Source of the DNA: a virus
DNA: 64,000 nucleotides
Direction: 5' to 3' (one strand)
IMG/VR virus record: IMGVR_UViG_3300002503_000002
Coordinates: 1-64,000 of that record
This document shows positions 1 to 64,000 of this stretch, one piece after another. Under the pieces are notes generated by a model. The model searched no databases and had not been told where the DNA came from. It saw nothing but the letters and a program-made list of their open reading frames with translations. Both the position numbers and the translations under genes were made by a program. Positions within the stretch are counted from its first letter, which is position 1. The number at the start of each line of letters is the position of its first letter.

Positions 1-651
1 CGTGATGTAACATCAACATTCTTCGGACTTCCTATAGCTGGTTATGATACTACTTCCCAACCAAGGACTTTGACACTCGCCAGTGGTGCACCCGGAGCCG
101 GAGATTATGGTGTTGTAGTTCGTCAGGTTGGTTCTCTTGTTGTAACACAAGCAACAGCTTCAAGCTTAAATGCAGAAGTGCAAGGAAATGCTGCACACGA
201 TGTAGCAGTATCAGGCAACCCATTATTCATGGGAGCGAGAGCAAATGCAAACGAACCAACAGCCGTACAAGATGGAGATAATACACATCTATGGGCTGAT
301 TTGTTAGGCCGTCTGGTTGTCGTTGATGGCCATCCAACAACGGAAGCTCCAGTTACAGCTAATGGAAGTGCATCAGGGACATCTGTTATTGCTGCCCCCG
401 GCGCAGGCGTCAGTCTATATATCAAAAAAGGTTCCATGCATAACAGAGCAGCGACCGAAACGGTGGTAAGTCTAAGAGAAGGAGCAGCAGGGACGATACG
501 ATTTACTGCCAATTTAGCAGCAGATGGAGGAGGTACAATATTTGACTTTGGTTCTGCTGGATGGAAATTACCAGCAAATACTGCTTTAATTGCAGATATA
601 GGACAAGCAAGCGTAGATGTGAATATTACAGATTATTACATAGCAGCATAA
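1..651 (+). CDS. Virion surface/tail-associated protein, 5' partial
   Basis: The reading frame is open from base 1, so the gene begins left of the window; the first possible internal start is TTG at 70. The visible part is rich in Ala, Gly, Thr and Val, has no transmembrane segment, and ends in an apparent beta-sandwich-like stretch (GAGVSLYIKKG near residue 138 counted from base 1), a pattern common in phage structural accessory proteins. It sits directly before the fibre genes and is followed 11 bp later by the next start, so it is probably co-transcribed with them. No specific function can be assigned. Confidence 0.6.
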   Translation, partial: RDVTSTFFGLPIAGYDTTSQPRTLTLASGAPGAGDYGVVVRQVGSLVVTQATASSLNAEVQGNAAHDVAVSGNPLFMGARANANEPTAVQDGDNTHLWADLLGRLVVVDGHPTTEAPVTANGSASGTSVIAAPGAGVSLYIKKGSMHNRAATETVVSLREGAAGTIRFTANLAADGGGTIFDFGSAGWKLPANTALIADIGQASVDVNITDYYIAA

Positions 652-662
652 GGTGAAAAAGA

Positions 663-2651
663 ATGGTAAGTGACTATCTGGCCGGATATGGTATACATTC
701 TGTTGACTTCGACCAGTTTGTAGAAGCCATCAAAGCAAACGGCACAAATGGCGTAATTTCTGGTTTAGCAGTTGCACAACGTGGGGCCGGAGCAAACATG
801 AGCGTGGATGTTGCTTCGGGAAAAGCACGAGTAAATGGGACTATACGTACATTTTCTTCTACTACCAATGTTGTAATATCTGCATCAGACCCAACAAACC
901 CACGTAAAGATTTGATTGTAATCAATTCTGCTGGGACGCTTATTGCAAGAACTGGAACCGCAGCCGCAGCCGACCCAGTTGCGAATACAAAGAGAGAGAC
1001 ATTCTCACCAGACCCGCCAGAAATGACTGCTGGAGATATTGTATTGGCTGAGGTATGGGTGGGTGCAGGTGTTACTTCTATTCTTACAGCGGATATATCA
1101 GATCGTTCTCTGACAGCTATATTCCCTAACAATATAAGAGTGGCAAATGAATTTCCCGGAGCAGATATTGGAGCACAAGTTGGTGCTGCTAATACCGATA
1201 TTGGTGGTGCTACACCGGGAGTAATCATTGTTCAACCGGGAACATATACATGGTCAACAGCAGCATCGTTGAGTGATGATAGAGTTGTAATATTATATGG
1301 AACGTTCATAACTAATGGTTCTAGTGCAGGAACAACATTATTGACAATGGGAAATCGTAGTCTTGTTTTAGGTGGTGAATTTACAGGGGGTCCAACTGGT
1401 AATGGAACTCATATAATCATTACAAAATCTGCAAGAATTATTGGTACTACTTTCTCTGGGACTGCAACAACTGGCGAAGCGGTATTATCGAATCCTGCCT
1501 CTACCGTAGATGGAGCACCGGGCGTGATAGGATGTTACTTCATAAGCTGCAATAGGGGGATTACAACAACTGGTAGTACTGGACTCGTGACTTTTATAGC
1601 AAACAATAGTTTTCGTGCATGTACTACAGGAATCTCTGTTACACAGAGTTTCCGAATAGGACCAGACAATGATTTTGCAATAACGAATGCGGCTCATGTT
1701 GGCATTTCGATTGGCTCTACAACACAGGGTTCTGTTTTCGATAATCACTTCATTTCGTCAACGACAGCTACTGCCATTGCTTATTCTAATTCTGTAGCCA
1801 ATATAGATTTTCTATGTATTGAGGGAAATAACTTCACCGGCTCGAATAATATGGTTGGAATATCTCTAACTGGTTCTTCAAATGCTGATATTGTCAGGAT
1901 ATGTGAAAATACTTTTTATGGATGTGCTAAGGGTATAACATCAGGAGTCTCTGGTAGCGGGAATTTTGCTATTAATAGTAATGTTTTCAATGCATGTCAA
2001 ACTGCAGATGTAGAATTTACTACTACAGTACCTTCATATATGTTATACAATAACAAAACTATAGCATCTGCAAATGGTATCGTTTATACAGCAACTCCTA
2101 CAACTGTTAATATAGCCTCAAACGAATCAAATCATGCGTCTTGGTTGAATAATGTTGCTGTAATACCTAAATTCGCTGCATTAGTACCATCAGCAGCAAT
2201 ATTACCAGCATCGGGAGCACCTACACTAGCTCAAATTGATGGTACCAATGTATCTTACAAAGTACTAGATTTCGCTGATGCTGCAACTTCATCCTGTTAT
2301 TGGGTTTTTGCATTACCTGTGGGATGGAAAGAACGAAATATCGTATTCAAGGTTCGATGGAGGGCCACGGCAGCAACAACAGGAAACGTAGTATGGGATA
2401 TCGCTGTCGCCGGAGTCATAGAAACTGAATCGTTAGACCCTGCATTAACTGCTTTTGGGAATACCACTGGCGATGCAGCGGCTGGAACATTAGGGCAGAT
2501 GAGCGAATTCACTATAACATTTGCATCTACTTCTTTTGCATTAGACGGTGGGGATTTATTATATGTCAGATTGCAACGTCTTGGAGCCCATGCAAACGAT
2601 ACCATGACAGAAAATGCAAGACTAGTACAAATAACTGTTGATTTGCAGTAG
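663..2651 (+). CDS. Tail fibre/spike protein with predicted right-handed beta-helix
   Basis: This 662-residue protein probably forms a receptor-binding fibre or spike. The N-terminal ~150 residues resemble a phage attachment domain (GLAVAQRGAGANMSVDVASG is a pattern common in phage fibre N termini). Residues ~170-470 carry repeated short strands with N/G/T/S turns (for example FISCNRGI, FYGCAKGI, FNACQT), as in parallel beta-helices. The C-terminal ~150 residues look like a separate beta domain. The start is supported by AGGTG at 651-655, 7 bases before ATG. No catalytic motif is recognised, so whether it has depolymerase activity is unknown. Confidence 0.75.
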   Translation: MVSDYLAGYGIHSVDFDQFVEAIKANGTNGVISGLAVAQRGAGANMSVDVASGKARVNGTIRTFSSTTNVVISASDPTNPRKDLIVINSAGTLIARTGTAAAADPVANTKRETFSPDPPEMTAGDIVLAEVWVGAGVTSILTADISDRSLTAIFPNNIRVANEFPGADIGAQVGAANTDIGGATPGVIIVQPGTYTWSTAASLSDDRVVILYGTFITNGSSAGTTLLTMGNRSLVLGGEFTGGPTGNGTHIIITKSARIIGTTFSGTATTGEAVLSNPASTVDGAPGVIGCYFISCNRGITTTGSTGLVTFIANNSFRACTTGISVTQSFRIGPDNDFAITNAAHVGISIGSTTQGSVFDNHFISSTTATAIAYSNSVANIDFLCIEGNNFTGSNNMVGISLTGSSNADIVRICENTFYGCAKGITSGVSGSGNFAINSNVFNACQTADVEFTTTVPSYMLYNNKTIASANGIVYTATPTTVNIASNESNHASWLNNVAVIPKFAALVPSAAILPASGAPTLAQIDGTNVSYKVLDFADAATSSCYWVFALPVGWKERNIVFKVRWRATAATTGNVVWDIAVAGVIETESLDPALTAFGNTTGDAAAGTLGQMSEFTITFASTSFALDGGDLLYVRLQRLGAHANDTMTENARLVQITVDLQ

Positions 2652-2665
2652 TGATAGTGATCATC

Positions 2666-2962
2666 ATGAAGGTTATTGGGTGGAGGATTTATTATACAGA
2701 TGGAACTACATACGATTCAAATATGGGAGTATGGTCAGAGGCCCCATGCGATGGAGTCCAATTTGTGATAGAATATATGGAGGATGGAACTAAAAACATA
2801 CATAGAGGAGAAGATTATTATATATATAGAGATGGGACATTGATGACACCTAACAATCTCAGGCCGTTCCTAATAGCTATAGGATTCAAGTTTGGGGAAT
2901 GGACCAATCATGACAATTTTGCCAAAATACAAGAAATGGCGAACAATGATGGTGGATTGTAA
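2666..2962 (+). CDS. Small conserved phage protein (IGWRIYYTDGT family)
   Basis: Protein of 98 residues with the motif IGWRIYYTDGT near the N terminus and GVQFVIEYMEDG, DYYIYRDG further on. This layout recalls a small protein often found next to fibre genes in tailed phages; its role is unknown. GTG at 2651 overlapping the previous stop is an alternative start, but ATG 2666 gives the MKVIGWRI beginning usual for such proteins. Its stop overlaps the next ATG by one base (TAATG), suggesting translational coupling. Confidence 0.6.
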   Translation: MKVIGWRIYYTDGTTYDSNMGVWSEAPCDGVQFVIEYMEDGTKNIHRGEDYYIYRDGTLMTPNNLRPFLIAIGFKFGEWTNHDNFAKIQEMANNDGGL

Positions 2963-3615
2963 TGGCTACAAGATTGTATTTACGTAATACAACACCGACG
3001 AATGACCCCGGAGAAACAGAACGTTCTACTGCATTGCCAGTACATGCAGATAATAGTGATTTTGGTATTGCTGTTAAATCTCTCAGTGTTGTCAAAGGGG
3101 CATCACAGACATCGGTAGGAGGGAATTCTCTTGCAACTACAAACGCCCAAGATAATTTCTTCACATCCTTTTCGTCTGCCGCTTTAGGTGCCCAGACGAT
3201 TAATGCGAATACATGGACTTTAGCCGTGGCCACATCAGAAGCGAATGGTCAGGCTAATTCATTTACAATTTGTTCTGTATATGTATTCAGAGAACCATCG
3301 ACCGTAGTGGGATTTATTTATGATTCGGATACTGCGTTAGGGGCAGAATGGGGGGCATCGGAAGACGGTCAAGTATTGACATTTTCTGGTGCTTCAGTAA
3401 CGGCACAGGAGGGCGATTATCTGGTGTTGGAATTCTGGCGTCATGCTATACAAGGAATGACAACGGCGTATACACAGACATTGTATTATGATGGGACTAC
3501 GGATGTTACTGATACCACATCGGCAGATGCAGCCAGTTATATAGAAACACCACAGAATCTTACCTTTTTCTCAGCAAATATACAAGTCAATACGCCACAT
3601 GGCTTCTGGATGTGA
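2962..3615 (+). CDS. Virion-associated beta-rich protein
   Basis: Protein of 217 residues beginning MATRLYLRNTTPTNDPGE, an opening I recognise from fibre-associated or decoration-like phage proteins, followed by a beta-sandwich-like sequence with regular hydrophobic alternation and conserved Trp/Phe (WTLAVATSEANG, YLVLEFWRHAIQ). No transmembrane segment or catalytic motif. Its start overlaps the previous stop by one base. A structural role on the virion is inferred from context and style, not from a specific motif. Confidence 0.55.
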   Translation: MATRLYLRNTTPTNDPGETERSTALPVHADNSDFGIAVKSLSVVKGASQTSVGGNSLATTNAQDNFFTSFSSAALGAQTINANTWTLAVATSEANGQANSFTICSVYVFREPSTVVGFIYDSDTALGAEWGASEDGQVLTFSGASVTAQEGDYLVLEFWRHAIQGMTTAYTQTLYYDGTTDVTDTTSADAASYIETPQNLTFFSANIQVNTPHGFWM

Positions 3616-3620
3616 TATAA

Positions 3621-3749
3621 ATGGCACAAGACGATGCTACGATAGGGAAATCCGTTATAGGTAATGTATTGATAAGTATGCCCGGTGCAGGGGCTCCCCC
3701 CGTAACATCCTCATTATACACAATGACTACCACAGGAGTTGGTAAGTAG
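3621..3749 (+). CDS. Micro-protein in fibre region (42 aa)
   Basis: ATG at 3621, five bases after the preceding stop, opens 42 codons ending TAG; the next gene starts three bases later. The product contains IGNVLISMPGAGAPPVTSSL. Tight spacing on both sides is the main support for it being a real gene. Function unknown. Confidence 0.45.
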   Translation: MAQDDATIGKSVIGNVLISMPGAGAPPVTSSLYTMTTTGVGK

Positions 3750-3752
3750 TAA

Positions 3753-3935
3753 ATGCCAGCAGTAATCCTGAAATATTTCCATTTACAACCAACATGGGTT
3801 CCGGGTGAAGAAGGACCCGCAGCAGATATCTTAGAAACAAGGGGTGAAGCGAATTATCTATCATTTGATGGTAAGATTATATTAGGTATTGTAGATATGG
3901 GTAGTGGAGATATAGTTATCACGCGGAGCACCTAG
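3753..3935 (+). CDS. Small hypothetical protein in fibre region (60 aa)
   Basis: Protein of 60 residues with LQPTWVPGEEGPAADILETR, followed by a short beta-rich tail ending GDIVITRST. It follows the 42-residue gene by three bases. No known domain is recognised; a structural accessory role is likely from context. A 64-bp AT-rich gap follows, holding a weak hairpin (GTTATT/AATAAC at about 3958-3973). Confidence 0.45.
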   Translation: MPAVILKYFHLQPTWVPGEEGPAADILETRGEANYLSFDGKIILGIVDMGSGDIVITRST

Positions 3936-3999
3936 AATTGCTTAGAATTAAATAGCGGTTATTTAATAATAACTGGCGTGCTCTTATTAGTCTGATTTA

Positions 4000-4812
4000 A
4001 TGCCCGGTTTATCAATTAAACGGTTTTTCTATGATTGGGCCGCTGCTGCTCAATCCAAGTCATATCTAATCGATATTTTTGTTAAGAAACTGGGAGTTAT
4101 AAAAGCATATATAATCGATGTTAATGTAGGCGAAGCAATTATTATTGAAAAGACAGAATCTCGTCTGGGCAGGGCTCGTCTTGGCACATTTAGGTTTGGG
4201 GAATTCGTTGTTTCTGGTGTATCTAGAACGATAGCGCGTCTTGGTGAGGCTCGCTTTGGTACATTCCGATTAGGCGAATTTATATCTGATATTATAAACC
4301 CGATAACATCGCCAAGATTTGGTATTGCACGATTAGGGACCTTCAGAATAGGTGTTCTTGGCCAAGGTCTGATGAATAAAATATATAATATAGATGTATT
4401 CACAAGGAAATACGATATAACAAAAACATACTTAACTAATGCTATTTTATTTAAGAGATTCACTAAGACGTATATTAATGATGTTATGATTAAGAGAATA
4501 GGTACTATTAAATTATATACGAACGATGTTATATTGAAAGCCACTGGTACGAATCCTAAAACGTATCTATCAGACCTGTTATTAAGAGGAATGAGAAGCA
4601 AGGTATATCTAATTAATTTGATATTACAACAAAGTAATGCATCTAAAAATTATATATCCGGAATAATCATAAATAAGAGGATTGATAAAGCATATACACT
4701 TGATATCTTAATATTAAAGAAGTCAGAAGGTAGAGTAATCGAAATATTTGAAAAGGATAAGGCAATAAAAATAAAGGAACATGATAGAATCATAGAAATT
4801 GGTGCTGAATGA
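4000..4812 (+). CDS. Fibre-like repeat protein (RLGxxRLG and KxYxxD repeats)
   Basis: Protein of 270 residues built almost entirely from two repeat types. Residues ~50-125 contain three copies of an Arg/Gly/Phe unit (RLGRARLGTFRFGEF, ARLGEARFGTFRLGEF, RFGIARLGTFRIG). On both sides run about ten copies of a short unit K-x-Y-x-[ILV]-[DN]-x-x-[ILV] (KSYLIDIF, KAYIIDVN, KTYINDVM, KTYLSDLL) spaced about 15-20 residues. Alternating hydrophobic/polar residues suggest a beta-stranded shaft. The stop overlaps the next start by four bases (ATGA), and the same KTY units form the C terminus of that protein, so the two probably form one fibre assembly. Function is inferred. Confidence 0.6.
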   Translation: MPGLSIKRFFYDWAAAAQSKSYLIDIFVKKLGVIKAYIIDVNVGEAIIIEKTESRLGRARLGTFRFGEFVVSGVSRTIARLGEARFGTFRLGEFISDIINPITSPRFGIARLGTFRIGVLGQGLMNKIYNIDVFTRKYDITKTYLTNAILFKRFTKTYINDVMIKRIGTIKLYTNDVILKATGTNPKTYLSDLLLRGMRSKVYLINLILQQSNASKNYISGIIINKRIDKAYTLDILILKKSEGRVIEIFEKDKAIKIKEHDRIIEIGAE

Positions 4813-7277
4813 CAATAGAAGGAGTACCCCCAAATCCATCTGGCGATACTATCATTAATCAGACTACACGATGGATTGATGAACCTAATTTGAATCCGGG
4901 AGGAAACATTCTTCTTGGTTCAGCATCAAATAGAATTACCTTTGAAATTAAAAATTCTACGGTTAATTTGAATGCTGGGGGAGGATATATACGACTTGGT
5001 AATACTGCGTCTAATTATAAACAAGTGACATTTAAAATATGGGATGATTCTGATATTAATTTTGGAGTATCTAATTCAAATGGAATTATAATGGAGAGAA
5101 TTACAACAGGGGCAGATAGTGCTGGTCATATTTTCATCATAGAACATTCGACCGTGGAGGGCACTGTCTTATCATTGACAGACTATCCACTTGGAATAAA
5201 ACTAGATAGTGGTGGCAGTGGGTACAGAAATTCTACGGTACAGTTTTATTATTCAATATTCCGAAATATGGGTGATTATTGGAATTCACAGAGATTCATG
5301 ATTGATACTTTGATAACAAGTGGAGCTTATAGTGTTTATACAACAGATTCTTATGTTAAACAATGTCAATTTTATGCTCCTGCTGCGCAAGGCAGCCCAC
5401 CAGCAAGTACACATGGTCCGATGTTTCGTGGTGGCCCAGATTTATTATGTGAAAGAAATTTATTTTCTGGCGGATTCATGAACATTGGTTTCACTCGAAA
5501 AGCAAGATATAATTACATAGCTGGTGGTTGCAGAAAGAATTATGACCCATATTCAACTCTTAGTCAGCCAGCCTTACATGAATATAACGTTATTAAATTT
5601 ACATCGAGTCTAGAACTTGGTGGTTGTAAGGATATTGATTTCTTCAGTTCTTACACTGAATTTGCCAATAATATTTGTCTTACAACAGGTATAAATGCTC
5701 AGGAAGGCAATGCTATTAATACATATGTTCATCATAATTCATTCGTTGGTCAAGCGCCGGGTATAACTAACAGTACAGGTTCTAGAATAGTAGACAATAT
5801 ATCGTGGAATTATACTGAATTGACTGGCGCTTTTAATGATAGAGGACAAGGTAGCAATACAGTATCAAGGAATATTGTAAGGGGATGTGGTGCAAATGCT
5901 TTCAGACTTGAGCGACTCATAACAGATACGACTACTTATAACACTAATTCTGTTTATGAAGATAATATTGTTTATTCTTTCAATCAAAGTGCATATCAAT
6001 CTGTTTACAATATGGCTATGAGATTAAGACGTTTAAATACTGCTAATATAAATAGGAATGTATTAAGTCATGGTGGTGCTTCTTCATCTGGTAATGAATA
6101 TGGTATTTATGGTTATGATATAAGAAACACTTTATTTAAACAGAATAAAATATACGACACTGGTGTTGGAATACATCTAACATCCGAAATAAATGTAAGT
6201 TCGAATAATACTCTTGAAGATAATATATTCAGAAATATAAAAGGTACAACACATATCAGTTTGACAAATTCGACTGGTACAATAATCAAGAATCAAGAAT
6301 TGGTAAATGGTTTGAAAGTCAATGCAACGGCCTCTAATGCTCTTACGTTTTCTTGGACCAATTTAAAGCCATCTTCATCTTATACATTTTATCAGGATAC
6401 AGTATCATCTATTGTTAACACAGATGTAACTGGTGCAGCAACAAAAATTATAACACAACCAGCAACAATTGTAACATATAGATTAATGGGTCCTGATACA
6501 CGTTATTTATATCTCATTGGTACTATACTAAGAAAAAGCAATGCTGTCAAAACATATACTATCAATACCCAAATACAAAATGCAGTAAACATACAAAAAT
6601 TATACACGATTAATGTCATTTTACAAATACCTCCTGCTTTATCAAAAGCATATTTTGTTGACTCTTTACTCAAAAAACATAATTTTACCAAATCATATAT
6701 TCTTGATATTTTTACTGGTGTCTTCGAACAAACTCGTAGAAGTTCTCGTATAGGAGAATTTAGATTAAATGTTACTCGTCTTGGTGAGTATGTTCCATCT
6801 GGAAGTCTCATATCCAAAATCAAAACATATTTATCTGATGTATGGGTTCTAAAAACATTAATAGAAACATATATTCTGGATTCATTTATTAAAAAATTGA
6901 ATACTCAGAAAACATATGTCATAAATATGCGCTTATTAAAAATACAACTTAAAACATATATTACTGATATCATAATACGCAATAGAAATACAGTTAAAAC
7001 ATATAATCTAAGCGTGCGATTATTGAATCCCGGACAGGTACTAAAGAGTTATCAAGTTAATACTCATATTGGGCGAATACCATTTACAAAAGCATATACT
7101 ATAGATACCATGTTATTATGCAGGTCTTTACCGAGTGCTACATTCGATAACCCCCCCGGTTTTGATGTTTCTTCTTTCGATAATTCTTTAATTAAATGCT
7201 TTAAATCTTATACAATAGATTTATTTTTAATTAAAAAACATTTGAGAGGTAAAAGAACAAAAATAATAAGACCGTAG
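4809..7277 (+). CDS. Tail spike/fibre: beta-helix plus C-terminal KTY repeats
   Basis: Protein of 822 residues. Residues ~1-500 look like a right-handed beta-helix of the pectate-lyase/parallel-repeat type, with many short strands and N/S/G turns (NISWNYTEL, NIVRGCGANAF, NIVYSFNQSAY, NKIYDTGVGIHL). Residues ~570-822 carry about twelve K-[TSA]-Y-x-[ILV]-[DN]-x-x-[ILV] units and one Arg/Gly block (SSRIGEFRLNVTRLGEY), shared with the protein just upstream. No polysaccharide-lyase active site is evident. The gene is more AT-rich than the spike gene that follows, suggesting different recent histories. Confidence 0.7.
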   Translation: MTIEGVPPNPSGDTIINQTTRWIDEPNLNPGGNILLGSASNRITFEIKNSTVNLNAGGGYIRLGNTASNYKQVTFKIWDDSDINFGVSNSNGIIMERITTGADSAGHIFIIEHSTVEGTVLSLTDYPLGIKLDSGGSGYRNSTVQFYYSIFRNMGDYWNSQRFMIDTLITSGAYSVYTTDSYVKQCQFYAPAAQGSPPASTHGPMFRGGPDLLCERNLFSGGFMNIGFTRKARYNYIAGGCRKNYDPYSTLSQPALHEYNVIKFTSSLELGGCKDIDFFSSYTEFANNICLTTGINAQEGNAINTYVHHNSFVGQAPGITNSTGSRIVDNISWNYTELTGAFNDRGQGSNTVSRNIVRGCGANAFRLERLITDTTTYNTNSVYEDNIVYSFNQSAYQSVYNMAMRLRRLNTANINRNVLSHGGASSSGNEYGIYGYDIRNTLFKQNKIYDTGVGIHLTSEINVSSNNTLEDNIFRNIKGTTHISLTNSTGTIIKNQELVNGLKVNATASNALTFSWTNLKPSSSYTFYQDTVSSIVNTDVTGAATKIITQPATIVTYRLMGPDTRYLYLIGTILRKSNAVKTYTINTQIQNAVNIQKLYTINVILQIPPALSKAYFVDSLLKKHNFTKSYILDIFTGVFEQTRRSSRIGEFRLNVTRLGEYVPSGSLISKIKTYLSDVWVLKTLIETYILDSFIKKLNTQKTYVINMRLLKIQLKTYITDIIIRNRNTVKTYNLSVRLLNPGQVLKSYQVNTHIGRIPFTKAYTIDTMLLCRSLPSATFDNPPGFDVSSFDNSLIKCFKSYTIDLFLIKKHLRGKRTKIIRP

Positions 7278-7291
7278 AATAAAAAGACCAA

Positions 7292-7315
7292 ATAGTTATA
7301 TGTATAGTTATATGT
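7292..7315 (+). repeat. Two tandem copies of a 12-bp AT-rich unit
   Basis: ATAGTTATATGT occurs twice head to tail between two spike genes. The rest of the 78-bp gap (to 7355) is also very AT-rich. It may contain a promoter for the next gene, but no clear consensus can be defended. Confidence 0.5.
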
Positions 7316-7355
7316 ATTATCGTATATAATCATATATGTGTCATGTGGTATATAA

Positions 7356-9239
7356 ATGACAATTTTAAATAACCAAACTAGAGATGCTCCTGTTCCATCG
7401 ACTGACTGGAATCAGATATTAAAAAATATTCAAGGTGCTATTAGTGGAACTAACTCGAATATAAATGGAGCTTTGCTGGATGATGGTAAAAAAATAGTTG
7501 GTATCCGCATTGCTACGGAATTCGACACGACGAAACATGCGGGGACAGATGCTGATCCATGGAGCCGGAACGCCATTACCAATTCTATTATGGATTTGGG
7601 CGGCGCGGAGGGAACGATTCTTATCTCCGGTGGAGTTCATAGTATTGATTTGAGTTTGGTTGTGCCATCGAATGTCCAACTTATCATTTCTAAAGATTCG
7701 AGACTACGAATCGCCACTGGTGTTACTTTTACAATCAACGGTACTTTGGATGCTTCATTAAACAAGATATTCGATTTGGTGGGGACAGGGGTAGTAACGT
7801 TCGGGACAGTCATCAAGGAATTCTATCCAGAGTGGTGGGGTGCGAAGGGCGATGACGTAACTGATGATGCTTCTGCAATTAACCAAATGGCATTGGCCGC
7901 TGCCGGAAAAGTATGGCATTTCACATGGGTCTATAGGATTGGTTCGACTATCGTGATATCGGGAACCAATACAAGGCTTGTTGGTTCCTCATGGGCAAGT
8001 GAGATTAAAGCCATGGATAGTTGGACAACACCAAACCAACCTATGTTTTCTGTCACTGCCACAGGGGTATCTTTCTTTAATCTAAAGCTGAACGGAAATC
8101 GTACTGGGCGCGGACCTGTAACATCGGCCCATATAGTAAGATGCAACACTGATAATCTTTCAATTACCAGTTGTTGGATAACGAATGATGCATGGGAAGC
8201 CATTCGGTCCATAACAGGAGGAACGCACAACCATTGGCTAATTGCTGATAACTTCATGGATCAAGGATATGGAGGTTATGTAATCATTGCTGGTGGAACT
8301 AGATGTATTGTCTCACGTAATATCATGCTAACGAGTACATCAGACCCTCAAATCAACTTTGGTAAGCTAAATGCCCCAGTGGAGAATATCGTTGAAGGCA
8401 ATGTTGTAGTAGGATCGCAGGACGTTGGAATTTCCTTCAACGTGGCGGGTTCAGCTAGGAATCTCATTCGAGGGAATGTTATCATAGATTGTGTCAACGG
8501 ACCCATTAATGCTTCCTCTAGCACCAATGATATCATCGAAGGAAACCTAACCAAAGGCGCGAACGCATCCATAGTTTCAGGAACAAAAACAATTGTGCGG
8601 GGCAATAAAATTATTTTCATAAATCCAACTGGAACCGGGGATGGTATCTATACATCGACAGATAATCTTATCGAAGGAAATACCATAGAGAATTCTCCGG
8701 GGAATGGTATTTCAGCCAATGCTGTACAGAGAGTTTCTATCCTTAACAACCATGTTCGTGGATCGGGGCAAAATGCCATCCGTAGAGAGATAAACATAAG
8801 AAATGGCTCTACTGATATCCTAGTTTTAGGGAATGTCTTGGGTGGCGGTGGGCCAAGTCTCGATTGGGGTATTCTTATTGAACATACTGGAACAGATAGA
8901 ATTCGTGTTATCGGAAATGTCGTACAGGGGTACACCAATGCCATTCTCAAGACCTCAGCAACTGGGAATGATATACTTATCGCAGATAATCCGGGTTATA
9001 ATCCAATTGGTGTCACATCTATAACAGTCACTGCTTCTCCATTCACCTATATAAATACTGATGGTCTTAGGGAACTTGTAAGTATTGATGGGGGTACAGT
9101 CACTACAGTTACAAAGAATGGAATAACGCTCTACAATTTTGGAGCCACTGCTGCCCGATGTGCTGTGTGGCTAGAACCGGGAGAAGCATTGATAGTGACT
9201 TACACGGTCGCACCGACGATGAACAAAGATAAGAAATGA
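7356..9239 (+). CDS. Tail spike, pectate-lyase-like beta-helix
   Basis: Protein of 627 residues. The sequence FYPEWWGAKGDDVTDDASAI (about residues 152-171) matches the opening of the pectate_lyase_3/GH55-type beta-helix fold common in phage tail spikes. It is followed by long runs of beta-helix coils (GNVVVGSQDVGISFN, IIEGNLTKGANAS, NTIENSPGNGISANA). The N-terminal ~100 residues begin with a virion-attachment-like stretch, and the last ~80 form a small beta domain. Spikes of this family bind or cleave host surface polysaccharide; no catalytic residues can be assigned here. Base composition is visibly less AT-rich than in the preceding spike gene, suggesting separate acquisition. Confidence 0.75.
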   Translation: MTILNNQTRDAPVPSTDWNQILKNIQGAISGTNSNINGALLDDGKKIVGIRIATEFDTTKHAGTDADPWSRNAITNSIMDLGGAEGTILISGGVHSIDLSLVVPSNVQLIISKDSRLRIATGVTFTINGTLDASLNKIFDLVGTGVVTFGTVIKEFYPEWWGAKGDDVTDDASAINQMALAAAGKVWHFTWVYRIGSTIVISGTNTRLVGSSWASEIKAMDSWTTPNQPMFSVTATGVSFFNLKLNGNRTGRGPVTSAHIVRCNTDNLSITSCWITNDAWEAIRSITGGTHNHWLIADNFMDQGYGGYVIIAGGTRCIVSRNIMLTSTSDPQINFGKLNAPVENIVEGNVVVGSQDVGISFNVAGSARNLIRGNVIIDCVNGPINASSSTNDIIEGNLTKGANASIVSGTKTIVRGNKIIFINPTGTGDGIYTSTDNLIEGNTIENSPGNGISANAVQRVSILNNHVRGSGQNAIRREINIRNGSTDILVLGNVLGGGGPSLDWGILIEHTGTDRIRVIGNVVQGYTNAILKTSATGNDILIADNPGYNPIGVTSITVTASPFTYINTDGLRELVSIDGGTVTTVTKNGITLYNFGATAARCAVWLEPGEALIVTYTVAPTMNKDKK

Positions 9240-9341
9240 TGATTAAAATTAGAATTATTTTATAAAAATATTGTTTAAGAAGAGAATACGTGGGAAAAGA
9301 ATTAAAATAACAAGGTTTTAATATATATAAGGATTGATAGT

Positions 9342-9665
9342 ATGGGAGATTTAATAGTCATTTATAAAGGCGATGAGGAATTCGAGCGTGAGTTTGAATT
9401 GAAAAACGCAGATGGCAGTCCCTATGACCTTACTTCTCATATTGCTAGATTTAAGATGGTTTCAGATTATGGTTCTACATCAACTATCGACCAACCTGCA
9501 GAAATTGTAACGCCAGAAACAGATGGAAAAGTAAGATATAAATTTTCATCGACTGATACTAGTACCGTAGGACGTTATTATGCTGAAGTTGAAACAGAAG
9601 AAATTACAACTGGAAAAATATTAACATGGAAAATCGCAGCAGTAGAAATCAGACCAACTGTGTGA
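9342..9665 (+). CDS. BppU N-terminal-domain-like small protein
   Basis: Protein of 107 residues with the pattern of the BppU_N/Ig-like phage domain: IYKGDEEFEREFELKNADGS, then YDLTSHIARFKM, then GRYYAEVETEE and a terminal strand with a conserved Trp (LTWKIAAVEI). In other phages this domain links receptor-binding proteins to the baseplate; here it stands alone between the spike genes and the neck genes. A 102-bp AT-rich non-coding gap precedes it (TATATATAAGG about 10 bases before ATG), so a promoter may lie there. Confidence 0.6.
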   Translation: MGDLIVIYKGDEEFEREFELKNADGSPYDLTSHIARFKMVSDYGSTSTIDQPAEIVTPETDGKVRYKFSSTDTSTVGRYYAEVETEEITTGKILTWKIAAVEIRPTV

Positions 9666-9674
9666 GGTATATAA

Positions 9675-10091
9675 ATGACAGTATTCTATGGAAATTTATC
9701 TGGTATAAAAGACCGATTGGGAACGATGGCAATAAATACTGATACATTAGATATAGACCTTAACAAGAAATTAGAAGATGCTTCTGACCTTGTTGTATTA
9801 AAATTAGAAGAATATCCAACTGTATTTCCTTCACCCACTACATTAACAGGTGGTGATAAAGTACGTTTAGATCGTATTACCGCAGATTTGTCATGTGCCC
9901 TTTATATTGAAGACCGTTCCCAGAGAGTAAGACAGAATGTATCACCAGATATGGAACGTTGGTCCACCGTATTCAGGCGCAGGGCAACGATGGAATTAGA
10001 ACAATTCATAAGAGTCAAAATAAAAGCTGCCGATTTAGGAGATTTTCCAGATATAGTAAGGATGCAGGGCCTGAAGTTGGGAGAAAGATAG
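9675..10091 (+). CDS. Head-tail connector (gp6/gp36-like)
   Basis: Protein of 138 residues, mostly alpha-helical. The N-terminal half contains LDIDLNKKLEDASDLVVLKL, similar to helical head-tail connector proteins (DUF1320/gp36-like) that sit between portal and tail. The position immediately before a gp10-like gene and a tail terminator is the standard neck order. SD-like GAGG at 9664-9667 precedes ATG. Family membership is judged from pattern and synteny. Confidence 0.55.
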   Translation: MTVFYGNLSGIKDRLGTMAINTDTLDIDLNKKLEDASDLVVLKLEEYPTVFPSPTTLTGGDKVRLDRITADLSCALYIEDRSQRVRQNVSPDMERWSTVFRRRATMELEQFIRVKIKAADLGDFPDIVRMQGLKLGER

Positions 10092-10727
10092 ATGGTCATT
10101 GTTATAGAGATGCATATACAGGATGAAATAACTCCAAAATTACAGCGTATTATTCGTAGGCTTCCTATGCATGTGATGGTCATCAAACAACACGCTACCA
10201 ACATCATCACAGACGAATTGAAGAATACATTGAATCAAATGAGGGGAAAAAAGGGGTCTCAGGGGTTTAAATCAGTGAATCGTCTATTACGTGGAATAAC
10301 TGTAGAATCTAAATCTGCAAATGAGAGTAATATCTATATCCAAGCCTCTGGTGCGATTGGCACAATAGGGTCAGAGAAAGTAGTCGGTGTCCTGAATCGT
10401 GGTACAATACGACCTCATCCTATATTCCCAAGACGAGTTTCAGGATATAAAACAACCACTGCGTTCATGCCAAGGGGTGCAAGAGCAGGCCCTAAAGGTA
10501 GACCACCTTATGTTTTGACATTAAAAAAGGATCGTTCAGAATCCGGTGCTGTGCCCAATATTGACCCGAGAGATTCAGCAGGTTGGCCTTATGTCGTCTT
10601 TGCTCGTTTCGTATTACGACATAAAGTTGCTGGACGATTTTTCTTCCAAAAGGCAATCAAAAAAGCTTCACCGAAAGTAAAAAGACAAACTGGTCATTTA
10701 TTAAGAACCTTAATTAAACTAACTTAG
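10092..10727 (+). CDS. HK97 gp10-like head-tail joining/minor tail protein
   Basis: Basic protein of 211 residues beginning immediately after the previous stop, with GGGAG 9 bases upstream. The N-terminal long helix (ITPKLQRIIRRLP...HATNIITDELKN), central GVLNRGTIRPHPIFPRRVSG and C-terminal FARFVLRHKVAGRFFFQKAI correspond to the HK97 gp10-like layout, in which the mature neck protein contacts the tail terminator. The order connector, gp10-like, terminator supports the call. Confidence 0.65.
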   Translation: MVIVIEMHIQDEITPKLQRIIRRLPMHVMVIKQHATNIITDELKNTLNQMRGKKGSQGFKSVNRLLRGITVESKSANESNIYIQASGAIGTIGSEKVVGVLNRGTIRPHPIFPRRVSGYKTTTAFMPRGARAGPKGRPPYVLTLKKDRSESGAVPNIDPRDSAGWPYVVFARFVLRHKVAGRFFFQKAIKKASPKVKRQTGHLLRTLIKLT

Positions 10728-10737
10728 GAGAAATAAA

Positions 10738-11241
10738 ATGCCAATACCAACACTACCATTACGAGAACATTATGGTGAATGGTGGAATTATATTGGTTAT
10801 GTATTGGTAGAACGTTTAAGGGATTCCAAATTAAAATATTTAAATTCTGTTCAAGATTCCCAAATAATATATGGTTTTACCGAAGAACCATTGAATTATC
10901 CAAATATCTATGTAATACCTATAAGTGAAGGTGGTTCTACACCAACAACTTCCGGCGATACAATAATGGCTTCTTTTGTATATTGGGTGTTAATTGAGGA
11001 TCGTTCAGAGAACTTAATAAAAACAGATGATAATATTAGATTGATAGTAGGAGATATATTAGCGGAAATATTACAAGACAGGAATTTAATGTATAATGAC
11101 ATAAGAACAGCATTGGATACATTTATAACTACTATAGACGCTGATTATTTACCCTCCGAGGAGGATGTTAGTATTATGCGTTATCATCGAATTATATTAA
11201 CAGTTACAAGGAAATTGGACTTATCTACTGTGACGGAGTAA
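10738..11241 (+). CDS. Tail terminator protein (gpU/gp17-like)
   Basis: Protein of 167 residues with the mixed alpha/beta pattern of tail terminators: N-terminal helix (YIGYVLVERLRDSKLK), a central strand pair (IMASFVYWVLIEDRS), a helix beginning DDNIRLIVGDILAEIL, and a final strand. Terminators cap the tail tube and dock on the neck. AGGAG nine bases before ATG supports the start. Position between gp10-like protein and tail tube fits. Confidence 0.6.
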   Translation: MPIPTLPLREHYGEWWNYIGYVLVERLRDSKLKYLNSVQDSQIIYGFTEEPLNYPNIYVIPISEGGSTPTTSGDTIMASFVYWVLIEDRSENLIKTDDNIRLIVGDILAEILQDRNLMYNDIRTALDTFITTIDADYLPSEEDVSIMRYHRIILTVTRKLDLSTVTE

Positions 11242-11301
11242 ATATAGAGAATAGAAACACATAATATATAAATAAGAATAGACATATTTAAAGGAGATAG
11301 C

Positions 11302-11478
11302 ATGAAAGTACGATATCTAGGTACTAGCCAAGGATATAATGAAATTCTTGGACTAGTAGAACCGGGTCAGATATACGAAGTCCCAAAGGATAGTGAAGCA
11401 AGATTTAGATATTTGGGTGATTATGATGTTATTAGTGATAAAAAGGAGAAGAAATTAAAGATTGATGAAGGTGAATAA
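11302..11478 (+). CDS. Small conserved protein before tail tube (58 aa)
   Basis: ATG at 11302 preceded by AAGGAGATAG opens 58 codons ending TAA just before the tail-tube gene. The sequence MKVRYLGTSQ... LVEPGQIYEVP...RYLGDYDVI resembles short proteins often found just upstream of tail tube genes in siphoviruses, with a small beta-barrel look. Its role is not established. The 60-bp gap before it contains TATATAAATA and may hold a promoter. Confidence 0.6.
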   Translation: MKVRYLGTSQGYNEILGLVEPGQIYEVPKDSEARFRYLGDYDVISDKKEKKLKIDEGE

Positions 11479-11480
11479 AA

Positions 11481-12506
11481 ATGAGTAATGATTATGTCTC
11501 CTATGTAAAAGAAGCAACATTCGGTCTGAAGCCAACACTGTCTAATGTGGAATCTGCTAGTGTATTATCAGAAGCTCTTAGACCTAGCCGTGCATTCGAA
11601 ACGGATATGGGTACGTTCTATCCAAATGTTCGTGACCCTGTTTCCGGTCGTTTTAGCACAAGTGGGTCTATTCGATGGCAATTAGGTCCTGAAAATGGTA
11701 TTGGGAAAGCCCTACAATCTATGTTAGGCCCAGATGTTTCTGTTGATGTAGGAGCCGGAGGGGGTGGAATAAGTCATACATGGTCAGATAATCCTACTGG
11801 TGGAATCCCTTCCTCTCTTTCTACCATGTCAATACTCACAACACGAGCTTATCAGTTAGCACAGTGGGATTATCTTGGACAAGCTTGTTCACGTATAAGA
11901 TTGGAAGCAGTGCCAAATCAAACGGTACGCGCAGAAGCTGAATGGATGGGAGATTTTGAGACTATCAATGCTTCGCCAGATGCTCCTACAATTCCCACAC
12001 AGCAACCATTCGCAGCACATGAAACAGATTGGAAGATTGGTGCATCTCCGACATCTGAGCCGCGCGTGGAAGGATGGTCAGTAGAAGTTTCTAGAGAAGT
12101 AGAAATTCCTCCATCTATCAGTGCAATTCGTAGTGGTGGGACTGGTTCTGTTCGACGGGTCTATGGTGGGGGGGTCACAGTCACGGGTCGTGCTGATATT
12201 GATTTCGATACCCTATTATATTATAAGAGATTTTATGGTGGGGACTCGGATGTAACACCCGCAGACCGAGTAACAGCAAGAAATGTGCAGATTGATATTG
12301 TTTCACCAGACCTTACAGAAGCTGGCCAAAACTATCAATTGCTTGTGAAACTCCCCAAGATTGTGTTCGAAAATGTAGAAGCGAATCAGTCTGGACGAGA
12401 TAGAATTGTTGGTGGTTTCCCATTCAAGGCATATTTCGATACAACGGCAGGATATAGTGTTCAATTCGTGTTGATAAATACTCGTTCACTGACATTCTAT
12501 CAATAG
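11481..12506 (+). CDS. Major tail tube protein
   Basis: Protein of 341 residues with the layout of phage tail tube proteins: N terminus YVKEATFGLKPT with early reference to a reference value (SEALRPSRAFETDMGTF), central DPVSGRFSTSGSIRWQL, repeated beta-hairpins, and WMGDFETI, VTVTGRADIDFDTLLYYKRF. It forms the tube rings through which DNA passes. Its position after the terminator and before the chaperone genes and tape measure is canonical. The absence of a sheath gene next to it suggests a non-contractile tail. Confidence 0.75.
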   Translation: MSNDYVSYVKEATFGLKPTLSNVESASVLSEALRPSRAFETDMGTFYPNVRDPVSGRFSTSGSIRWQLGPENGIGKALQSMLGPDVSVDVGAGGGGISHTWSDNPTGGIPSSLSTMSILTTRAYQLAQWDYLGQACSRIRLEAVPNQTVRAEAEWMGDFETINASPDAPTIPTQQPFAAHETDWKIGASPTSEPRVEGWSVEVSREVEIPPSISAIRSGGTGSVRRVYGGGVTVTGRADIDFDTLLYYKRFYGGDSDVTPADRVTARNVQIDIVSPDLTEAGQNYQLLVKLPKIVFENVEANQSGRDRIVGGFPFKAYFDTTAGYSVQFVLINTRSLTFYQ

Positions 12507-12583
12507 ATTATATATTTGAAACAAAGACAAAACTTCTTATATTTTATTTAATATAATCAATGTAATCTATAGAGGTATTTTGT

Positions 12584-12979
12584 ATGACAGAGACACAGAT
12601 AACAACCGTGCAAAAATATAAGGAAAACTTGTATGAGACAGTGGAACTACCATCCGGCGCAGTTTTCAAGATGAAACGGAGACTAGGTTATGGAGATTAT
12701 CTGGAACTTTTGAATGTATTAGGTGCTGTCTTGAATAAAGAACCATCAACTGAATTATTTGAAGAAGCATCAAAGAATTCCAAAGCGTTGGCAGAAATGA
12801 TAGCATATATCGTTCCCAAGGTATGCATAGAACCCAAGATATCCTTGATGGAACAAAAGGATACAATATTGTTATCTGATTTATCCTTGGATGATATGTT
12901 ATTCATACAGAACAGAGCCCTACGCTTAGATGAGAGGGGGGAGGTAAACAAAGTGATGGAATCCTTTCGAAAAGAATAA
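12584..12979 (+). CDS. Tail assembly chaperone, first frame (gpG-like)
   Basis: Acidic helical protein of 131 residues between the tail tube and the tape measure, the position of the gpG/gpGT chaperone that coats the tape measure during tail assembly. It contains VELPSGAVFKMKRRLGYGDY then helical segments. AGAGG 12 bases before ATG is the SD. The frame ends at TAA 12977; the next frame is open from 12957, so the two overlap by 23 bases and could be joined by a +1 shift. Confidence 0.65.
   Translation: MTETQITTVQKYKENLYETVELPSGAVFKMKRRLGYGDYLELLNVLGAVLNKEPSTELFEEASKNSKALAEMIAYIVPKVCIEPKISLMEQKDTILLSDLSLDDMLFIQNRALRLDERGEVNKVMESFRKE
12962..12970 (+). other. Candidate +1 ribosomal frameshift site
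   Basis: In the first chaperone frame the codons are TCC TTT CGA. A P-site tRNA-Phe on TTT could slip one base forward onto TTC while CGA waits in the A site, giving Phe-Glu-Lys-Asn-Asn-Gln and entering the second frame. The second ORF has only a TTG start (12984) with no SD. The direction (+1) is less usual than the -1 shift of lambda gpG-T. This is inference from sequence only. Confidence 0.4.
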
Positions 12980-12983
12980 TCAG

Positions 12984-13271
12984 TTGATACGTGGTGTAGT
13001 ATATGTCGCTCATGTCTATGGTGAGCGACCTTCTAAGATATTGGGTGAATTAATGGAAACAGAATTTACTCCCGAAGAATCTATATTAATAGACTATGAA
13101 TCACTTAAATATATAAGTGAATTGAATTCTGGTTCTTCTTTGGATGAAGATAGCATGGGGCAGAGACAGTATCTGGAACAAAAATGGAAATATGAGGATA
13201 TGAAAACAAAGAGAGAAATGGAACGACGTAAGAAAGAATATGAAAATATATTGAATAAGAGAGGAAAATAG
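12984..13271 (+). CDS. Tail assembly chaperone, second frame (gpT-like)
   Basis: The frame is open from 12957 to 13271; the first usable start is TTG 12984 without an SD. It encodes YVAHVYGERPSKILGELM, which resembles the second-domain motif of tail chaperones (hydrophobic-x-GxRPSxxLG), then a charged coiled region rich in Lys/Glu near the C terminus. In lambda-like tails this part is made only as a fusion with the first frame; the layout here suggests the same through a +1 shift. Independent translation from TTG cannot be excluded. Confidence 0.55.
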   Translation: MIRGVVYVAHVYGERPSKILGELMETEFTPEESILIDYESLKYISELNSGSSLDEDSMGQRQYLEQKWKYEDMKTKREMERRKKEYENILNKRGK

Positions 13272-13272
13272 A

Positions 13273-15279
13273 ATGGCAACATCTGGTCCTCTTGGCGACC
13301 AAATTCAAATGATATTGAATTTGTGGGTCAAAACTACGGATGAACACAAACTCAAGGAACTATCACGTAGTTTAAATCAACTATCAAAAGCAGAGGACAA
13401 TATAACTAAAACAACTTCCAGAATGTCCATTGCGACAAACATTGCACGTATCAATCAGCGTGACTTTGGTTCTACACTGTTGATTCAGGGTATTCAAGCC
13501 CGGAGAGCAAGGGAAGAATTGGAACAGGGGTTCTTTACTTTTGAAAAGTTGACACAGCAAGTTACCGTTTTAGACGAAGAAATGAGAGGTTTGAGAGGTA
13601 CAGTTGCAAGGACGGCCAACCAGATAGCACAGGATTTTGGTCTAGTACGTGAAGAAGCTGCCCAAGCACTCGTTAATGTCACAGCCTTGGGTATTGAATT
13701 TGAGGATGCCACGAGGATTGTCCGTATTGCAGCCCAAGGTGCCGCTGCGGGTATGGGTTCGATAGACAATGCAGCTACATTATTGATTACCACGAATAGA
13801 CAATTCGGGCTATCTATAGAGGATTCCGCCTCCACGATGGCCAAATTAGTTGCCGTATCCAACGAAACATCATTCAATATTGACGACATGAAACAAGCTC
13901 TATCCACGGCTGGACCCGCTGCGGCGACATTAGGATTTAGTCTGGAAGAAACAGCTTCCGCCATGGCTATCATGCGAGATGCTGGTCTAGATGCATCAGA
14001 AGCAGGTACGGCAATGCGTAATTTCCTTATTCGTATCCAAGACCCGACATCTGAAGCAGGGAAATTGTTAGAAGAATTAGGAATAGAGACAACGGATTCA
14101 GGAGGCAATTTCCTAGATTTGCTTACAATATTGGATAATGTTGGAAAGGGGATGGAAGATTTAACAGAGGCAGAACGATTACAAACCCAAGCAACCATCT
14201 TTGAAATCCGTGGCCAGCAATTATTGAACATTGAGCGTATGCGTGGGCGTGGTCAATTAACTGATTTGATTAATGAAGTACAAAAATATAATGATGAACA
14301 AGTGGCCGAACATTTCCTATCTGATAAATCGTCTCAAATGACATCGACATTGGGCGCTCAATTTAATAGGATGAAAGCGAGATTGGCAGAAGTCAATGAT
14401 GCATATGCCCAAGCATTAATTCCTACAGAAATCTTTTTTATTGATGTACAAGCCAGACTAAAAAATACATTCGTTGCATTGCCGGGGCCGATGAGGGATA
14501 TTGTCGGTGGGTTGATTGTATTAGGTAGTGAATTTGGTGTTGCAGCAGGACAGACAGCATTGTTATTGGTTAACTTATCTGTATTATGGGAGAAAATGGG
14601 TCCAAGGATAATCAAGACATTATCATCGTTGGGAATAAATGTAACTGGTTTAGGAGCTAAAATTGATGCATTAAAACTCAAATGGAATACAGCGATGTCT
14701 GGTATGGAATTCAATACCCAGAAATTCAGACGTTCATTGGCTGCTGTGGGATTGGCAGCAGCCGCCGCAGTAACAGGAATGCTAGCAATGCAAGAACAAG
14801 AACCGGGAATGCGGGCCTTTTTATCAGCATTGACTGGTTTGGAAGCTGCGTTGGCCGTAACGATGATGATAAGTGCAGTTGCTAAATCTATTTCTGCCCA
14901 TGCGTTGATTCCTATTGTTGGAGTTGGTATTGGTGTAGCATTGGGGACTTATGCATTAGCGCAATTTGCTGCTGCCAAGAGAACAGCAGAAGGAGTAGTA
15001 AATTCACAATATGGTGGTCTTTTCCCTGCAAGGCCAGGGAGTGGTACATTAGCCCGTGTTGGTGAAGGTGCAGGACCTGAGATTGTATCTCCTATACCAA
15101 CCATGCGAGAGACTTTCAGAGAGGTAATAAGAGAAACAGGTGGTTCTGTGACCATAAATCCAACTATCCATGTGGCCCCATTCACATCAATAAACAGAAA
15201 TGCTTTGGATGTTCTGATAAAATCTATGACAAAGGAAACAATAAATGAATTACGACGAAGGGGAGTGACCATGAGATGA
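13273..15279 (+). CDS. Tail tape measure protein
   Basis: Protein of 668 residues with the PhageMin_Tail/TIGR01760 core: helical N terminus, then the conserved block ARTANQIAQDFGLVREEAAQ, TTNRQFGLSIEDSA, ALSTAGPAAATLGFSLEET, AGLDASEAGTAMRNFL. Hydrophobic helices lie in the last third (GLAAAAAVTGMLAM; ALIPIVGVGIGVALGTYALA), as in tape measures that enter the host membrane. The family fixes tail length; 668 residues would suggest about 100 nm by the usual 0.15 nm per residue. GAGAGGA precedes ATG. Its stop overlaps the next start (ATGA). Confidence 0.9.
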   Translation: MATSGPLGDQIQMILNLWVKTTDEHKLKELSRSLNQLSKAEDNITKTTSRMSIATNIARINQRDFGSTLLIQGIQARRAREELEQGFFTFEKLTQQVTVLDEEMRGLRGTVARTANQIAQDFGLVREEAAQALVNVTALGIEFEDATRIVRIAAQGAAAGMGSIDNAATLLITTNRQFGLSIEDSASTMAKLVAVSNETSFNIDDMKQALSTAGPAAATLGFSLEETASAMAIMRDAGLDASEAGTAMRNFLIRIQDPTSEAGKLLEELGIETTDSGGNFLDLLTILDNVGKGMEDLTEAERLQTQATIFEIRGQQLLNIERMRGRGQLTDLINEVQKYNDEQVAEHFLSDKSSQMTSTLGAQFNRMKARLAEVNDAYAQALIPTEIFFIDVQARLKNTFVALPGPMRDIVGGLIVLGSEFGVAAGQTALLLVNLSVLWEKMGPRIIKTLSSLGINVTGLGAKIDALKLKWNTAMSGMEFNTQKFRRSLAAVGLAAAAAVTGMLAMQEQEPGMRAFLSALTGLEAALAVTMMISAVAKSISAHALIPIVGVGIGVALGTYALAQFAAAKRTAEGVVNSQYGGLFPARPGSGTLARVGEGAGPEIVSPIPTMRETFREVIRETGGSVTINPTIHVAPFTSINRNALDVLIKSMTKETINELRRRGVTMR

Positions 15280-17447
15280 CGGATTATGATATCAAATTAA
15301 ACTCAGGAACAGAATTGAGCGCACTTTTGTCTCTTGGCGAATTCTCTGAAATAACCAAAAATAAAACACTTTTTATCAGTGATTCTACAACATTGACATT
15401 GAATACTAACATACATGCAAATTCTATATTTGTTGGGACCGATGGCACTACACTATCGAACGAAACAGGTACATTAAAATTACAATCACCATATCAGATT
15501 ACATTTCCAGATGTACATCCTTTGACGGTTGACCCTCGTATCATATGGGCCACGGATGGGAGCAGAGAAGTAGATAGAGGCTCTGGTGTAAAAATAGATG
15601 ATTTATCTGGGAATGGAAATTATGGTACACGAGGTTCAGGAACATATCAAACAGGCCCATGGCATATTGCAGGTTTACAACTTTTATATGATATGCAGAC
15701 TTTAGTAGAATCAGGCGCAAGTGTAGGTAAGATGAAAGATTTATCTGGTAATGCAAGACATGGAAGTTTCACTTCTGGTTGCATAACAGTAAAAGGTAAA
15801 TTTGGGCAAGCGCAAGAATATAGAATAAATGATGATTATGGTGGACTTGTAAATGCATTCATTGAGAGTACGGATTTAGACCTATCACTTCCATTTTCAT
15901 TAAGTGCATGGGTATATCGAAAACCTCAGACTGACACAATAGGCAGGATAATTGATAAGGGAACAAATTATATATTAGCAATAAAGAATGACGGTGCTCT
16001 ACATTTCCAGTTTACAGATGCTGGTCCTACAACTAGGATAGCTACTACAGCAGCATCTACAGTTCCTCTAAATACATGGACGCATGTTATCGTAAAAGTT
16101 GTAGCAAATACGACAAACACAGATGTAACTTTTTATGTCAATGGGGCACAAGTAGGATCAACTCAAACATTGACGAATCAACCTACATTAAATAATACAT
16201 TAGTACGTATAGGATCACATAATGGTGGTGAATTGTTTCAAGGAATTTTAGATGATGTTTCTATTTTTAATACTGCATTAACAGCAAAGCAGATTAGAAT
16301 ATTATCTGAAACTGGTTATATTGACTATGGATGGTATTTTGACTTTGATGCAAATGGCAGAATAGATGTGACCAATACACAAATATTAAATCCTAAAAAG
16401 TTAACAATCTTATTTTGGTTAAAGAGATTTACTGATGGTTCAGGAGAATTTAGTATTGTCAGAAAAACACCATCAGCCGCTCCTCCAATTAGTGGATTTG
16501 AATTATTACTGACAAACTCGAACAAAGTTAAATTTACTATAGCTAATGATGCAACATCAAAAGATTTGCTTCGTTCTACTTCTTCTAGTGGGTCTGTTAC
16601 ATCTGGTTCATGGAAACATGTTGCTGTTACGTATAATGGAACTAGTTTAAGAATATATATCGATGGTGTGTTGGATGTAGAGAGGACATATGACACATTT
16701 TTAGGTATACAAGAAAATACATCTAATTTATTATTCGGCAATTCTGGAAATGATTACATATTAGATGAGTTTTATATGTTTAATGAAGCCTTAACCCCAT
16801 CAGAGATATGGGCCTATAAGACTCTTTCAGAGAGTTCCGTGGGTAAGATGATTGGTCTTACTGTCTCAGAATCTGGCAATGTCATAACGGATACGACAAC
16901 GAATCCTATATCCTTTGGTGCAGAATCCAACTTATATCCTACATTTACCGCAGAGAATGAAAATCCACGTTATCGATATGATATGTTTGTACAGGGGACA
17001 GGATGGACAGCATCACATTATCTATTACGTGGTCATTCAGTTGGATTCGTATTGCAATCGACTACATCGGGACTCAACGAGGATTTTATGTTTAATTATA
17101 TACCGGAAGATATCCTGTCTATCAATGACAGTGGTGTTGACCCGCCAATAACTAATATTATCAATAGATTGGGCAATGTTAGTAGAATCAAGAAGATAGG
17201 TTATTCACCCAGAGAAGTTTCATTTGCTCTACGTTTGAGTTTAGAGGATTCTAGTGGTCTTTCATTATATCGTAGATTCGAACAATTGGGTTCCACAACA
17301 TATAAGGAATCTGATATATTCAATATTATCACAGACAAGAATGTGTTAATAGGATATCAACTGACTAATATAGATATATCACCAATTCAAAGTTCCAGAT
17401 ATAAATTAGTAGATATCAGCATATCATTTACTAAAAGAGTATTATAA
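15276..17447 (+). CDS. Distal-tail-region protein with two LamG-like domains
   Basis: Protein of 723 residues directly after the tape measure, the position of Dit-type tail proteins. Two concanavalin/LamG_3-like jelly rolls are visible: residues ~130-350 (FSLSAWVYRK..., WTHVIVKVV, FYVNGAQVGS, LDDVSIFNTALT) and ~350-510 (LTILFWLKRF, WKHVAVTYNG, IYIDGVLDVE, LDEFYMFNEALTPSEIW). The C-terminal ~180 residues (from about 540) contain IKKIGYSPREVSFALRL and a final strand set that could be the tail-binding core. LamG domains in tail proteins probably bind host surface glycans. Starts inside the tape measure stop (ATGA overlap). Confidence 0.7.
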   Translation: MTDYDIKLNSGTELSALLSLGEFSEITKNKTLFISDSTTLTLNTNIHANSIFVGTDGTTLSNETGTLKLQSPYQITFPDVHPLTVDPRIIWATDGSREVDRGSGVKIDDLSGNGNYGTRGSGTYQTGPWHIAGLQLLYDMQTLVESGASVGKMKDLSGNARHGSFTSGCITVKGKFGQAQEYRINDDYGGLVNAFIESTDLDLSLPFSLSAWVYRKPQTDTIGRIIDKGTNYILAIKNDGALHFQFTDAGPTTRIATTAASTVPLNTWTHVIVKVVANTTNTDVTFYVNGAQVGSTQTLTNQPTLNNTLVRIGSHNGGELFQGILDDVSIFNTALTAKQIRILSETGYIDYGWYFDFDANGRIDVTNTQILNPKKLTILFWLKRFTDGSGEFSIVRKTPSAAPPISGFELLLTNSNKVKFTIANDATSKDLLRSTSSSGSVTSGSWKHVAVTYNGTSLRIYIDGVLDVERTYDTFLGIQENTSNLLFGNSGNDYILDEFYMFNEALTPSEIWAYKTLSESSVGKMIGLTVSESGNVITDTTTNPISFGAESNLYPTFTAENENPRYRYDMFVQGTGWTASHYLLRGHSVGFVLQSTTSGLNEDFMFNYIPEDILSINDSGVDPPITNIINRLGNVSRIKKIGYSPREVSFALRLSLEDSSGLSLYRRFEQLGSTTYKESDIFNIITDKNVLIGYQLTNIDISPIQSSRYKLVDISISFTKRVL

Positions 17448-17459
17448 TGAGGAAATAAG

Positions 17460-20400
17460 ATGCCGTACCCGCAAGCATGGAGATTTCTTATAAGGCCACA
17501 GGGATATAAGGAATTGTTTGGCCAGCCTGCACCAACAAGTTTGGAACACTCTAGTTGGACTGTAATTCATAAAAAGAAAAGCGGAGAGAATTATAATCCT
17601 GCATGGGTATTGATAGAAGATACAAAAATAACAGGTTCTGCTTCAAATGGTACGATATATGATGACCGTCTAGTATCCAGAGAATTCAAATTAGGTTCTA
17701 GGAATTTCACGTTTACTTTTGATTTGGCAATACCGCTAGTAACGAGTGGCAATTTGTCTGTTGGTCTTATTCATACGTCAGCACCGAGCACAGGTACAAC
17801 AAATGAGTTTAAGAATTGCATATGGCTTAATTTCTCTAGTGATGTTAGTAATGGTTATGTTACATTACGTGCAGCAGATACTACCACAACAGTATCATCC
17901 TCAGCAATCACTATTACATCCTTAGCCACAGAGAAATACTATACGCTTCAAAGAAATGGCAATACAATCACATTGACGATATATACAGACAGTGGGCGAA
18001 CTACGCAATTTGCCACACAATCAATCAACATATCATCGTTATCTATACATAATCTGAATTATATACAGTTTGCGAATTATCCAGATGATGCTTCCTTTCC
18101 TTATACTGGTTTCAATGGTGAATTTAAAAACATCAAACTTGTAATAGACAAGTATATCGATATCAATGAAAATTCTATATCGGGCCTAATGGACTTTAAT
18201 CTAAATATCAGTAAAGATAAAGTAAAGACATTAGACCTGCAATTTGATGATTCGAATGATTTGTTAAGAGACATAGAATCCAGTGATGAAGTTCTTGCAT
18301 GGCTCGATAATACATCTGATGGTCTTGTTCTTTCATATGATATGGAAAGCAAAGATGTAGATGGAAAGATGATAGATTTTTCTGGTAATGATTTCAATGG
18401 GACCATTACTGGCACTTCGTTAGTTGTTGGCAAAGTAGAACAGGGAACAGATTTTACTGTTAATACACATAATATATCCATATCTAATAATTCTACATTA
18501 AATTTGGGAACTAATTTTACATTAGCAACTTGGGTTAAAGTGGATACTCTAACGAACAATGCTACAATCTTTAGGAAGATAATATCTACGCCTACTAGGG
18601 GATATCTATTACGTATACAGACAAATGGCTCTATCAATGCAGAGATATGGAATAATGGAAATGAAACAGATTTTGTGACAGCAACGGGGGTTATAACAAC
18701 AGGGATATTTTATCATATCATATTTACTCATGATAATGGTACTGGAAAAATATATGTAAATGGTAAGGAAATTGCTGTAACAAAGACTGGGACACAGACA
18801 CAGCCAGAAGCGCATACAAATTCATTACTGATAGGGAAATCAGAAGGAGGGACTACTGAAACAATAGATGGTATTATTGATGAAGCTGTCATATATAGTC
18901 GTACATTATCTTCGACTGAAATAAGGGATTATTATGACAGAGCAGGAAGATGCCCTAAATTATATTTTGATGGTATTGTAGAGAATCTAAACAGAAAGAA
19001 TGAAAATGTTTCAATAGAAGCTTCAGATAATTTGAATGAATTGACTGGCACAGAATTATATGATTTAATTGTCGAAGGACAGACATTAATTGCTACAAAG
19101 GGCGGTACATCTGACATCATAGCACATAGTTTTGGGACGTTTGAATCTCGAAGAATAGATACGATACAAAATGGCGTATATAGAAAAGCCACAGTTACTC
19201 CTATTTTGGATTCTAATGGCGGATTATTATTAGATTCAACTTATAATGTAGAAAATATATATGTCGGTATCAATAAGGGATGTTCTAGTGTACCTGTGGG
19301 CAGTGAAATATTTGAATCGAATCTAAGTAATACGAATAGAGTGGATTTTGCTTTTACGGCGCAAAGTACAAGGATAAATTCAATCACTATTTTTCTTAAT
19401 GTAAATTTAACAAATCTATCAACACAACATCTTTTAGTCAAATTATATGGAAATAAAGAAAACACAAGTACAGATGCTAAAGACATACCCGATACAGCCC
19501 GTACTATTATTTCAAAGACACACACATTTACAACAAGTGATAATATTGGCGATTTCATGCCAATAACCATAGATTTGACAGGTGCTACATGGAATGAGGA
19601 ATTAACTAAAAATGCAAAATATTGGTTTTCATTCATGACAGATTTTGTTGCTGGAACCCCTCCACTAATAAGAATCATGTTTTCTAACGCAGAATTTGAA
19701 ATAAACACTGAGGTCCATGATAATCTTGGAGGGATAGATTCTTGGTATCGATATTTTTCTGCTCTTAAGAGTATTGTATATGACGATTTAGATGAAAGTT
19801 CTGAAGAACAATTGAATACTGAGTATACGATTAAATATTCAGATAATTATGTGGGTCTTCCAGTTAGTGATATATCAACGGGTACATGGACAACAACTCC
19901 CCTGTACCAAAAAATAGATGATGTGGTTATTAGTGATGCAGATTTTATAACTTGCAGTGGAATCAAAACAGCAGATACTGCCAACGTATTGTTATCTAAT
20001 CTTGCGAATCCAAATACAAATATAAATCATACATTTACATTTAGGGCAAGAAAGAGCGCAATTGGAACAATAACACTCCTTGTTAGACTGGTTGAAGGGG
20101 CGTCTATTAGAGCCTCTTATACGCCCACATTGACAACATCCTTTGCTACTTATTCGTATACATTATCTACCGCCGAAGCAGATTCGATAGAAAACTATGG
20201 TGATTTAAAATTATTATTTTTATATACAGGTGATAATGCTTCCTCGTCTGTAGATGTATCATATGCTCAATTCTCACTCCCATTAGGTTGGCATTTAGAA
20301 TGGAGATTAAGTCCAGATAAGTTTAATTGGTCTGAGATTTTACTTCCCGGCGGTAGTCAAAATGAGGTTATTTTCAACTTGCCGAATCATATTGTGATGG

Positions 20401-21971
20401 GTTATTATTATACAAAGAAATCAATGGTATTGAAAAATATCATAGAACGCATATTACGGAAAACAAAAAGACTAAGAGGACAATATTCTGGGAGATCGAC
20501 AACACAAAATATTGGTCTATATTACGCACAGGGTAATACATTGTTAGAGAATATACGTAAACTATGTAATATAAGTAATTCACAGTATATCAATAAATAT
20601 AGTAATATAATAACAATCGAGGATGCAAAGACCCGTTCTACATTATATAATGGTACGATGGAACAAAATACGGGTTGGACATATAGACAATCCGTGGGCA
20701 GTAATGGCATCAATGATGGATATATTGGAATTGCAAGGACAGGCAGCAGAGCTTATCGTTTACGCATTGGGACGATAGCAGCATCAGAAACGGTGGAAAT
20801 ATATCAGGACATAGATAATTGGAGTGGAGATGTTTCAGCATGGTGCAAGATAAATACAGTCGATGTAAGTTGGACAGTAAAAATAGAAAAGGAAGATTAT
20901 GGTGGTGGTGGAACGAGAAGCACAGTTGCCTCCATATCACCAACGACAACAGATTATACTAAATTATCTGGTTCTGTTTCGAATATAAAATTCAGATTGA
21001 TTCTGTCTTTAACGAAAGGGACAGACCCCTTGGAATTCCCAGAAACTAATTATGTGGATATCGATGATGTATATCAAGGCCCTGTTTATTATGGTTTCAA
21101 GGATGGTTTTGCCACTAATGTCGGTCAGGACCCATTACAAGAAATATTCATTGGGTATGACAATCTATCTCGGGAGGGGGAATTGGATAAAATAGTGAAT
21201 CTTGGTGTTGTAACTGAAGAAACACAAAAATCATCATCTTTTAATAATAAGATTCCTATTTCTGCGTCTAAGAATATTAAATTATATGATAAATTTGGTC
21301 CTCGTGTTTCATTCAGAAAAGTAGGAAATATGAAACAAAGCGAAGATAGATATCTTGCAGCGAAGGCATTATTAAATACAGAATTCGAGGAAACCATATC
21401 TTTCCAAGTTTCAAATCAAATGGCGTTCTTGCTTGGTCAATCTATTTACGTTCTAGACCCTAATACAAACATCAATGAATGGTCTTATTATAATATAGAT
21501 AATGTTGTAATCGGGCCACATACAACAAAAATCAATAGTATTGAAATTAAGGCATTAGATATAAATTATATACAGGCAATCAAAGAAAAAACAGAAGACG
21601 ATACAACGATGGATGAAACGGAAACATTGTCCAAAACACTGAAATATATGGTTATAATGGACACACAATTAGGAACAGGTAGTTCTATTGGTACTATATC
21701 ATATGCAAAAATCTATTATGGTGCAACTGAATTCAAATCAAGATTGTATAATGTCCCAGATATTGGCGTCCATGTGTTTGAGTTCAAAAAGAAGGATACT
21801 CCGACGACATTCACTACAAATACGTATATGACCAAAATAGACATATTCAATACATTAGACGAGAAAGTGGGTTCGGCCACATTCTCATTGGGGGATCGTT
21901 TCGTGAAAACCAAGAATATGAACCTGATTATCATTCTATTTGACCGTAGGGTGTTGTTAGGTCTGACGTAA
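17460..21971 (+). CDS. Large tail-tip/baseplate hub protein with LamG domain
   Basis: Protein of 1503 residues, the largest in the window and last of the tail operon. N-terminal ~230 residues are a beta-sandwich-like domain; a LamG_3-like domain lies at ~290-490 (LSYDMESKDVDGKMIDFSGN, FTLATWVKVDTL, KIYVNGKEIAV, IDEAVIYSRTLSSTEI). Then YFDGIVENLNRKNENVSIEA resembles hub-domain strands of siphovirus Tal/gp27-type proteins, which recur later around residues 960-1300 (IIERILRKTKRL, FKDGF, NIITIEDAKTRSTL). It probably closes the tail tip and contacts the host. No peptidase or muramidase motif is recognised. Confidence 0.65.
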   Translation: MPYPQAWRFLIRPQGYKELFGQPAPTSLEHSSWTVIHKKKSGENYNPAWVLIEDTKITGSASNGTIYDDRLVSREFKLGSRNFTFTFDLAIPLVTSGNLSVGLIHTSAPSTGTTNEFKNCIWLNFSSDVSNGYVTLRAADTTTTVSSSAITITSLATEKYYTLQRNGNTITLTIYTDSGRTTQFATQSINISSLSIHNLNYIQFANYPDDASFPYTGFNGEFKNIKLVIDKYIDINENSISGLMDFNLNISKDKVKTLDLQFDDSNDLLRDIESSDEVLAWLDNTSDGLVLSYDMESKDVDGKMIDFSGNDFNGTITGTSLVVGKVEQGTDFTVNTHNISISNNSTLNLGTNFTLATWVKVDTLTNNATIFRKIISTPTRGYLLRIQTNGSINAEIWNNGNETDFVTATGVITTGIFYHIIFTHDNGTGKIYVNGKEIAVTKTGTQTQPEAHTNSLLIGKSEGGTTETIDGIIDEAVIYSRTLSSTEIRDYYDRAGRCPKLYFDGIVENLNRKNENVSIEASDNLNELTGTELYDLIVEGQTLIATKGGTSDIIAHSFGTFESRRIDTIQNGVYRKATVTPILDSNGGLLLDSTYNVENIYVGINKGCSSVPVGSEIFESNLSNTNRVDFAFTAQSTRINSITIFLNVNLTNLSTQHLLVKLYGNKENTSTDAKDIPDTARTIISKTHTFTTSDNIGDFMPITIDLTGATWNEELTKNAKYWFSFMTDFVAGTPPLIRIMFSNAEFEINTEVHDNLGGIDSWYRYFSALKSIVYDDLDESSEEQLNTEYTIKYSDNYVGLPVSDISTGTWTTTPLYQKIDDVVISDADFITCSGIKTADTANVLLSNLANPNTNINHTFTFRARKSAIGTITLLVRLVEGASIRASYTPTLTTSFATYSYTLSTAEADSIENYGDLKLLFLYTGDNASSSVDVSYAQFSLPLGWHLEWRLSPDKFNWSEILLPGGSQNEVIFNLPNHIVMGYYYTKKSMVLKNIIERILRKTKRLRGQYSGRSTTQNIGLYYAQGNTLLENIRKLCNISNSQYINKYSNIITIEDAKTRSTLYNGTMEQNTGWTYRQSVGSNGINDGYIGIARTGSRAYRLRIGTIAASETVEIYQDIDNWSGDVSAWCKINTVDVSWTVKIEKEDYGGGGTRSTVASISPTTTDYTKLSGSVSNIKFRLILSLTKGTDPLEFPETNYVDIDDVYQGPVYYGFKDGFATNVGQDPLQEIFIGYDNLSREGELDKIVNLGVVTEETQKSSSFNNKIPISASKNIKLYDKFGPRVSFRKVGNMKQSEDRYLAAKALLNTEFEETISFQVSNQMAFLLGQSIYVLDPNTNINEWSYYNIDNVVIGPHTTKINSIEIKALDINYIQAIKEKTEDDTTMDETETLSKTLKYMVIMDTQLGTGSSIGTISYAKIYYGATEFKSRLYNVPDIGVHVFEFKKKDTPTTFTTNTYMTKIDIFNTLDEKVGSATFSLGDRFVKTKNMNLIIILFDRRVLLGLT

Positions 21972-22065
21972 TATATACTTCTATTCTAGACAACAATGTA
22001 CATTTTAGTACACTGTAAGTATGTATAACAGGTCTATTTTAGGGCGTTTTAAGACCTCATTTAAT
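21972..22065. other. Convergent intergenic gap between tail and minus-strand genes
   Basis: Plus-strand tail transcription and minus-strand early-type transcription meet here. A short inverted repeat TGTAC-ATTTTA-GTACA (21997-22012) could act as a bidirectional terminator but has no long T tract. Nothing else is evident. Confidence 0.35.
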
Positions 22066-22275
22066 TCAGGCTGTATCTTTCATCATCTGATTAAATTTAG
22101 CCATGTATTCCTCACCTAATACGTTCTTAAGAGGGTATAGGCGATGACCACAGAAGGCACAGAACGTATAATTACCTGTCTGCCCCAAGACCCATACTCC
22201 ATTGTGCTTATAACAGGATGGGCATATCTTCTTATTCTCCAATCCTCCACTTCCTTTGGGTCGCCCCCTTGTCAT
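22066..22275 (-). CDS. Zinc-ribbon protein with AT-hook-like N terminus
   Basis: Product of 69 residues starting MTRGRPKGSGG, where RGRPKG matches the GRP core of an AT-hook, followed by two CxxC pairs (CPSC and CAFC) flanking a strand pair: a zinc ribbon. A DNA-binding role is likely. A longer start at 22356 would overlap the upstream gene by 80 bp; ATG 22275 has a strong GGGGGGA SD and lies one base after the upstream stop, so it is preferred. Confidence 0.65.
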   Translation of the reverse strand: MTRGRPKGSGGLENKKICPSCYKHNGVWVLGQTGNYTFCAFCGHRLYPLKNVLGEEYMAKFNQMMKDTA

Positions 22276-22276
22276 A

Positions 22277-22522
22277 TCAAGTCCCCCCACATTCTCTGTT
22301 ATCCCCACATTCTTCGCACCTATCATACTGACAATGCCATCCTTCCCCACGCTCATATTTCAAAAAATGTAAAAATGGTTTGAACCATCCCTTATTATCT
22401 TCGCCATCCTGTATATTATATTCCTCTTGGTCCAAATAATTCAATAGACCGTCTATCTGCTCGTCCGTAAAATGATAATGGTCACTTGGGCCTCTACAAC
22501 CACATGCTCTCGGTTTATTCAT
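22277..22522 (-). CDS. Small Cys-rich hypothetical protein downstream of polB
   Basis: Product of 81 residues starting MNKPRACGCRGPSDHYHF. N-terminal CGC and C-terminal CQYDRCEECGDNREC suggest metal binding. ATG 22522 lies four bases past the polymerase stop; a longer start at 22579 would overlap the polymerase. No family is recognised. Confidence 0.5.
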   Translation of the reverse strand: MNKPRACGCRGPSDHYHFTDEQIDGLLNYLDQEEYNIQDGEDNKGWFKPFLHFLKYERGEGWHCQYDRCEECGDNRECGGT

Positions 22523-22526
22523 ATTC

Positions 22527-24818
22527 TCACATCCACGTAGACAAATCCATCTGTTTCGTCTTCTCTTTTGGTTCATCACTCTTCTTCTCTATCAAAATTC
22601 CCAGTCTTTTGAACATTGGTACAAACTGACTGTTCCATATATATCTATATTGTTCCACTGTTAATTGTATGATTGTATCATCTGCAATGGGTAATATATT
22701 CTCTGGTTTCTTCCCTGTCTTTATGAATCCTATCTTCTCTCCCCTATGCATTATCAATTTACCCTGTTCTTCCAATATCCGTGCTGCTCTTAAATGTGCT
22801 GGTAATACCTCATAATCATCTGCATGTTTCCCCAATGCTTTATACATGACTAATTGTTGGTCTAACGCACCAGATGCTAATTTATTCCAGTATTCCTCTG
22901 TATATTGATATAACTGTTCTATAGTATATCCATCTAATATCTTCTCCAATACTTCTTGTTGTGCTTGTCTCTTCGCTTCACTTGTATCATGTCTGACTAT
23001 TTCAAACCCCTTTATCAATAATTTGTTTGTAGGACCATCACGCCATGTCATTCTAGCCACATACTTCTTTTTTGTTCCCTTCCCCTGTATATTGGCTGGA
23101 ACATACATAACAGAACATAGTTTATCGATATCCAATTTAAAATGAGATGGATATATATCAGAAATTGCATGTAGATAATTCTTAGTCTCTGCTGTTAATT
23201 TATTCGCTAAATCCTTGGCTTTGTCTATATCCAAGTCTGGTAATTGCAAGAATACACTATCTGTATCACCGCCAATGACTCTTATATTCATAGATTGTAG
23301 TGTTTCATCTAGGAATTTAATCACCATCTGGCCAGTCAGCGTGATATTCTCGGCTATGTCCTTATTGAAATATCTGCTATAGAACGACCCGATTACACCA
23401 TAGATACTATTCGCTAGAACCTTATAGGCATTGTAGGTTGCATCGGCTACTATATATTCATCAGATGTTGGCGATAATTCCATCTTTTTCTCCCGCCATT
23501 CATTCCGCGTTTTCAATACATAGGAAAGACCCTCAGAAAATACACTCTTTGGCGTGGATACGAAACTTCCCCTGCCTATGGGAGATTTGATATCACCGAT
23601 ATTATCATCTCTATATGTCTCTGGCCCTATGTTAAATGACATTACAATGGTCGGGTACAGAGCATTGACATCAAGAACGGCTATGTTATTATGAACTCCG
23701 GGAATGGGATTTAAGACCATGGCCCCTTCATACTTTTCCTCACGTTCATCCTTATCATCCTCATATTGTTGTTTAGTGGGCCATATGACTCTTTCCTTTC
23801 TATTTACAGACAGACGTAATATCAAGCCATCTACTGCCACAGAGTTATTGAATTCTTTCTTATTCTGTTTATGTACCTTCATTAAATCCCTGACATTGGT
23901 GTGGGTGATATTAGCAATATTGAATACGATATGGACCATATTCCATTTCTTGTCCAAGTCATATATGATTCTAACATCATCTAGGTTATATTCTTTTAAT
24001 GTATTGATATCATGTTCGAAATAATACAATAAATCCTTGATATTTATTTTTCTCTTCCTAGTTGGTAATTCTTCTTTATCTGCTATATGCTCCAGTGAGA
24101 ACATGTCCCTTTGTATCAATAATATAAATTTGTACACGGCCCTCAAATCGATATGAATATGATTATACCACTCATATTCTATATCCAATATCCTACAACG
24201 ATTAATCAAATATGGCCAATCGAAGTTATTACCATTGAATGTACATATGACTGGGTATTTATCGATGAAAGCAAGACAGTCTCTAATTAATTGCGTCTCA
24301 TTCCTATCGGAATAAAAGTATTCCTGCCCATCGTTTGTCTTGACAGCAATGGATAATATACGTTTCAGGGCCTGTTGTTCGTCGGGTATCCCATCTGTAG
24401 GGTCTGTCTCGATATCTATGAACAGCCATTTCTTAGGCAATTGCACACGCCAATCAAGGTCAATCATCACCCTTCTATTATATGGGACATCCGCTTCAAA
24501 GGTATTTGTGATGCCTATCAATTGTCTTATCCTTGGAACTACACTAGGCGATGGCGTATTTATTTTAAGTAATTTCTTTCCTTGGTATGTAAATGGGACA
24601 TCTTCGATTTCTATGATAGATGGAAGATTCATATTCTGGGCAATATCAGAATATGCTAAGAAATATGGTTTGACTGGTAATGGTATTTCCTGCACAGGTA
24701 ATCTATAACCATCATCATCTGTCGTATATAATCTGACTACAGGGTCCTCATATTCATTAAAATGCCAATCAATGTGGTAAAGATTGTTGGGTGGTTTCTG
24801 GTTTATCATAATATGCAT
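22527..24818 (-). CDS. polB: Family B DNA polymerase with 3'-5' exonuclease
   Basis: Replicative DNA polymerase of 763 residues. The exonuclease is intact: ExoI DIE (135-137), ExoII FNGNNFD (194-200), ExoIII YNLDD (277-281). Polymerase motifs follow: the Y-x-G-A-x-V element (YEGAMV, 363-368), motif A DVNALYP (383-389), motif B KVLANSIYG (466-474), motif C GDTDS (517-521), and KKKYVARMTW in the thumb-proximal part. There is no obvious TPR1/TPR2 insertion typical of protein-primed polymerases, so RNA/DNA priming is more likely. The compact size and YxGA motif recall archaeal/viral PolB. It lies in a minus-strand run with nucleases and an AAA+ ATPase further upstream. Confidence 0.93.
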   Translation of the reverse strand: MHIMINQKPPNNLYHIDWHFNEYEDPVVRLYTTDDDGYRLPVQEIPLPVKPYFLAYSDIAQNMNLPSIIEIEDVPFTYQGKKLLKINTPSPSVVPRIRQLIGITNTFEADVPYNRRVMIDLDWRVQLPKKWLFIDIETDPTDGIPDEQQALKRILSIAVKTNDGQEYFYSDRNETQLIRDCLAFIDKYPVICTFNGNNFDWPYLINRCRILDIEYEWYNHIHIDLRAVYKFILLIQRDMFSLEHIADKEELPTRKRKINIKDLLYYFEHDINTLKEYNLDDVRIIYDLDKKWNMVHIVFNIANITHTNVRDLMKVHKQNKKEFNNSVAVDGLILRLSVNRKERVIWPTKQQYEDDKDEREEKYEGAMVLNPIPGVHNNIAVLDVNALYPTIVMSFNIGPETYRDDNIGDIKSPIGRGSFVSTPKSVFSEGLSYVLKTRNEWREKKMELSPTSDEYIVADATYNAYKVLANSIYGVIGSFYSRYFNKDIAENITLTGQMVIKFLDETLQSMNIRVIGGDTDSVFLQLPDLDIDKAKDLANKLTAETKNYLHAISDIYPSHFKLDIDKLCSVMYVPANIQGKGTKKKYVARMTWRDGPTNKLLIKGFEIVRHDTSEAKRQAQQEVLEKILDGYTIEQLYQYTEEYWNKLASGALDQQLVMYKALGKHADDYEVLPAHLRAARILEEQGKLIMHRGEKIGFIKTGKKPENILPIADDTIIQLTVEQYRYIWNSQFVPMFKRLGILIEKKSDEPKEKTKQMDLSTWM

Positions 24819-25053
24819 CCTGTAATTCTTTGCTCAGAAAATCCAACTGTCTGGCCTTTTCATTTCGTTTCTGGTATGTGGTACATTGAAAACGCCCATC
24901 TGTGAACATCTTTAATTTTATGGAATCGGCTTCACAACGCATTGTCTTATTGAAACGACAAGAGCGGGCAGGACACCATATGCGTCTCTTAAATTTGAAT
25001 TTCTCTTTCTTTTGTTTTTTCTTCGTTTCCTTGCTGTCCATCTTTAATACCAT
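24769..25053 (-). CDS. DUF1540-like Cys-rich protein
   Basis: Product of up to 94 residues with a very basic N terminus (KKKQKKEKFKFKRR) and a four-Cys element CPARSCRFNKTMRCEA...TDGRFQCTTY. The spacing C-x4-C-x6-C-x-A...C-x-T matches DUF1540, a short probable metal-binding motif. It overlaps polB by 50 bp at its 3' end and the upstream gene by up to 65 bp at its 5' end; ATG 25041 (codon 5) is an equally good start. Function unknown. Confidence 0.6.
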   Translation of the reverse strand: MVLKMDSKETKKKQKKEKFKFKRRIWCPARSCRFNKTMRCEADSIKLKMFTDGRFQCTTYQKRNEKARQLDFLSKELQDAYYDKPETTQQSLPH

Positions 25054-25273
25054 CCATTTTCATAAGGCAGAATAATAGGATATTAATACCATCATATATA
25101 TCATCATATTTCTTATCCAAGAAATCTATATCTATCCATCTGGCTCTCTTCACTTTGACCAAAGCATATGCCAACAATTCCTCTAATGTGAATTCTTGCC
25201 AGATATCACCATAAGGAGATTTCTTATGGATTTCCAAAGCCTTTTCAATATGTTTCAATATATTATCGTTCAT
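24989..25273 (-). CDS. Small acidic hypothetical protein abutting tRNA-Gly
   Basis: Product of 94 residues, MNDNILKHIEKALEIHKK and a helical body. The ATG at 25273 reuses the last base (A73) of tRNA-Gly, and the GGGGG of the tRNA T-arm lies at SD distance. A longer start at 25336 would run through the tRNA and is rejected. The phrase WIDIDFLDKKYDDIYDGINI suggests a helical fold; no family recognised. Confidence 0.55.
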   Translation of the reverse strand: MNDNILKHIEKALEIHKKSPYGDIWQEFTLEELLAYALVKVKRARWIDIDFLDKKYDDIYDGINILLFCLMKMDGIKDGQQGNEEKTKEREIQI

Positions 25274-25345
25274 GCGGCACCCCCGAGTCGAACAGGGACC
25301 TTCTCCTTGGAAGGGAGATATGCTGGCCATTGACACCAGTACCGC
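25273..25345 (-). tRNA. tRNA-Gly (anticodon TCC)
   Basis: 73 nt. Acceptor GCGGTAC/GTGCCGC pairs fully (one T-G), anticodon stem TCTCC/GGAGA encloses loop CTTCCAA giving anticodon TCC, T-arm CCCTG-TTCGACT-CGGGG. Discriminator A; CCA is not encoded. The gene lies one base after tRNA-Ala, so the two are probably processed from one transcript. Confidence 0.9.
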
Positions 25346-25346
25346 A

Positions 25347-25418
25347 TGGACCTAGCCGGAGTTGAACCAGCATCTTCAGGTTGCAAACCTGATATGTTTC
25401 CATTGACACCATAGGCCC
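25347..25418 (-). tRNA. tRNA-Ala (anticodon TGC)
   Basis: 72 nt. Acceptor GGGCCTA/TAGGTCC includes the G3-U70 wobble pair that is the identity element of alanyl-tRNA synthetase. Anticodon stem TCAGG/CCTGA with loop TTTGCAA (TGC), T-arm GCTGG-TTCAACT-CCGGC. Discriminator A, no encoded CCA. Confidence 0.93.
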
Positions 25419-25431
25419 GTATTATTTTTGA

Positions 25432-25502
25432 TGGAATCGTCCGGAATCGAACCGGGTTCATACGGTCTTCAGCCGTGCGCTTTCCCATTAAGCTACAATT
25501 CC
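25432..25502 (-). tRNA. tRNA-Phe (anticodon GAA)
   Basis: 71 nt. Acceptor GGAATTG/CGATTCC, D-stem GCTT/AAGC, anticodon loop CTGAAGA (GAA) on a 4-bp stem with a C-A mismatch at its outer pair; T-stem CCCGG/CCGGA also has one outer C-A mismatch. Discriminator A, CCA not encoded. Confidence 0.85.
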
Positions 25503-25520
25503 TTATATTATCATCATTAG

Positions 25521-25592
25521 CGCAGGTGATTGGATTCGAACCAATACCCCCTTCGTTAACAGCGAAGTGCGCTACCATTGCGCCACACCTGC
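25521..25592 (-). tRNA. tRNA-Asn (anticodon GTT)
   Basis: 72 nt. Acceptor GCAGGTG/CACCTGC, D-stem GCGC/GCGC, anticodon stem CTTCG/CGAAG with loop CTGTTAA (GTT), T-arm ATTGG-TTCGAAT-CCAAT. Discriminator G, as usual for Asn. CCA not encoded. First of four tRNAs in the transcript. Confidence 0.93.
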
Positions 25593-25603
25593 TTAATCTA
25601 TAT

Positions 25604-25819
25604 TCAACGACAGTATAAATGACTTTCTAAAACTTCTCGGGCGTGCAGATTTTTAACATGTTCCAATGCTTCAAAAATACCTTTCGGGCCTTCACAGGTT
25701 GGAGCAGGGGGATATGATGGGACCATAACCACAAAAAGAAAATATAGAGTATATAATATCACACCAACAGTCGCCAAACTGATTAACAGTATTTTTAACC
25801 ATAACTTCATCGGACTCAC
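25604..25819 (-). CDS. Small single-pass membrane protein
   Basis: Product of 71 residues (68 if ATG 25810 is used). One hydrophobic helix at ~6-33 (LWLKILLISLATVGVILYTL) is followed by a soluble tail with two Cys. A signal-anchor topology is likely. It lies between the tRNAs and a second membrane protein; no family recognised. Confidence 0.5.
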   Translation of the reverse strand: MSPMKLWLKILLISLATVGVILYTLYFLFVVMVPSYPPAPTCEGPKGIFEALEHVKNLHAREVLESHLYCR

Positions 25820-25831
25820 CTTATTTATTTA

Positions 25832-26134
25832 TTAGACCTGCTTATATGGCTTATATATTACATATATATTCCAGAGCGCTGGAACCCAAGAAATCAATAC
25901 AGCACCAAGCCAAAACCATTCATTCTGATTGAAGAAACCACCAGCCGCCAAAAGACCTGCCATACCAGATTTAAACATTTGCAGACCTTTGATTCCCACT
26001 TTACTCAATAGCCAAGCCATTAGGGGGTTTCCTTCAACGGCATCATAATCTTCCAAGGCTCGTCTTGTAGTATACATATCTGCCATTTGGCCCGAGAATA
26101 ATAACACGGCCCATAATTCTGGAGGTACGAACAT
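25832..26134 (-). CDS. DUF5658-like membrane protein
   Basis: Product of 100 residues with hydrophobic segments at ~6-16, 48-66 and 72-92. The motif ADMYTTRRALEDYDAVEGNP matches the DUF5658 signature (D-x-x-TT-x-x-AL...E-x-NPL) seen in small bacterial and archaeal membrane proteins. Function of the family is unknown. Confidence 0.6.
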   Translation of the reverse strand: MFVPPELWAVLLFSGQMADMYTTRRALEDYDAVEGNPLMAWLLSKVGIKGLQMFKSGMAGLLAAGGFFNQNEWFWLGAVLISWVPALWNIYVIYKPYKQV

Positions 26135-26160
26135 AAATCTAATCCATATATTTCATGTTA

Positions 26161-26310
26161 TTAATAATCTTCTTCCTCATACTCAAAAATATCATCATTA
26201 TTTTGACATGGACGATATTTACAAACGGGACATATTGCATTACATTCTCCTAGTTCACAAGTACATATATAATCCTCAATATCTTCATCATCTTTATCAA
26301 TAGTAGTCAT
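26161..26310 (-). CDS. Acidic Cys-rich micro-protein (49 aa)
   Basis: ATG at 26310 to TAA at 26161. The product is strongly acidic at both ends (DKDDEDIEDY; EYEEEDY) with a Cys cluster between them, YICTCELGECNAICPVCKYR, six Cys in 22 residues, suggesting a metal-binding knuckle. It fits exactly between two genes. Confidence 0.5.
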   Translation of the reverse strand: MTTIDKDDEDIEDYICTCELGECNAICPVCKYRPCQNNDDIFEYEEEDY

Positions 26311-26311
26311 A

Positions 26312-26683
26312 TCAATTTCCCTTCTTCATAATGAAATTATAGTGTTTCGATACTTTATCTTCTAGTTCTATTATCTTATCGAATGATACCTTTGGTGGCG
26401 ATTCATCGGTATTATTCTCTTCAAAAACACCATGATTAGCCCAACTTCGTAATTCTGCGACAAATGACTGTAGATGATATGGGTCTATAGGTATTAATGT
26501 TTCTCTTGTATCATCTTCGAATGGTGATGGGCATGAACAACCAGAATCTGTTTTATAATATAATGTATCAGTGTCATTATTCCTCCATATGACGAACATA
26601 TCAAAAGAATATGATAAATCCTGCTCAACCATTCCAAATATGGTTAAACCAAAATCCTCTGGATTATAATAGATATTACTCAT
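26312..26683 (-). CDS. DUF7574-like conserved phage protein
   Basis: Product of 123 residues starting MSNIYYNPEDFG. It contains FDMFVIWRNNDTDTLYYKTD followed by SGCSCPSPFED; this string is a hallmark of a small protein family found in many actinophages and related viruses. Function unknown. ATG 26683 overlaps the upstream stop by eight bases; a start at 26695 is possible. Confidence 0.6.
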   Translation of the reverse strand: MSNIYYNPEDFGLTIFGMVEQDLSYSFDMFVIWRNNDTDTLYYKTDSGCSCPSPFEDDTRETLIPIDPYHLQSFVAELRSWANHGVFEENNTDESPPKVSFDKIIELEDKVSKHYNFIMKKGN

Positions 26684-27062
26684 TCTCCACATCACCTGTT
26701 AATTCGCTTATGATTTCATTTATTCGTACATCCACATGATTGAGAAAATGTTTGGTCATTCCATATTCCTTATTATAATATCTACCTAATGCTTTTCCCA
26801 GATTGGAAAAAGCGGATTGAAATTCAGATAAGATTTTGCTATGTTCTTCGGTTAACGTATATTCGGTAGTGGGTTTCATAGGGACATAAATATCTCGTTC
26901 TATCGAATCCAATAACAATCTGGCATTCTTTCCTTGTTGGGTGTCAGGATGTTCCTCCGCTTGATGTTCCAAAAGACCATTAGTATCTATTGTATCATAT
27001 ACTATTTCATTACATACTATACACTTGATATTTCCAACTTCGAGCATACAATCATACTCCAT
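26676..27062 (-). CDS. Protein with single C2H2-like finger
   Basis: Product of 128 residues. Near the N terminus C-x2-C at CIVC and H-x4-H at HQAEEH, separated by ~15 residues, form a C2H2-like finger. The rest is helical (LTEEHSKILSEFQSAFSNLG). It may bind nucleic acid or protein. Overlaps the resolvase-like gene by 11 bases. Confidence 0.55.
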   Translation of the reverse strand: MEYDCMLEVGNIKCIVCNEIVYDTIDTNGLLEHQAEEHPDTQQGKNARLLLDSIERDIYVPMKPTTEYTLTEEHSKILSEFQSAFSNLGKALGRYYNKEYGMTKHFLNHVDVRINEIISELTGDVENE

Positions 27063-27591
27063 TTCTGACTTTAATCACAACTGGGTCTAATTCCCATATC
27101 TTCTCTTTCATATTCCTTATGATTTTAAAGGAAGCGACTTTCTCTAACGTACCCCATTTGATACTGTTCTTATTCTCCATCACTTCCATGGCTTGTGTCA
27201 GTTCCAACGGTGTCAGAGCATAAGCCGACATATGAAACGGCACACGCCTGCAAATAATAAAATAATAATGACTCCCTGCATCCATTATCTCAAAGCCCTT
27301 CTCCAACTGATGGGGCTTGATATAAGTGATGTTGTAACTCGTTGTATTTCTCGATGACTTTTCTTCAATGTAACAAGTCTTTCCTGCTACAATGAATATG
27401 TGGTCTGCTGGTACTTTGGGCATGATTACATTGGGGAATAGTGGAGAGAAACACTTCTGGCATTTCATGCCATAGGATTTGGTGTCACTGATTCTTTCCC
27501 AATACAACAACTTGCCATATTTAGTCTGTTTTAGATGTTCTAAGGAGTCCTGTATCTCCTTTTGGAATGCATAACCATGCTCATTACTCAT
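27052..27591 (-). CDS. RecU/Hjc-like Holliday junction resolvase (PD-(D/E)xK)
   Basis: Product of 179 residues from ATG 27591. The core PADHIFIVAGKTCYIEEKSS gives the catalytic Asp and E-x-K of a PD-(D/E)xK nuclease, followed by HQLEKGFEIMDAGSHYYFII, the RecU-type His-Gln helix and strand. An inserted CQKC may bind zinc. Such enzymes cut four-way junctions during viral recombination and DNA packaging. Start overlaps the upstream stop by eight bases. Confidence 0.7.
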   Translation of the reverse strand: MSNEHGYAFQKEIQDSLEHLKQTKYGKLLYWERISDTKSYGMKCQKCFSPLFPNVIMPKVPADHIFIVAGKTCYIEEKSSRNTTSYNITYIKPHQLEKGFEIMDAGSHYYFIICRRVPFHMSAYALTPLELTQAMEVMENKNSIKWGTLEKVASFKIIRNMKEKIWELDPVVIKVRNGV

Positions 27592-28843
27592 TATAAACAC
27601 CCATATATTTAAATAATTTTTTTGGTCTCATACGCCATAATATTCTTCCGGCTGTTCTTTCATCTCCTAATATTTTATTTTTTATTTCTGTGTCAGATAG
27701 TCTTTTACCGCCGGGAGCAATTAAATAATGTGCCTCCTTTGTGAACTCAGATAATATTTCTCTTGCTATATTATTCATACAAAATGATGTACAATAAGAT
27801 TTTGAAAACCATTTGTGGGGTTCAAATCCTAATACTGTTAATTTATTCAAAAGAGATTTATTGGCTTTTGTTTCTATCTCGCCATCAAATCTCATACCAG
27901 CACGTTCAAATATAGGATTATACTTTGCCATTGCAGCAACAACATCAGCATTTGGATATTTCTTTAGATAATACTGAACGAGTAACTTACCAAAACCTAT
28001 ACCTCGATATGATGGATGTACGACAAGACGAGATATTCTTCTTCCACCGTCATGCATTCTATATGTTCCAATAAGAAATCCCACTGTTTTATCTTTGAAT
28101 TGTAATCTAATATAATCTTTAATACCTCCTGTGTATTTACCTTTATAATGTAAAACACCAATTGGTTCTTTTTTATACCAATCTTTTGTTTCTTCTATTA
28201 TTTTTAAATCATTATTGTTAATAAATAAGTTCTTATTATGTTCTTTATATTGTGGATATGCGACATCCCATCTAGACGGAAATGCTTTACCAGCAATAAT
28301 CAAATCTGGTTGTAAATAAGGTATTATATCAACATGGGCGCTCGCAATAATAGCCGTTAAATTTAATTTTCTGACAATCTTTTGAAAGTTATAAGCAATG
28401 ACAAAAGCTGTGTCTCTATCTAGAGAGGATAGAAATTCATCTATTATGATAGGACAATCATTCTTTGATTCCAAAATCATTTTAGATAAACGTGCCCTCA
28501 TTTTCTGACTATCACTTAAATATTTATAAGGTGTTAAAAACATTGTAGCATCGCCAAGACCTACAAGAGATAAGATTTGTAATGTTTTTTCTAAAGTATC
28601 ACCATATGTATAAAGTGGCTTATTTTCATCTATAAAAATCTTGGTTTCGTTTCCTAATGAGTTTAATAATGTTGTTTTCCCGCATCCAGATTCGCCAGTT
28701 ATATATACTAAACGGGGAAGTATATCAGGCAATTCTATATCTATGACATTATTTATAAATCCTTCATCTATACCAAAAGATTCGCCAATTTCTATAGCTT
28801 CATCTGAATCGATTTTATAATTAAAGGTCTTTTTTATTTTCAT
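27584..28843 (-). CDS. ABC-type ATPase fused to GNAT acetyltransferase (COG2401-like)
   Basis: Product of 419 residues from ATG 28843 (ATG 28855 also possible). N-terminal half is a single ABC ATPase: Walker A GESGCGKT (50-57), signature LSDSQ (109-113), Walker B IIIDE (132-136) followed by SSLD D-loop, and H-loop His170. C-terminal half is a GNAT domain: LVVHPSYRGIGFGKLLVQYY (273-292) holds the R-G-x-G-x-G/A acetyl-CoA loop. This arrangement matches COG2401, known mainly from archaea, whose substrate is unknown. No membrane domain is encoded nearby, so transport is unlikely; nucleic-acid or tRNA modification is possible but unproven. Confidence 0.8.
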   Translation of the reverse strand: MKIKKTFNYKIDSDEAIEIGESFGIDEGFINNVIDIELPDILPRLVYITGESGCGKTTLLNSLGNETKIFIDENKPLYTYGDTLEKTLQILSLVGLGDATMFLTPYKYLSDSQKMRARLSKMILESKNDCPIIIDEFLSSLDRDTAFVIAYNFQKIVRKLNLTAIIASAHVDIIPYLQPDLIIAGKAFPSRWDVAYPQYKEHNKNLFINNNDLKIIEETKDWYKKEPIGVLHYKGKYTGGIKDYIRLQFKDKTVGFLIGTYRMHDGGRRISRLVVHPSYRGIGFGKLLVQYYLKKYPNADVVAAMAKYNPIFERAGMRFDGEIETKANKSLLNKLTVLGFEPHKWFSKSYCTSFCMNNIAREILSEFTKEAHYLIAPGGKRLSDTEIKNKILGDERTAGRILWRMRPKKLFKYMGVYNE

Positions 28844-28958
28844 GGTTGCACACACATATCTTATTGGCGAACCATCCGTAACAATCCTTATGCATATTCA
28901 CCTGACAACATACGCATTGTTTTTGTTCCTCATTGTCCCTTATGTACTCTTGTTTCAT
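28821..28958 (-). CDS. Small Cys-rich protein (45 aa)
   Basis: Product MKQEYIRDNEEQKQC... with CVCCQVNMHKDCYGWF and CVCNH: six Cys and one His in a short span, a probable zinc knuckle. ATG 28958 has GGGGA eight bases upstream. A longer frame from 29048 would run over the C2H2 gene and is less likely. Overlaps genes on both sides. Confidence 0.5.
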   Translation of the reverse strand: MKQEYIRDNEEQKQCVCCQVNMHKDCYGWFANKICVCNHENKKDL

Positions 28959-29073
28959 GTATCTTCTTTCCCCTCTCGGTCGGCAATTCTTTCCTGCACA
29001 CACTACATATCCATGGTAGATGACTACCATTTTCATTGTTGTTCTCATTCGTCTCTTTCATCTCTTCATTCAT
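28930..29073 (-). CDS. C2H2 zinc-finger micro-protein (47 aa)
   Basis: ATG 29073 overlaps the upstream TGA (ATGA) and opens 47 codons. The C-terminal half is a textbook finger: WICSVCRKELPT then HETRVH, i.e. C-x2-C-x12-H-x4-H. The N terminus is acidic and Asn-rich. Single C2H2 proteins of this size are typical DNA-binding regulators in archaeal viruses. Confidence 0.65.
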   Translation of the reverse strand: MNEEMKETNENNNENGSHLPWICSVCRKELPTERGKKIHETRVHKGQ

Positions 29074-29216
29074 GTTAACACCTTTCCACTACCATTGCAT
29101 TCATAACAGAAATTTAGATGCGTTATTTCCACAGGATTGTTTTTATTATGTACATATCCCCTGCCATTACAATAAGGACATGGTTTTGCAGTCTTACCAC
29201 GGAATGAATCTCTCAT
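29070..29216 (-). CDS. Mini DnaJ-type CxxCxGxG protein (48 aa)
   Basis: ATG 29216 overlaps the stop of the IMPDH/GMPR gene (ATGA). The product has two CxxCxGxG motifs, CPYCNGRGYV and CYECNGSGKV, separated by ~19 residues: exactly one zinc-binding module of the DnaJ/Hsp40 Cys-rich domain, here as a free-standing protein. It may bind unfolded protein or act as an adaptor. Confidence 0.65.
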   Translation of the reverse strand: MRDSFRGKTAKPCPYCNGRGYVHNKNNPVEITHLNFCYECNGSGKVLT

Positions 29217-30271
29217 AATGTCGTCCACTTCTTCTTTTCTCTTAACTTTGAAATATTCTCAGAACCCATATATGCTAGACCGTGCTTGATTCCACCCACA
29301 AGTCTATTGATAATTGTTTCTGTCGTTTCCCCGGTATCTGGAATGTATACCGTTCTGCCTTCCGGGGCTTCAATGTGAGCAATAGTGGATGCATCTTCTC
29401 CTGTTCGTTTGATTCGTTCTCTTTCTGCATGTTCGCTTGCCATCCCGCTATAAATTACATATGTCTTAGTCCAAGGTAAATATGTATTATTAAATGTTAC
29501 GCCGTCATCTGCCAATTGCCCTACGGTACGAGATGCGGGAGATTTATCTGTCGGAGCCAGTAATTTTCCTATGAATACCGTATCAGCACCAGCGGCCAGA
29601 CATTTGACTATATCCCCACTATTTCGTATTCCGCCGTCTGATACTATCGGTGTTTCTGGATATCTTTCTCGTATCTTCTCAATAGCCACCAACTGGTTAT
29701 AAGCAACACCAGTTGTAATCCTAGTAATACAAGACTGACCAGAACCAATTCCCACACGGAATCCGTCAATACCTGCGTCATAGTATCTCTCTGCGGCCTC
29801 TGTAGTGACTATATTTGCAGATATAATATCAATGCTATATATCTTTTTTATGTATTTCACCAAGTCATAGCATTGTTTCATATCACCGTGGGCCACATCC
29901 ATTGTCAATACATTACATCCAGCATTATACAACATATCAATGCGTTTCTCTTGGTTATTGACACTGATAGATGCTCCGACATGTAATCCTGCGTCTCTGA
30001 CTTTTTTGATTTGCTCTGCTTGTTCCCATTCAGGCATATAACGATGGATGATTCCTAGTCCACCAGAAGCTGCCATGAATGCGGCCATTTTGGTTTCTGT
30101 CACGCTATTCATTGGAGAGGAGATGATGGGATGTTTTAATTTAACATGACCGAACACAGTATCTAATGATATCTGGTCCCTATTGGTCATTTCACTGTAT
30201 TGAGGGACCAGCCAATATTTATCATAATCACTTTCTATTTCTGCGTTCAGTGATATCCACCCCCATTGCAT
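29213..30271 (-). CDS. IMP dehydrogenase/GMP reductase family enzyme
   Basis: TIM-barrel enzyme of 352 residues. The catalytic loop GIGSGQSCITRITTG has the nucleophilic Cys181; PMNSVT (53-58), MDVAHG (124-129), SDGGIRNSGDIVK and the C-terminal PEGRTVYIP...GGIKHGLAYMG are family landmarks. No CBS domains are present. TGVAYNQL after the Cys resembles GMP reductase (TGVGYPQL) more than IMPDH, so the enzyme may convert GMP to IMP or the reverse branch; the sequence cannot settle this. It would act on host purine nucleotides to balance pools for viral DNA. The N-terminal ~15 residues overlap the upstream gene. Confidence 0.85.
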   Translation of the reverse strand: MQWGWISLNAEIESDYDKYWLVPQYSEMTNRDQISLDTVFGHVKLKHPIISSPMNSVTETKMAAFMAASGGLGIIHRYMPEWEQAEQIKKVRDAGLHVGASISVNNQEKRIDMLYNAGCNVLTMDVAHGDMKQCYDLVKYIKKIYSIDIISANIVTTEAAERYYDAGIDGFRVGIGSGQSCITRITTGVAYNQLVAIEKIRERYPETPIVSDGGIRNSGDIVKCLAAGADTVFIGKLLAPTDKSPASRTVGQLADDGVTFNNTYLPWTKTYVIYSGMASEHAERERIKRTGEDASTIAHIEAPEGRTVYIPDTGETTETIINRLVGGIKHGLAYMGSENISKLREKKKWTTL

Positions 30272-30575
30272 TGAAACATATGGTACACCCGCTCTTTGGC
30301 CAGTGATTAACCCTATGTTTATTTAATGGATGTCGGCATGTATAACATATTATAATATTATTTTCTGTTATGAATGTCTTACCACATTGAAATAATGGGG
30401 CATTTATTAAAGGAGAGGAAGGAACAGGCCATGGAAAAGTAATATAAATTGGTGGATATGTTCCAGTTCCAGAACTATAGTCTGCGGTATTTGATGTTGG
30501 ATAAATATAGGTATTATCACCGGACCCAGTGGCAGTAGTGGTACTCCAATATTTATAAGATATATTTACATTCAT
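30228..30575 (-). CDS. Zinc-ribbon protein with S/T/Y-rich N terminus
   Basis: Product of 115 residues. The first ~55 residues are low-complexity Ser/Thr/Tyr/Gly/Pro. The C-terminal half holds CYTCRHPLNKHRVNHW and CTIC, a likely zinc-binding domain (C-x2-C, H/H, C-x2-C). Start overlaps the upstream stop (ATGA). Function unknown. Confidence 0.5.
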   Translation of the reverse strand: MNVNISYKYWSTTTATGSGDNTYIYPTSNTADYSSGTGTYPPIYITFPWPVPSSPLINAPLFQCGKTFITENNIIICYTCRHPLNKHRVNHWPKSGCTICFNAMGVDITERRNRK

Positions 30576-30844
30576 AGTTTAATCTCCCTCATATCTATCA
30601 ATTTGTTCTTTTTGCTTACAACATTAATTTTATCCACATTGAAGAACATATGACTATTTTTCTCATCATCATATTTTATTTCCAGACTCCTATTATCAAA
30701 ATCTATGAGTATTCCAATGATTCGTTCCCCACTTCTACGGCTCTTTGTTGTCTTATTTTTTGTTGTATCTCTTCCAGATATTTTATTAGTTCTTGGAACC
30801 CGTATTCGTTTAGTGTTGTCTGTCTTAGATTTCTTAACATTCAT
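30572..30844 (-). CDS. Basic hypothetical protein
   Basis: Product of 90 residues with an N-terminal ~45-residue Lys/Arg/Thr-rich tail (pI high) and a small beta-rich C terminus (ERIIGILIDFDNRSLEIKY). A nucleic-acid-binding role is plausible but unproven. Overlaps genes on both sides by 4-11 bases. Confidence 0.45.
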   Translation of the reverse strand: MNVKKSKTDNTKRIRVPRTNKISGRDTTKNKTTKSRRSGERIIGILIDFDNRSLEIKYDDEKNSHMFFNVDKINVVSKKNKLIDMREIKL

Positions 30845-31082
30845 ATAGCCACTCCTGTATTATCATGGAGCATGGTAATTTCATGCCTGATGGTATTGTA
30901 CATCTCTTATAATTACTATGTTGTATTATCCATCCTCTATGGGTCCTTTTTTCCGTTTGGATATTAATACGACATTTTTCATATATCCACCCTTCTAATT
31001 GACAAAGGGGACATATTACTTTTCCAGCCAATTGGAGGAATAGTACATTATCGCCCTTTCTCTTGATTTTCCACTCTTTCAT
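30834..31082 (-). CDS. Small Cys-rich hypothetical protein
   Basis: Product of 82 residues with CPLC near residue 24 and further Cys at KC, RC, PC and a terminal EC; a beta-strand-rich metal-binding fold is likely. Overlaps the SemiSWEET-like gene by 35 bases. No family recognised. Confidence 0.45.
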   Translation of the reverse strand: MKEWKIKRKGDNVLFLQLAGKVICPLCQLEGWIYEKCRINIQTEKRTHRGWIIQHSNYKRCTIPSGMKLPCSMIIQEWLYEC

Positions 31083-31344
31083 ATCGACTCCTCACCCTGT
31101 AATATAACACTGTTATGAGCACTGCGAATATTGAAGTGACATTTAGGATACCGCCAATGAACCATATCCATACATCTTCCTGCCATGCGTAGAGGAAGAT
31201 GATAAAGACCCCTGTAAACAACATGACCTGCCATAACAGAGATACATCATTGGAACTCTTATTCTTATACATTCTGTATATTGCAGGAATGCTAGACAGA
31301 TTGAGCAATATGTATGCCAATATTGGGGTATACGAGGGAATCAT
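31048..31344 (-). CDS. SemiSWEET/PQ-loop membrane protein
   Basis: Product of 98 residues with three hydrophobic helices (~6-24, 36-54, 59-83). Helix 1 leads into IPAIYRMYKNKSSNDVSL, the PQ-loop-type pattern (P-x-x-hydrophobic-K-x-K-S-x-x-V-S) of SemiSWEET sugar transporters, which work as dimers of three-helix units. A viral copy is unusual; cargo cannot be inferred. It begins just after a 44-residue membrane protein, so the two may be partners. Confidence 0.65.
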   Translation of the reverse strand: MIPSYTPILAYILLNLSSIPAIYRMYKNKSSNDVSLLWQVMLFTGVFIIFLYAWQEDVWIWFIGGILNVTSIFAVLITVLYYRVRSRYERVENQEKGR

Positions 31345-31479
31345 TCAGAAAACCCATTTCAATACTAATAGACCAAGAAGAAGAACGGTAGTCCATATTG
31401 CATACACTAACAATCTGTCCGTATGAGCATTATACACTTTCACCGTGAAATCATTGACATACTTCTTGGATTTTCTCAT
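31345..31479 (-). CDS. Small membrane micro-protein (44 aa)
   Basis: ATG 31479 to TGA 31345, directly abutting the SemiSWEET-like start. Basic N terminus MRKSKKYVNDFTVK then one hydrophobic helix LLVYAIWTTVLLLGLLVLKW. Likely a single-pass membrane protein. Confidence 0.5.
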   Translation of the reverse strand: MRKSKKYVNDFTVKVYNAHTDRLLVYAIWTTVLLLGLLVLKWVF

Positions 31480-31483
31480 ATAA

Positions 31484-32353
31484 TCACACACTTACATTGA
31501 CATCTACACGCACACGCCCATCAAAGCGAAGGGCTGGACGCATCTGAATCAATGTTCCCCCTAATGAGACAGGGGTGAGCATCTTCTTTTCTATATATCC
31601 CCCTGCCGGATATCCTGCCTCATCAACACTACCCAAGTCATAGCCTTTGAGGAATCCACCAGTAAGTACAAGGTATCTGTTAATTGATTCATCAACAAAA
31701 CTTCCGTTCTTAATGGAATATTCTACCCATGGAACGGCTGTTGCTGCTTTTCTATGAAAATGACCCATCAAATAAATATTAGAGAAAAACGTTTTTGATA
31801 TATGACCAAGTTTAGTCAAGCCAGCACCTTCTGAGATACCAGAACCCTGTCCATGATGCATAAATATTTGACCATATACCGTCTGTTTCGTCTTGGGCTC
31901 TTGCATCTCTACAGCGATGATACCATTATCACCAAGAAATTGACAATCCAATGCCTTCGCCAATCTCAGGTCTGAAGTAGTACCGTCTGCAAAAGGCCAG
32001 TAGTGATGTCCCCTGACCAACCCTAGCCATCGTCCCTTGGTCTTTTTGAATATTTCCTCCATATCTTCTCCCATTTTACCAAAAGCCTTGGATATCGTGA
32101 CATTGGCACTATCATACAAATTCGACTTGACACTCAATAACAATGCTCTGTTAGATGGTGATACGGTGTCGATATAATCTCCCATACCAACAAAATATGC
32201 ATTTTGTTTCAGACCCCAATCCAGATAACGTTCTAGACGGTCTAAATCTGTTGCGCCACCGTATTGAATATCTCCTACTGGCAATATCCTAACTTCCTTC
32301 ATTGGCAGGGTATCAGAATCCACTAACTTAGGTTTCACAACTGCTATTTCCAT
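31484..32353 (-). CDS. Calcineurin-like metallophosphoesterase
   Basis: Product of 289 residues with the five metallophosphoesterase motifs: GDIQ (27-30), GMGDYID (56-62), RGHHYW (~114-119, replacing GNHE), FMHHGQGSG (~164) and MGHFHR (~197). The family hydrolyses phosphodiesters of nucleic acids or nucleotides using two metal ions. Length suits a single-domain phage enzyme rather than full Mre11. With the RNA ligase and tRNAs elsewhere, a role in RNA or DNA end processing is possible. Confidence 0.8.
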   Translation of the reverse strand: MEIAVVKPKLVDSDTLPMKEVRILPVGDIQYGGATDLDRLERYLDWGLKQNAYFVGMGDYIDTVSPSNRALLLSVKSNLYDSANVTISKAFGKMGEDMEEIFKKTKGRWLGLVRGHHYWPFADGTTSDLRLAKALDCQFLGDNGIIAVEMQEPKTKQTVYGQIFMHHGQGSGISEGAGLTKLGHISKTFFSNIYLMGHFHRKAATAVPWVEYSIKNGSFVDESINRYLVLTGGFLKGYDLGSVDEAGYPAGGYIEKKMLTPVSLGGTLIQMRPALRFDGRVRVDVNVSV

Positions 32354-32403
32354 GGCACTCTAGAACTCCTGTTCTACGTTGGGTCTATATGTCATGGTCA
32401 TTC

Positions 32404-32778
32404 TTATATCTTTGGTCTTTGTCTTACCCTTGGCGGACAGATGTTATGACTATAGAAACGTTTACAATCTATACAATGCACTGAACTTTTATATTCGTGA
32501 ACATTGGAATATTTAACATAACCTGCATATCGTTTAAATCCTCCTCTCTTTCCAGTTTTTAGATATCTTCTTCTGGATTCTAAGTTACAATTTCGCTTAT
32601 GTATAGAATAGTTAAATCCGATATGATTTGTTTTTGGGGTATATTTTATATTAATATAATATGCAACTCCATTACTTAAATATATATTATTTAAATATTT
32701 TACATAACGAATAAAATTAGGATGATGTTTATCTTTAATGAGCCCTATTCGGACCACCCCTTTTATATCTTGTCTCAT
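32404..32778 (-). CDS. Basic hypothetical protein with C-terminal CxxC
   Basis: Product of 124 residues from ATG 32778, which has AGAGGAAAT immediately upstream; a start at 32829 would overlap more of the upstream gene. Very basic; HHPNFIRYVKYLNNIYLSNG recalls AP2/HNH-associated segments, and CIDCKRFYSHNIC near the C terminus may bind metal. Possibly a DNA-binding protein. Confidence 0.45.
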   Translation of the reverse strand: MRQDIKGVVRIGLIKDKHHPNFIRYVKYLNNIYLSNGVAYYINIKYTPKTNHIGFNYSIHKRNCNLESRRRYLKTGKRGGFKRYAGYVKYSNVHEYKSSVHCIDCKRFYSHNICPPRVRQRPKI

Positions 32779-32911
32779 ATTTCCTCTTGCGTTTATCCAT
32801 CTCCTTGTAATATTCCTCCTCCCATGCATCCAAGGAATCCTCTATATCATAATCGTCCATGTTATCAGTATCATTATCATTAGATTGTTTATCCTTATTG
32901 CTGTCCTTCAT
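32735..32911 (-). CDS. Charged micro-protein (58 aa)
   Basis: ATG 32911 to TAA 32735. Acidic Asn/Asp-rich N terminus (DNDTDNMDDYDIEDSLDAWE) and basic C terminus (KRKRKYETRYKRGG), probably helical in the middle. Chained overlaps with both neighbours support translation. Function unknown. Confidence 0.45.
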   Translation of the reverse strand: MKDSNKDKQSNDNDTDNMDDYDIEDSLDAWEEEYYKEMDKRKRKYETRYKRGGPNRAH

Positions 32912-33014
32912 TTACAATCTTCGTCCATTTACGACAGAATGGGCATTTGTCACTAAGTCTGTAACGTTCTATATGTTTGTCTAGCATATGTTCCTGCTGT
33001 TCTCTGAGATTCAT
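32895..33014 (-). CDS. Micro-protein with CPFC motif (39 aa)
   Basis: ATG 33014 follows the methyltransferase-like gene stop by two bases. The product has a helical start and one CPFC pair (DKCPFCRKWTKIV). It may bind metal as a dimer, or be a remnant. Overlaps the next gene by 17 bases. Confidence 0.4.
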   Translation of the reverse strand: MNLREQQEHMLDKHIERYRLSDKCPFCRKWTKIVNEGQQ

Positions 33015-33016
33015 AA

Positions 33017-33562
33017 CTATCCCCATTGTTCTGCCATTGCTGATGCTATCCCGGTATAAAATCTGCTTCTATTTTTCCATCTATCTGGTGCTGGTGATTC
33101 ATACCAAACTCTTGGTGTTCTTCCATTTACAATATCCGTTGGTCTAAGTTTAGGAAGATTTTTCAACCATAGACATATAGACTTGGTTTCTCCATGTCCA
33201 AATTGCCATGGTTGTATGATTTGGTCAGGTTTTCGATATTTAGTTGACATGATACCTATGGGATTTTCAACGGCTATTTTGTCTATCGGTGCATTAATGA
33301 GGGACATAAAAAATAGGATTGCCTCTTTCTGTTCCTTTTCTTTATTCTTGAACCAACGTGCTCCACTAGACGATAAATGCGTACATGGAGGAAATGCAAT
33401 CATCATGTCCCATTTGTTATTTATTATATTTAATATATTATCTTGTATATGAGGACCATTTCGTTCACTTTCTAACAAATCACAAGATATTGCATCATGT
33501 CCTTTCTGAATAAATATGTCACGGACTATACCACTAAATTCACAAGCTATTAGGATTTTCAT
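33017..33562 (-). CDS. DNA cytosine methyltransferase-like phage protein
   Basis: Product of 181 residues opening MKILIACEFSGIVRDIF, with CDLL (27-30), FPPCTHLSSSGARW (57-70), VENPIG and IQPWQFGHGETK. This is the short phage family often annotated as C5-cytosine methyltransferase: it has the SAM-like N-terminal strand and the PPC motif with Cys60, but is much shorter than true C5 enzymes and lacks a clear target recognition domain. Activity is therefore uncertain. Confidence 0.65.
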   Translation of the reverse strand: MKILIACEFSGIVRDIFIQKGHDAISCDLLESERNGPHIQDNILNIINNKWDMMIAFPPCTHLSSSGARWFKNKEKEQKEAILFFMSLINAPIDKIAVENPIGIMSTKYRKPDQIIQPWQFGHGETKSICLWLKNLPKLRPTDIVNGRTPRVWYESPAPDRWKNRSRFYTGIASAMAEQWG

Positions 33563-33608
33563 CTCCTACACTCCCAAATCCATTAATATCTGTCATATAA
33601 CCACTTAA

Positions 33609-34421
33609 TCACTTCTTCAAATCAGTATGGTCAGGATGACATTTTTCCGTAAAAGGACAATAGATTGGCCTACATTTCCAACCTTCATCTTGGTCCTTCC
33701 AATCGATTTCTGGCTTTCCATTCGGCAAATAAATCTTTTTATCATTCACTGCTTCATATAATCCAATCGCCCGTTCCTTCAATTTATTGATTATTTTGGT
33801 CTGGTCTATGATATTATCCTTGACATTGAATTCCTTGACTATTAAATCACCCAAATCCAGATAATATATCCTGACTTTGGGGGCTCCGAAGATATATGCA
33901 TACGTCATCAATTGAATGAAATGGTCCTTCTTGGCCCCCTGCTTCTTCACATACCATAGATTTTTCACGGTCTTTAGGTCATTCACACAGGTTATTTTCC
34001 CATCTTCCACATCAAGCCAGTCTGCACGCCCGACGATGGAGATATTATACCCCCTGTCATTCTCTACTGGTATATTGAAATCGACCTGACTATGAGGCAT
34101 TGCCATCGAAAAAATAAGGTCGAATATGTTACCACGGAAGAAATAATATTGAGTCTGTAATGAGGGTTCTAATTGCTCTACGGTGTATCCTTCGGGTGGG
34201 TTACGGAGATAGGATGCCTTGGTGCAACATCCAATGAGTTCCGTGACATGGAATATATCATTAGACCCCCATGTAGATTTAGATTCCTCAATGTTCTGTT
34301 TTATACGTTGTAGTTTAACATTGTCTGTTAATATACGAAAGAGAGCATCATCATCATATAATAAATCCTTCATAGGGTCTGGTAAGTGTTCAATACCTTT
34401 TAATGTACGAGCTTCTTTCAT
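33609..34421 (-). CDS. Cas4/RecB-like PD-(D/E)xK nuclease with Cys cluster
   Basis: Product of 270 residues. HVTELIGCCTKASYLRN places Cys65/66 before the nuclease core; GRADWLDV and VNDLKTVK supply the catalytic Asp and D-x-K; QLMTYAYIFG is the following Gln-containing helix; CRPIYCPFTEKCHP adds three C-terminal Cys. This pattern matches Cas4/AddB-type Fe-S exonucleases found in many viruses, used in recombination or end processing. Confidence 0.75.
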   Translation of the reverse strand: MKEARTLKGIEHLPDPMKDLLYDDDALFRILTDNVKLQRIKQNIEESKSTWGSNDIFHVTELIGCCTKASYLRNPPEGYTVEQLEPSLQTQYYFFRGNIFDLIFSMAMPHSQVDFNIPVENDRGYNISIVGRADWLDVEDGKITCVNDLKTVKNLWYVKKQGAKKDHFIQLMTYAYIFGAPKVRIYYLDLGDLIVKEFNVKDNIIDQTKIINKLKERAIGLYEAVNDKKIYLPNGKPEIDWKDQDEGWKCRPIYCPFTEKCHPDHTDLKK

Positions 34422-34447
34422 AAGAAAACAACAACCGTATTATGATA

Positions 34448-34708
34448 TTAACGATATGCCTGTTGAGTGTTGGAATTGATATTATCAGCATCTGATTTAT
34501 ATATTGTATTTTGTTCATTAGTATCCTTTAAAATCGATTGATGGTCCTTTGCTATCTCTATCAGTGTTTGAACAAAACCTGACAATACCAATAATCTCTT
34601 TTCTAATACTTCTTTATCCTGTTCCAAAGTCTCTATACGTTTAGATAGTTCCTCAAGTTTGTTTCTTGCTTCTTCATCCTTAGCATTTAGGCTCCAAGGC
34701 ATAACCAT
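34448..34708 (-). CDS. Coiled-coil protein
   Basis: Product of 86 residues (84 if ATG 34702 is used) with a heptad-rich region (RNKLEELSKRIETLEQDKEV) and a polar Asn/Gln-rich tail. Probably dimeric. No other domain seen. Confidence 0.45.
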   Translation of the reverse strand: MVMPWSLNAKDEEARNKLEELSKRIETLEQDKEVLEKRLLVLSGFVQTLIEIAKDHQSILKDTNEQNTIYKSDADNINSNTQQAYR

Positions 34709-34721
34709 CTACATAATCCCC

Positions 34722-35063
34722 CTATTTCTTAATCTTTTTCTTTCTATGTTCTACCCAATAGAATTTAAGAGGATAGAAATCGTTGAAATGCCAATGATCT
34801 GCTTTATATTTATAGATACTATTGATTGGTTTGCGTAAAAACCTAGAACCCTTATATATAATCTGTCCACATCCAGCACAATATTGCTCTATTTGCCCCT
34901 TTATCTCTTTATCCTCATATACAGGCGATAAGTTTCCTTTCTCATCTTTAGCATAGTTTGTGATTACCTTTAATTTTAATGGCCTTGTCAATATTTTCGG
35001 ATGTTCCACGCCATCGCAAAATAGTTTCTGTTCTGTCTTATTTTCTTTATTTTCTAGGTTCAT
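34722..35063 (-). CDS. Probable zinc-binding hypothetical protein
   Basis: Product of 113 residues with a Lys/Glu-rich start, a CAGC pair at about residue 62 and basic C-terminal strand region (FYWVEHRKKKIKK). CDGVEH earlier could complete a metal site. Function unknown. Confidence 0.45.
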   Translation of the reverse strand: MNLENKENKTEQKLFCDGVEHPKILTRPLKLKVITNYAKDEKGNLSPVYEDKEIKGQIEQYCAGCGQIIYKGSRFLRKPINSIYKYKADHWHFNDFYPLKFYWVEHRKKKIKK

Positions 35064-35193
35064 CTTCCATCTCCCAAGGCAATACTAAACTTGATTTCTT
35101 GCATACTTTGCAATATTTCACCGTGTTTTGTTTTGTGATGTTATAAAACACGACAACATAATTAGAACCACAACGAGAACATTTATACTGCAT
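35047..35193 (-). CDS. Zinc-ribbon micro-protein (48 aa)
   Basis: ATG 35193, shortly after the AAA+ gene stop. Two CxxC pairs (CSRC and CKVC) flank a beta-hairpin, and the sequence continues into KKSSLVLPWEMED. This is a complete minimal zinc ribbon. Overlaps the next gene by 17 bases. Confidence 0.55.
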   Translation of the reverse strand: MQYKCSRCGSNYVVVFYNITKQNTVKYCKVCKKSSLVLPWEMEDEPRK

Positions 35194-35197
35194 AATA

Positions 35198-36481
35198 TCA
35201 TGTCTTACTCATATTGTTGTTATCCTTCTTATCCTCTAATTTGTTATCACTATCCTCTTTCATATATTTCCATATATCAAACCATTCACTGCCCTTGGTA
35301 ATCCATGTGACAGGTCTGCCCGGATTTGTTTGTTCTTTATGATGTTTTCTAAGCACTTGTCGAGCGATAAGACTATTTATCCTTTCCGAAGATTGTGCAA
35401 ATGTTATACCTAATGACTGTAATCGACGTTTTAATTCTGATAATGGCCAATCCCTCTCTCGTATCAATTTTAATATCTGGACATTCATTGATTCGCCCAT
35501 CATGATATTACGCCATGTCCATCCATATTCAAACATTTCCTTAAGTTGTTTATCTGCCTTTATAATCAAATCTGTATCGTCATACTTGTAATTGGTCATC
35601 ACATTATATCCGATTGCAAGTTTCTCGAATAATATAATTTCCGTATGTGTCATTCTGAGACTATATGCAAGATTGTCATAAGAGGAATCAAATATCAACT
35701 GACCCGGTACGTTGAAATTATCGTATAAATATCCAAATTGGTCCCTTAAGGAACTGATTTTATTGAAATCTGGAAATACTCCTCTGCTCTTTCTATAGGC
35801 TTCAACATATGCTTGTACATCTCTTTCATCAGGCGTAGCATCTATAACGAATAAACGACGAGCCATACCTGATGCTAAGTCCAATCGTTCATTTTGCGTA
35901 CCTGCGTGCATCGTCATATAAGATTGGAATTCTATCTTCCCATTCTTCAGGCGTTTCTCTACTTTACCATCATCCAGCAGTTTAAGGAAAGCGACATCCA
36001 GATTGGCAGAATGCTCTTGTTTCATCGTCTGTGTCTGCGCTGCAAATTCTTCCGACCAGATGATAGCATTGTCATATTCTTCTGCCAAACCTAATATCTT
36101 TTTACCTTCCCCATCGAAAGAACCAACCAATCCTGCCTCTGTAATCATACCTACTTCTGTATTTGGATATGTTGTAGCCACGCCATTATAAGTATTGAAC
36201 AATAGATTCTGATTAAAACTTTTACTGAAGCCAGGGGGGGCTATTGTGATTAAATGCAATCGAAGGTCAGGAGTTCCACCAGCGACACCATAGAACAAAT
36301 TACCCTTGCCCTTGTATTTCTTGTTCCGCAGATTGGCAATATGTGACCCAATAGAGGACAAAATGAATGGGAAGTATCTTTCCACATAGAGCACGCCAAC
36401 CTGTTTGAGATAGGATTGTGTCTCATCCCATAGTTGTTTAGGACTGGAATATGTTGGATTCTGTGTTATATCAATCTTCAT
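35198..36481 (-). CDS. AAA+/MCM-like ATPase with degenerate P-loop
   Basis: Product of 427 residues. APPGFSKSFN (81-90) is a P-loop-like element with SKS in place of GK[ST]; NAIIWSEEF (~138-146) resembles a Walker B; TMHAGTQNE and SGMARRLFVID would be sensor/arginine-finger elements. The C terminus (~320-400) looks like a winged helix. The layout resembles archaeal MCM and VapE/DUF3987-type helicase-like proteins. It may be the viral helicase or loader paired with PolB, but the altered P-loop leaves catalysis in doubt. Confidence 0.5.
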   Translation of the reverse strand: MKIDITQNPTYSSPKQLWDETQSYLKQVGVLYVERYFPFILSSIGSHIANLRNKKYKGKGNLFYGVAGGTPDLRLHLITIAPPGFSKSFNQNLLFNTYNGVATTYPNTEVGMITEAGLVGSFDGEGKKILGLAEEYDNAIIWSEEFAAQTQTMKQEHSANLDVAFLKLLDDGKVEKRLKNGKIEFQSYMTMHAGTQNERLDLASGMARRLFVIDATPDERDVQAYVEAYRKSRGVFPDFNKISSLRDQFGYLYDNFNVPGQLIFDSSYDNLAYSLRMTHTEIILFEKLAIGYNVMTNYKYDDTDLIIKADKQLKEMFEYGWTWRNIMMGESMNVQILKLIRERDWPLSELKRRLQSLGITFAQSSERINSLIARQVLRKHHKEQTNPGRPVTWITKGSEWFDIWKYMKEDSDNKLEDKKDNNNMSKT

Positions 36482-36620
36482 TCCTTATCGACCGCCATAC
36501 CATCATCTGTCATCAGATATAAGTTTGGTGGTATCGGCGTGTTATCAGCGTGTTATCAGGAGGAAATAATATGTTAATATCATTATACCATACCCATTTC
36601 ATCCTTTCCATTCTTTCTTC
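36482..36620 (-). other. Short non-coding stretch with tandem repeat
   Basis: Between the AAA+ gene and a 31-residue membrane protein. An 11-bp unit GCGTGTTATCA is repeated in tandem at 36537-36558 and a small hairpin ATCTG/CAGAT lies at about 36505-36518. A 32-codon frame (36513-36611) with no recognisable features is also open here. The repeat could be a regulator binding site for the AAA+ gene. Confidence 0.4.
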
Positions 36621-36716
36621 TTACAATGGGTCAGGCCCATCGCCCCATGCTAATAAACCAAATATAATAATACCTATGAATAATAAGAATAATATAATAA
36701 ATTCTATCTCAGACAT
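36621..36716 (-). CDS. Very small membrane protein (31 aa)
   Basis: ATG 36716 directly follows the upstream stop. Almost the entire product is one hydrophobic helix (IEFIILFLLFIGIIIFGLLA) with the polar end WGDGPDPL. Typical of phage single-helix membrane peptides. Confidence 0.5.
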   Translation of the reverse strand: MSEIEFIILFLLFIGIIIFGLLAWGDGPDPL

Positions 36717-36953
36717 CTATCTCACCATTATCTCATATGCGAAGTGTTCCAATGCTGATGGTTTGATACTGTTCAATTCGTATGCAATGATAGCAAATAT
36801 GGGCCATTCATGGTCTGTCTGCATTAAATGGATAGGTTTGCCCAACATCAAATCGTAGACATCATATATGGCATCCTTCGGAAAATCCAAATTGTTTGTC
36901 AGAGAGTCCCACAAATCTTCCAAGAATGTGTCTTTCTTTATGTGTGCGTTCAT
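36717..36953 (-). CDS. Hypothetical protein (78 aa)
   Basis: Starts at ATG 36953 (MNAHIKKDTFLEDLW); a start at 36965 is possible. Mostly helical, acidic, with DHEWPIFAIIAYELNSIKP. No known domain. Confidence 0.45.
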   Translation of the reverse strand: MNAHIKKDTFLEDLWDSLTNNLDFPKDAIYDVYDLMLGKPIHLMQTDHEWPIFAIIAYELNSIKPSALEHFAYEIMVR

Positions 36954-36969
36954 ATCATACACCATATTA

Positions 36970-37074
36970 TTATTTAATTCGCAATATAAATCTCTTAGCG
37001 AACCAACGACCTAGGAAAACACCAGCAACAAATCCAATCATTACTTGTATTAAGAAGATATAATCAGGTGTCAT
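36970..37074 (-). CDS. Very small membrane protein (34 aa)
   Basis: ATG 37074, four bases from the upstream stop, to TAA 36970. One helix, FLIQVMIGFVAGVFLG, then a basic end RWFAKRFILRIK that would lie inside the cell. Function unknown. Confidence 0.5.
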   Translation of the reverse strand: MTPDYIFLIQVMIGFVAGVFLGRWFAKRFILRIK

Positions 37075-37077
37075 CTA

Positions 37078-37476
37078 TCATCTTATCTCCGGCCCTATGA
37101 TATTATTCTCTGATTCTTCCATCGCCCGTCTGAAATCTTCCAATTGTTCTTTCCCACTCTCTGCCGTCACGATGATTATCACTAGTTCTCCATAAAACGC
37201 TTCAAACTTATTTAACATTGCTATTACATCAGGGAAATTATCAGGATGTTGTATGGCCCAGTTGATTATATTATCCATCCTCTCCATCCAATTTTTACGC
37301 CATTGCTCCAGATATTCGGACTTCTTCTCTTGCTTGACACCCTTCAAAAACGAGTCTAATTTCGCATATACATTTCCATTGATAGTATGACCATGTTCCT
37401 CGTCTTGTTCATGCTCATGAGGGAAAATACTTCCCTTCAATGCCTTGCCTCCGAATATCATAGACAATTTACTCAT
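37078..37476 (-). CDS. Hypothetical helical protein
   Basis: Product of 132 residues. N terminus has an acidic/His-rich stretch (FPHEHEQDEEHGH) that may bind metal; the rest is helical with Trp/Glu/Lys. Overlaps the upstream gene by four bases. No family recognised. Confidence 0.45.
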   Translation of the reverse strand: MSKLSMIFGGKALKGSIFPHEHEQDEEHGHTINGNVYAKLDSFLKGVKQEKKSEYLEQWRKNWMERMDNIINWAIQHPDNFPDVIAMLNKFEAFYGELVIIIVTAESGKEQLEDFRRAMEESENNIIGPEIR

Positions 37477-37712
37477 TTTGTATTCTTAATCTCCTGTAGT
37501 TCTTGTAGTTCTTTCTTCGGAGCGAAGAATAACTGTGCTTGACGCAACATCAATAAACATCCACATTGTTTACATTCATATCCGTTATCGGCATTCAATA
37601 ATAATAAGCGATGTGGCGGACATAGTTGCACTGGTTCTAGCGTAGGTGCTGGCTTTAAATTCACTAGTTCGGGAGGCGCTTGTCTGGATTTTACTGACTT
37701 TTTCTTTGACAT
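37473..37712 (-). CDS. Small protein with CPPH/CKQC zinc motif
   Basis: Product of 79 residues. CPPH at ~31 and CKQC at ~47 form a C-x2-H / C-x2-C site. Basic N terminus, helical C terminus. AAGGAG ahead of ATG is a good SD. Confidence 0.5.
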   Translation of the reverse strand: MSKKKSVKSRQAPPELVNLKPAPTLEPVQLCPPHRLLLLNADNGYECKQCGCLLMLRQAQLFFAPKKELQELQEIKNTK

Positions 37713-37714
37713 AA

Positions 37715-37852
37715 TTAATTTCTCCTTTTCTTCTCTCCTTTACATATTTTTGAATGTTCTGTTATCAATATAGATAAGAGTCTTATCTTTTTATGTAATT
37801 GTTCATGTGGCCCAGTATAATATTCATTACAATCGTTACAGTATTCGCTCAT
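37715..37852 (-). CDS. Micro-protein with CxxC/HxC (45 aa)
   Basis: ATG 37852 to TAA 37715. YCNDCNEYYTGPHEQLH, then EHSKIC: Cys and His spaced as a small zinc site; basic C terminus. Sits exactly between two genes. Confidence 0.5.
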   Translation of the reverse strand: MSEYCNDCNEYYTGPHEQLHKKIRLLSILITEHSKICKGEKKRRN

Positions 37853-37853
37853 A

Positions 37854-38117
37854 TCAAAACCAAATTCCTATTACAACTAACAACGTGCCAAATAATACCC
37901 CGCCAAAGAAATTAATATTCCACCAGAATGCCGCATCTACATAAATCATCTTATGGAAAGGCAATCCTACACCCGGTCTTGGTGGTACTGGACCATTAAC
38001 ACGCCCTGCCTCATAAACCTGTGGTATCCAATCCTCCCAAGCCCTGTGTGCAAAATCTATACCCCAACCTCCGAAGGCAATGAGAAAACCTCCTATAACT
38101 AATAACAACGGTATCAT
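37854..38117 (-). CDS. Two-helix membrane protein
   Basis: Product of 87 residues with hydrophobic helices at ~3-20 and ~66-86 separated by a Pro/Gly-rich loop (GRVNGPVPPRPGVGLP). Could be a hairpin membrane protein; the helix spacing is longer than in typical holins. Confidence 0.5.
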   Translation of the reverse strand: MIPLLLVIGGFLIAFGGWGIDFAHRAWEDWIPQVYEAGRVNGPVPPRPGVGLPFHKMIYVDAAFWWNINFFGGVLFGTLLVVIGIWF

Positions 38118-38126
38118 ATTTTAATC

Positions 38127-38510
38127 TTAATCTCCTTCTTCTATAATTTTATTCAGATGTTTACGCATTCTCCGATATGCTTTCAAATGCCATAGTTTGT
38201 TTTCGTCTGTATCCCATATTGACCCTTGAGCATCTTCTATCTCCTTATCCAATTGAGTTATGGTATCCAAAACTAAATCATCTAATTCAGAATGTACTAT
38301 CTCGGATTCAATAGGTAGGATATATTGCTCTAGAAACAATGCTACATTGATAGGACCAGATGTATTAAAGTCATTGGCCTTGGTTTTTAAGTTCTTTCTT
38401 AAAATTTTTACCATTGCCTGAAAGGCATCATATGTCATATCTGAAGCATTGTCACTATCGCCTGTTTTCGACAAACCCAAGTAGCCCATCGTATCACTTC
38501 CTGTCACCAA
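38127..38510 (-). CDS. Hypothetical helical protein
   Basis: Product of 127 residues (120 from ATG 38489). Acidic, helical, with VHSELDDLVLDTITQLDKEI. No family recognised. Its start overlaps the upstream stop. Confidence 0.4.
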   Translation of the reverse strand: MVTGSDTMGYLGLSKTGDSDNASDMTYDAFQAMVKILRKNLKTKANDFNTSGPINVALFLEQYILPIESEIVHSELDDLVLDTITQLDKEIEDAQGSIWDTDENKLWHLKAYRRMRKHLNKIIEEGD

Positions 38511-38962
38511 GACCTATGTTTTTCCACTATTCTTTCGTTGCCATCATATTCATCTATTTCCCATATTATCTCATCAGGAATTTCCACTACTTCCAATCGA
38601 GCATGAGAACCCCATGATTTTTCTTTAAGAGTCTCAACGGCCTCTACAAGCAGAGGGTCGTCTCTTTGATAACCATAATATCCTTCTTCATGACCATAAC
38701 CATAGAATTTTGGAAATTCATCTTTTTCTTCTGGATATTCTAATTTTAATTCTACATCTATTTCAAGCCATTTTGTTCTTTCTGGGTCACTATTGTCTGG
38801 CCATTTACTATTTTTTATTTTAAAGTCCACCAATCGTTTTCTTTCCATGTAGTCTGCTATCTCTCTTTTCGCTAATTCATGCCCACGTTCTGCCATGTAT
38901 TTCGCGGCTTTTAGACTAATGGCGAAACCGCCGAAACATCTATTTACTACAATCTTGGTCAT
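38504..38962 (-). CDS. Conserved phage protein (VNRCFGGF family)
   Basis: Product of 152 residues beginning KIVVNRCFGGFAISLKAAKY and ending VEIPDEIIWEIDEYDGNE. These blocks, together with RDDPLLVEAVETLKEKS, mark a widespread phage family of unknown function. Overlaps the upstream gene by four bases. Confidence 0.65.
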   Translation of the reverse strand: MTKIVVNRCFGGFAISLKAAKYMAERGHELAKREIADYMERKRLVDFKIKNSKWPDNSDPERTKWLEIDVELKLEYPEEKDEFPKFYGYGHEEGYYGYQRDDPLLVEAVETLKEKSWGSHARLEVVEIPDEIIWEIDEYDGNERIVEKHRSW

Positions 38963-39321
38963 TTCTTTACCACCTGATAATGTTGTTCAGACCCATCCTC
39001 ATAACATATCCAGCATTTATCGAAACCAAGTTCCCAGAATTGAGTTAACATATCCTCGGTAGGTTTCCAATCTAATTTAGTTTTTTTGAATTCAAAACTA
39101 CAATCATAGTAATCAAAAGTTATATTCTCGCATGGTATGGATTCTAACATGATACCATTTTCATCAAAATCCTTAACACCTGCTATATGTAATAAAGCAT
39201 CTTCCAACTCTCCTTGGAGAGCCAGTGCTGTTGCTTCTGCATCAAAAAACTTTTCGGCCATTGATTTGCCAAGGATGAAAGGTGTATCAAGCCGTTCCAT
39301 TGTTTTCCTAGTAACTCTCAT
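38959..39321 (-). CDS. Hypothetical protein
   Basis: Product of 120 residues, acidic, alpha/beta, with a C-terminal strand pair CWICYEDGSEQHYQVVKK. No family recognised. ATGA overlap with the next gene. Confidence 0.4.
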   Translation of the reverse strand: MRVTRKTMERLDTPFILGKSMAEKFFDAEATALALQGELEDALLHIAGVKDFDENGIMLESIPCENITFDYYDCSFEFKKTKLDWKPTEDMLTQFWELGFDKCWICYEDGSEQHYQVVKK

Positions 39322-39529
39322 CTATCCGACACTCCCAACATTGACCGTTTTCAAACACATCATCATATGGATTCACAAGACAGAATGGACATAATTTATT
39401 CTTTCTTTTTCTCTGCTCTAATTTATCTACAATATTATCCAAATCTACAATATGTTGATATAAGTGTAATACCAATGTTTCCTTCCTGTCATCATATCCA
39501 AGACAATTTTCAACAGGACAGATTTCCAT
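39308..39529 (-). CDS. Two-module zinc protein
   Basis: Product of 73 residues. N-terminal module CPVENC...HLYQH is a C-x4-C...H-x3-H arrangement; a coiled linker follows; the C-terminal module has CPFC and CWEC. Probably binds two zinc ions. Function unknown. Confidence 0.55.
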   Translation of the reverse strand: MEICPVENCLGYDDRKETLVLHLYQHIVDLDNIVDKLEQRKRKNKLCPFCLVNPYDDVFENGQCWECRIDESY

Positions 39530-39538
39530 GTTATCACC

Positions 39539-39754
39539 CTATTCACATTTGTAGCATTCATCCATTTTGGTCGGATGAATGTTAGAATGCCATACTTCCC
39601 ATGATTCTATTGTCTTTTCTAAATCTTTTATCATATCTACTAAGTCATCATAATCTTTTGTGTTATTTGCATATTCTTCATATTCATTTATTTGCTCTTC
39701 TAATTCTTCTACATTCTTCAATATTTGTTTTATATTATAATCCATCTGGGGCAT
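39539..39754 (-). CDS. Coiled-coil protein with C-terminal CxxC
   Basis: Product of 71 residues, mostly a heptad-like helix (KQILKNVEELEEQINEYEEY), ending in ECYKCE. Probably dimerises. Confidence 0.45.
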   Translation of the reverse strand: MPQMDYNIKQILKNVEELEEQINEYEEYANNTKDYDDLVDMIKDLEKTIESWEVWHSNIHPTKMDECYKCE

Positions 39755-40069
39755 CTATATCACCTTATTTTTCTTCTGTAGATTTTCCAGTGCCTCATTC
39801 GGTGTATTTCCTACAGCAATCCAAGGTACGAATTTTATCATATATCCAAACTCTCCGGCGGTAATATCATCAGAATGAGTACCCTCAAAGGCAAGTTCAT
39901 AATGAGTCTTATGATAATGTTCTGTCTCAACTATTGTATTATCATACATATCACTATTGGCCACGGCTATCCATTTACCACCAGAGTATACACCAGTATA
40001 TCTATCTTCGAATATAGATATGGGATACAATGTAGTATCTATATAATAATCATGTGGGACTGGTGGCAT
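39755..40069 (-). CDS. Conserved phage protein (FEDRYTGVYSGGKW family)
   Basis: Product of 104 residues. ISIFEDRYTGVYSGGKWIAV and WIAVGNTPNEALENL are hallmarks of a widespread phage/mobile-element family of unknown function. Confidence 0.65.
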   Translation of the reverse strand: MPPVPHDYYIDTTLYPISIFEDRYTGVYSGGKWIAVANSDMYDNTIVETEHYHKTHYELAFEGTHSDDITAGEFGYMIKFVPWIAVGNTPNEALENLQKKNKVI

Positions 40070-40080
40070 TAGAAATCTCC

Positions 40081-40449
40081 TTACTTCAATTTCCCATGTT
40101 TATATGGACGAGTCTCATTATAACGATGTTTCACTTCTAACACTTCTTCCAAATCCCATTCCATCTGCCCAAAATAATCAAATATTCTGATTAATGTATC
40201 CACCAATTCAACAGACGGGCCTTCTGGTTTGTCTTCCTTTAAATATAGATTACCACTATATATTCCATTCTCATTTAAATTAGACATCATATCGGCGTCT
40301 CTGAAACATTCAACTGCTTCGCTCACTTCAGAATGTAACAAAGCCATAATATGCAAGTCATCCCTCGGGTCATCCCACCATCCCTTAGATTTGGCCAAAT
40401 TGTGAATATTCTCAACCCATTCATTCAGGGTCTTTCTCTTCTTACCCAT
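40081..40449 (-). CDS. MazG-like nucleotide pyrophosphohydrolase
   Basis: Helical protein of 122 residues. LHSEVSEAVECFRD supplies the E-x-x-E of the first MazG helix and VELVDTLIRIFDYF the E-x-x-D of the second; the C terminus KHRYNETRPYKHGK is shared by phage MazG-like enzymes. These enzymes hydrolyse (d)NTPs to monophosphates and may also lower alarmone levels. Confidence 0.75.
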   Translation of the reverse strand: MGKKRKTLNEWVENIHNLAKSKGWWDDPRDDLHIMALLHSEVSEAVECFRDADMMSNLNENGIYSGNLYLKEDKPEGPSVELVDTLIRIFDYFGQMEWDLEEVLEVKHRYNETRPYKHGKLK

Positions 40450-40502
40450 TCTATACTACACCACCAATAAGACTAGGAATATTAGTATTATAATTATAAT
40501 TT

Positions 40503-40808
40503 TCAACGACCAGAAATCTTCTTCTGTTCGATTATCCATTGTTCATACTCCCTTTCTGCTTGTTCATGTGCCATATCCCATTTTTTCTGAGCCCAATGCC
40601 CTTGTTTGTATCTACGACTTCCACTGCCACGACCGCGCACAGATTGACCACATCCACACAAACATATATTCGGGGTGTCTAGTTTCTTGAGAATCTGTAA
40701 CTCTGGTTTAGGGGGATATAACGCAGTGCCCTTTAAAGACCCAAAGGACATGAATATTTCATTGGCTCTAGAACGAACCCAAGAAGGATATTTAGATTTA
40801 CTACTCAT
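40503..40808 (-). CDS. CGCG-type zinc-finger protein
   Basis: Product of 101 residues. CLCGCGQSVRGRGSGSRRYK followed by QGHW is a metal-binding knuckle (C-x-C-x-C...H) seen in small phage proteins. C-terminal long helix. Possibly DNA-binding. Confidence 0.55.
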   Translation of the reverse strand: MSSKSKYPSWVRSRANEIFMSFGSLKGTALYPPKPELQILKKLDTPNICLCGCGQSVRGRGSGSRRYKQGHWAQKKWDMAHEQAEREYEQWIIEQKKISGR

Positions 40809-40837
40809 AATATCATCACCAAATTATCTTCTACTAT

Positions 40838-41008
40838 TTACAAATCCTTGACCCATTGGCCATCGAATGTATCTAAAAACATATGACAATCATCGCATTG
40901 TGCCATAAATGCCACATCATTCAACCATGTTATATTCTTATGGACGCATCGGGAAGAATATAATAGACCATTTGACTTCCTTATATCTGTTGTTGGTATT
41001 GCCATCAT
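40838..41008 (-). CDS. Small zinc-binding protein
   Basis: Product of 56 residues from ATG 41008, which has GGAG six bases upstream. RCVHKNITWLN and CDDCHMF give a Cys/His set for one zinc. The 88 bp before it (41009-41096) show nothing convincing. Confidence 0.45.
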   Translation of the reverse strand: MMAIPTTDIRKSNGLLYSSRCVHKNITWLNDVAFMAQCDDCHMFLDTFDGQWVKDL

Positions 41009-41096
41009 ATCGTACTCCAATCATAGGGGACATCACCATATCCTGTAGCGTATTAAGTCTTTGTGCCATTGTTATTATTCGTACATTGTTATAATA

Positions 41097-41498
41097 TTAT
41101 GACCAGTACCCATTGGTATTCAAAAGCAACGAAGAACCCCAAAATGAATCCTTTATCCACCATTTTCCATCCTCTGCGAAACATGACAACCTGAAAATAT
41201 TCTTATGTAGGGTGTCTATATTCACATTTCCCTGTCTAAGCAAGCAATGGTCATGCCATCCCATATCATATATTATTTTTTGATTATCATCCACGCCCAA
41301 GGCACAAATAAAAGGATATCCAGAATCATGTCTATATCTTGGATTATGGACAATCAATAGTACATAATCTATATGTATTATCATGGAAGTAAAATGCTTC
41401 TTAAATCCAGAAGGAATATGTTTTTTAGGATGGACAATATTATAAATGATATTCCATTCTTTCTTTGTTATTCCGCGTGGTTTTTGAAGTCTGCTCAT
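41097..41498 (-). CDS. Hypothetical protein
   Basis: Product of 133 residues, His- and Trp-rich (YDMGWHDHCLLRQGN, KWWIKDSFWGSSLL). Beta-rich. No family recognised. Overlaps the upstream gene by 59 bases. Confidence 0.4.
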   Translation of the reverse strand: MSRLQKPRGITKKEWNIIYNIVHPKKHIPSGFKKHFTSMIIHIDYVLLIVHNPRYRHDSGYPFICALGVDDNQKIIYDMGWHDHCLLRQGNVNIDTLHKNIFRLSCFAEDGKWWIKDSFWGSSLLLNTNGYWS

Positions 41499-41649
41499 TC
41501 ACTTCCCCCCTCAGTATGGTAATCTCATTCCTCAATTGTGCTATCTCATCACAACGCCAATCGTGACTAATTGTAATTTTGGCGTGCTTACATATTGGAC
41601 AAGTATCCCATACAGGGTCTTCAAATATATCATATATATCATTACTCAT
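41440..41649 (-). CDS. Small zinc/coiled-coil protein
   Basis: Product of 69 residues. CPICKHAKITISHDWRCDE gives C-x2-C...H...C, then a coiled helix (AQLRNEITILRGEVNEQ). Overlaps both neighbours. Confidence 0.45.
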   Translation of the reverse strand: MSNDIYDIFEDPVWDTCPICKHAKITISHDWRCDEIAQLRNEITILRGEVNEQTSKTTRNNKERMEYHL

Positions 41650-41827
41650 CTTCATCCTCCAACGTTTCTAAGAAAAGTTCATAATCGTTGGTATAGACAA
41701 TAGGTTCTTTGTTAATGATGGCTATTGTCTGTCCCACCATGAATTTATTGAATTTCTTCTTGTTCGCTGGCGTCAACCCTTTCTCTATATCTGTCCACCG
41801 ATATCCAATATCATTTACCTTTTCCAT
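41642..41827 (-). CDS. Hypothetical protein (61 aa)
   Basis: Short helical product with GQTIAIINKEPIVYTNDY and an acidic C terminus. Chained overlaps of 8-17 bases with neighbours support translation. Function unknown. Confidence 0.4.
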   Translation of the reverse strand: MEKVNDIGYRWTDIEKGLTPANKKKFNKFMVGQTIAIINKEPIVYTNDYELFLETLEDEDE

Positions 41828-42032
41828 CTTCTTTCAACCTCCTTGCTATTTCACTAATCTCTTCTAAAAGTTCCAATATCCTCTTATCCTTCTCATCGAT
41901 AAGTTTGCGAAGATTTTCCAATTTCTGTTCTTGGTTTTGTTTTGATTTCATTGGAATATATTGTAGTTCTGGTTCCTGTGAAACTAATGTCTTTGATGAC
42001 TTTCCTGTTCTTCGATGTTTAAACCATTTCAT
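41811..42032 (-). CDS. Coiled-coil hypothetical protein
   Basis: Product of 73 residues from ATG 42032 (MKWFKHRRTGKSSKT), with a basic start and a long helix (KLENLRKLIDEKDKRILELL). Follows the RecA-like gene closely and may be a partner. Confidence 0.45.
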   Translation of the reverse strand: MKWFKHRRTGKSSKTLVSQEPELQYIPMKSKQNQEQKLENLRKLIDEKDKRILELLEEISEIARRLKEDGKGK

Positions 42033-42033
42033 A

Positions 42034-44028
42034 TTAACCATCCTTTATATTCATATCCTTCGTTCTTTGCAATAACTCAGACAATGGTTCACCTATGACC
42101 AAATCCAATCTCTTCTTTTCTTCATCCCATTCTCTGATAAAGATATGCTCCCTAGTATCTGCATTAGCCAATCTGATATCTTCGACACGAAATACACGCA
42201 TCTTAGAACCTAGTTCAAGTCCAAGATCGTTAGCGGCCCATTTATTAAGTGTCTCTGTGCGGATAACGAAAGAACCATCCATATCATGGACAATCCCAAG
42301 ACCACCTAATACGGATTCATCGTCCCTTTTGTCATAAGTTGAGGCTTTCTGGTTGACACACAAGACGACAGGATACTTCTCCGTATTGTAGAATATCTCC
42401 TTAATCCCGAACATCATACGTTGGGCAAACACGAATGCCTGTGCTGGATAGGCTCTGATGAATTTGGTCAAAGAATCAATGACAATCAATTTGGGTTTGT
42501 CATGTTTATCGAGCCATGCTTGTATCGGATTTAATATACTCCTATCTACAAAACTCTCAATGACATTATATCCTGCTGACCCCGGTTGCAATCTATGACG
42601 GTCTATGAATGTCAAATGTGGGGTGTGCAACATCTTCCTATCCACGTTTAAATCCTGTCTGTGTTTATCGACAATTCTCATGAATTCTTTCTGTATAGAT
42701 TCGTTGTACATATAAAGTACGTCGTCTTCACGAAGGGCCATGTTAATTGCTTCATAGATGGCCATTGTGGTATTATGCGTGGCAATCATATCATCAGTCA
42801 AATATAATCCATCAGGAGAATCGATAGCAATACATTGTGATTGTTCCCTTCCATCTTCAATTATAGATGAAATAAATCTCTTGGGTTGTTTTTTGAAACC
42901 ATTTCCAAATATTTTACTTCTTTTTCCTCTAAAGATTTGAAGTCCTTTTGGCATTTTAATAGATAAAACATAACATGGTCTACCATATTTCATTTTTCCT
43001 TTATATATGAATTTAGGTATTTTTTTAATATTAACCCGGACTATTCCTCCAAAAGAATGAACTAAAAACATAACATCATCTTTCAATTTGGGTGATGTCG
43101 TATAAAATACTAATCCTTTTTTAGATACATAACCATCAGTATCCATTAAACCTTGGAATAACTGTAATCTCTCTTGTGGTGATGCAAGCAAATACTTATC
43201 TGGAATATATTTTTCATGTGACTTTAGACCAAATAATCTTAAATTAGATAATTGTTCTTTTAATTCATTTTTCAATCTACCGCCATTCATTGGTCCAGAA
43301 ATTCGCCAATCATAACGACTAACTTGTTTAAGTTTCAAATTATCATAATCTTTAATATAAGATGATATTTCTAACAATACTTTATTATCATTTGATGATA
43401 TCATAATTTGGTTTGTTATTCCTCCATCTCCAATCAAAACACCTAATAAATAAGGAGAAACTTCCAGATTTTCTGATTTCCCAAAATTTATTGGAGATGT
43501 TAATGGAATGCTCCATCTTGATTTTAAATTATATTTCAATAATTCAGATAAGGACACAGTTCGTGGTTTCCCTCTCTTTGAAAGGATAGTCCATAAATGT
43601 TCTTCTGTACATCTTGTACTACTACCATCTGAAAATTTAATTTTAAAAATAATTTTTTCTCCTTGTGGAAATATTCCAATAATTTTATGGAGATTGCCAT
43701 CTATTCCAATGACTAGAGTATCCATATTTATATCTTTCATTAATTTCCAACCATTAGAAGTCAAAATTTTGGCATTCATCGGTTGTGCTTTTCCAGCCTT
43801 GGGAACGGAAACAACACTAATAACCGACCCCGGTGGATATCCCTTATTTCCCAATAATTCATTCATTCCCTTTATCGTAGATTTGATATATTTCTGTTCG
43901 AATAATGTGGCATCCTCTTTTGGCGGAATGAACGAATGGAATCCTTGGTCGTCACGGGGGGTCTGATATTTCGTAAATGTTTGCTTCTTCACTAATGTCT
44001 GCTCTTCTTCTTCATTACCCAATTTCAT
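42034..44028 (-). CDS. RecA/RadA-like ATPase interrupted by an intein
   Basis: Precursor of 664 residues. Residues 1-80 and 420-664 form the ATPase (325 residues after splicing): Walker A is rebuilt as SVPKAGK + TT, exactly at the intein site; Walker B-like LIVIDSLTKF, and VLCVNQKAS near the end resemble RadA/RecA/KaiC-type cores. GMNELLGNKGYPPGSVISVV is the usual lead-in to the P-loop. The enzyme may be a recombinase or a DnaB-like helicase; the region after Walker B (EDIRLANADTREHIF) suits a DNA-bound ring. Insertion in the P-loop Lys/Thr codons is a classic intein site. Unspliced protein should be inactive. Confidence 0.85.
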   Translation of the reverse strand: MKLGNEEEEQTLVKKQTFTKYQTPRDDQGFHSFIPPKEDATLFEQKYIKSTIKGMNELLGNKGYPPGSVISVVSVPKAGKAQPMNAKILTSNGWKLMKDINMDTLVIGIDGNLHKIIGIFPQGEKIIFKIKFSDGSSTRCTEEHLWTILSKRGKPRTVSLSELLKYNLKSRWSIPLTSPINFGKSENLEVSPYLLGVLIGDGGITNQIMISSNDNKVLLEISSYIKDYDNLKLKQVSRYDWRISGPMNGGRLKNELKEQLSNLRLFGLKSHEKYIPDKYLLASPQERLQLFQGLMDTDGYVSKKGLVFYTTSPKLKDDVMFLVHSFGGIVRVNIKKIPKFIYKGKMKYGRPCYVLSIKMPKGLQIFRGKRSKIFGNGFKKQPKRFISSIIEDGREQSQCIAIDSPDGLYLTDDMIATHNTTMAIYEAINMALREDDVLYMYNESIQKEFMRIVDKHRQDLNVDRKMLHTPHLTFIDRHRLQPGSAGYNVIESFVDRSILNPIQAWLDKHDKPKLIVIDSLTKFIRAYPAQAFVFAQRMMFGIKEIFYNTEKYPVVLCVNQKASTYDKRDDESVLGGLGIVHDMDGSFVIRTETLNKWAANDLGLELGSKMRVFRVEDIRLANADTREHIFIREWDEEKKRLDLVIGEPLSELLQRTKDMNIKDG
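42772..43788 (-). other. Intein with LAGLIDADG endonuclease, class 3-like
   Basis: Intein of 339 residues (81-419 of the precursor). It begins with Ala-Gln (AQPMNAKILTSNGW) rather than Cys or Ser and ends ATHN followed by Thr. Block B TEEHLWTI has His144 and Trp146; block F carries Cys399 (QSQCIAI); +1 is Thr420. Trp(B:12), Cys(F:4) and Thr(+1) are the WCT signature of class 3 inteins, which splice by attack of the block F Cys. The endonuclease motifs are LLGVLIGDGG (194-203) and QGLMDTDGYV (292-301), both with the acidic residue, so homing may be active. Confidence 0.85.
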
Positions 44029-44214
44029 TTACAATCCTCCCCCTCTATAGTACCATCTTTCATATGCTTCTACATATTCAGGAAATCCTTTTCTTATTTT
44101 CTCTTTATTATAATTATCAGCCTTGGCAATAAGCCTTAATAACATGGCTCCAAACCAATCAGCCCGTGGGTTTCTAAGCACTTCCTCAACATTCTCTAAA
44201 TCATATTCACTCAT
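44029..44214 (-). CDS. Small conserved phage protein (PRADWF family)
   Basis: Product of 61 residues from ATG 44214. ENVEEVLRNPRADWFGAMLL and IRKGFPEYVEAYERW are typical of a short, widely spread phage family of unknown function, usually helical. Confidence 0.6.
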   Translation of the reverse strand: MSEYDLENVEEVLRNPRADWFGAMLLRLIAKADNYNKEKIRKGFPEYVEAYERWYYRGGGL

Positions 44215-44250
44215 GTTTATCCACCATCCCATATATTTCATTGATTGATT

Positions 44251-44424
44251 TTATTTTCCTATGACTGCACGTTCAATAAATAAAATACGTCGTTCTAATT
44301 CTTCTAAAGCCTCGTATAATTTAGTTTCTGCTCCAACTATCCCTAATTCTACATCACCAGATAATTTTTTTACTTTTTCCATTAAATCTGATAATATTAA
44401 ATCTGATAATAATACTCTTGTCAT
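44251..44424 (-). CDS. Small helical protein (57 aa)
   Basis: ATG 44424 overlaps the NADAR stop (ATGA); a longer start at 44487 lies inside that gene and is rejected. Leu/Glu/Lys-rich helices (LILSDLMEKVKKLSGD; YEALEELERRILFIER). Function unknown. Confidence 0.5.
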   Translation of the reverse strand: MTRVLLSDLILSDLMEKVKKLSGDVELGIVGAETKLYEALEELERRILFIERAVIGK

Positions 44425-44894
44425 CTTAACTCCTCTCTCACCTGCATTAACATCTTCCCTAGTTTGTCCTGACCTTTCATGCCCCAATACCTATCCGATG
44501 GACTGGCCTCATGTATTATTGAGTCTCCTGTGTCTATAAGCAAGTCTCGTATATCAGGGTTCTGTGTGAACTTGGCTCTCAATCCTGTAAGCATCACATT
44601 ATCTTTAATCATTTCCCAATCTGCACGAAATTCTCCTTGCTCTGAACGAAGGGAATGACCTGCTTTCATGGCCAAGAAAGGAGAGGGTGCTGAGGCAATC
44701 CACCATTTGATAAAGTCTGTTGTTGCTTTCTGCGATTGATAATAATGTTCATTGGTGGCAAATAGGAATTTTACATCGCTATCCTCATTATAATACATCT
44801 TCATTTGTTGCGCCGCCCTATAGAAATTACTCAGGAATCCATATGGTCCTTTCGTTGTATAGAATAATATCTCTTGTGGCATATTATCACTCAT
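44421..44894 (-). CDS. NADAR (YbiA-like) domain protein
   Basis: Product of 157 residues. FYTTKGPYGFLSNFYRA, then NEHYYQSQKA, then RADWEMIKDNVM...LRAKFTQNP and GDSIIHEASPSDRYWGMKGQ cover all hallmarks of the NADAR/YbiA family, N-glycosidases acting on ADP-ribose-like or riboflavin-intermediate substrates. Some NADAR proteins remove ADP-ribose from DNA and pair with DarT; phage copies could protect the genome from such modification. The catalytic region appears intact. ATGA overlaps on both sides. Confidence 0.85.
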   Translation of the reverse strand: MSDNMPQEILFYTTKGPYGFLSNFYRAAQQMKMYYNEDSDVKFLFATNEHYYQSQKATTDFIKWWIASAPSPFLAMKAGHSLRSEQGEFRADWEMIKDNVMLTGLRAKFTQNPDIRDLLIDTGDSIIHEASPSDRYWGMKGQDKLGKMLMQVREELR

Positions 44895-45214
44895 GGGACT
44901 GCGACTGTCTTATGTTCTGTGCAAACAAATTTATCTAAATTCCAATCATACGATTCTGCCTTTTTCATACAATACTCAAACTGACAGGTATAGTAATGGT
45001 CCTTGTGTTGAGGATATGGGCATCTTGTTTCTAATTCGACTGTTTTGACCTTGGTGATAATATGTACATTTTCATCATAAGCCATTTCAGATAGATGTTC
45101 ATTAAGAAACTCACACAACGTTGGGCCTCTACCATCACCCCATTTTGGTAAATTTTTCAATAAATCAGTTTCAGCCAATAACTCAGATGGCACAATGATT
45201 ATAATATCACTCAT
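44891..45214 (-). CDS. Zinc-binding hypothetical protein
   Basis: Product of 107 residues from ATG 45214 (the A is shared with the previous TGA). N-terminal strand MSDIIIIVPSELL; C-terminal Cys/His cluster CPYPQHKDHYYTCQFEYC and CTEH. This C/H pattern resembles the small Cys-pair proteins at 51-57 kb. Function unknown. Confidence 0.5.
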   Translation of the reverse strand: MSDIIIIVPSELLAETDLLKNLPKWGDGRGPTLCEFLNEHLSEMAYDENVHIITKVKTVELETRCPYPQHKDHYYTCQFEYCMKKAESYDWNLDKFVCTEHKTVAVP

Positions 45215-45546
45215 CAATAATCCCTTCTCTCTATATTCAATATTTTGAATACTCCATTTGGTCTGTATTCTGCTACCCCGGAAATCCATTCATCACCAGC
45301 AGGACTATCATAAGTCTGAATATGGAATTGATATGTGTAATCGTTATTTGACATTTCCTCCATCTTGATTTTTTCTATATGTTCCTTATATTGATAAGAA
45401 GTCTTTTTATATTCTTCCCTATCCATCAACAGATAACGCAATATCGCTCTCCTAATGATTATATCGTCAGTTTTAGATTGATTATACTGTACTGATAGAT
45501 TTATCTTAGTATGACAAGTAGGACAGGTGATTTGTGATTCAATCAT
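45214..45546 (-). CDS. Hypothetical protein with N-terminal CxxC
   Basis: Product of 110 residues. CPTC at 8-11, charged helical middle (RRAILRYLLMDREEYKK) and a beta-rich C terminus (YQFHIQTYDSPAGDEWISGV). No family recognised. Confidence 0.45.
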   Translation of the reverse strand: MIESQITCPTCHTKINLSVQYNQSKTDDIIIRRAILRYLLMDREEYKKTSYQYKEHIEKIKMEEMSNNDYTYQFHIQTYDSPAGDEWISGVAEYRPNGVFKILNIERRDY

Positions 45547-45692
45547 AATTTCAATCCCTTACGTGCTTCCTTTCTTTTACGTAAAAATTCAGCCGCCAAC
45601 GGAAAATTACGTTGAAGGGCTTCAATCATGTTATCTTGTTCTTTTATCAAGGCATCACAGACAGGGCAATGTATATTTTCTATAGTAGTCAT
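45543..45692 (-). CDS. Micro-protein with CPVC (49 aa)
   Basis: ATG 45692 to TGA 45543, which overlaps the next ATG (ATGA). HCPVCDALIKEQ followed by a basic helix (RKRKEARKGLKL). Translational coupling on the 3' side supports it. Confidence 0.5.
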   Translation of the reverse strand: MTTIENIHCPVCDALIKEQDNMIEALQRNFPLAAEFLRKRKEARKGLKL

Positions 45693-45696
45693 TGTA

Positions 45697-46074
45697 TCAC
45701 TTCTTAGATAAATATCTGCTCATCGTTGTCAGGTTCATTAAATCCTGATGCATTTCTACAATCTCATTTAATCTGTTGAGACAATGTTTGCATATACGTT
45801 TACAGTCCTGTGAAGATAATCTATGGTAATCCACACCTATAATATCTATCCTCTTTTTATGACGATAACATAGGGATACCCACTTATAGTCCTCACCAAC
45901 TCTTAATTGTCCTTTAATTTGTTGTTGTTTCCAATGTTTACCTTTCTCAGAACTTATATTAATTATACTATAGACAGTATGAGTCCTATTTCTAAATGGT
46001 TTGATAAATAAATGGAAACTATATCTATTACGTCCATAACGCCAATAAGGTTCATCATAAATTATCTTACTCAT
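45697..46074 (-). CDS. Small Cys-pair protein, basic
   Basis: Product of 125 residues from ATG 46074. Central WVSLCYRHKKRIDIIGV, then DYHRLSSQDCKRICKHCLNR at the C terminus. The C-terminal C-x2-C followed by a helix resembles the paralogous array further right. Function unknown. Confidence 0.45.
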   Translation of the reverse strand: MSKIIYDEPYWRYGRNRYSFHLFIKPFRNRTHTVYSIINISSEKGKHWKQQQIKGQLRVGEDYKWVSLCYRHKKRIDIIGVDYHRLSSQDCKRICKHCLNRLNEIVEMHQDLMNLTTMSRYLSKK

Positions 46075-46082
46075 TTTAATTA

Positions 46083-46529
46083 TCATTTGAATTCTCTCCC
46101 GCAGTTCCAACACGTAATTTTAAATGCCATCGGGTGTTTCTTGTCATTCAAATGACCAGCCTTTACCGCATACAAACGACCAAGAGGAACATATGTATAA
46201 CAATCTGCCTTGTTTAATTGCACATCTGTTTTGGATTGGGCATCTTTGAAACATTTATCCGTACATTCGAAAGTTGATATACCATAGTTGGCCTCCAGAT
46301 AATGATAAACACATAGCCATTCCCATGTAGAATGGATACGATGATAATTTCCTTTATTTTGAGGACATTTCTTTTTCTTGTCTGATGTCCCATAACACCA
46401 TAATCTGCTTTTCATCATTGTGAAACGACTATTCGATTCTTTGATACATGGAAAATATTTGCTACCATATCCATGCATATGGCATTTTATCTTCTTTGGG
46501 TGTTCCCATCTTGTTGACATATTATTCAC
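46083..46529 (-). CDS. Cys/His-rich hypothetical protein
   Basis: Product of 148 residues (145 from ATG 46520) with about ten Cys: HMHGYGSKYFPC, SRLWCYGTSDKKKKC, ECTDKCF and CWNCGREF. Probably binds more than one zinc. No family recognised. Confidence 0.45.
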   Translation of the reverse strand: MNNMSTRWEHPKKIKCHMHGYGSKYFPCIKESNSRFTMMKSRLWCYGTSDKKKKCPQNKGNYHRIHSTWEWLCVYHYLEANYGISTFECTDKCFKDAQSKTDVQLNKADCYTYVPLGRLYAVKAGHLNDKKHPMAFKITCWNCGREFK

Positions 46530-46531
46530 CT

Positions 46532-47194
46532 TTAATTATGCAAATCTACATTCACCAGATAATACTCTATATCAGATGCATAAATAGGTGTTTTAATGAT
46601 ATCATTTATTCTTGTTGGCCATTGACTCAAATGATGAGTATTTTGTTCTATATCATAAAAATAAGAATAACTGTTATATCTATCCTTTAATAAATTATTA
46701 GAAATTTTACGATAATATCTTATCATTCCCTTTGCATGTTTGGATTCTTCATGTTCTTCAAAAATCTTTTTCTTATACGCCTGAATTTCTATAAGACATC
46801 TACCTATTTCCATTTGCATTGAATTATTCGAGATTTTTATTAAATCCCATATCTTATGTTTATTCGCCTCAACCACTGGAAGGACTTCAGTATCATATGG
46901 TTCCTTATTCACTTTATCAAGAAATTCGTAATTAAGGCGTATAGGGTCTAATCCACCTACAGTTTTCTGACGATAGAAACCCTTCTCATCCACAATTTTT
47001 TCTTGTAATTGTTTACCTTCGTCCGTATTCCAAGCCCATGCAAAACGACCACCAAATTGGTACCAATCCCAAACGCGCTCATGTTTTGGGTCATTACCTC
47101 GGTCGCTGTAATAGGGTTCCAAGAACTTCTGTATTTTTTCTATGGAGTCTTTCTTATCCTTGGCCCTGATTAACAATATATGATTGAAATGCAT
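46532..47194 (-). CDS. Conserved phage protein (WDWYQFGGRF family)
   Basis: Product of 220 residues. VWDWYQFGGRFAWAWNTDEG is a block found in a family of phage proteins of unknown function; the rest is helical. The N terminus MHFNHILLIRAKDKKDS is a beta-alpha start. Confidence 0.5.
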   Translation of the reverse strand: MHFNHILLIRAKDKKDSIEKIQKFLEPYYSDRGNDPKHERVWDWYQFGGRFAWAWNTDEGKQLQEKIVDEKGFYRQKTVGGLDPIRLNYEFLDKVNKEPYDTEVLPVVEANKHKIWDLIKISNNSMQMEIGRCLIEIQAYKKKIFEEHEESKHAKGMIRYYRKISNNLLKDRYNSYSYFYDIEQNTHHLSQWPTRINDIIKTPIYASDIEYYLVNVDLHN

Positions 47195-47199
47195 ATTAA

Positions 47200-47556
47200 C
47201 TATCCCCCCTCTATTAATTTAACCATAGTTGCTACTGAATTACTAATATCCTGATATTCTCCTCCATTACTAACTTTATCATATAATCCACAAAAACGTG
47301 GGTCATCCTTTTTTTCATCGTCGTAATAATCTCCAACGATGACTATTCTATCACCAGCCCAAGAACCTATTAATGGATTGTTAGATGGATAATCACCGCC
47401 ACCACGACCATTACCTTTGGCCAATAGTAACGTCAATGCTGTCAATGTGCCTTGCGATGAACAACCAAACTCCAATAGTTTAAGACCATCACCAAATTTA
47501 TGCGGGTGGAGATATTCTTTTTTATCTAGATTGACAATCTTGTAATATTGACCCAT
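47200..47556 (-). CDS. Conserved protein (MGQYYKxVNLDKKEYL family)
   Basis: Product of 118 residues. MGQYYKIVNLDKKEYLHPHK, GDGLKLLEFG, NGRGGGDY and GSWAGDRIVIVGDYYD are all hallmark blocks of a family widespread in phages and bacteria. Function unknown. Confidence 0.7.
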   Translation of the reverse strand: MGQYYKIVNLDKKEYLHPHKFGDGLKLLEFGCSSQGTLTALTLLLAKGNGRGGGDYPSNNPLIGSWAGDRIVIVGDYYDDEKKDDPRFCGLYDKVSNGGEYQDISNSVATMVKLIEGG

Positions 47557-47916
47557 TTAATCACTTTCCTCTTCGAAAACCAACAGGATGCAGAAATGTC
47601 CATTGTCGCTATTATCACCATCATTTGCCGTGGCTCCAAAATAGTAGGATGATTCACAACGCCCAGTTTCATTATATTCATTTGCTTTCCATATCCCCTG
47701 TTTTGTAAGCCACCGAACAAAATCAACCATTACCGTATTTGGTTCCAATCTACCTAATGGATAAAGTTCCTTTACTTTTCCTGCATTTATGTCTTTCTTT
47801 AATTCCCTGACATATTTCTCTGCCAATTTAGGGAATTCCTTACCTCCCCAATGGTTGAACAGAGCCACACTTTCCTCAGTGCCATTCACAAATGATATAC
47901 TTACACGGTCGCCCAT
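47557..47916 (-). CDS. Conserved phage protein (MGDRVSISF family)
   Basis: Product of 119 residues with MGDRVSISFVNGTEESVALF followed by NHWGG. This is a recognised phage family of unknown function that often accompanies the MGQYYK family, as here where the two are adjacent without a gap. Confidence 0.65.
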   Translation of the reverse strand: MGDRVSISFVNGTEESVALFNHWGGKEFPKLAEKYVRELKKDINAGKVKELYPLGRLEPNTVMVDFVRWLTKQGIWKANEYNETGRCESSYYFGATANDGDNSDNGHFCILLVFEEESD

Positions 47917-47923
47917 TGTTATA

Positions 47924-48100
47924 TCACCTTCTTTCTTTCTCTTTCCTTATCTTATCACCAGATGCTTCCCATCTTGGTAATGCACTCGATGGTACATCAT
48001 TACATTCAGTAGTTTGTTTACATATTTCACATAGCCCATATGATTTCAAGATAGAATCAGGCCAGTTTCTTTTATTGGCGCATTTATCACAATAAAACAT
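47924..48100 (-). CDS. Zinc-finger phage protein (FYCDKCANKRNWP)
   Basis: Product of 58 residues from ATG 48100. FYCDKCANKRNWPDS, CEICKQTTECNDVPSSALP. The two CxxC pairs and the NDVPSSxLP tail match a short phage zinc-finger family. Confidence 0.6.
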   Translation of the reverse strand: MFYCDKCANKRNWPDSILKSYGLCEICKQTTECNDVPSSALPRWEASGDKIRKEKERR

Positions 48101-48113
48101 AATAATCAATCAC

Positions 48114-48326
48114 TCATTTTCTTCTATTAAAAGAAAAGAGGAGGACAAACGACACAATTATACCAAGGACAAACGGAGCGATTTCCTCCACTGTGGTCCC
48201 TTTAGAATATTTCAACACATATAACATTGCATATAATATAAATAACATTAACAATATATTGCATAGTATGCTTGCACTAGTCCACATTATATCCCTAATC
48301 TGTCTGAATATTTCTTTCACCGTCAT
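48114..48326 (-). CDS. Two-helix membrane protein
   Basis: ATG 48326 has AAGGAG nine bases upstream; the longer start at 48359 is less likely. Product of 70 residues with helices at ~13-36 and ~48-66 and a basic C terminus. Size and topology are holin-like but there is no lysis gene nearby. Confidence 0.5.
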   Translation of the reverse strand: MTVKEIFRQIRDIMWTSASILCNILLMLFILYAMLYVLKYSKGTTVEEIAPFVLGIIVSFVLLFSFNRRK

Positions 48327-48339
48327 CTCTTTATCTCCT

Positions 48340-48585
48340 TTATAACTTTTCTTCATCAAGACCCCATTGATTTTTTATTATCTCATTTATCTCGTTAACA
48401 ATATCACCGAGTCCACTTTCGAAACTCACTATAATATCATGTATATATATCCGAGTATTATTATCAATAAATTTATTTCTTTGTAAAATGGTAGATAGTT
48501 GTTCTATATGTACTCGCATACTATTCATCAATCCTAGACATGTATTCAGTTGATTGAATTCTCGTTCATTCTCCAATAAAATCAC
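48340..48585 (-). CDS. Hypothetical helical protein
   Basis: Product of 81 residues, helical, with ENEREFNQLNTCLGLMNSMR and an acidic C terminus. No family recognised. Confidence 0.4.
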   Translation of the reverse strand: MILLENEREFNQLNTCLGLMNSMRVHIEQLSTILQRNKFIDNNTRIYIHDIIVSFESGLGDIVNEINEIIKNQWGLDEEKL

Positions 48586-48727
48586 CTATAAAATCCATCA
48601 GTTCGTCTCTACTTGATGTTATCTTGCCATCGTTCATCTTTATTTTCTTATCACATTTCCACAGATGATTCAATATTGAAAATATATCATCTGATATTGT
48701 TAGATTGCAGGCATTACATTTCATCAT
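48566..48727 (-). CDS. Micro-protein with CxxC-H-C (53 aa)
   Basis: ATG 48727 (or 48724) overlaps the upstream stop. CNACNLTISDDIFSIL then HLWKC give a C-x2-C...H-x3-C site; helical C terminus. Overlaps the next gene by 20 bases. Confidence 0.5.
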   Translation of the reverse strand: MMKCNACNLTISDDIFSILNHLWKCDKKIKMNDGKITSSRDELMDFIGDFIGE

Positions 48728-49158
48728 TTCACCTTCTTCAAGAAAGAAAGTAGCCTATTATTTCCCCATTCTGCCAATTCTGTCATCGTGGATAATGTTA
48801 ATAATTTTGTTCTTTTTTCATTAGTCACTTTTATTGCTCTTGTAATATTTATGGTATTGACAGGATATACAAGATTTTGGTCATTATCGAAAATAGGGTT
48901 ATAATTGGAATCGGCGTTTAGAGATTTCCATGTCTCTATTGTCTTGCCTTTCTTATCCATACGAACCCAAGTTATTATTGACGTTTCCAATGGTATGTTC
49001 AATTCAAATTTTTCAATAAAAGAATTTAATTTGCTATAAGTATCCAATTGACTATTTACATACTTAATGTATTTCGTGGCTTTTTCTTTGGTAGAAAATA
49101 GTGCTACAATCGCATAATCACTATATTCGCCCCGTGAAACTACATACACCATTGTCAA
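48724..49158 (-). CDS. Conserved phage protein (YVVSRGEYSDY family)
   Basis: Product of 144 residues. MVYVVSRGEYSDYAIVALFS and TKEKATKYI match a small phage family with a conserved beta start. Translation may begin at TTG 49158 (GAGGGTG seven bases upstream) or at ATG 49152. The start lies inside a perfect 15-bp palindrome, which suggests transcriptional or translational control. This appears to be the first gene of a transcript after a terminator. Confidence 0.55.
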   Translation of the reverse strand: MTMVYVVSRGEYSDYAIVALFSTKEKATKYIKYVNSQLDTYSKLNSFIEKFELNIPLETSIITWVRMDKKGKTIETWKSLNADSNYNPIFDNDQNLVYPVNTINITRAIKVTNEKRTKLLTLSTMTELAEWGNNRLLSFLKKVK

Positions 49159-49162
49159 TGGT
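49148..49162. promoter_or_regulatory. Palindrome over the start of 48724-49158
   Basis: ACCATTG-T-CAATGGT, perfect 7-bp arms. On the minus strand it covers the TTG/ATG start region; TATAAT lies about 20 bases upstream. Likely an operator; could also fold in the mRNA to hide the start. Confidence 0.45.
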
Positions 49163-49200
49163 TCACACCCTCTAATATTATAAGGTCAGAAAAAAATATC

Positions 49201-49269
49201 CACACCGGGACGGAAGGAGGAGGGTGGCAAGAAAATGCGTGGGCAATTCTTGTTATTCCGCCCGGTGTG
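49201..49269 (-). terminator. Large nested hairpin followed by T tract
   Basis: Outer arms CACACCGGG(A)CGGAA (49201-49215) and TTCCG-CCCGGTGTG (49256-49269) pair over 14 bp with one bulge. An inner stem CAAGAA/TTCTTG (49228-49233, 49247-49252) lies inside. On the minus strand the hairpin is followed by TTTTTTT within 5-11 bases, so it should terminate transcription of the gene at 49299-50183. The GC-rich stem in an AT-rich genome and the nested stem suggest more than a simple terminator. Confidence 0.6.
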
Positions 49270-49271
49270 AA

Positions 49272-49286
49272 TGACCAATTTGGTCA
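49272..49286. promoter_or_regulatory. 15-bp palindrome next to the nested hairpin
   Basis: TGACCAA-T-TTGGTCA, perfect 7-bp arms, two bases beyond the large hairpin and 12 bases from the stop of the upstream gene. Could be an operator or an extra RNA hairpin. Confidence 0.4.
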
Positions 49287-49298
49287 ATGTAAGGTTGT

Positions 49299-50183
49299 TC
49301 AGGTGAATGCTGCTTTTTGCAACTTCTCCTGTAATTTCTGTGGAGTCTTCGTTACATCAACAATCCATCCACCATTTTTGATTGTCAATGTTATTCCTTG
49401 GCTACCATCACGCTTCTCGAACGTAAAGATACGACCATTCGCCAAGACTAACATATGATACAGGTTTTGGGCCACTTCCTGATATTCGTCCAGCCAATCC
49501 TGTACACCGAACAAATCTGGAAGATTCTTGTCCAATGCGATGCGGAACCGCGTACCTTCCAAATCTTCTATCTCGGCACTAATCCAGCGTCGGTCATTCT
49601 CCTTATCTTCTCCGACATTCACATCGACAATCTCACCGAGCACCGTAAAATATCTGTTTTTATTGCCCGTTTTGGAGATTTCCACGGCTTGGTTGAATGT
49701 CGATAATTCCATAAGACCAACATCAATCGTTTCATCCGTTTTGAATGACGTATCATTCGTGGTCCTATACGATGACGTATCGTTGGAAATAATCATAGTC
49801 TTTTGTAGATTTGTCCATCGAACGCCACTTAGATGCGGAGGTTCTTCCGGGAGATTATCTGCAAAATCGAGGTCATGTAGATATATCCTACGATTCTTTC
49901 CATTCGCGTCCAAGACACGGAACCATACCGACGTTATTGTATTTGTCTTACGGTCTGTCTTTACGGCCTTCCCTAAATATGCTCCCTCCAATGTTACTCC
50001 CTTTTCCGTGAGTTTGTTCAGAGAGTTCAGGGCTCCAAGTCTTGTCTTAGAAACTGATACGGCATTCTTCAATTTGCTATCAAAATCAGTTCCATAGTAG
50101 TCTTTCAGTTTGCCTTCCAAGTCAGATACGGTATTCCTATAGGGTGTCATCTTGTCTTGCACCGTTCTTAGAGAAGCAACCAT
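49299..50183 (-). CDS. Putative OB-fold/ssDNA-binding-like protein
   Basis: Product of 294 residues. A coiled N terminus (~1-60) leads to two beta-rich regions; YFTVLGEIVDVNVGEDKEND then RRWISAEIEDLEGTRFRIAL has the strand order and the length of an RPA-like OB fold. No zinc site. The call is tentative; an ssDNA-binding protein would fit the PolB replication set. ATG 50183 lacks an SD and follows TTTATATAA; ATG 50150 with GGTG upstream may be the true start if that TATA box is used. Confidence 0.4.
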   Translation of the reverse strand: MVASLRTVQDKMTPYRNTVSDLEGKLKDYYGTDFDSKLKNAVSVSKTRLGALNSLNKLTEKGVTLEGAYLGKAVKTDRKTNTITSVWFRVLDANGKNRRIYLHDLDFADNLPEEPPHLSGVRWTNLQKTMIISNDTSSYRTTNDTSFKTDETIDVGLMELSTFNQAVEISKTGNKNRYFTVLGEIVDVNVGEDKENDRRWISAEIEDLEGTRFRIALDKNLPDLFGVQDWLDEYQEVAQNLYHMLVLANGRIFTFEKRDGSQGITLTIKNGGWIVDVTKTPQKLQEKLQKAAFT

Positions 50184-50232
50184 CTTATATAAACGTTGAG
50201 TTTTCTATCTGGACAACAGGGAACACAAACAA

Positions 50233-50436
50233 TCATTCATGGTCGATTTCGTCCCATTGAGGAGTCTCAGTGTTTTCTATAAGATGCTCTAGACGCTCCA
50301 CAACATCGTCTAAGGAGGTTGTAACAGAAGGGATAGTAATCAAGAGCAACCAATCTTTAATCCACTTCCCGCTACGTCTTATTGCAACATGAGGCCGCAG
50401 GGGGTCTGGATATGATAGATGATAGAATTCGATTAT
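50233..50436 (-). CDS. Conserved-looking ORF with apparent ATA start (67 aa)
   Basis: The frame is clearly coding in style: IIEFYHLSYPDPLRPHVAIR then IKDWLLLITIPSV and LDDVVERLEHLIENTE, ending QWDEIDHE. It has no ATG, GTG or TTG near its beginning, but GGGGGAGG lies eight bases before ATA at 50436, and ATA overlaps the upstream TAA as ATAA. A G-to-A change in an ancestral ATGA overlap would have produced both. Either ATA serves as start, or the gene is disabled, or there is a base error. Function unknown. Confidence 0.45.
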   Translation of the reverse strand: MIEFYHLSYPDPLRPHVAIRRSGKWIKDWLLLITIPSVTTSLDDVVERLEHLIENTETPQWDEIDHE

Positions 50437-51101
50437 ACAGTTTCCTCCCCCTCTCTCTTTTTATCCACAACTCGTACTTCATTGATGATTCCCCCATTAT
50501 GTATGTTGAAAGAGAATGTATAATCTAATTCTACTACACGGTCGAATAACATTCGTAACTTATCTGGTCGCTCAAATACAAAAGAAAATCCTTCCCATAC
50601 TCTTTGGGAACCATCTACATTTTTGGCATATACAGACAATTGCTTAGATACCGTGCGTTTCAAAATTTCAAATGCTATTGTCTTAGGGCCATTGAACGAA
50701 AATCTCTTATTATCGATGTTTGTAAGAATGACAAAACTGACACGCTCACCCATCATATCTATCTTTTCTATTTTGCCAATGTATATACCTGGTATAAGGT
50801 CACGTATTCTATATCGTTGTACTACGAATGGATTATCAATAAGAGCAGGACATATGGGAACCGAGATATCATGTACAGTATCACTCATCGCAATAGGCAT
50901 AGAACATGAACATATCTTCTTTTCTGCTGGATATACATATGGACATAATTCCGGTTCTTCAAAATTCTCCCATAAAATATCATCTCTGTCCTTTTCCTTT
51001 TTATGCGCCTGTTGTATATGTTTTCGCATGGCCTCTTCAGACCATTTTATTGAATGACAACGAGAACATCTCCATTTTAAGATAGGAATTTTCTTGGTCA
51101 T
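50433..51101 (-). CDS. C2H2 finger protein
   Basis: Product of 222 residues. N-terminal finger RCSRCHSIKWSEE...RKHIQQAHKK (C-x2-C-x12-H-x4-H); then a Cys-rich patch ELCPYVYPAEKKICSCS; then a beta-rich domain with RYRIRDLIPGIYIGKIEKID. Could be a nucleic-acid-binding regulator. Good candidate as first gene of the run to 49.3 kb. Confidence 0.55.
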   Translation of the reverse strand: MTKKIPILKWRCSRCHSIKWSEEAMRKHIQQAHKKEKDRDDILWENFEEPELCPYVYPAEKKICSCSMPIAMSDTVHDISVPICPALIDNPFVVQRYRIRDLIPGIYIGKIEKIDMMGERVSFVILTNIDNKRFSFNGPKTIAFEILKRTVSKQLSVYAKNVDGSQRVWEGFSFVFERPDKLRMLFDRVVELDYTFSFNIHNGGIINEVRVVDKKREGEETV

Positions 51102-51152
51102 TATAGTCCATTACTATACATTGGACCATATTTATATACCTTTGTATTTATT

Positions 51153-51350
51153 CTAATAAACAACAAACCCTAAGAAACGTGCGAATTGGAGACAAGTATC
51201 ACAATATTTGGCTATTTCTTTCGCTTCCTCGAAGGGACAAGAGCCATAATGATAATGCGTTATTTGGTTTATTTTGTAATGTGTCAAGAAATTATAAGGG
51301 GATTCATCCTCGCTTGCCCCGCATATAAAACATATTCCATGAGGATTCAT
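51153..51350 (-). CDS. Small Cys-pair protein, array member 1
   Basis: Product of 65 residues: CFICGASEDE, central YKINQITHYHYGSC, C-terminal YCDTCLQFARFLGFVV. N-terminal CxxC, a Tyr/His middle and a C-terminal CxxC followed by a hydrophobic helix define the array (51-57 and 63-64 kb). Probably one zinc site. Function unknown. Confidence 0.55.
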   Translation of the reverse strand: MNPHGICFICGASEDESPYNFLTHYKINQITHYHYGSCPFEEAKEIAKYCDTCLQFARFLGFVVY

Positions 51351-51628
51351 TTAAACAACCACTTATAAAAATTATGACATTCTTCACATATGGCCATAAC
51401 ATTATATTTATATCCTATATTTTTTAAAAGCCAGCAACTAATTTCTATGTAATACTTATTCTTATCGTAAGAAATTATACTATCGCGCTCTCTGTATACT
51501 GAAGATATTTTTTCTAATGGGTGGATATGATAATTATAATTAAGATAATGTCCTACGATAAGATATTCGGCGGGATTTTCCTTACAATGATGACATACTT
51601 CATATTTCTCTCTTTTCAATCTCACCAT
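51347..51628 (-). CDS. Small Cys-pair protein, array member 2
   Basis: Product of 93 residues from ATG 51628. VCHHCKENPAEYLI at the N terminus, YNYHIHPLEK in the middle, ICEECHNFYKWLFK at the very end. Same layout as its neighbour, with which it has an ATGA overlap. Confidence 0.55.
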   Translation of the reverse strand: MVRLKREKYEVCHHCKENPAEYLIVGHYLNYNYHIHPLEKISSVYRERDSIISYDKNKYYIEISCWLLKNIGYKYNVMAICEECHNFYKWLFK

Positions 51629-51947
51629 ACTCATCCTCACAAACAACACGACGAATGCCAGCCATCCTTAATGCATAAAAACAGAACATACAAGGACGGG
51701 ATAAACCACCCTTCATCCTAAATATATAAGCAGTAGAACCCTTTGCATTCCCATTGGCCCTATTCAGAGCGTCTATCTCACTATGGACCGTTCGTTCTTT
51801 GACAGCCAAACGGTTCTTTTCCTTATTCCAACCGACACTAATAGCCCGCCCCTTCTTTACAATGATACACCCTGTCCTCCTGCCCTTCTTGGGGTAGTCA
51901 GATAAAGAAGCAATGGACTGAGCCAATGATATCCAATCACGGGTCAT
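51600..51947 (-). CDS. dCMP/cytidine deaminase-like protein
   Basis: Product of 115 residues with the zinc-dependent deaminase signature: TGCIIVKKGRAISVGWN, HSE at 55-57 (H-x-E) and RPCMFC at 84-89 (P-C-x2-C). The family deaminates (d)CMP or cytidine, feeding dUMP/dTMP synthesis. Length is short for dCMP deaminase, closer to small phage deaminase-like proteins. It lies just upstream of the Cys-pair array. Confidence 0.75.
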   Translation of the reverse strand: MTRDWISLAQSIASLSDYPKKGRRTGCIIVKKGRAISVGWNKEKNRLAVKERTVHSEIDALNRANGNAKGSTAYIFRMKGGLSRPCMFCFYALRMAGIRRVVCEDEYGEIEKREI

Positions 51948-52004
51948 TCATATAACCATCCATATATCCGTATATTCATCCCTGATAAGATGATTTTTTC
52001 ATGA

Positions 52005-52175
52005 TTATTCCATACCATAATATTCAATACTATCCTCAACTTCTTCCCTTACTTGGTCAATATTCTTAAACATGGTTGTATTGAAACTTAATGTCATCAA
52101 GATATCTCTTTTCTCCATCGTCTCAGGGTCGATGACTTCCACGATAATATGATAGTCCTTATACTTTGTACTCAT
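52005..52175 (-). CDS. Hypothetical micro-protein (56 aa)
   Basis: ATG 52175 to TAA 52005. MSTKYKDYHIIVEVIDPETM, then a helical, acidic end (QVREEVEDSIEYYGME). No Cys pairs, so it is not part of the array. Overlaps the upstream gene by 17 bases. Confidence 0.5.
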   Translation of the reverse strand: MSTKYKDYHIIVEVIDPETMEKRDILMTLSFNTTMFKNIDQVREEVEDSIEYYGME

Positions 52176-52443
52176 TTATTATACACCGTCCTGTAAACAA
52201 CAATTCAAAAAATATTATCCTTATACACTCTTCACATAAGAAAGTCAATTGATGGTCAGGAGTAGCCATACAAGCACGGTTATACATATTCACTGATTTC
52301 AAAAATTCCCCAAACACAGATGCAATCAAATAATTACTAAATTGATATTTAATGTCATTCATATGAATTATCACATTTGTTATAGAATTACACTGAAAAC
52401 ATAATCCATTTCCTTCGGGATAAGCAGATATAAACGTTTTCAT
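52159..52443 (-). CDS. Small Cys-pair protein, array member 3
   Basis: Product of 94 residues from ATG 52443. LCFQCNSITNVIIHMNDIKY; C-terminal LTFLCEECIRIIFFELLFTG. Same layout as other members, with a hydrophobic helix after the second CxxC. Confidence 0.55.
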   Translation of the reverse strand: MKTFISAYPEGNGLCFQCNSITNVIIHMNDIKYQFSNYLIASVFGEFLKSVNMYNRACMATPDHQLTFLCEECIRIIFFELLFTGRCIINEYKV

Positions 52444-52444
52444 T

Positions 52445-52582
52445 TTAATCACAATGATATGATGTACAGAAACTTGATACTGGTTTCTTATGTTGATGCC
52501 AGTGTGTCCATTTAATTACCTTGCCGCCAGTACGTTCTATATTCTTTATTGCCGTGGCACATTCAATACAAACAATATCCAT
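52445..52582 (-). CDS. Small Cys-pair protein, array member 4 (45 aa)
   Basis: ATG 52582 shares its A with the upstream TGA. MDIVCIECATAIKNIE has the CxxC-plus-helix that is C-terminal in other members; KWTHWHQHKK and CTSYHC follow. It may be a rearranged or split member. Confidence 0.5.
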   Translation of the reverse strand: MDIVCIECATAIKNIERTGGKVIKWTHWHQHKKPVSSFCTSYHCD

Positions 52583-52887
52583 CAAATCATCTCAATGAAT
52601 ATATAATTGTATAAATCAGCCATTCGTACAACTGTCCGTAAACATTTCTTGCACCAATGCGCCTTCGTTTCATCAAACATTTTACGATTGAATTCGTTTA
52701 AACTCCTGTTACGAGAATAAGCAGATATACGCGAGATATAATTATGAGAACCACATAATGTTCCACTTTTACTATTGTTTACAAATTTATTATCTATTAA
52801 TTCGTCATATGTTCTTTCTCGCAGAGAAAAAGAGATATGATACACTGGGGTTATAGTAGACGTTGCGATATAAATCATAAATTTCAT
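52582..52887 (-). CDS. Small Cys-pair protein, array member 5
   Basis: Product of 101 residues. TPVYHISFSLRERTYDELI then HWCKKCLRTVVRMADLYNY near the C terminus; the N-terminal CxxC is missing, leaving one CxxC and a lone Cys. Possibly a diverged member. Confidence 0.5.
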   Translation of the reverse strand: MKFMIYIATSTITPVYHISFSLRERTYDELIDNKFVNNSKSGTLCGSHNYISRISAYSRNRSLNEFNRKMFDETKAHWCKKCLRTVVRMADLYNYIFIEMI

Positions 52888-52893
52888 TTCATG

Positions 52894-53154
52894 TCACCCG
52901 TCACCTGTTATCAATTTAACACCATCTGCACCCAAAAAATGAATATAAAAACATACTATCTGAAAACATTCATCACATAAACTAATTAAATGACTCTTTT
53001 GATGGGTACAAAATCTTTTTTCTACTACACAACGTCTTTGTAATTCATCGATACTTATTCTTACAATGTTTTGAGGAATCCAATTCTTTATGTCAGAAAT
53101 ATGGTACAAATTACTTTCCTTATTATTGCAATGTTTGCAAATAGGAGGAGACAT
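52894..53154 (-). CDS. Small Cys-pair protein, array member 6
   Basis: Product of 86 residues: ICKHCNNKESNLYHISDIKN at the N terminus, RFCTHQKSHLISLCDECFQI in the C-terminal half and a hydrophobic helix FYIHFLG. YHIS after the first CxxC is shared with member 5 (VYHIS), suggesting common origin. The start overlaps the RNA ligase stop by one base. Confidence 0.6.
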   Translation of the reverse strand: MSPPICKHCNNKESNLYHISDIKNWIPQNIVRISIDELQRRCVVEKRFCTHQKSHLISLCDECFQIVCFYIHFLGADGVKLITGDG

Positions 53155-54050
53155 TATTTAAAACTCCTCTTCAATAACCATTCCTTGTAAAATTCAGGAG
53201 CCCCACCGATAACAGCACGTTCCATCTTAGGCCAGAAATAATCAAATAATTCTTGCATGATGGCTTCTTTCTCTTCCTTCAATATATCTTCTTTGATTTC
53301 TTTCAGGAGATTTCCAATATCCTTGGGGTCGTATTCTAATTCTCCACGTTCTTCTAAATGCTGTATGGCTTTTTTCCATCGTGCTTCTGTCCTATATGAT
53401 AAGATAAGTTTTTGTAGGATATCCCCTTGTGTTGGATTCTTCTCGCGCCAATCCTTCTGTTGGACTTCTTTGAATCGTTCACTTACGAATTTCCCTATCG
53501 CTACCTTCTTCTCACTGGTAATCATAGTATAATTCTTGACCACCACGCCTTCTAATTTGGTCCCCTCTAATACAGATTCCTGCTCCAAGAATGAAAGCAA
53601 TTCATTGGGAGTATCTATCTTACCAATAAAGAGGATAGGGACACATTCCAAACCAATACGGTCTGCCTCATTATATTTCTGGTCCGGTGTCATGTATTGT
53701 TCTAAACCCGTGGATATATCAAATATGATTAAATGGTCCCTTGGAACCCTACTATATTTCAATGTCCCATGTTCAGGAGTTTTCAGATATTCAGCACGAT
53801 AGATATAACCCGGTTTGAACAAACCCTGTGCATATTTCTGTTTAATGACATTCACGGCTTCTTGAAACATTTTGTCCGGGGCATCTAATATTATTTGTTT
53901 CCCCTTGGACCGTGCTTGTAATTCGTTATCTGTGACAGACCAACTGAATTGCGATCCATCAATTTTTTCTTCTATTACAACATCACTCTTGAAAATATCC
54001 AATACCTGCTTATGACCCAATGCGAACACAGATGGGTAACTATATATCAT
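53154..54050 (-). CDS. RNA ligase, Rnl2-like
   Basis: Product of 298 residues from the nucleotidyltransferase superfamily. Motif I EEKIDGS gives the adenylated Lys29; RAEYL (85-89) is motif III; LEGVVVKNY (166-174) is motif IV; KKVAIGKFV (181-189) contains the motif V Lys. A C-terminal helical domain of ~100 residues follows. These features match Rnl2-type RNA ligases (RNA repair or editing) rather than DNA ligase, which has an OB domain. In phages such enzymes mend tRNAs cut by host anticodon nucleases. The window also encodes tRNAs, RNase H and an MJ1316 domain, consistent with RNA maintenance. Confidence 0.8.
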   Translation of the reverse strand: MIYSYPSVFALGHKQVLDIFKSDVVIEEKIDGSQFSWSVTDNELQARSKGKQIILDAPDKMFQEAVNVIKQKYAQGLFKPGYIYRAEYLKTPEHGTLKYSRVPRDHLIIFDISTGLEQYMTPDQKYNEADRIGLECVPILFIGKIDTPNELLSFLEQESVLEGTKLEGVVVKNYTMITSEKKVAIGKFVSERFKEVQQKDWREKNPTQGDILQKLILSYRTEARWKKAIQHLEERGELEYDPKDIGNLLKEIKEDILKEEKEAIMQELFDYFWPKMERAVIGGAPEFYKEWLLKRSFK

Positions 54051-54259
54051 GGCAATCCCCCTTCTTCAAATTCCCGAATACGCCAAGCATCAATCTGTCC
54101 ATAATCTTTTTTCATTTGTTTTTTATACAATCCACATTTTATACATTTAACATAGATAATATCTCTAATACCTGTCTTAAACCCATATTGAGTAGATTTC
54201 AACTTTATTTCTATATTTTGCTCAGTTTTATATTGAGTCCATTTATGAAATAGACACAT
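54047..54259 (-). CDS. Small zinc protein (MCLFHKW family)
   Basis: Product of 70 residues beginning MCLFHKWTQY, with VKCIKCGLYKK after a strand region. C-x2-H plus C-x2-C gives one zinc site; short phage proteins with this opening are common. ATGA overlap with the RNA ligase gene. Confidence 0.6.
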   Translation of the reverse strand: MCLFHKWTQYKTEQNIEIKLKSTQYGFKTGIRDIIYVKCIKCGLYKKQMKKDYGQIDAWRIREFEEGGLP

Positions 54260-54580
54260 TTAGACACCTTCATTAATTAGATATGTTCTTCCGATATGTT
54301 TTTTTATTTCTTCAATACTTTGAGCAGGATTAGTTCCGCTTTCTCTGGAATAAAATAAAAGCACATAAAATAATATTTTTTGTAAATCTTCCTCATTTTC
54401 TATCTTTACTGTGTTATCATTTTTATCGTCTCTGAGTTGTGAATGTAGTTTATATCCTTGATTATGTTTGTCTCCATTACAATAATAACAATAATATGGT
54501 CCAGAATCATAATCTTTTGAATCTTCTATATCCTCGGCCCTTAGATGAAACCAAATAGGAAATTTAATTTTGGTATTCAC
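54260..54580 (-). CDS. Small Cys-pair protein, array member 7
   Basis: Product of 106 residues. YYCYYCNGDKHNQGYKLHSQ, then a helical part (EEDLQKILFYVLLFYSRE). The layout (C-Y-x-C-N, later hydrophobic helix) is shared with the next gene upstream, suggesting a duplicated pair. The C-terminal CxxC is absent. Confidence 0.5.
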   Translation of the reverse strand: MNTKIKFPIWFHLRAEDIEDSKDYDSGPYYCYYCNGDKHNQGYKLHSQLRDDKNDNTVKIENEEDLQKILFYVLLFYSRESGTNPAQSIEEIKKHIGRTYLINEGV

Positions 54581-54903
54581 TTAAAAACCTCTGATAATAT
54601 ATATTCAGTACTCTGACAATGTGCCACTCGTTCATGCATTGATTTATAATCATTGATAATGAACATCTGAAATAGAATATTCATAAGGTCTTCATATATA
54701 GTAATTTTATATGTTTTAATTATATCAGATGGGTGTGAAAGATGTTCTTTATAAAATTTCATTGGCTGTCCCTTATCATTGGTAAATATATCTCCATAAT
54801 TACATATATAACAATAAAATATCCTAGGACTACCACCATTATATGTTATACCATCCTTCATGACCTCATGAAAGACAACTACCCTGTTTAGTTCATTGAC
54901 CAT
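54577..54903 (-). CDS. Small Cys-pair protein, array member 8
   Basis: Product of 108 residues from ATG 54903. FYCYICNYGDIFTNDKGQPM and a helix YEDLMNILFQMFIINDYKS near the same place as member 7's. Probably a paralogue of member 7; ATGA overlap with it. Confidence 0.5.
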   Translation of the reverse strand: MVNELNRVVVFHEVMKDGITYNGGSPRIFYCYICNYGDIFTNDKGQPMKFYKEHLSHPSDIIKTYKITIYEDLMNILFQMFIINDYKSMHERVAHCQSTEYILSEVFK

Positions 54904-55351
54904 GATAACCATTTATCCTTTTTCTGTACGATGAATTCACAAAAGACTCTAATTTCTTCCCTGCTTTGTTATCTTTCCGGCCAACCCATGATAATGTATA
55001 ATCAATATGTGCTAAAAGAGCAAGTGCTGTTTTCCTGCGTTCTCTCAATGCAGGACTATTTGTTTTATAAGTGCCCTTTATCTGATTAACAATGGTCTGT
55101 GAATCCCCGATAATTTCATATTCCTTATCATTGAAATAAAGTTGGTGTTGTACATATTCCAGTGCCTTAATCAAGGCATCATATTCTGCCTGATTGGAAG
55201 AATGAGCCTCAGAGAGAAATATATGCTCTTGTTCTAAGTTATTTTCTTCAATGATATAACATCCATATGTCTTGCGTTTTTCTATATCCTTTATATGATT
55301 GTTTATACAAGCACCATCGAACCATATCTTCACTTTCTTTTCCTTATCCAT
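54893..55351 (-). CDS. RNase H-like protein
   Basis: Product of 152 residues with the RNase HI core: WFDGAC (Asp12), SNQAEYDALIKAL (Glu56), IIGDSQTIVNQI (Asp83). The C-terminal SWVGRKDNKAGKKLES corresponds to the last motif, but the usual Asp (A-D) is Gly here, so the fourth acidic ligand may be missing. The enzyme would cut RNA in RNA/DNA hybrids, removing primers or acting on RNA termini. Adjacent to the MJ1316-domain gene and near RNA ligase. Confidence 0.75.
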   Translation of the reverse strand: MDKEKKVKIWFDGACINNHIKDIEKRKTYGCYIIEENNLEQEHIFLSEAHSSNQAEYDALIKALEYVQHQLYFNDKEYEIIGDSQTIVNQIKGTYKTNSPALRERRKTALALLAHIDYTLSWVGRKDNKAGKKLESFVNSSYRKRINGYHGQ

Positions 55352-55569
55352 ATTACATTACCATCCAACCATATTTTCTGAATTTTATATAATGGTATTC
55401 TACCTCTATCTGTCGTAAAGTAACGACGTTCAACATCTCTGATAGTATTACCTTCTATATTCTTAAAGCCGATGATTAATGTTCTATCAGAACAATCTAT
55501 TTTCACTCTGGCAAAATCTATGTTCAATCCCCATTTCAGGAAATTGAGGACTTCCCGAGCAGTTTTCAT
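55330..55569 (-). CDS. MJ1316/DUF504 RNA-binding domain protein
   Basis: Product of 79 residues covering one MJ1316 domain: TAREVLNFLKWGLNIDFARV, a strand region with IIGFKNIEG, and IPLYKIQKIWLDGNVIWIR matching the IPxHRI-x-x-I-x-x-x-G-x-x-x-W-x-R end of the family. The family is predicted to recognise 2',3'-cyclic RNA ends and is common in archaea. Standing beside RNase H and close to RNA ligase, it probably directs RNA end processing. Overlaps the RNase H start by 22 bases. Confidence 0.65.
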   Translation of the reverse strand: MKTAREVLNFLKWGLNIDFARVKIDCSDRTLIIGFKNIEGNTIRDVERRYFTTDRGRIPLYKIQKIWLDGNVIWIRKRK

Positions 55570-55940
55570 AAAACCACCTTTAAATCTTGAATAATATCTT
55601 CTATTGCTTCCATTTTAGTATCTGATAATTGCAGACAGATATTATAAGGATATGGATAGTGCATAAATCTATGTTTTAAACATGTATTACATAATTTACA
55701 TTGGTGATATAATTTAGTAAAATTATCTGCTCGATAATACGCATCCTCGTCATTACTAAATTGATAGTCATTATTTGTATGTAAAACACCTACTTTTATA
55801 TAAGAATATGCTGTATGTTTCTTGCAATCATCACAAACGAATTTATTATTAATAGAGCCGAGCCATATTTCTTTATATTTATTGTCATCTCCATAATCAA
55901 TAGAAGTCTTATTATACAATACACCCTTATATTTAAACAT
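55566..55940 (-). CDS. Small Cys-pair protein, array member 9
   Basis: Product of 124 residues opening MFKYKGVLYN, then WLGSINNKFVCDDCKKHTAY and QCKLCNTCLKHRFMHYPYP. First CxxC at ~36 and a C-terminal Cys set at ~81. The opening M-[FL]-K-Y-x-x-[VI]-LYN and W-L-x-S-x-N-K are shared with member 10, showing duplication. Confidence 0.6.
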   Translation of the reverse strand: MFKYKGVLYNKTSIDYGDDNKYKEIWLGSINNKFVCDDCKKHTAYSYIKVGVLHTNNDYQFSNDEDAYYRADNFTKLYHQCKLCNTCLKHRFMHYPYPYNICLQLSDTKMEAIEDIIQDLKVVL

Positions 55941-55949
55941 CGAAACACC

Positions 55950-56327
55950 TTAGAATGTCAATTTTATCATATTCATTAAATCTATTATATTGGTGATGCC
56001 ATCTATTGATAATGGTATTTCATACGTAATATTATATAATTTAAAGTCTTCATCATCAAAAGCAAAACATAGACAATCTTTACATATGGAATATGTTTTA
56101 GGCGCTCTATTGTTTACCATCCAAAGTAAATTATTATCCTTTCTTACTTTTTTTACTAAGAAGTGATAGGTATGTGAATTTTTGGATTTACATTCTCCAC
56201 ATACATAGTTTTTATTCTTTGAACGTAACCAGAATTGTGTACTTTCTTCATATTCATCTATATAATTATCATCGGTCTTTTTATCCATAATCAATGTATT
56301 GTATAATATGTTATTATATTTCAACAT
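55950..56327 (-). CDS. Small Cys-pair protein, array member 10
   Basis: Product of 125 residues opening MLKYNNILYN, then WLRSKNKNYVCGECKSKNS, TYHFLVKKV, TYSICKDCLCFAFDDED. Same order as member 9: shared N-terminal motif, CxxC, aromatic-His middle, CxxC. Function unknown. Confidence 0.6.
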   Translation of the reverse strand: MLKYNNILYNTLIMDKKTDDNYIDEYEESTQFWLRSKNKNYVCGECKSKNSHTYHFLVKKVRKDNNLLWMVNNRAPKTYSICKDCLCFAFDDEDFKLYNITYEIPLSIDGITNIIDLMNMIKLTF

Positions 56328-56329
56328 GA

Positions 56330-56518
56330 TTAAAACTCCTCTCGAAATTCTGTATCATCCACTGTGAATTCCGCTCCTACGATACAAGATTCAGAACATA
56401 GATGTGCCCATTTACCTTTTATCATTTTAGCAAATTGCACGGTGTTTTCATGACAGACAGGACATAATTCACCTTTATCTACGAAACAACCACATTCTAA
56501 TAACAACTCTTCTGTCAT
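56330..56518 (-). CDS. Small zinc protein, array member 11
   Basis: Product of 62 residues: LLECGCFVDKGELCPVCHEN, then HLCSESCIVGAEF. Three Cys pairs. Shorter than neighbours and lacking the hydrophobic end, so perhaps a different subfamily. ATGA overlap with the upstream gene. Confidence 0.5.
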   Translation of the reverse strand: MTEELLLECGCFVDKGELCPVCHENTVQFAKMIKGKWAHLCSESCIVGAEFTVDDTEFREEF

Positions 56519-56832
56519 GATTTGTCTCCTCTAAAGATAGTATCACGCAGAACAATTAAATCATCCAATTCGCCTTTGCTTTCTATAACCATTAACGCAG
56601 AGAGACAAGAATAATCATCACATAAAAACAAACTATTGTTCATCATCTTATCAATTTCTTCTCTTGTTAATATGTCTTGGTTTTTAGGATAAATCTGGCA
56701 ATTAGAAACATGATATAGATGCCAATGCGTCTTATAATTTATTTTATCAATCCTCGGCTCCCGTTTAATCTTATGATACTGTGCACCGTTCTTCTGACAG
56801 AAGGAACATAGGATATTATCTATGTAGACCAT
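56515..56832 (-). CDS. Small Cys-pair protein, array member 12
   Basis: Product of 105 residues: CSFCQKNGAQYHKIKREPRI, central THWHLYHVSNC, C-terminal LFLCDDYSCLSALMVIESKG. Clearly paralogous to member 13 (CxxC, then YH and basic residues, W-H, then F/LFxC-D/N-x-x-C-L-S). Confidence 0.6.
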   Translation of the reverse strand: MVYIDNILCSFCQKNGAQYHKIKREPRIDKINYKTHWHLYHVSNCQIYPKNQDILTREEIDKMMNNSLFLCDDYSCLSALMVIESKGELDDLIVLRDTIFRGDKS

Positions 56833-57132
56833 TTATAACATCTCCTTCAATCTCAAACTATATTGTGGTTCATCTAATATCAACACAGAGGAAAGACATA
56901 CTTCATTATTGCATACAAAAATAGATATATCTTCTATTTTATTTTTTTTTAATAATAACTCTACTGTTTCTTCGTTATTATCATTATTCTTCCATGTACG
57001 ATTATTAAAAATACAAAATTTAAAATCATGCCACAATAAAGTATAATGTATAGAGTCGTTCCAGCGCCTAGTAAATCTATGATAGGATGGTTTATTTATA
57101 CCACATACCATACACTTTATATCTATCATCAA
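56833..57132 (-). CDS. Small Cys-pair protein, array member 13
   Basis: Product of 99 residues (98 from 57129): CMVCGINKPSYHRFTRRWND, LLWHDFKFC, IFVCNNEVCLSSVLILDEP. Paralogous to member 12, which starts right after it; the C-terminal pair is C-x4-C in both. Confidence 0.6.
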   Translation of the reverse strand: MMIDIKCMVCGINKPSYHRFTRRWNDSIHYTLLWHDFKFCIFNNRTWKNNDNNEETVELLLKKNKIEDISIFVCNNEVCLSSVLILDEPQYSLRLKEML

Positions 57133-57135
57133 ACA

Positions 57136-57927
57136 TCAAACACCGTCTGTTATTCTCTCTACAAACGAGATATCGAAGACATTCTCATGTAATACGTCAA
57201 ACTGATGTATTTTCGTTGTAAGGTCTGTCTTGGCATTAGACCATATTCGGTTACATAATAAAGCATATGTATGATAAAGAGACAAAGAATCTGTAGAAAT
57301 ATTATCAAATAGTTTATCAGGTAGATTCTTCTTCAATATCTCCTCATGTTTCTTATTATATATCACTTTGGTTAATACGCTCAAACTTGGAATCAGATTA
57401 TAATCAGCGCCAAGTAGAGTTTGGGCCACTATTACCAATTTATCTACAGAAGTCTCCAAGGATTTCATATGCTTAGATACATAGAGGGACAAATCCTTGT
57501 AATAACGTTGGGGTAGAACGACATAAATCCCTCCAATGGTCATAAATGTCCTCATTCCGAACTTAAGGGAACCATCTATGGAATTATACATTGTAAGACC
57601 ATGACTGACTTTATCACCACCGACTTCTCCAACATCATCATTCATTTTAACCATGACATACATTTGAGTATCATTGTCCTTGGAATAAAAGGTGTCTAAT
57701 ATCGTGCCACCTATCTTATCACTTAGACGTTCAATGACCTCATGGGCTTTTTCATTGGGAAATAATTTGTACCGGGTGCTTTGGACAGTAACTAATTTTC
57801 CATGCTTAAAAATGCCCATGTAGCGCGTGTCAGAGCCATTGTAGTTGAGAGTCCCTTCTTCATAACCCAAAGATTCCCACGGGGAGAATCGTCGTATGAA
57901 TGTTGCTGTTCCAATATCATCGGTCAT
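57136..57927 (-). CDS. DUF932-like protein
   Basis: Product of 263 residues from ATG 57927 (ATGA overlap with the upstream gene). LVTVQSTRYKLFPNEKAHEV and SHGLTMYNSIDGSLKFGMRT are typical of DUF932/phage-plasmid proteins (TIGR03299-like), whose role is unknown though often linked to replication or anti-restriction. The C-terminal half is helical. Confidence 0.55.
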   Translation of the reverse strand: MTDDIGTATFIRRFSPWESLGYEEGTLNYNGSDTRYMGIFKHGKLVTVQSTRYKLFPNEKAHEVIERLSDKIGGTILDTFYSKDNDTQMYVMVKMNDDVGEVGGDKVSHGLTMYNSIDGSLKFGMRTFMTIGGIYVVLPQRYYKDLSLYVSKHMKSLETSVDKLVIVAQTLLGADYNLIPSLSVLTKVIYNKKHEEILKKNLPDKLFDNISTDSLSLYHTYALLCNRIWSNAKTDLTTKIHQFDVLHENVFDISFVERITDGV

Positions 57928-58160
57928 TCTATCTTCCACTCCTTTATTCCTTGTTTACTAAAAACCCTAGTTATAGTATCAATATAGGATTGGATTTCTT
58001 CATCGGCTCTTTTCGTTACTAGTGCATCTTGCATTTTATTGAGGGCTTCAACCTGCCAATCCTCGGGACTATCTTCTGGATCGAGATATTCTAAACCTAA
58101 TCTTATTACTTCGGCTACAAAATCTGCTTGCTCATCCGTCAATTCTAACTTGATTTCCAT
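57924..58160 (-). CDS. Hypothetical helical protein
   Basis: Product of 78 residues from ATG 58160, which has TGGAG seven to eleven bases upstream; the start at 58193 is less likely. MEIKLELTDEQADFVAEVIR recalls small helical phage proteins. First gene after a terminator, so a promoter is expected in 58161-58220 (candidate TATATTAATC or TATAAT, not decidable). Confidence 0.5.
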   Translation of the reverse strand: MEIKLELTDEQADFVAEVIRLGLEYLDPEDSPEDWQVEALNKMQDALVTKRADEEIQSYIDTITRVFSKQGIKEWKIE

Positions 58161-58220
58161 ATTATATCTCCAATGTACATAATGATACATCAATTAGTAT
58201 TGATTAATATAATAATCTAT

Positions 58221-58259
58221 AAAAAAATAAAAAGAGGAAGTCCATTACTGGATTTCCTC
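58221..58259 (-). terminator. Intrinsic terminator of 58245-58694
   Basis: On the minus strand: GAGGAA-A-TCCA-GTAA-TGGA-C-TTCCTC then TTTTTATTTTTTT. Ten base pairs with one mismatch, 4-base loop and a T tract; the stem begins within the gene's last codons. Confidence 0.8.
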
Positions 58260-58694
58260 AATCTCGGACAATTCCAGCATATTTGGCCAGAATGACCTTA
58301 CAGCGATTGTCTGCATACCGACCTTGACGAGATATGTTGTCTCGGTATTCAAATACTCAAGGTTCAGGGAAACAGCCAACGACTTCTGTTTTTCCGTTTC
58401 TTGATACTCCGCCCGAAACGAGGATAGCAGGTCCATTGCCGGAATTGGCGTATTCTGGACAATCGCCTGATTCGAGATATTCCTCGTTTCAGGTGTCGTC
58501 TTAGATGTCAAGTCGGAAAAGACCTGTTCCGTTGTTTTCGGTGCTTTCACACGAACCCCAGTGTGATTGTGCCGATGGCCACCCAAAGCGAAACGAGCAT
58601 TCTTCGTTGTTTTATATTTCGCTTCCGATGTCCAGCCGCATTCACACTTCGCCGCATATTTCTTTACTTCTGGTGCGTATATCACGTTTCTCAT
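58245..58694 (-). CDS. Protein with N-terminal Cys/His finger
   Basis: Product of 149 residues. KCECGWTSEAKYKTTKNARF...HRHNH gives C-x-C...H-x3-H, a possible zinc finger; the rest is helical then beta (TYLVKVGMQTIAVRSFW). AAGGAAGGA precedes ATG. Base composition is less AT-rich than most minus-strand genes. Confidence 0.5.
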   Translation of the reverse strand: MRNVIYAPEVKKYAAKCECGWTSEAKYKTTKNARFALGGHRHNHTGVRVKAPKTTEQVFSDLTSKTTPETRNISNQAIVQNTPIPAMDLLSSFRAEYQETEKQKSLAVSLNLEYLNTETTYLVKVGMQTIAVRSFWPNMLELSEIEEIQ

Positions 58695-58709
58695 GTCGTT
58701 CCTTCCTTT

Positions 58710-58991
58710 TTACAGATTAAATTCCTTCACTAATCTATTGTATACATCGATATTTACTGTGAAAAATATTTCACCATAAACATTATCTTGATAATAATTT
58801 ATACTATTAATATGTAATAATATTAAGATATTAGTCAACACTGGAGTTGAAATATTCTTAATACAATATCCATGTTTTTGAGTGATATCTTTATCTCTCT
58901 CATCTTCTTTTTTACATGGACACCATAGACAATGATTTATAAAAGAATTGGTAAACCAAAGATGATGAATCAAGTCATTTTCCATTTCCAT
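58710..58991 (-). CDS. Small Cys-containing hypothetical protein
   Basis: Product of 93 residues from ATG 58991 (AAGGAG seven bases upstream); 58997 and 58985 are alternatives. INHCLWCPCKKEDERDK is followed by a lone Cys (HGYC) and a hydrophobic helix (VLTNILILLHINSIN). Resembles the array proteins in style. Starts inside the upstream gene's last codons. Confidence 0.45.
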   Translation of the reverse strand: MEMENDLIHHLWFTNSFINHCLWCPCKKEDERDKDITQKHGYCIKNISTPVLTNILILLHINSINYYQDNVYGEIFFTVNIDVYNRLVKEFNL

Positions 58992-60318
58992 TTCCATTCT
59001 CCTTATATTCGATACGGATGATATCTCCAAATGGCGGATCATCTTTGGCCTGAAAGTTGCCAGCATAAATCCATAATGTCTTGAAATCCCCGATATCCTC
59101 TTCGTTTGGAAATGTACCCTGTCCATCCGTGAAATATAGAAAAGCCTTACAATTTGGTGCGTTTTCCAAGGCCCATTCAAACGCAGGACAGAAATCAGTC
59201 CCACCATATCCCTTTCTTTTTGACAGGGTTTCTAATATATCTGCGGTACTCGTCGTTGTGATTGTATGCTTAACATCAGCATCGCTTGAGATAATCGTAA
59301 AACGTACCCGATTGAAGGCCCGAGCAATGGCAAATAACTCATTGAGGAAATCAATGTAAAGAGTATCATCCACCGAACCTGAGACATCTATCGACACGAT
59401 TATCTCTAATTCCTCACGTAGGATAGAAGGTAAATAAGCCCCAACTCCAGCCGATTTCTTGGAAGGCTTAGACCATGTGAAATCCTGTGGAACGGATTGC
59501 TGTATGAAACGATACAGATATCTGCGCCAATCCACTTTCTCAGGAGCTAACTTAATATCCACTAATTTTTCCAAAGAACCAGATAATTTACCTTGCCTAT
59601 GTGCTAATTCTGCCGCATTCAATACGGCCTCATTCCATTCCTCTTTCAATTGTTTCAATTCATTTTCAAATTCCTTGACTTCCTTACCAATCTCTGAATC
59701 CTTCGAACCGCTAAATCTATCCTTATCGCTCTTAAAATCCCCTTCGCCCATAGCCTCGTTCTTTTCTTGTTCTGTTTCACCATCGGCATTTGTGAATCCA
59801 CCACACCCACCGTATATTTCCAATAACTTTTGATGACTTAACAAATCCCTATAAATCTCTTCACTTGACATTCCCTTATATTTCACAAGTTCTTTTATTC
59901 TTGATGTTATCGATTTATCACTGACATTGAATCCATTCTCCAACAGAATATCATTAATCACCATATCCGTGGCAATATTCCAGCATTTTCTCTTTACTGT
60001 CTCAGGCTTTGCTTTGAATCTCTTATCGTGAGAAAAGGCCAGATGCATAGTTTCATGCGCTACAACACATTCCAATTCATCATCTTTCAATGAGGCAACG
60101 AAATCATCATCATAGAACAAATGACCTTGATAATCTACACACATTGTCGGCTGAATGCCTAATTTATTTGCTTCAGCCGTTATAGATTTTGGCATTTTTG
60201 TTAGAGACAGGCGTAAAGATAGGTATCCAAAGAACGGTTGTTTTTCCAGTAATTTCGCTCTCGCCTTCCTAACTCTTTCTTCCGGTGTGAACTTTGTAGA
60301 TAATATAGACATATCCAT
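58975..60318 (-). CDS. DUF2201-like metallopeptidase/VWA protein
   Basis: Product of 447 residues. N-terminal domain has H88-E-x-x-H92 (VAHETMHLAF), the zinc-binding motif of a peptidase-like DUF2201 region; C-terminal VWA-like domain has the MIDAS motif DVSGS (311-315) and a later YFTDGQG. A charged linker lies between. Proteins of this type pair with a MoxR ATPase encoded next door, here at 60376-61467, acting as an ATPase plus VWA adaptor that remodels or processes a target. A hairpin/T-tract lies between the two genes. Confidence 0.85.
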   Translation of the reverse strand: MDMSILSTKFTPEERVRKARAKLLEKQPFFGYLSLRLSLTKMPKSITAEANKLGIQPTMCVDYQGHLFYDDDFVASLKDDELECVVAHETMHLAFSHDKRFKAKPETVKRKCWNIATDMVINDILLENGFNVSDKSITSRIKELVKYKGMSSEEIYRDLLSHQKLLEIYGGCGGFTNADGETEQEKNEAMGEGDFKSDKDRFSGSKDSEIGKEVKEFENELKQLKEEWNEAVLNAAELAHRQGKLSGSLEKLVDIKLAPEKVDWRRYLYRFIQQSVPQDFTWSKPSKKSAGVGAYLPSILREELEIIVSIDVSGSVDDTLYIDFLNELFAIARAFNRVRFTIISSDADVKHTITTTSTADILETLSKRKGYGGTDFCPAFEWALENAPNCKAFLYFTDGQGTFPNEEDIGDFKTLWIYAGNFQAKDDPPFGDIIRIEYKENGNGNGK

Positions 60319-60332
60319 TCTCTCCTTTATTA

Positions 60333-60372
60333 TAAAAAATATAGATTGGATGAATAGGTTAACTACTCATCC
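60333..60372 (-). terminator. Hairpin with T tract after the MoxR gene
   Basis: GGATGA...TAG/CTA...TCATCC (60348-60372) just past the MoxR stop, followed on the minus strand by TATATTTTTT. It may partly terminate transcription between the MoxR and VWA genes; AAGGAG then serves the VWA gene. Confidence 0.5.
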
Positions 60373-60375
60373 ATT

Positions 60376-61467
60376 CTAGATATATTTCGCATATTTCAGA
60401 CCTATTTCTCTATCTACCTTGACGATATCCCACATCTGTTCCCTAAATTCTGCTCCACCAAATACCTTCAAGAGATTCAACAATAGCATACCGTATTCAG
60501 GTTCAATATCCTTGCTGAATTTCATGACTTTCTTCAACTTATCCACTTTTTTATTATACCATTCAGACATTGCTGTAATCACAGCATACTTCTCATCGGG
60601 CTTTAGTTTGTTGAAGTCTTGGTCGCCGTTGACAATATCATCAATCTTATATTTGTTCAACGACTTGCAAAACTGCTCAAACATATGTCCAACGGCTTTC
60701 CCTACAACAGCCTTTGCAAACCATACGTCTTTCTGCCCCAAAATCAAATGAGACAGTTTTTCCCAAGAACGTGGTGTCGCAAACGCCATATCAGATTTGT
60801 TCTTCGGGTCGAATTGATTCAGTTTAGTAGGTTGCCACCCCAAAAACCCAACAATCCTGAAATCAATACTATTCGGGATTGCAAAGTTCTGTATCCATTC
60901 TTCCGTATGCTCTGGTGTCTCGGGAGCCGTCAATAGATAATGAGCATATCTATTCCCTAATGTGGCTTCCATATCAAAGACATTAACCCTATCCTCTACC
61001 CTATTCCCTGCGGCTATGACCAGCCAGCCATCCGGTAGAATGGCATTTGCTATATGCCTTCCATGCAAAAGCGGATAGAAAGACGAACGGACTAAATCAG
61101 GGGCTCTGTTAAATTCATCCAAGAAATAGATTCCCTGACCAACTCTTGGGAAATCATCAGGGACGAGCCATTTCGTATAACCCTCTACCGGGAATGGAAT
61201 CCCCTTGATATCCGAAGGGTCGAATTGTGCCGCATTGACAGTTCTGACCACAAATTTCTTCGTATGTCCAGCGAAATCCCTTGGGTCTGTCGAATATTCC
61301 CAGTTATTTTCTTTCGCAATCGTCCTTCCAGCCGCCTTTACTGCATCCGTTTTCCCAATACCCGGAGCCCCCCAAATAAACATGGGGACGCTCTTTGCAC
61401 GAATCTCGTAATGGCGTCTTATTGCTTCCAATAGTTTTTCATGGTTTACTTCTAACACTTTACTCAC
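60376..61467 (-). CDS. MoxR-like AAA+ ATPase
   Basis: Product of 363 residues: Walker A GAPGIGKT (33-40), Walker B IYFLDEFNRA (113-122), sensor-like VIAAGNRVEDR, and a C-terminal helical lid. MoxR ATPases work with VWA proteins as chaperone-like complexes. The adjacent VWA/HExxH gene completes the pair. Similar MoxR/VWA pairs occur in phages, where the target is unknown. Overlaps the upstream gene by eight bases. Confidence 0.9.
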   Translation of the reverse strand: MSKVLEVNHEKLLEAIRRHYEIRAKSVPMFIWGAPGIGKTDAVKAAGRTIAKENNWEYSTDPRDFAGHTKKFVVRTVNAAQFDPSDIKGIPFPVEGYTKWLVPDDFPRVGQGIYFLDEFNRAPDLVRSSFYPLLHGRHIANAILPDGWLVIAAGNRVEDRVNVFDMEATLGNRYAHYLLTAPETPEHTEEWIQNFAIPNSIDFRIVGFLGWQPTKLNQFDPKNKSDMAFATPRSWEKLSHLILGQKDVWFAKAVVGKAVGHMFEQFCKSLNKYKIDDIVNGDQDFNKLKPDEKYAVITAMSEWYNKKVDKLKKVMKFSKDIEPEYGMLLLNLLKVFGGAEFREQMWDIVKVDREIGLKYAKYI

Positions 61468-62272
61468 CTTTGTTCGTTTGTTCCTGTTTCGCTTTTGCCA
61501 GTATTTCCAATTGTTCTATCTGTTTCTTTGTTTCTTCCTTGAATTTATCAAAGGCATACGGGATGAACTCCCTGATAATCTGCTCGTTCAATGATAATAT
61601 CTTTTCTTTGGCATCATGATATAGAGTATAATAATCTCTTGGTTTATTTATATTCCTATGTTCATCCAAGAGATGCAAAAATTCACTAATATTGTTTTTA
61701 TTATAATAAAACATAAAACTAATAATATCCTGTTCTATTATCTTAGATAGTTTATCCATTTCACTATGAATACTCTTAGATAAGAGTTTTGCCTTGTAAA
61801 ATTGCTCATCATTTTCCTTTAATAATGGATTGTAGTCATCAGACATAGAATATAAATTTCTATCTAAATGAGATACCAAATATGTATTTAACTTATAGAG
61901 ACTCTCTTCAACAGATTTTTCAAAATCAATCAAATCTTTTGTTTTAAATATTATTCGAATAGATTTTCTTCTTCGATAGCTATCGTTTTCATATGGTAAG
62001 TTATTGTCTTTACATGTTTTAACAATCGCTTCACGCAATACATCAATTTGTCGTTTTTCACCGCCGCTATCTTCATCATTTATGAATGTATCCTTGAATA
62101 CGAATAAACGTAATACATTCTCAGCCGTTTCCATTAAATAAATATTTTTATGACCATCATTACAAGTACCAAATGCTGCATAATATTTCTCTACTAACAT
62201 GGCCTCTACATCTGCCTTACATGACTGGCATTTACTCATTATTCGCTTATATGGCTTTCTTCCCTTTGGCAT
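61460..62272 (-). CDS. Hypothetical protein, possible third component
   Basis: Product of 270 residues. N terminus CQSCKADVEAML and TCNDGHKNIY may bind zinc; the rest is alpha-rich with a long C-terminal coiled helix (KEETKKQIEQLEILAKAKQE). It overlaps the MoxR gene and may be a partner. No domain recognised. Confidence 0.45.
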   Translation of the reverse strand: MPKGRKPYKRIMSKCQSCKADVEAMLVEKYYAAFGTCNDGHKNIYLMETAENVLRLFVFKDTFINDEDSGGEKRQIDVLREAIVKTCKDNNLPYENDSYRRRKSIRIIFKTKDLIDFEKSVEESLYKLNTYLVSHLDRNLYSMSDDYNPLLKENDEQFYKAKLLSKSIHSEMDKLSKIIEQDIISFMFYYNKNNISEFLHLLDEHRNINKPRDYYTLYHDAKEKILSLNEQIIREFIPYAFDKFKEETKKQIEQLEILAKAKQEQTNKGE

Positions 62273-62671
62273 TTATTGAACACCCCACTTTCTCTCAAAT
62301 CTGGGATTCTTTACCCTCTTGGAATGTGGTTCCCATAATCCTAATGACATTGTTATCTCCTTTTTTCTATTGGAATGAAGAGGACCAAAATGTCTTTCTA
62401 TTTTAGAGAATGCCTCTCGCTCTTGGCCCCATAAATAATAAATAATAATAGGTTGACAATCTTTATAACGTCCATTCCATCTTGAAGCCCGTCCAGCAAA
62501 ACGTACACGCCGTATCATACCATTGATAGACTTGTTCTTCCTTATATCCGCGAATTGCATAGAGAAGTTAGTATTTTGCAACTCATCCCTGATTTCATGT
62601 ACGAACAATGGACCCTTTTCAGATAAAAGGGTTAACATGAATTTACTTTTTGGGGTCATTCGTCCTACCAT
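62273..62671 (-). CDS. Winged-helix-like DNA-binding protein
   Basis: Product of 132 residues with LTLLSEKGPLFVHEIRDELQ and NGMIRRVRFAGRASRWNGRY: helix-turn-helix then a basic wing. Very basic overall (pI high). Could be a transcription regulator of the operon that starts here. Stop abuts the next gene's start. Confidence 0.5.
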   Translation of the reverse strand: MVGRMTPKSKFMLTLLSEKGPLFVHEIRDELQNTNFSMQFADIRKNKSINGMIRRVRFAGRASRWNGRYKDCQPIIIYYLWGQEREAFSKIERHFGPLHSNRKKEITMSLGLWEPHSKRVKNPRFERKWGVQ

Positions 62672-62675
62672 ATAA

Positions 62676-62867
62676 TCACATCGCCATATGTTTTTCCATA
62701 TTGTTACAGAATAGACCGCAAGAACGACATAAGAACATAGATTCAGATTCTACAATATCTATGAAATCCTCATAGTCAATATCCCTGATATCAGTCTGAG
62801 ATAAAGAAACAGGCGTTACATCCTCGCTGACACAATGACATTTAATATATAGTGGGATATCAGTCAT
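62676..62867 (-). CDS. Small Cys-rich protein
   Basis: Product of 63 residues: KCHC near the N terminus, CRSCGLFCNNMEKH at the C terminus. C-x-C, C-x2-C, C...H: one zinc site. Similar in style to the array. Confidence 0.5.
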   Translation of the reverse strand: MTDIPLYIKCHCVSEDVTPVSLSQTDIRDIDYEDFIDIVESESMFLCRSCGLFCNNMEKHMAM

Positions 62868-63150
62868 CTTGATTCTCCTTCTTCGTTTCTTCTTCTTCTA
62901 ACATAGTCTTGAATTTCTCGACCGCATCATCAATACCCTCAGCCTTAATCCTCTGCGGCTCAGGTTCTACTTTGACATAGAAACCTTTGTTATCCTCCAA
63001 TTCCTTATAATCTAAGATTTCAAAATATTCAATAGCCTCCGTAGAGAATATTGTATCGGGCTCATCACATTCGGGATTCAGACATAGATATATGTCGCCA
63101 TAATATTCGTGCTTCAATGTCATATCTTCCTTACATTGCAGGCATTTCAT
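62860..63150 (-). CDS. Zinc-ribbon protein with acidic tail
   Basis: Product of 96 residues from ATG 63150 (ATGA overlap with the upstream gene). MKCLQCKEDMTLKHEYYGDI then CLNPEC: two pairs around a hairpin; C-terminal ~40 residues Glu/Lys-rich. Confidence 0.55.
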   Translation of the reverse strand: MKCLQCKEDMTLKHEYYGDIYLCLNPECDEPDTIFSTEAIEYFEILDYKELEDNKGFYVKVEPEPQRIKAEGIDDAVEKFKTMLEEEETKKENQDD

Positions 63151-63419
63151 TTTAATTTCATACCTCCAGACGTATAATTGGCAATGAACCAACATTCATC
63201 ACAGAATACATTTTCTTCTTCATTCACATCTAATTCTTCCACTATTTTTTTTGTATGTTTATATTTATAGAAAGTACAACGAGCATTAGTTAAAATATCG
63301 CAAGGTTGGTAGTCATTTAGATTTATTAGCGCAGTTTCATCTATCTTAATCAAAGCATTAAACGACAATAAAAAGTGTTTCGTTGCCAATGTATTATTAC
63401 AATGGCTACAAAAAACCAT
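63147..63419 (-). CDS. Small Cys-pair protein, array member 14
   Basis: Product of 90 residues: VFCSHCNNTLATKHFLLSFN at the N terminus, VFCDECWFIANYTSGGMKLK at the end. Same layout as the 51-57 kb array. Confidence 0.6.
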   Translation of the reverse strand: MVFCSHCNNTLATKHFLLSFNALIKIDETALINLNDYQPCDILTNARCTFYKYKHTKKIVEELDVNEEENVFCDECWFIANYTSGGMKLK

Positions 63420-63420
63420 C

Positions 63421-63756
63421 TTATCCCTCTAAGAATACTTTCATTATGCAGTTTGCATCTCCGCAAGTAATGACACCAAAGTCCCTCGTCAATTTAGCTA
63501 ATTCCATTTCATCATCCCGATGTATTTCGTTGGTACATACATAACAATGTGCTGTGAATTGATGCCATTTATCAGGGATACCATAATCATGATAATGGAC
63601 TCCTTTCATATCTTTTGGGATATCACCACAAGCAGTAAATTTAGGATGCCATGATTTTGGAAGACCCTTACCACAACTACAACCACATTGCTTATTGTGG
63701 ATATAACACATAATAGGACATTGTGTATCTGTCAGATTTTTTATCAGTCCCATCAT
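63421..63756 (-). CDS. Cys-rich protein, array-like member 15
   Basis: Product of 111 residues from ATG 63756 (A shared with upstream TAA). CPIMCYIHNKQCGCSCGKG, then GVHYHDYGIPDKWHQFTAHC and ITCGDANCIMKVFLEG. More Cys than other members, but the YH middle and the C-terminal C-x4-C are shared with members 12 and 13. Confidence 0.55.
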   Translation of the reverse strand: MMGLIKNLTDTQCPIMCYIHNKQCGCSCGKGLPKSWHPKFTACGDIPKDMKGVHYHDYGIPDKWHQFTAHCYVCTNEIHRDDEMELAKLTRDFGVITCGDANCIMKVFLEG

Positions 63757-64000
63757 TACCACCAATAACGTATAAAAGCAGGAAAGACACATTCTTCGCA
63801 ATATACATGTCCTAATGCTGTAAGTCCTAAATCTTTCATAGTATTCATACTGTCATAATATCTGCTTATCTCACATAAAAAATATGTCTGATTACTATTG
63901 TCCATGAATCTCTTGCCTTCTCTTATATTACATGGCCTATATTGATTTTTGCTCAACTCCTTATCTTTAATGTCTCTTAATAGAATATCCAATGACCATG
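63756..64000 (-). CDS. Cys-pair protein, 5' partial at window edge
   Basis: The frame is open to base 64000, so the start may lie beyond the window; the only internal start is TTG 63992. It contains QTYFLCEISRYYDSMN and ends HVYCEECVFPAFIRYWW, the C-terminal CxxC plus aromatic helix typical of the array. Confidence 0.5.
   Translation of the reverse strand, partial: WSLDILLRDIKDKELSKNQYRPCNIREGKRFMDNSNQTYFLCEISRYYDSMNTMKDLGLTALGHVYCEECVFPAFIRYWW

Follow-up and report, generated by a model that had tools for sequence, protein, structure and literature searches.

Why should a single virus crowd so many small proteins with two CxxC motifs among its replication and nucleotide genes, and do these proteins form one family with one purpose? 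The DNA analysed, hereafter the window, comprises bases 1-64000 of a 68,955-base IMG/VR virus record. Up to ~22 kb the genes are on the plus strand and specify proteins of the tail and fibres; the remainder of the record is on the minus strand. A second contig of 59,308 bases (L007/G002) is the same virus, being 100% identical to positions 1-42777 of the window; it adds upstream terminase, portal and capsid genes and does not carry the array. The array lies within the minus-strand part, with genes for a deaminase, an RNA ligase, an RNase H, DUF932, DUF2201/vWA and AAA ATPase proteins as neighbours. Its coordinates, strand and reading frames in the original prediction were correct. The genes concerned are as follows.

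51153..51350, minus strand: two-CxxC protein of 65 aa (CFIC...CDTC), the most compact member; overlaps the next gene by 4 nt
51347..51649, minus strand: two-CxxC protein (CHHC...CEEC); the listed start overlaps the deaminase gene and the real start is probably later
51600..51947, minus strand: non-member lying within the array, similar to cytidine/deoxycytidylate deaminases (Pfam PF00383, E 4e-13)
52159..52452, minus strand: two-CxxC protein, paralogue of 52894 (z 11.8)
52445..52585, minus strand: CxxC plus C-x4-C protein of 46 aa
52582..52887, minus strand: small protein with a C-terminal CxxC only (WCKKCL)
52894..53154, minus strand: two-CxxC protein with C-x2-C-x8-H, paralogue of 52159 (z 11.8)
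53154..54050, minus strand: RNA ligase, a neighbour and not a member (Pfam PF09414, E 4e-14)
54260..54580, minus strand: single-CxxC protein (CYYC) lacking a second knuckle by its Cys count, paralogue of 54577 (z 9.9)
54577..54912, minus strand: single-CxxC protein (CYIC, later H-x2-H), paralogue of 54260 (z 9.9)
54893..55351, minus strand: RNase H-like protein, a neighbour (Pfam PF13456/PF00075)
55566..55940, minus strand: two-CxxC protein, paralogue of 55950 (z 10.6)
55950..56327, minus strand: two-CxxC protein with C-x2-C-x8-H, paralogue of 55566 (z 10.6)
56330..56518, minus strand: C-x2-C...C-x3-C protein of 62 aa
56515..56832, minus strand: CxxC / C-x4-C protein with YH and W-H, paralogue of 56833 (z 9.9)
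56833..57132, minus strand: CxxC / C-x4-C protein, paralogue of 56515 (z 9.9)
62860..63195, minus strand: acidic CxxC / C-x4-C protein that may be of a different kind (topoisomerase zinc ribbon, E 0.011, below cut-off)
63147..63419, minus strand: two-CxxC protein, paralogue of 63756 (z 15.7)
63421..63801, minus strand: Cys-rich protein ending CYVC...CGDANC; the listed TTG start overlaps 63756 and the real start is probably later
63756..64000 in the window (full gene 63756-64049), minus strand: two-CxxC protein, paralogue of 63147 (z 15.7)

Small genes were scored as two-knuckle when the product has a CxxC near its N terminus followed further on by another CxxC or by C-x4-C, the expectation being taken from shuffled proteins. 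Between 51153 and 57132, nine of 17 small genes (51153, 51347, 52159, 52445, 52894, 55566, 55950, 56515 and 56833) have this form against 0.2 expected (P = 5e-4, the smallest value that the test can give), and the array is real. The tenth candidate, 56330, has the pattern C-x2-C...C-x3-C. A second concentration occurs at 62.6-69 kb, where 7/23 small genes are two-knuckle (0.4 expected) and span 62.8-68.2 kb; 63147, 63421 and 63756 are among them, the last with its start (64049) outside the window. Elsewhere the count is 4/43 in 22-51 kb and 0/6 in the structural region. The dense array that had been proposed is therefore present, but the set is not uniform and ‘at least ten’ genes with this layout is slightly too many, because 54260, 54577 and the neighbours 52582, 54047 and 62676 have only one CxxC each. 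The YH dipeptide is enriched, being seen 11 times against 3.5 expected. The small genes are tightly packed, with 16 of 51 junctions overlapping by 1-8 nt and 14 abutting within 15 nt; repeat and promoter scans found no shared control element.

Duplication accounts for several of the genes. Using Smith–Waterman scores expressed as z against shuffles, the three pairs first named, 55566/55950, 56515/56833 and 54260/54577, are significant at z 10.6, 9.9 and 9.9 with 26-35% identity. The first two are duplicates as claimed, and the third is paralogous as well, although its members, with a single CxxC each, do not have the two-CxxC layout ascribed to them. Three further pairs were found: 63147/63756 (z 15.7), 52159/52894 (z 11.8) and 64392/65260 (z 7.1). 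Across the six pairs, Cys is conserved between copies in 73% of Cys-containing columns, whereas Tyr is kept in 37% of columns, His in 34% and other residues in 4-20%. Divergence after duplication has been fast, as had been supposed, with Cys spared and Tyr and His less so; synonymous change between copies is presumably saturated. Such a pattern would be given by a metal-held scaffold with a free surface, and alone it is no proof of positive selection. Given this selective retention of Cys, the array proteins very probably bind zinc.

The fold is a more delicate matter. From the order of the motifs, the chances are roughly balanced that it would be treble-clef-like, with a first knuckle, a Tyr/His hairpin and a second knuckle that opens a helix. 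Two AlphaFold models reached a pLDDT of 38.5 and 48.8, too low to name a fold, and the helix that begins at the second CxxC in the low-confidence model of 51153 is unreliable. The suggestion that all members share one zinc fold found no support in these models, nor in profile (HMM) comparisons between the pairs, which stayed at noise level with hhalign probabilities <4%.

Kinship of four pairs is nevertheless possible to probable, though unproved. The motif C-x2-C-x7/8-H is present in at least one copy of four pairs and is enriched when the Cys positions are held fixed (11 seen against 4.1 expected, P 0.0015), as is its [YFW]H form (5 against 0.54), but the patterns were picked after viewing the sequences and such p-values flatter them. 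When an N-block position matrix was made from three pairs and scored against ~91 genes, one member of the fourth pair ranked 1-2 in all four trials (p 0.005-0.02), whereas the other copy of each left-out pair mostly failed. The alternative, that the pairs are several unrelated zinc mini-proteins which converged on two CxxC motifs and constitute no single family, falls only a little short of an even chance. The hhalign values between pairs agree with it, as do the missing second knuckle of 54260/54577, the differing knuckle spacing, the use of C-x2-C in some and C-x4-C in others, and the zinc-ribbon-like character of 62860; the motif common to four pairs and the high rank of left-out members argue against it, modest as those p-values are and with most partners failing.

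Searches for relatives gave little. Pfam, PHROGs and NCBIfam returned only sub-threshold noise for the array proteins, in line with the view that they belong to no named family, and profiles built from the pairs gave nothing or noise against the PDB. A ten-row array profile recovers all ten of its own rows in this virus and matches nothing in 35 PolB-bearing virus records or in 295 archaeal genomes. IMG/VR searches with an array protein and with the neighbouring RNA ligase and AAA ATPase detected no array relative, record L003 being no more than an AAA ATPase match. A match of 51153 to a 63-aa Cas8b model (PADLOC PDLC01367, E 6e-4) was set aside because the model also matches 8/14 control genomes, including Bacillus subtilis, and a Cas5 match of 56833 lies far below the NCBI cut-off and leaves the first knuckle out. 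A search of 60 archaeal genomes for the ClpX zinc-domain family, a further candidate for comparison, yielded no member. As no homologue is found outside this virus, comparison offers no independent clue to function.

The virus itself is probably an archaeal tailed virus. Its PolB is nearest, distantly, to haloviral PolB (25-29%); its capsid protein matches 5/295 genomes from the phylum of Halorubrum (E 1e-18 to 2e-33), and tape-measure matches lie near two of these archaeal capsid genes. In the phylum of a Lachnospiraceae genome the capsid protein matches 4/300 genomes with a best E of 3e-9, and among 50,697 phage records it has no match. The terminase, nearest to those of Bacillus-type phages, and the ribosome-binding sites, a mix of GGAG and GGTG, point otherwise. 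The regions near the capsid relatives in the five archaeal genomes contain only 1-3 two-CxxC genes each. The best-scoring family for the capsid protein (L086:7751-8659), which has relatives in those five genomes, is that of the encapsulins (Linocin_M18, E 5e-11).

Small CxxC proteins are common in archaeal viruses and functionally blank. Haloviruses of the HF1 group and Hardycor1 encode numerous such proteins outside the assembly module, and interaction roles have been suggested for them (PMC7230728, PMC7911831). The novelty is consequently less than the original prediction supposed: the kind is already known, and what is new is the crowding, the duplication in pairs and the orphan nature of the sequences. 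The resemblance to the proteins of the HF1 group, Hardycor1 and HRTV-25 is one of arrangement, many small proteins with at least one CxxC lying outside the virion-assembly module, as here (two knuckles in 9/17 and 7/23 small genes and in 0/6 of the structural region), but no sequence relatives of the array were found among them. Hardycor1 also has several of its CxxC genes side by side, close to AAA and vWA genes, on the strand not used by the structural genes. Under one ORF rule, two-knuckle small proteins number 3.6 per 10 kb here, ~5x the densest of 17 other records, PolB-bearing or haloviral, in which the figure ranges from 0 to 0.75. That rule performs badly on GC-rich haloviruses, and it is fairer to set the 17 members in 47 kb here against the annotated counts of six in HRTV-25 and two in Hardycor1, or ~3x HRTV-25. 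Paralogue pairs are present here and absent from the control viruses in an ORF-based test. In this virus the DUF2201 metallopeptidase-like/vWA protein (58975-60318, minus strand) adjoins the AAA ATPase (60376-61467, minus strand), and a vWA/AAA gene pair has been noted in haloviruses too.

Haloarchaeal cells have comparable proteins of their own, the zinc-finger micro-proteins of the HVO_0758 type and Brz, which are likewise small and two-motif, with C(P)xC(G) motifs and reported regulatory roles. The Haloferax set is <70 aa, whereas the proteins here reach 125 aa, have 35-65 residues between knuckles and are without the CPxCG signature. The zinc domain of McsA, the protein-arginine kinase activator, has the similar order CxxC-x7-H followed by hydrophobic-C-E-x-C and is the best PDB match of one array profile (A5, E 0.01), but the match is not significant after domain splitting (1.1 and 33), the knuckles of McsA are much closer together and the rest of McsA is absent here.

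That the array proteins are early regulatory or host-takeover zinc micro-proteins is, in our judgement, a reading with an even prospect of being right. On this view local amplification would have produced a group of small, soluble micro-proteins that bind zinc. Each would begin with a zinc knuckle, continue through a middle rich in Tyr and His and end in a short hydrophobic or aromatic helix opened by a second knuckle, in a treble-clef-like manner. Their genes lie with those for replication and for RNA and nucleotide functions in tightly packed minus-strand runs that are probably co-transcribed, and early synthesis is therefore probable. The extra copies arose by duplication, and selection retained the metal ligands while the surface diverged, so that the partners of the copies, whether from the host or from the virus, probably differ. 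Candidate targets are RNA polymerase, transcription factors, nucleic acid and defence proteins, the effect being to redirect the cell. The link to the host, already proposed, is suggested by where the array lies, surrounded by genes for replication, RNA repair and nucleotides and opposite in strand to the structural genes, and by analogy with the haloviral and haloarchaeal CxxC micro-proteins. The net charges of the array proteins range from -15 to +6 and so indicate no single kind of binding partner. An extended version, in which a virus-specific zinc-scaffold family with a new zinc mini-fold has been repeatedly duplicated and diversified into an adaptable host-binding set, each copy serving a different host factor, is unlikely; in principle such a set would resemble diversified anti-defence repertoires. 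Should each copy indeed have its own host factor, the virus would possess a compact set of effectors based on a single metal site. The six recognizable pairs are natural variants that separate scaffold from diverged surface, and they make the binding partners a testable question.

The main rivals of a host-takeover role are self-regulation and anti-defence. The proteins could mainly regulate the virus's own transcription or replication, as small zinc fingers that bind viral DNA or RNA, or the polymerase of the host, in a timed sequence, in the manner of Brz or AFV1p06. PMC7230728 cites archaeal and viral examples of small zinc-finger proteins that play roles of this kind, and basic proteins occur among the members and neighbours (52582, 54047, 51347 and 64603, net +4 to +6), but most members are neutral or acidic, and one or two regulators would be enough, which leaves the many divergent duplicates unexplained; we consider this explanation to have perhaps half the promise of the host-takeover role. 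An anti-defence function, for example as diversified inhibitors of CRISPR or other host immunity amplified to track host diversity, appears improbable. It would suit proteins that are small, divergent and duplicated and whose genes lie in a non-structural region, and archaeal viruses have been reported with several uncharacterized anti-CRISPR paralogues per genome (PMC11065993). Set against this, the sole defence-library match that covers the knuckles, that of 51153 to the Cas8b model, is unspecific. HNH endonucleases have two CxxC motifs around a catalytic His, and the array proteins could be degenerate forms of the Zn-type (PF01844) in view of the same order, CxxC-x8-H...C-x2-C, and the ‘L-x-x-L-C-x-x-C’-like end of some members. 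This is now largely refuted and very improbable: PF01844 has no match in this virus at E 0.01, hhalign to seven HNH domains gives the noise-level values of 1-8%, and neither the HH/DH doublet nor the central Asn among the catalytic residues is kept.

Other genes of the minus-strand part also deserve mention. A KaiC/RecA-like ATPase gene (42034-44028) is interrupted by an apparent intein that carries a homing endonuclease of the LAGLIDADG type (Pfam LAGLIDADG_3, Hom_end). The virus encodes an IMP dehydrogenase / GMP reductase domain protein (29213-30271, minus strand; PF00478, E 6e-79) and a NADAR-domain protein with a possible link to ADP-ribose chemistry or defence (44421-44894, minus strand; PF08719, E 8e-31). 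An ABC-type ATPase domain is fused to a GNAT acetyltransferase domain at 27584-28855 (minus strand), and four clustered tRNA genes, for Gly, Ala, Phe and Asn, lie at 25272-25592 on the same strand.
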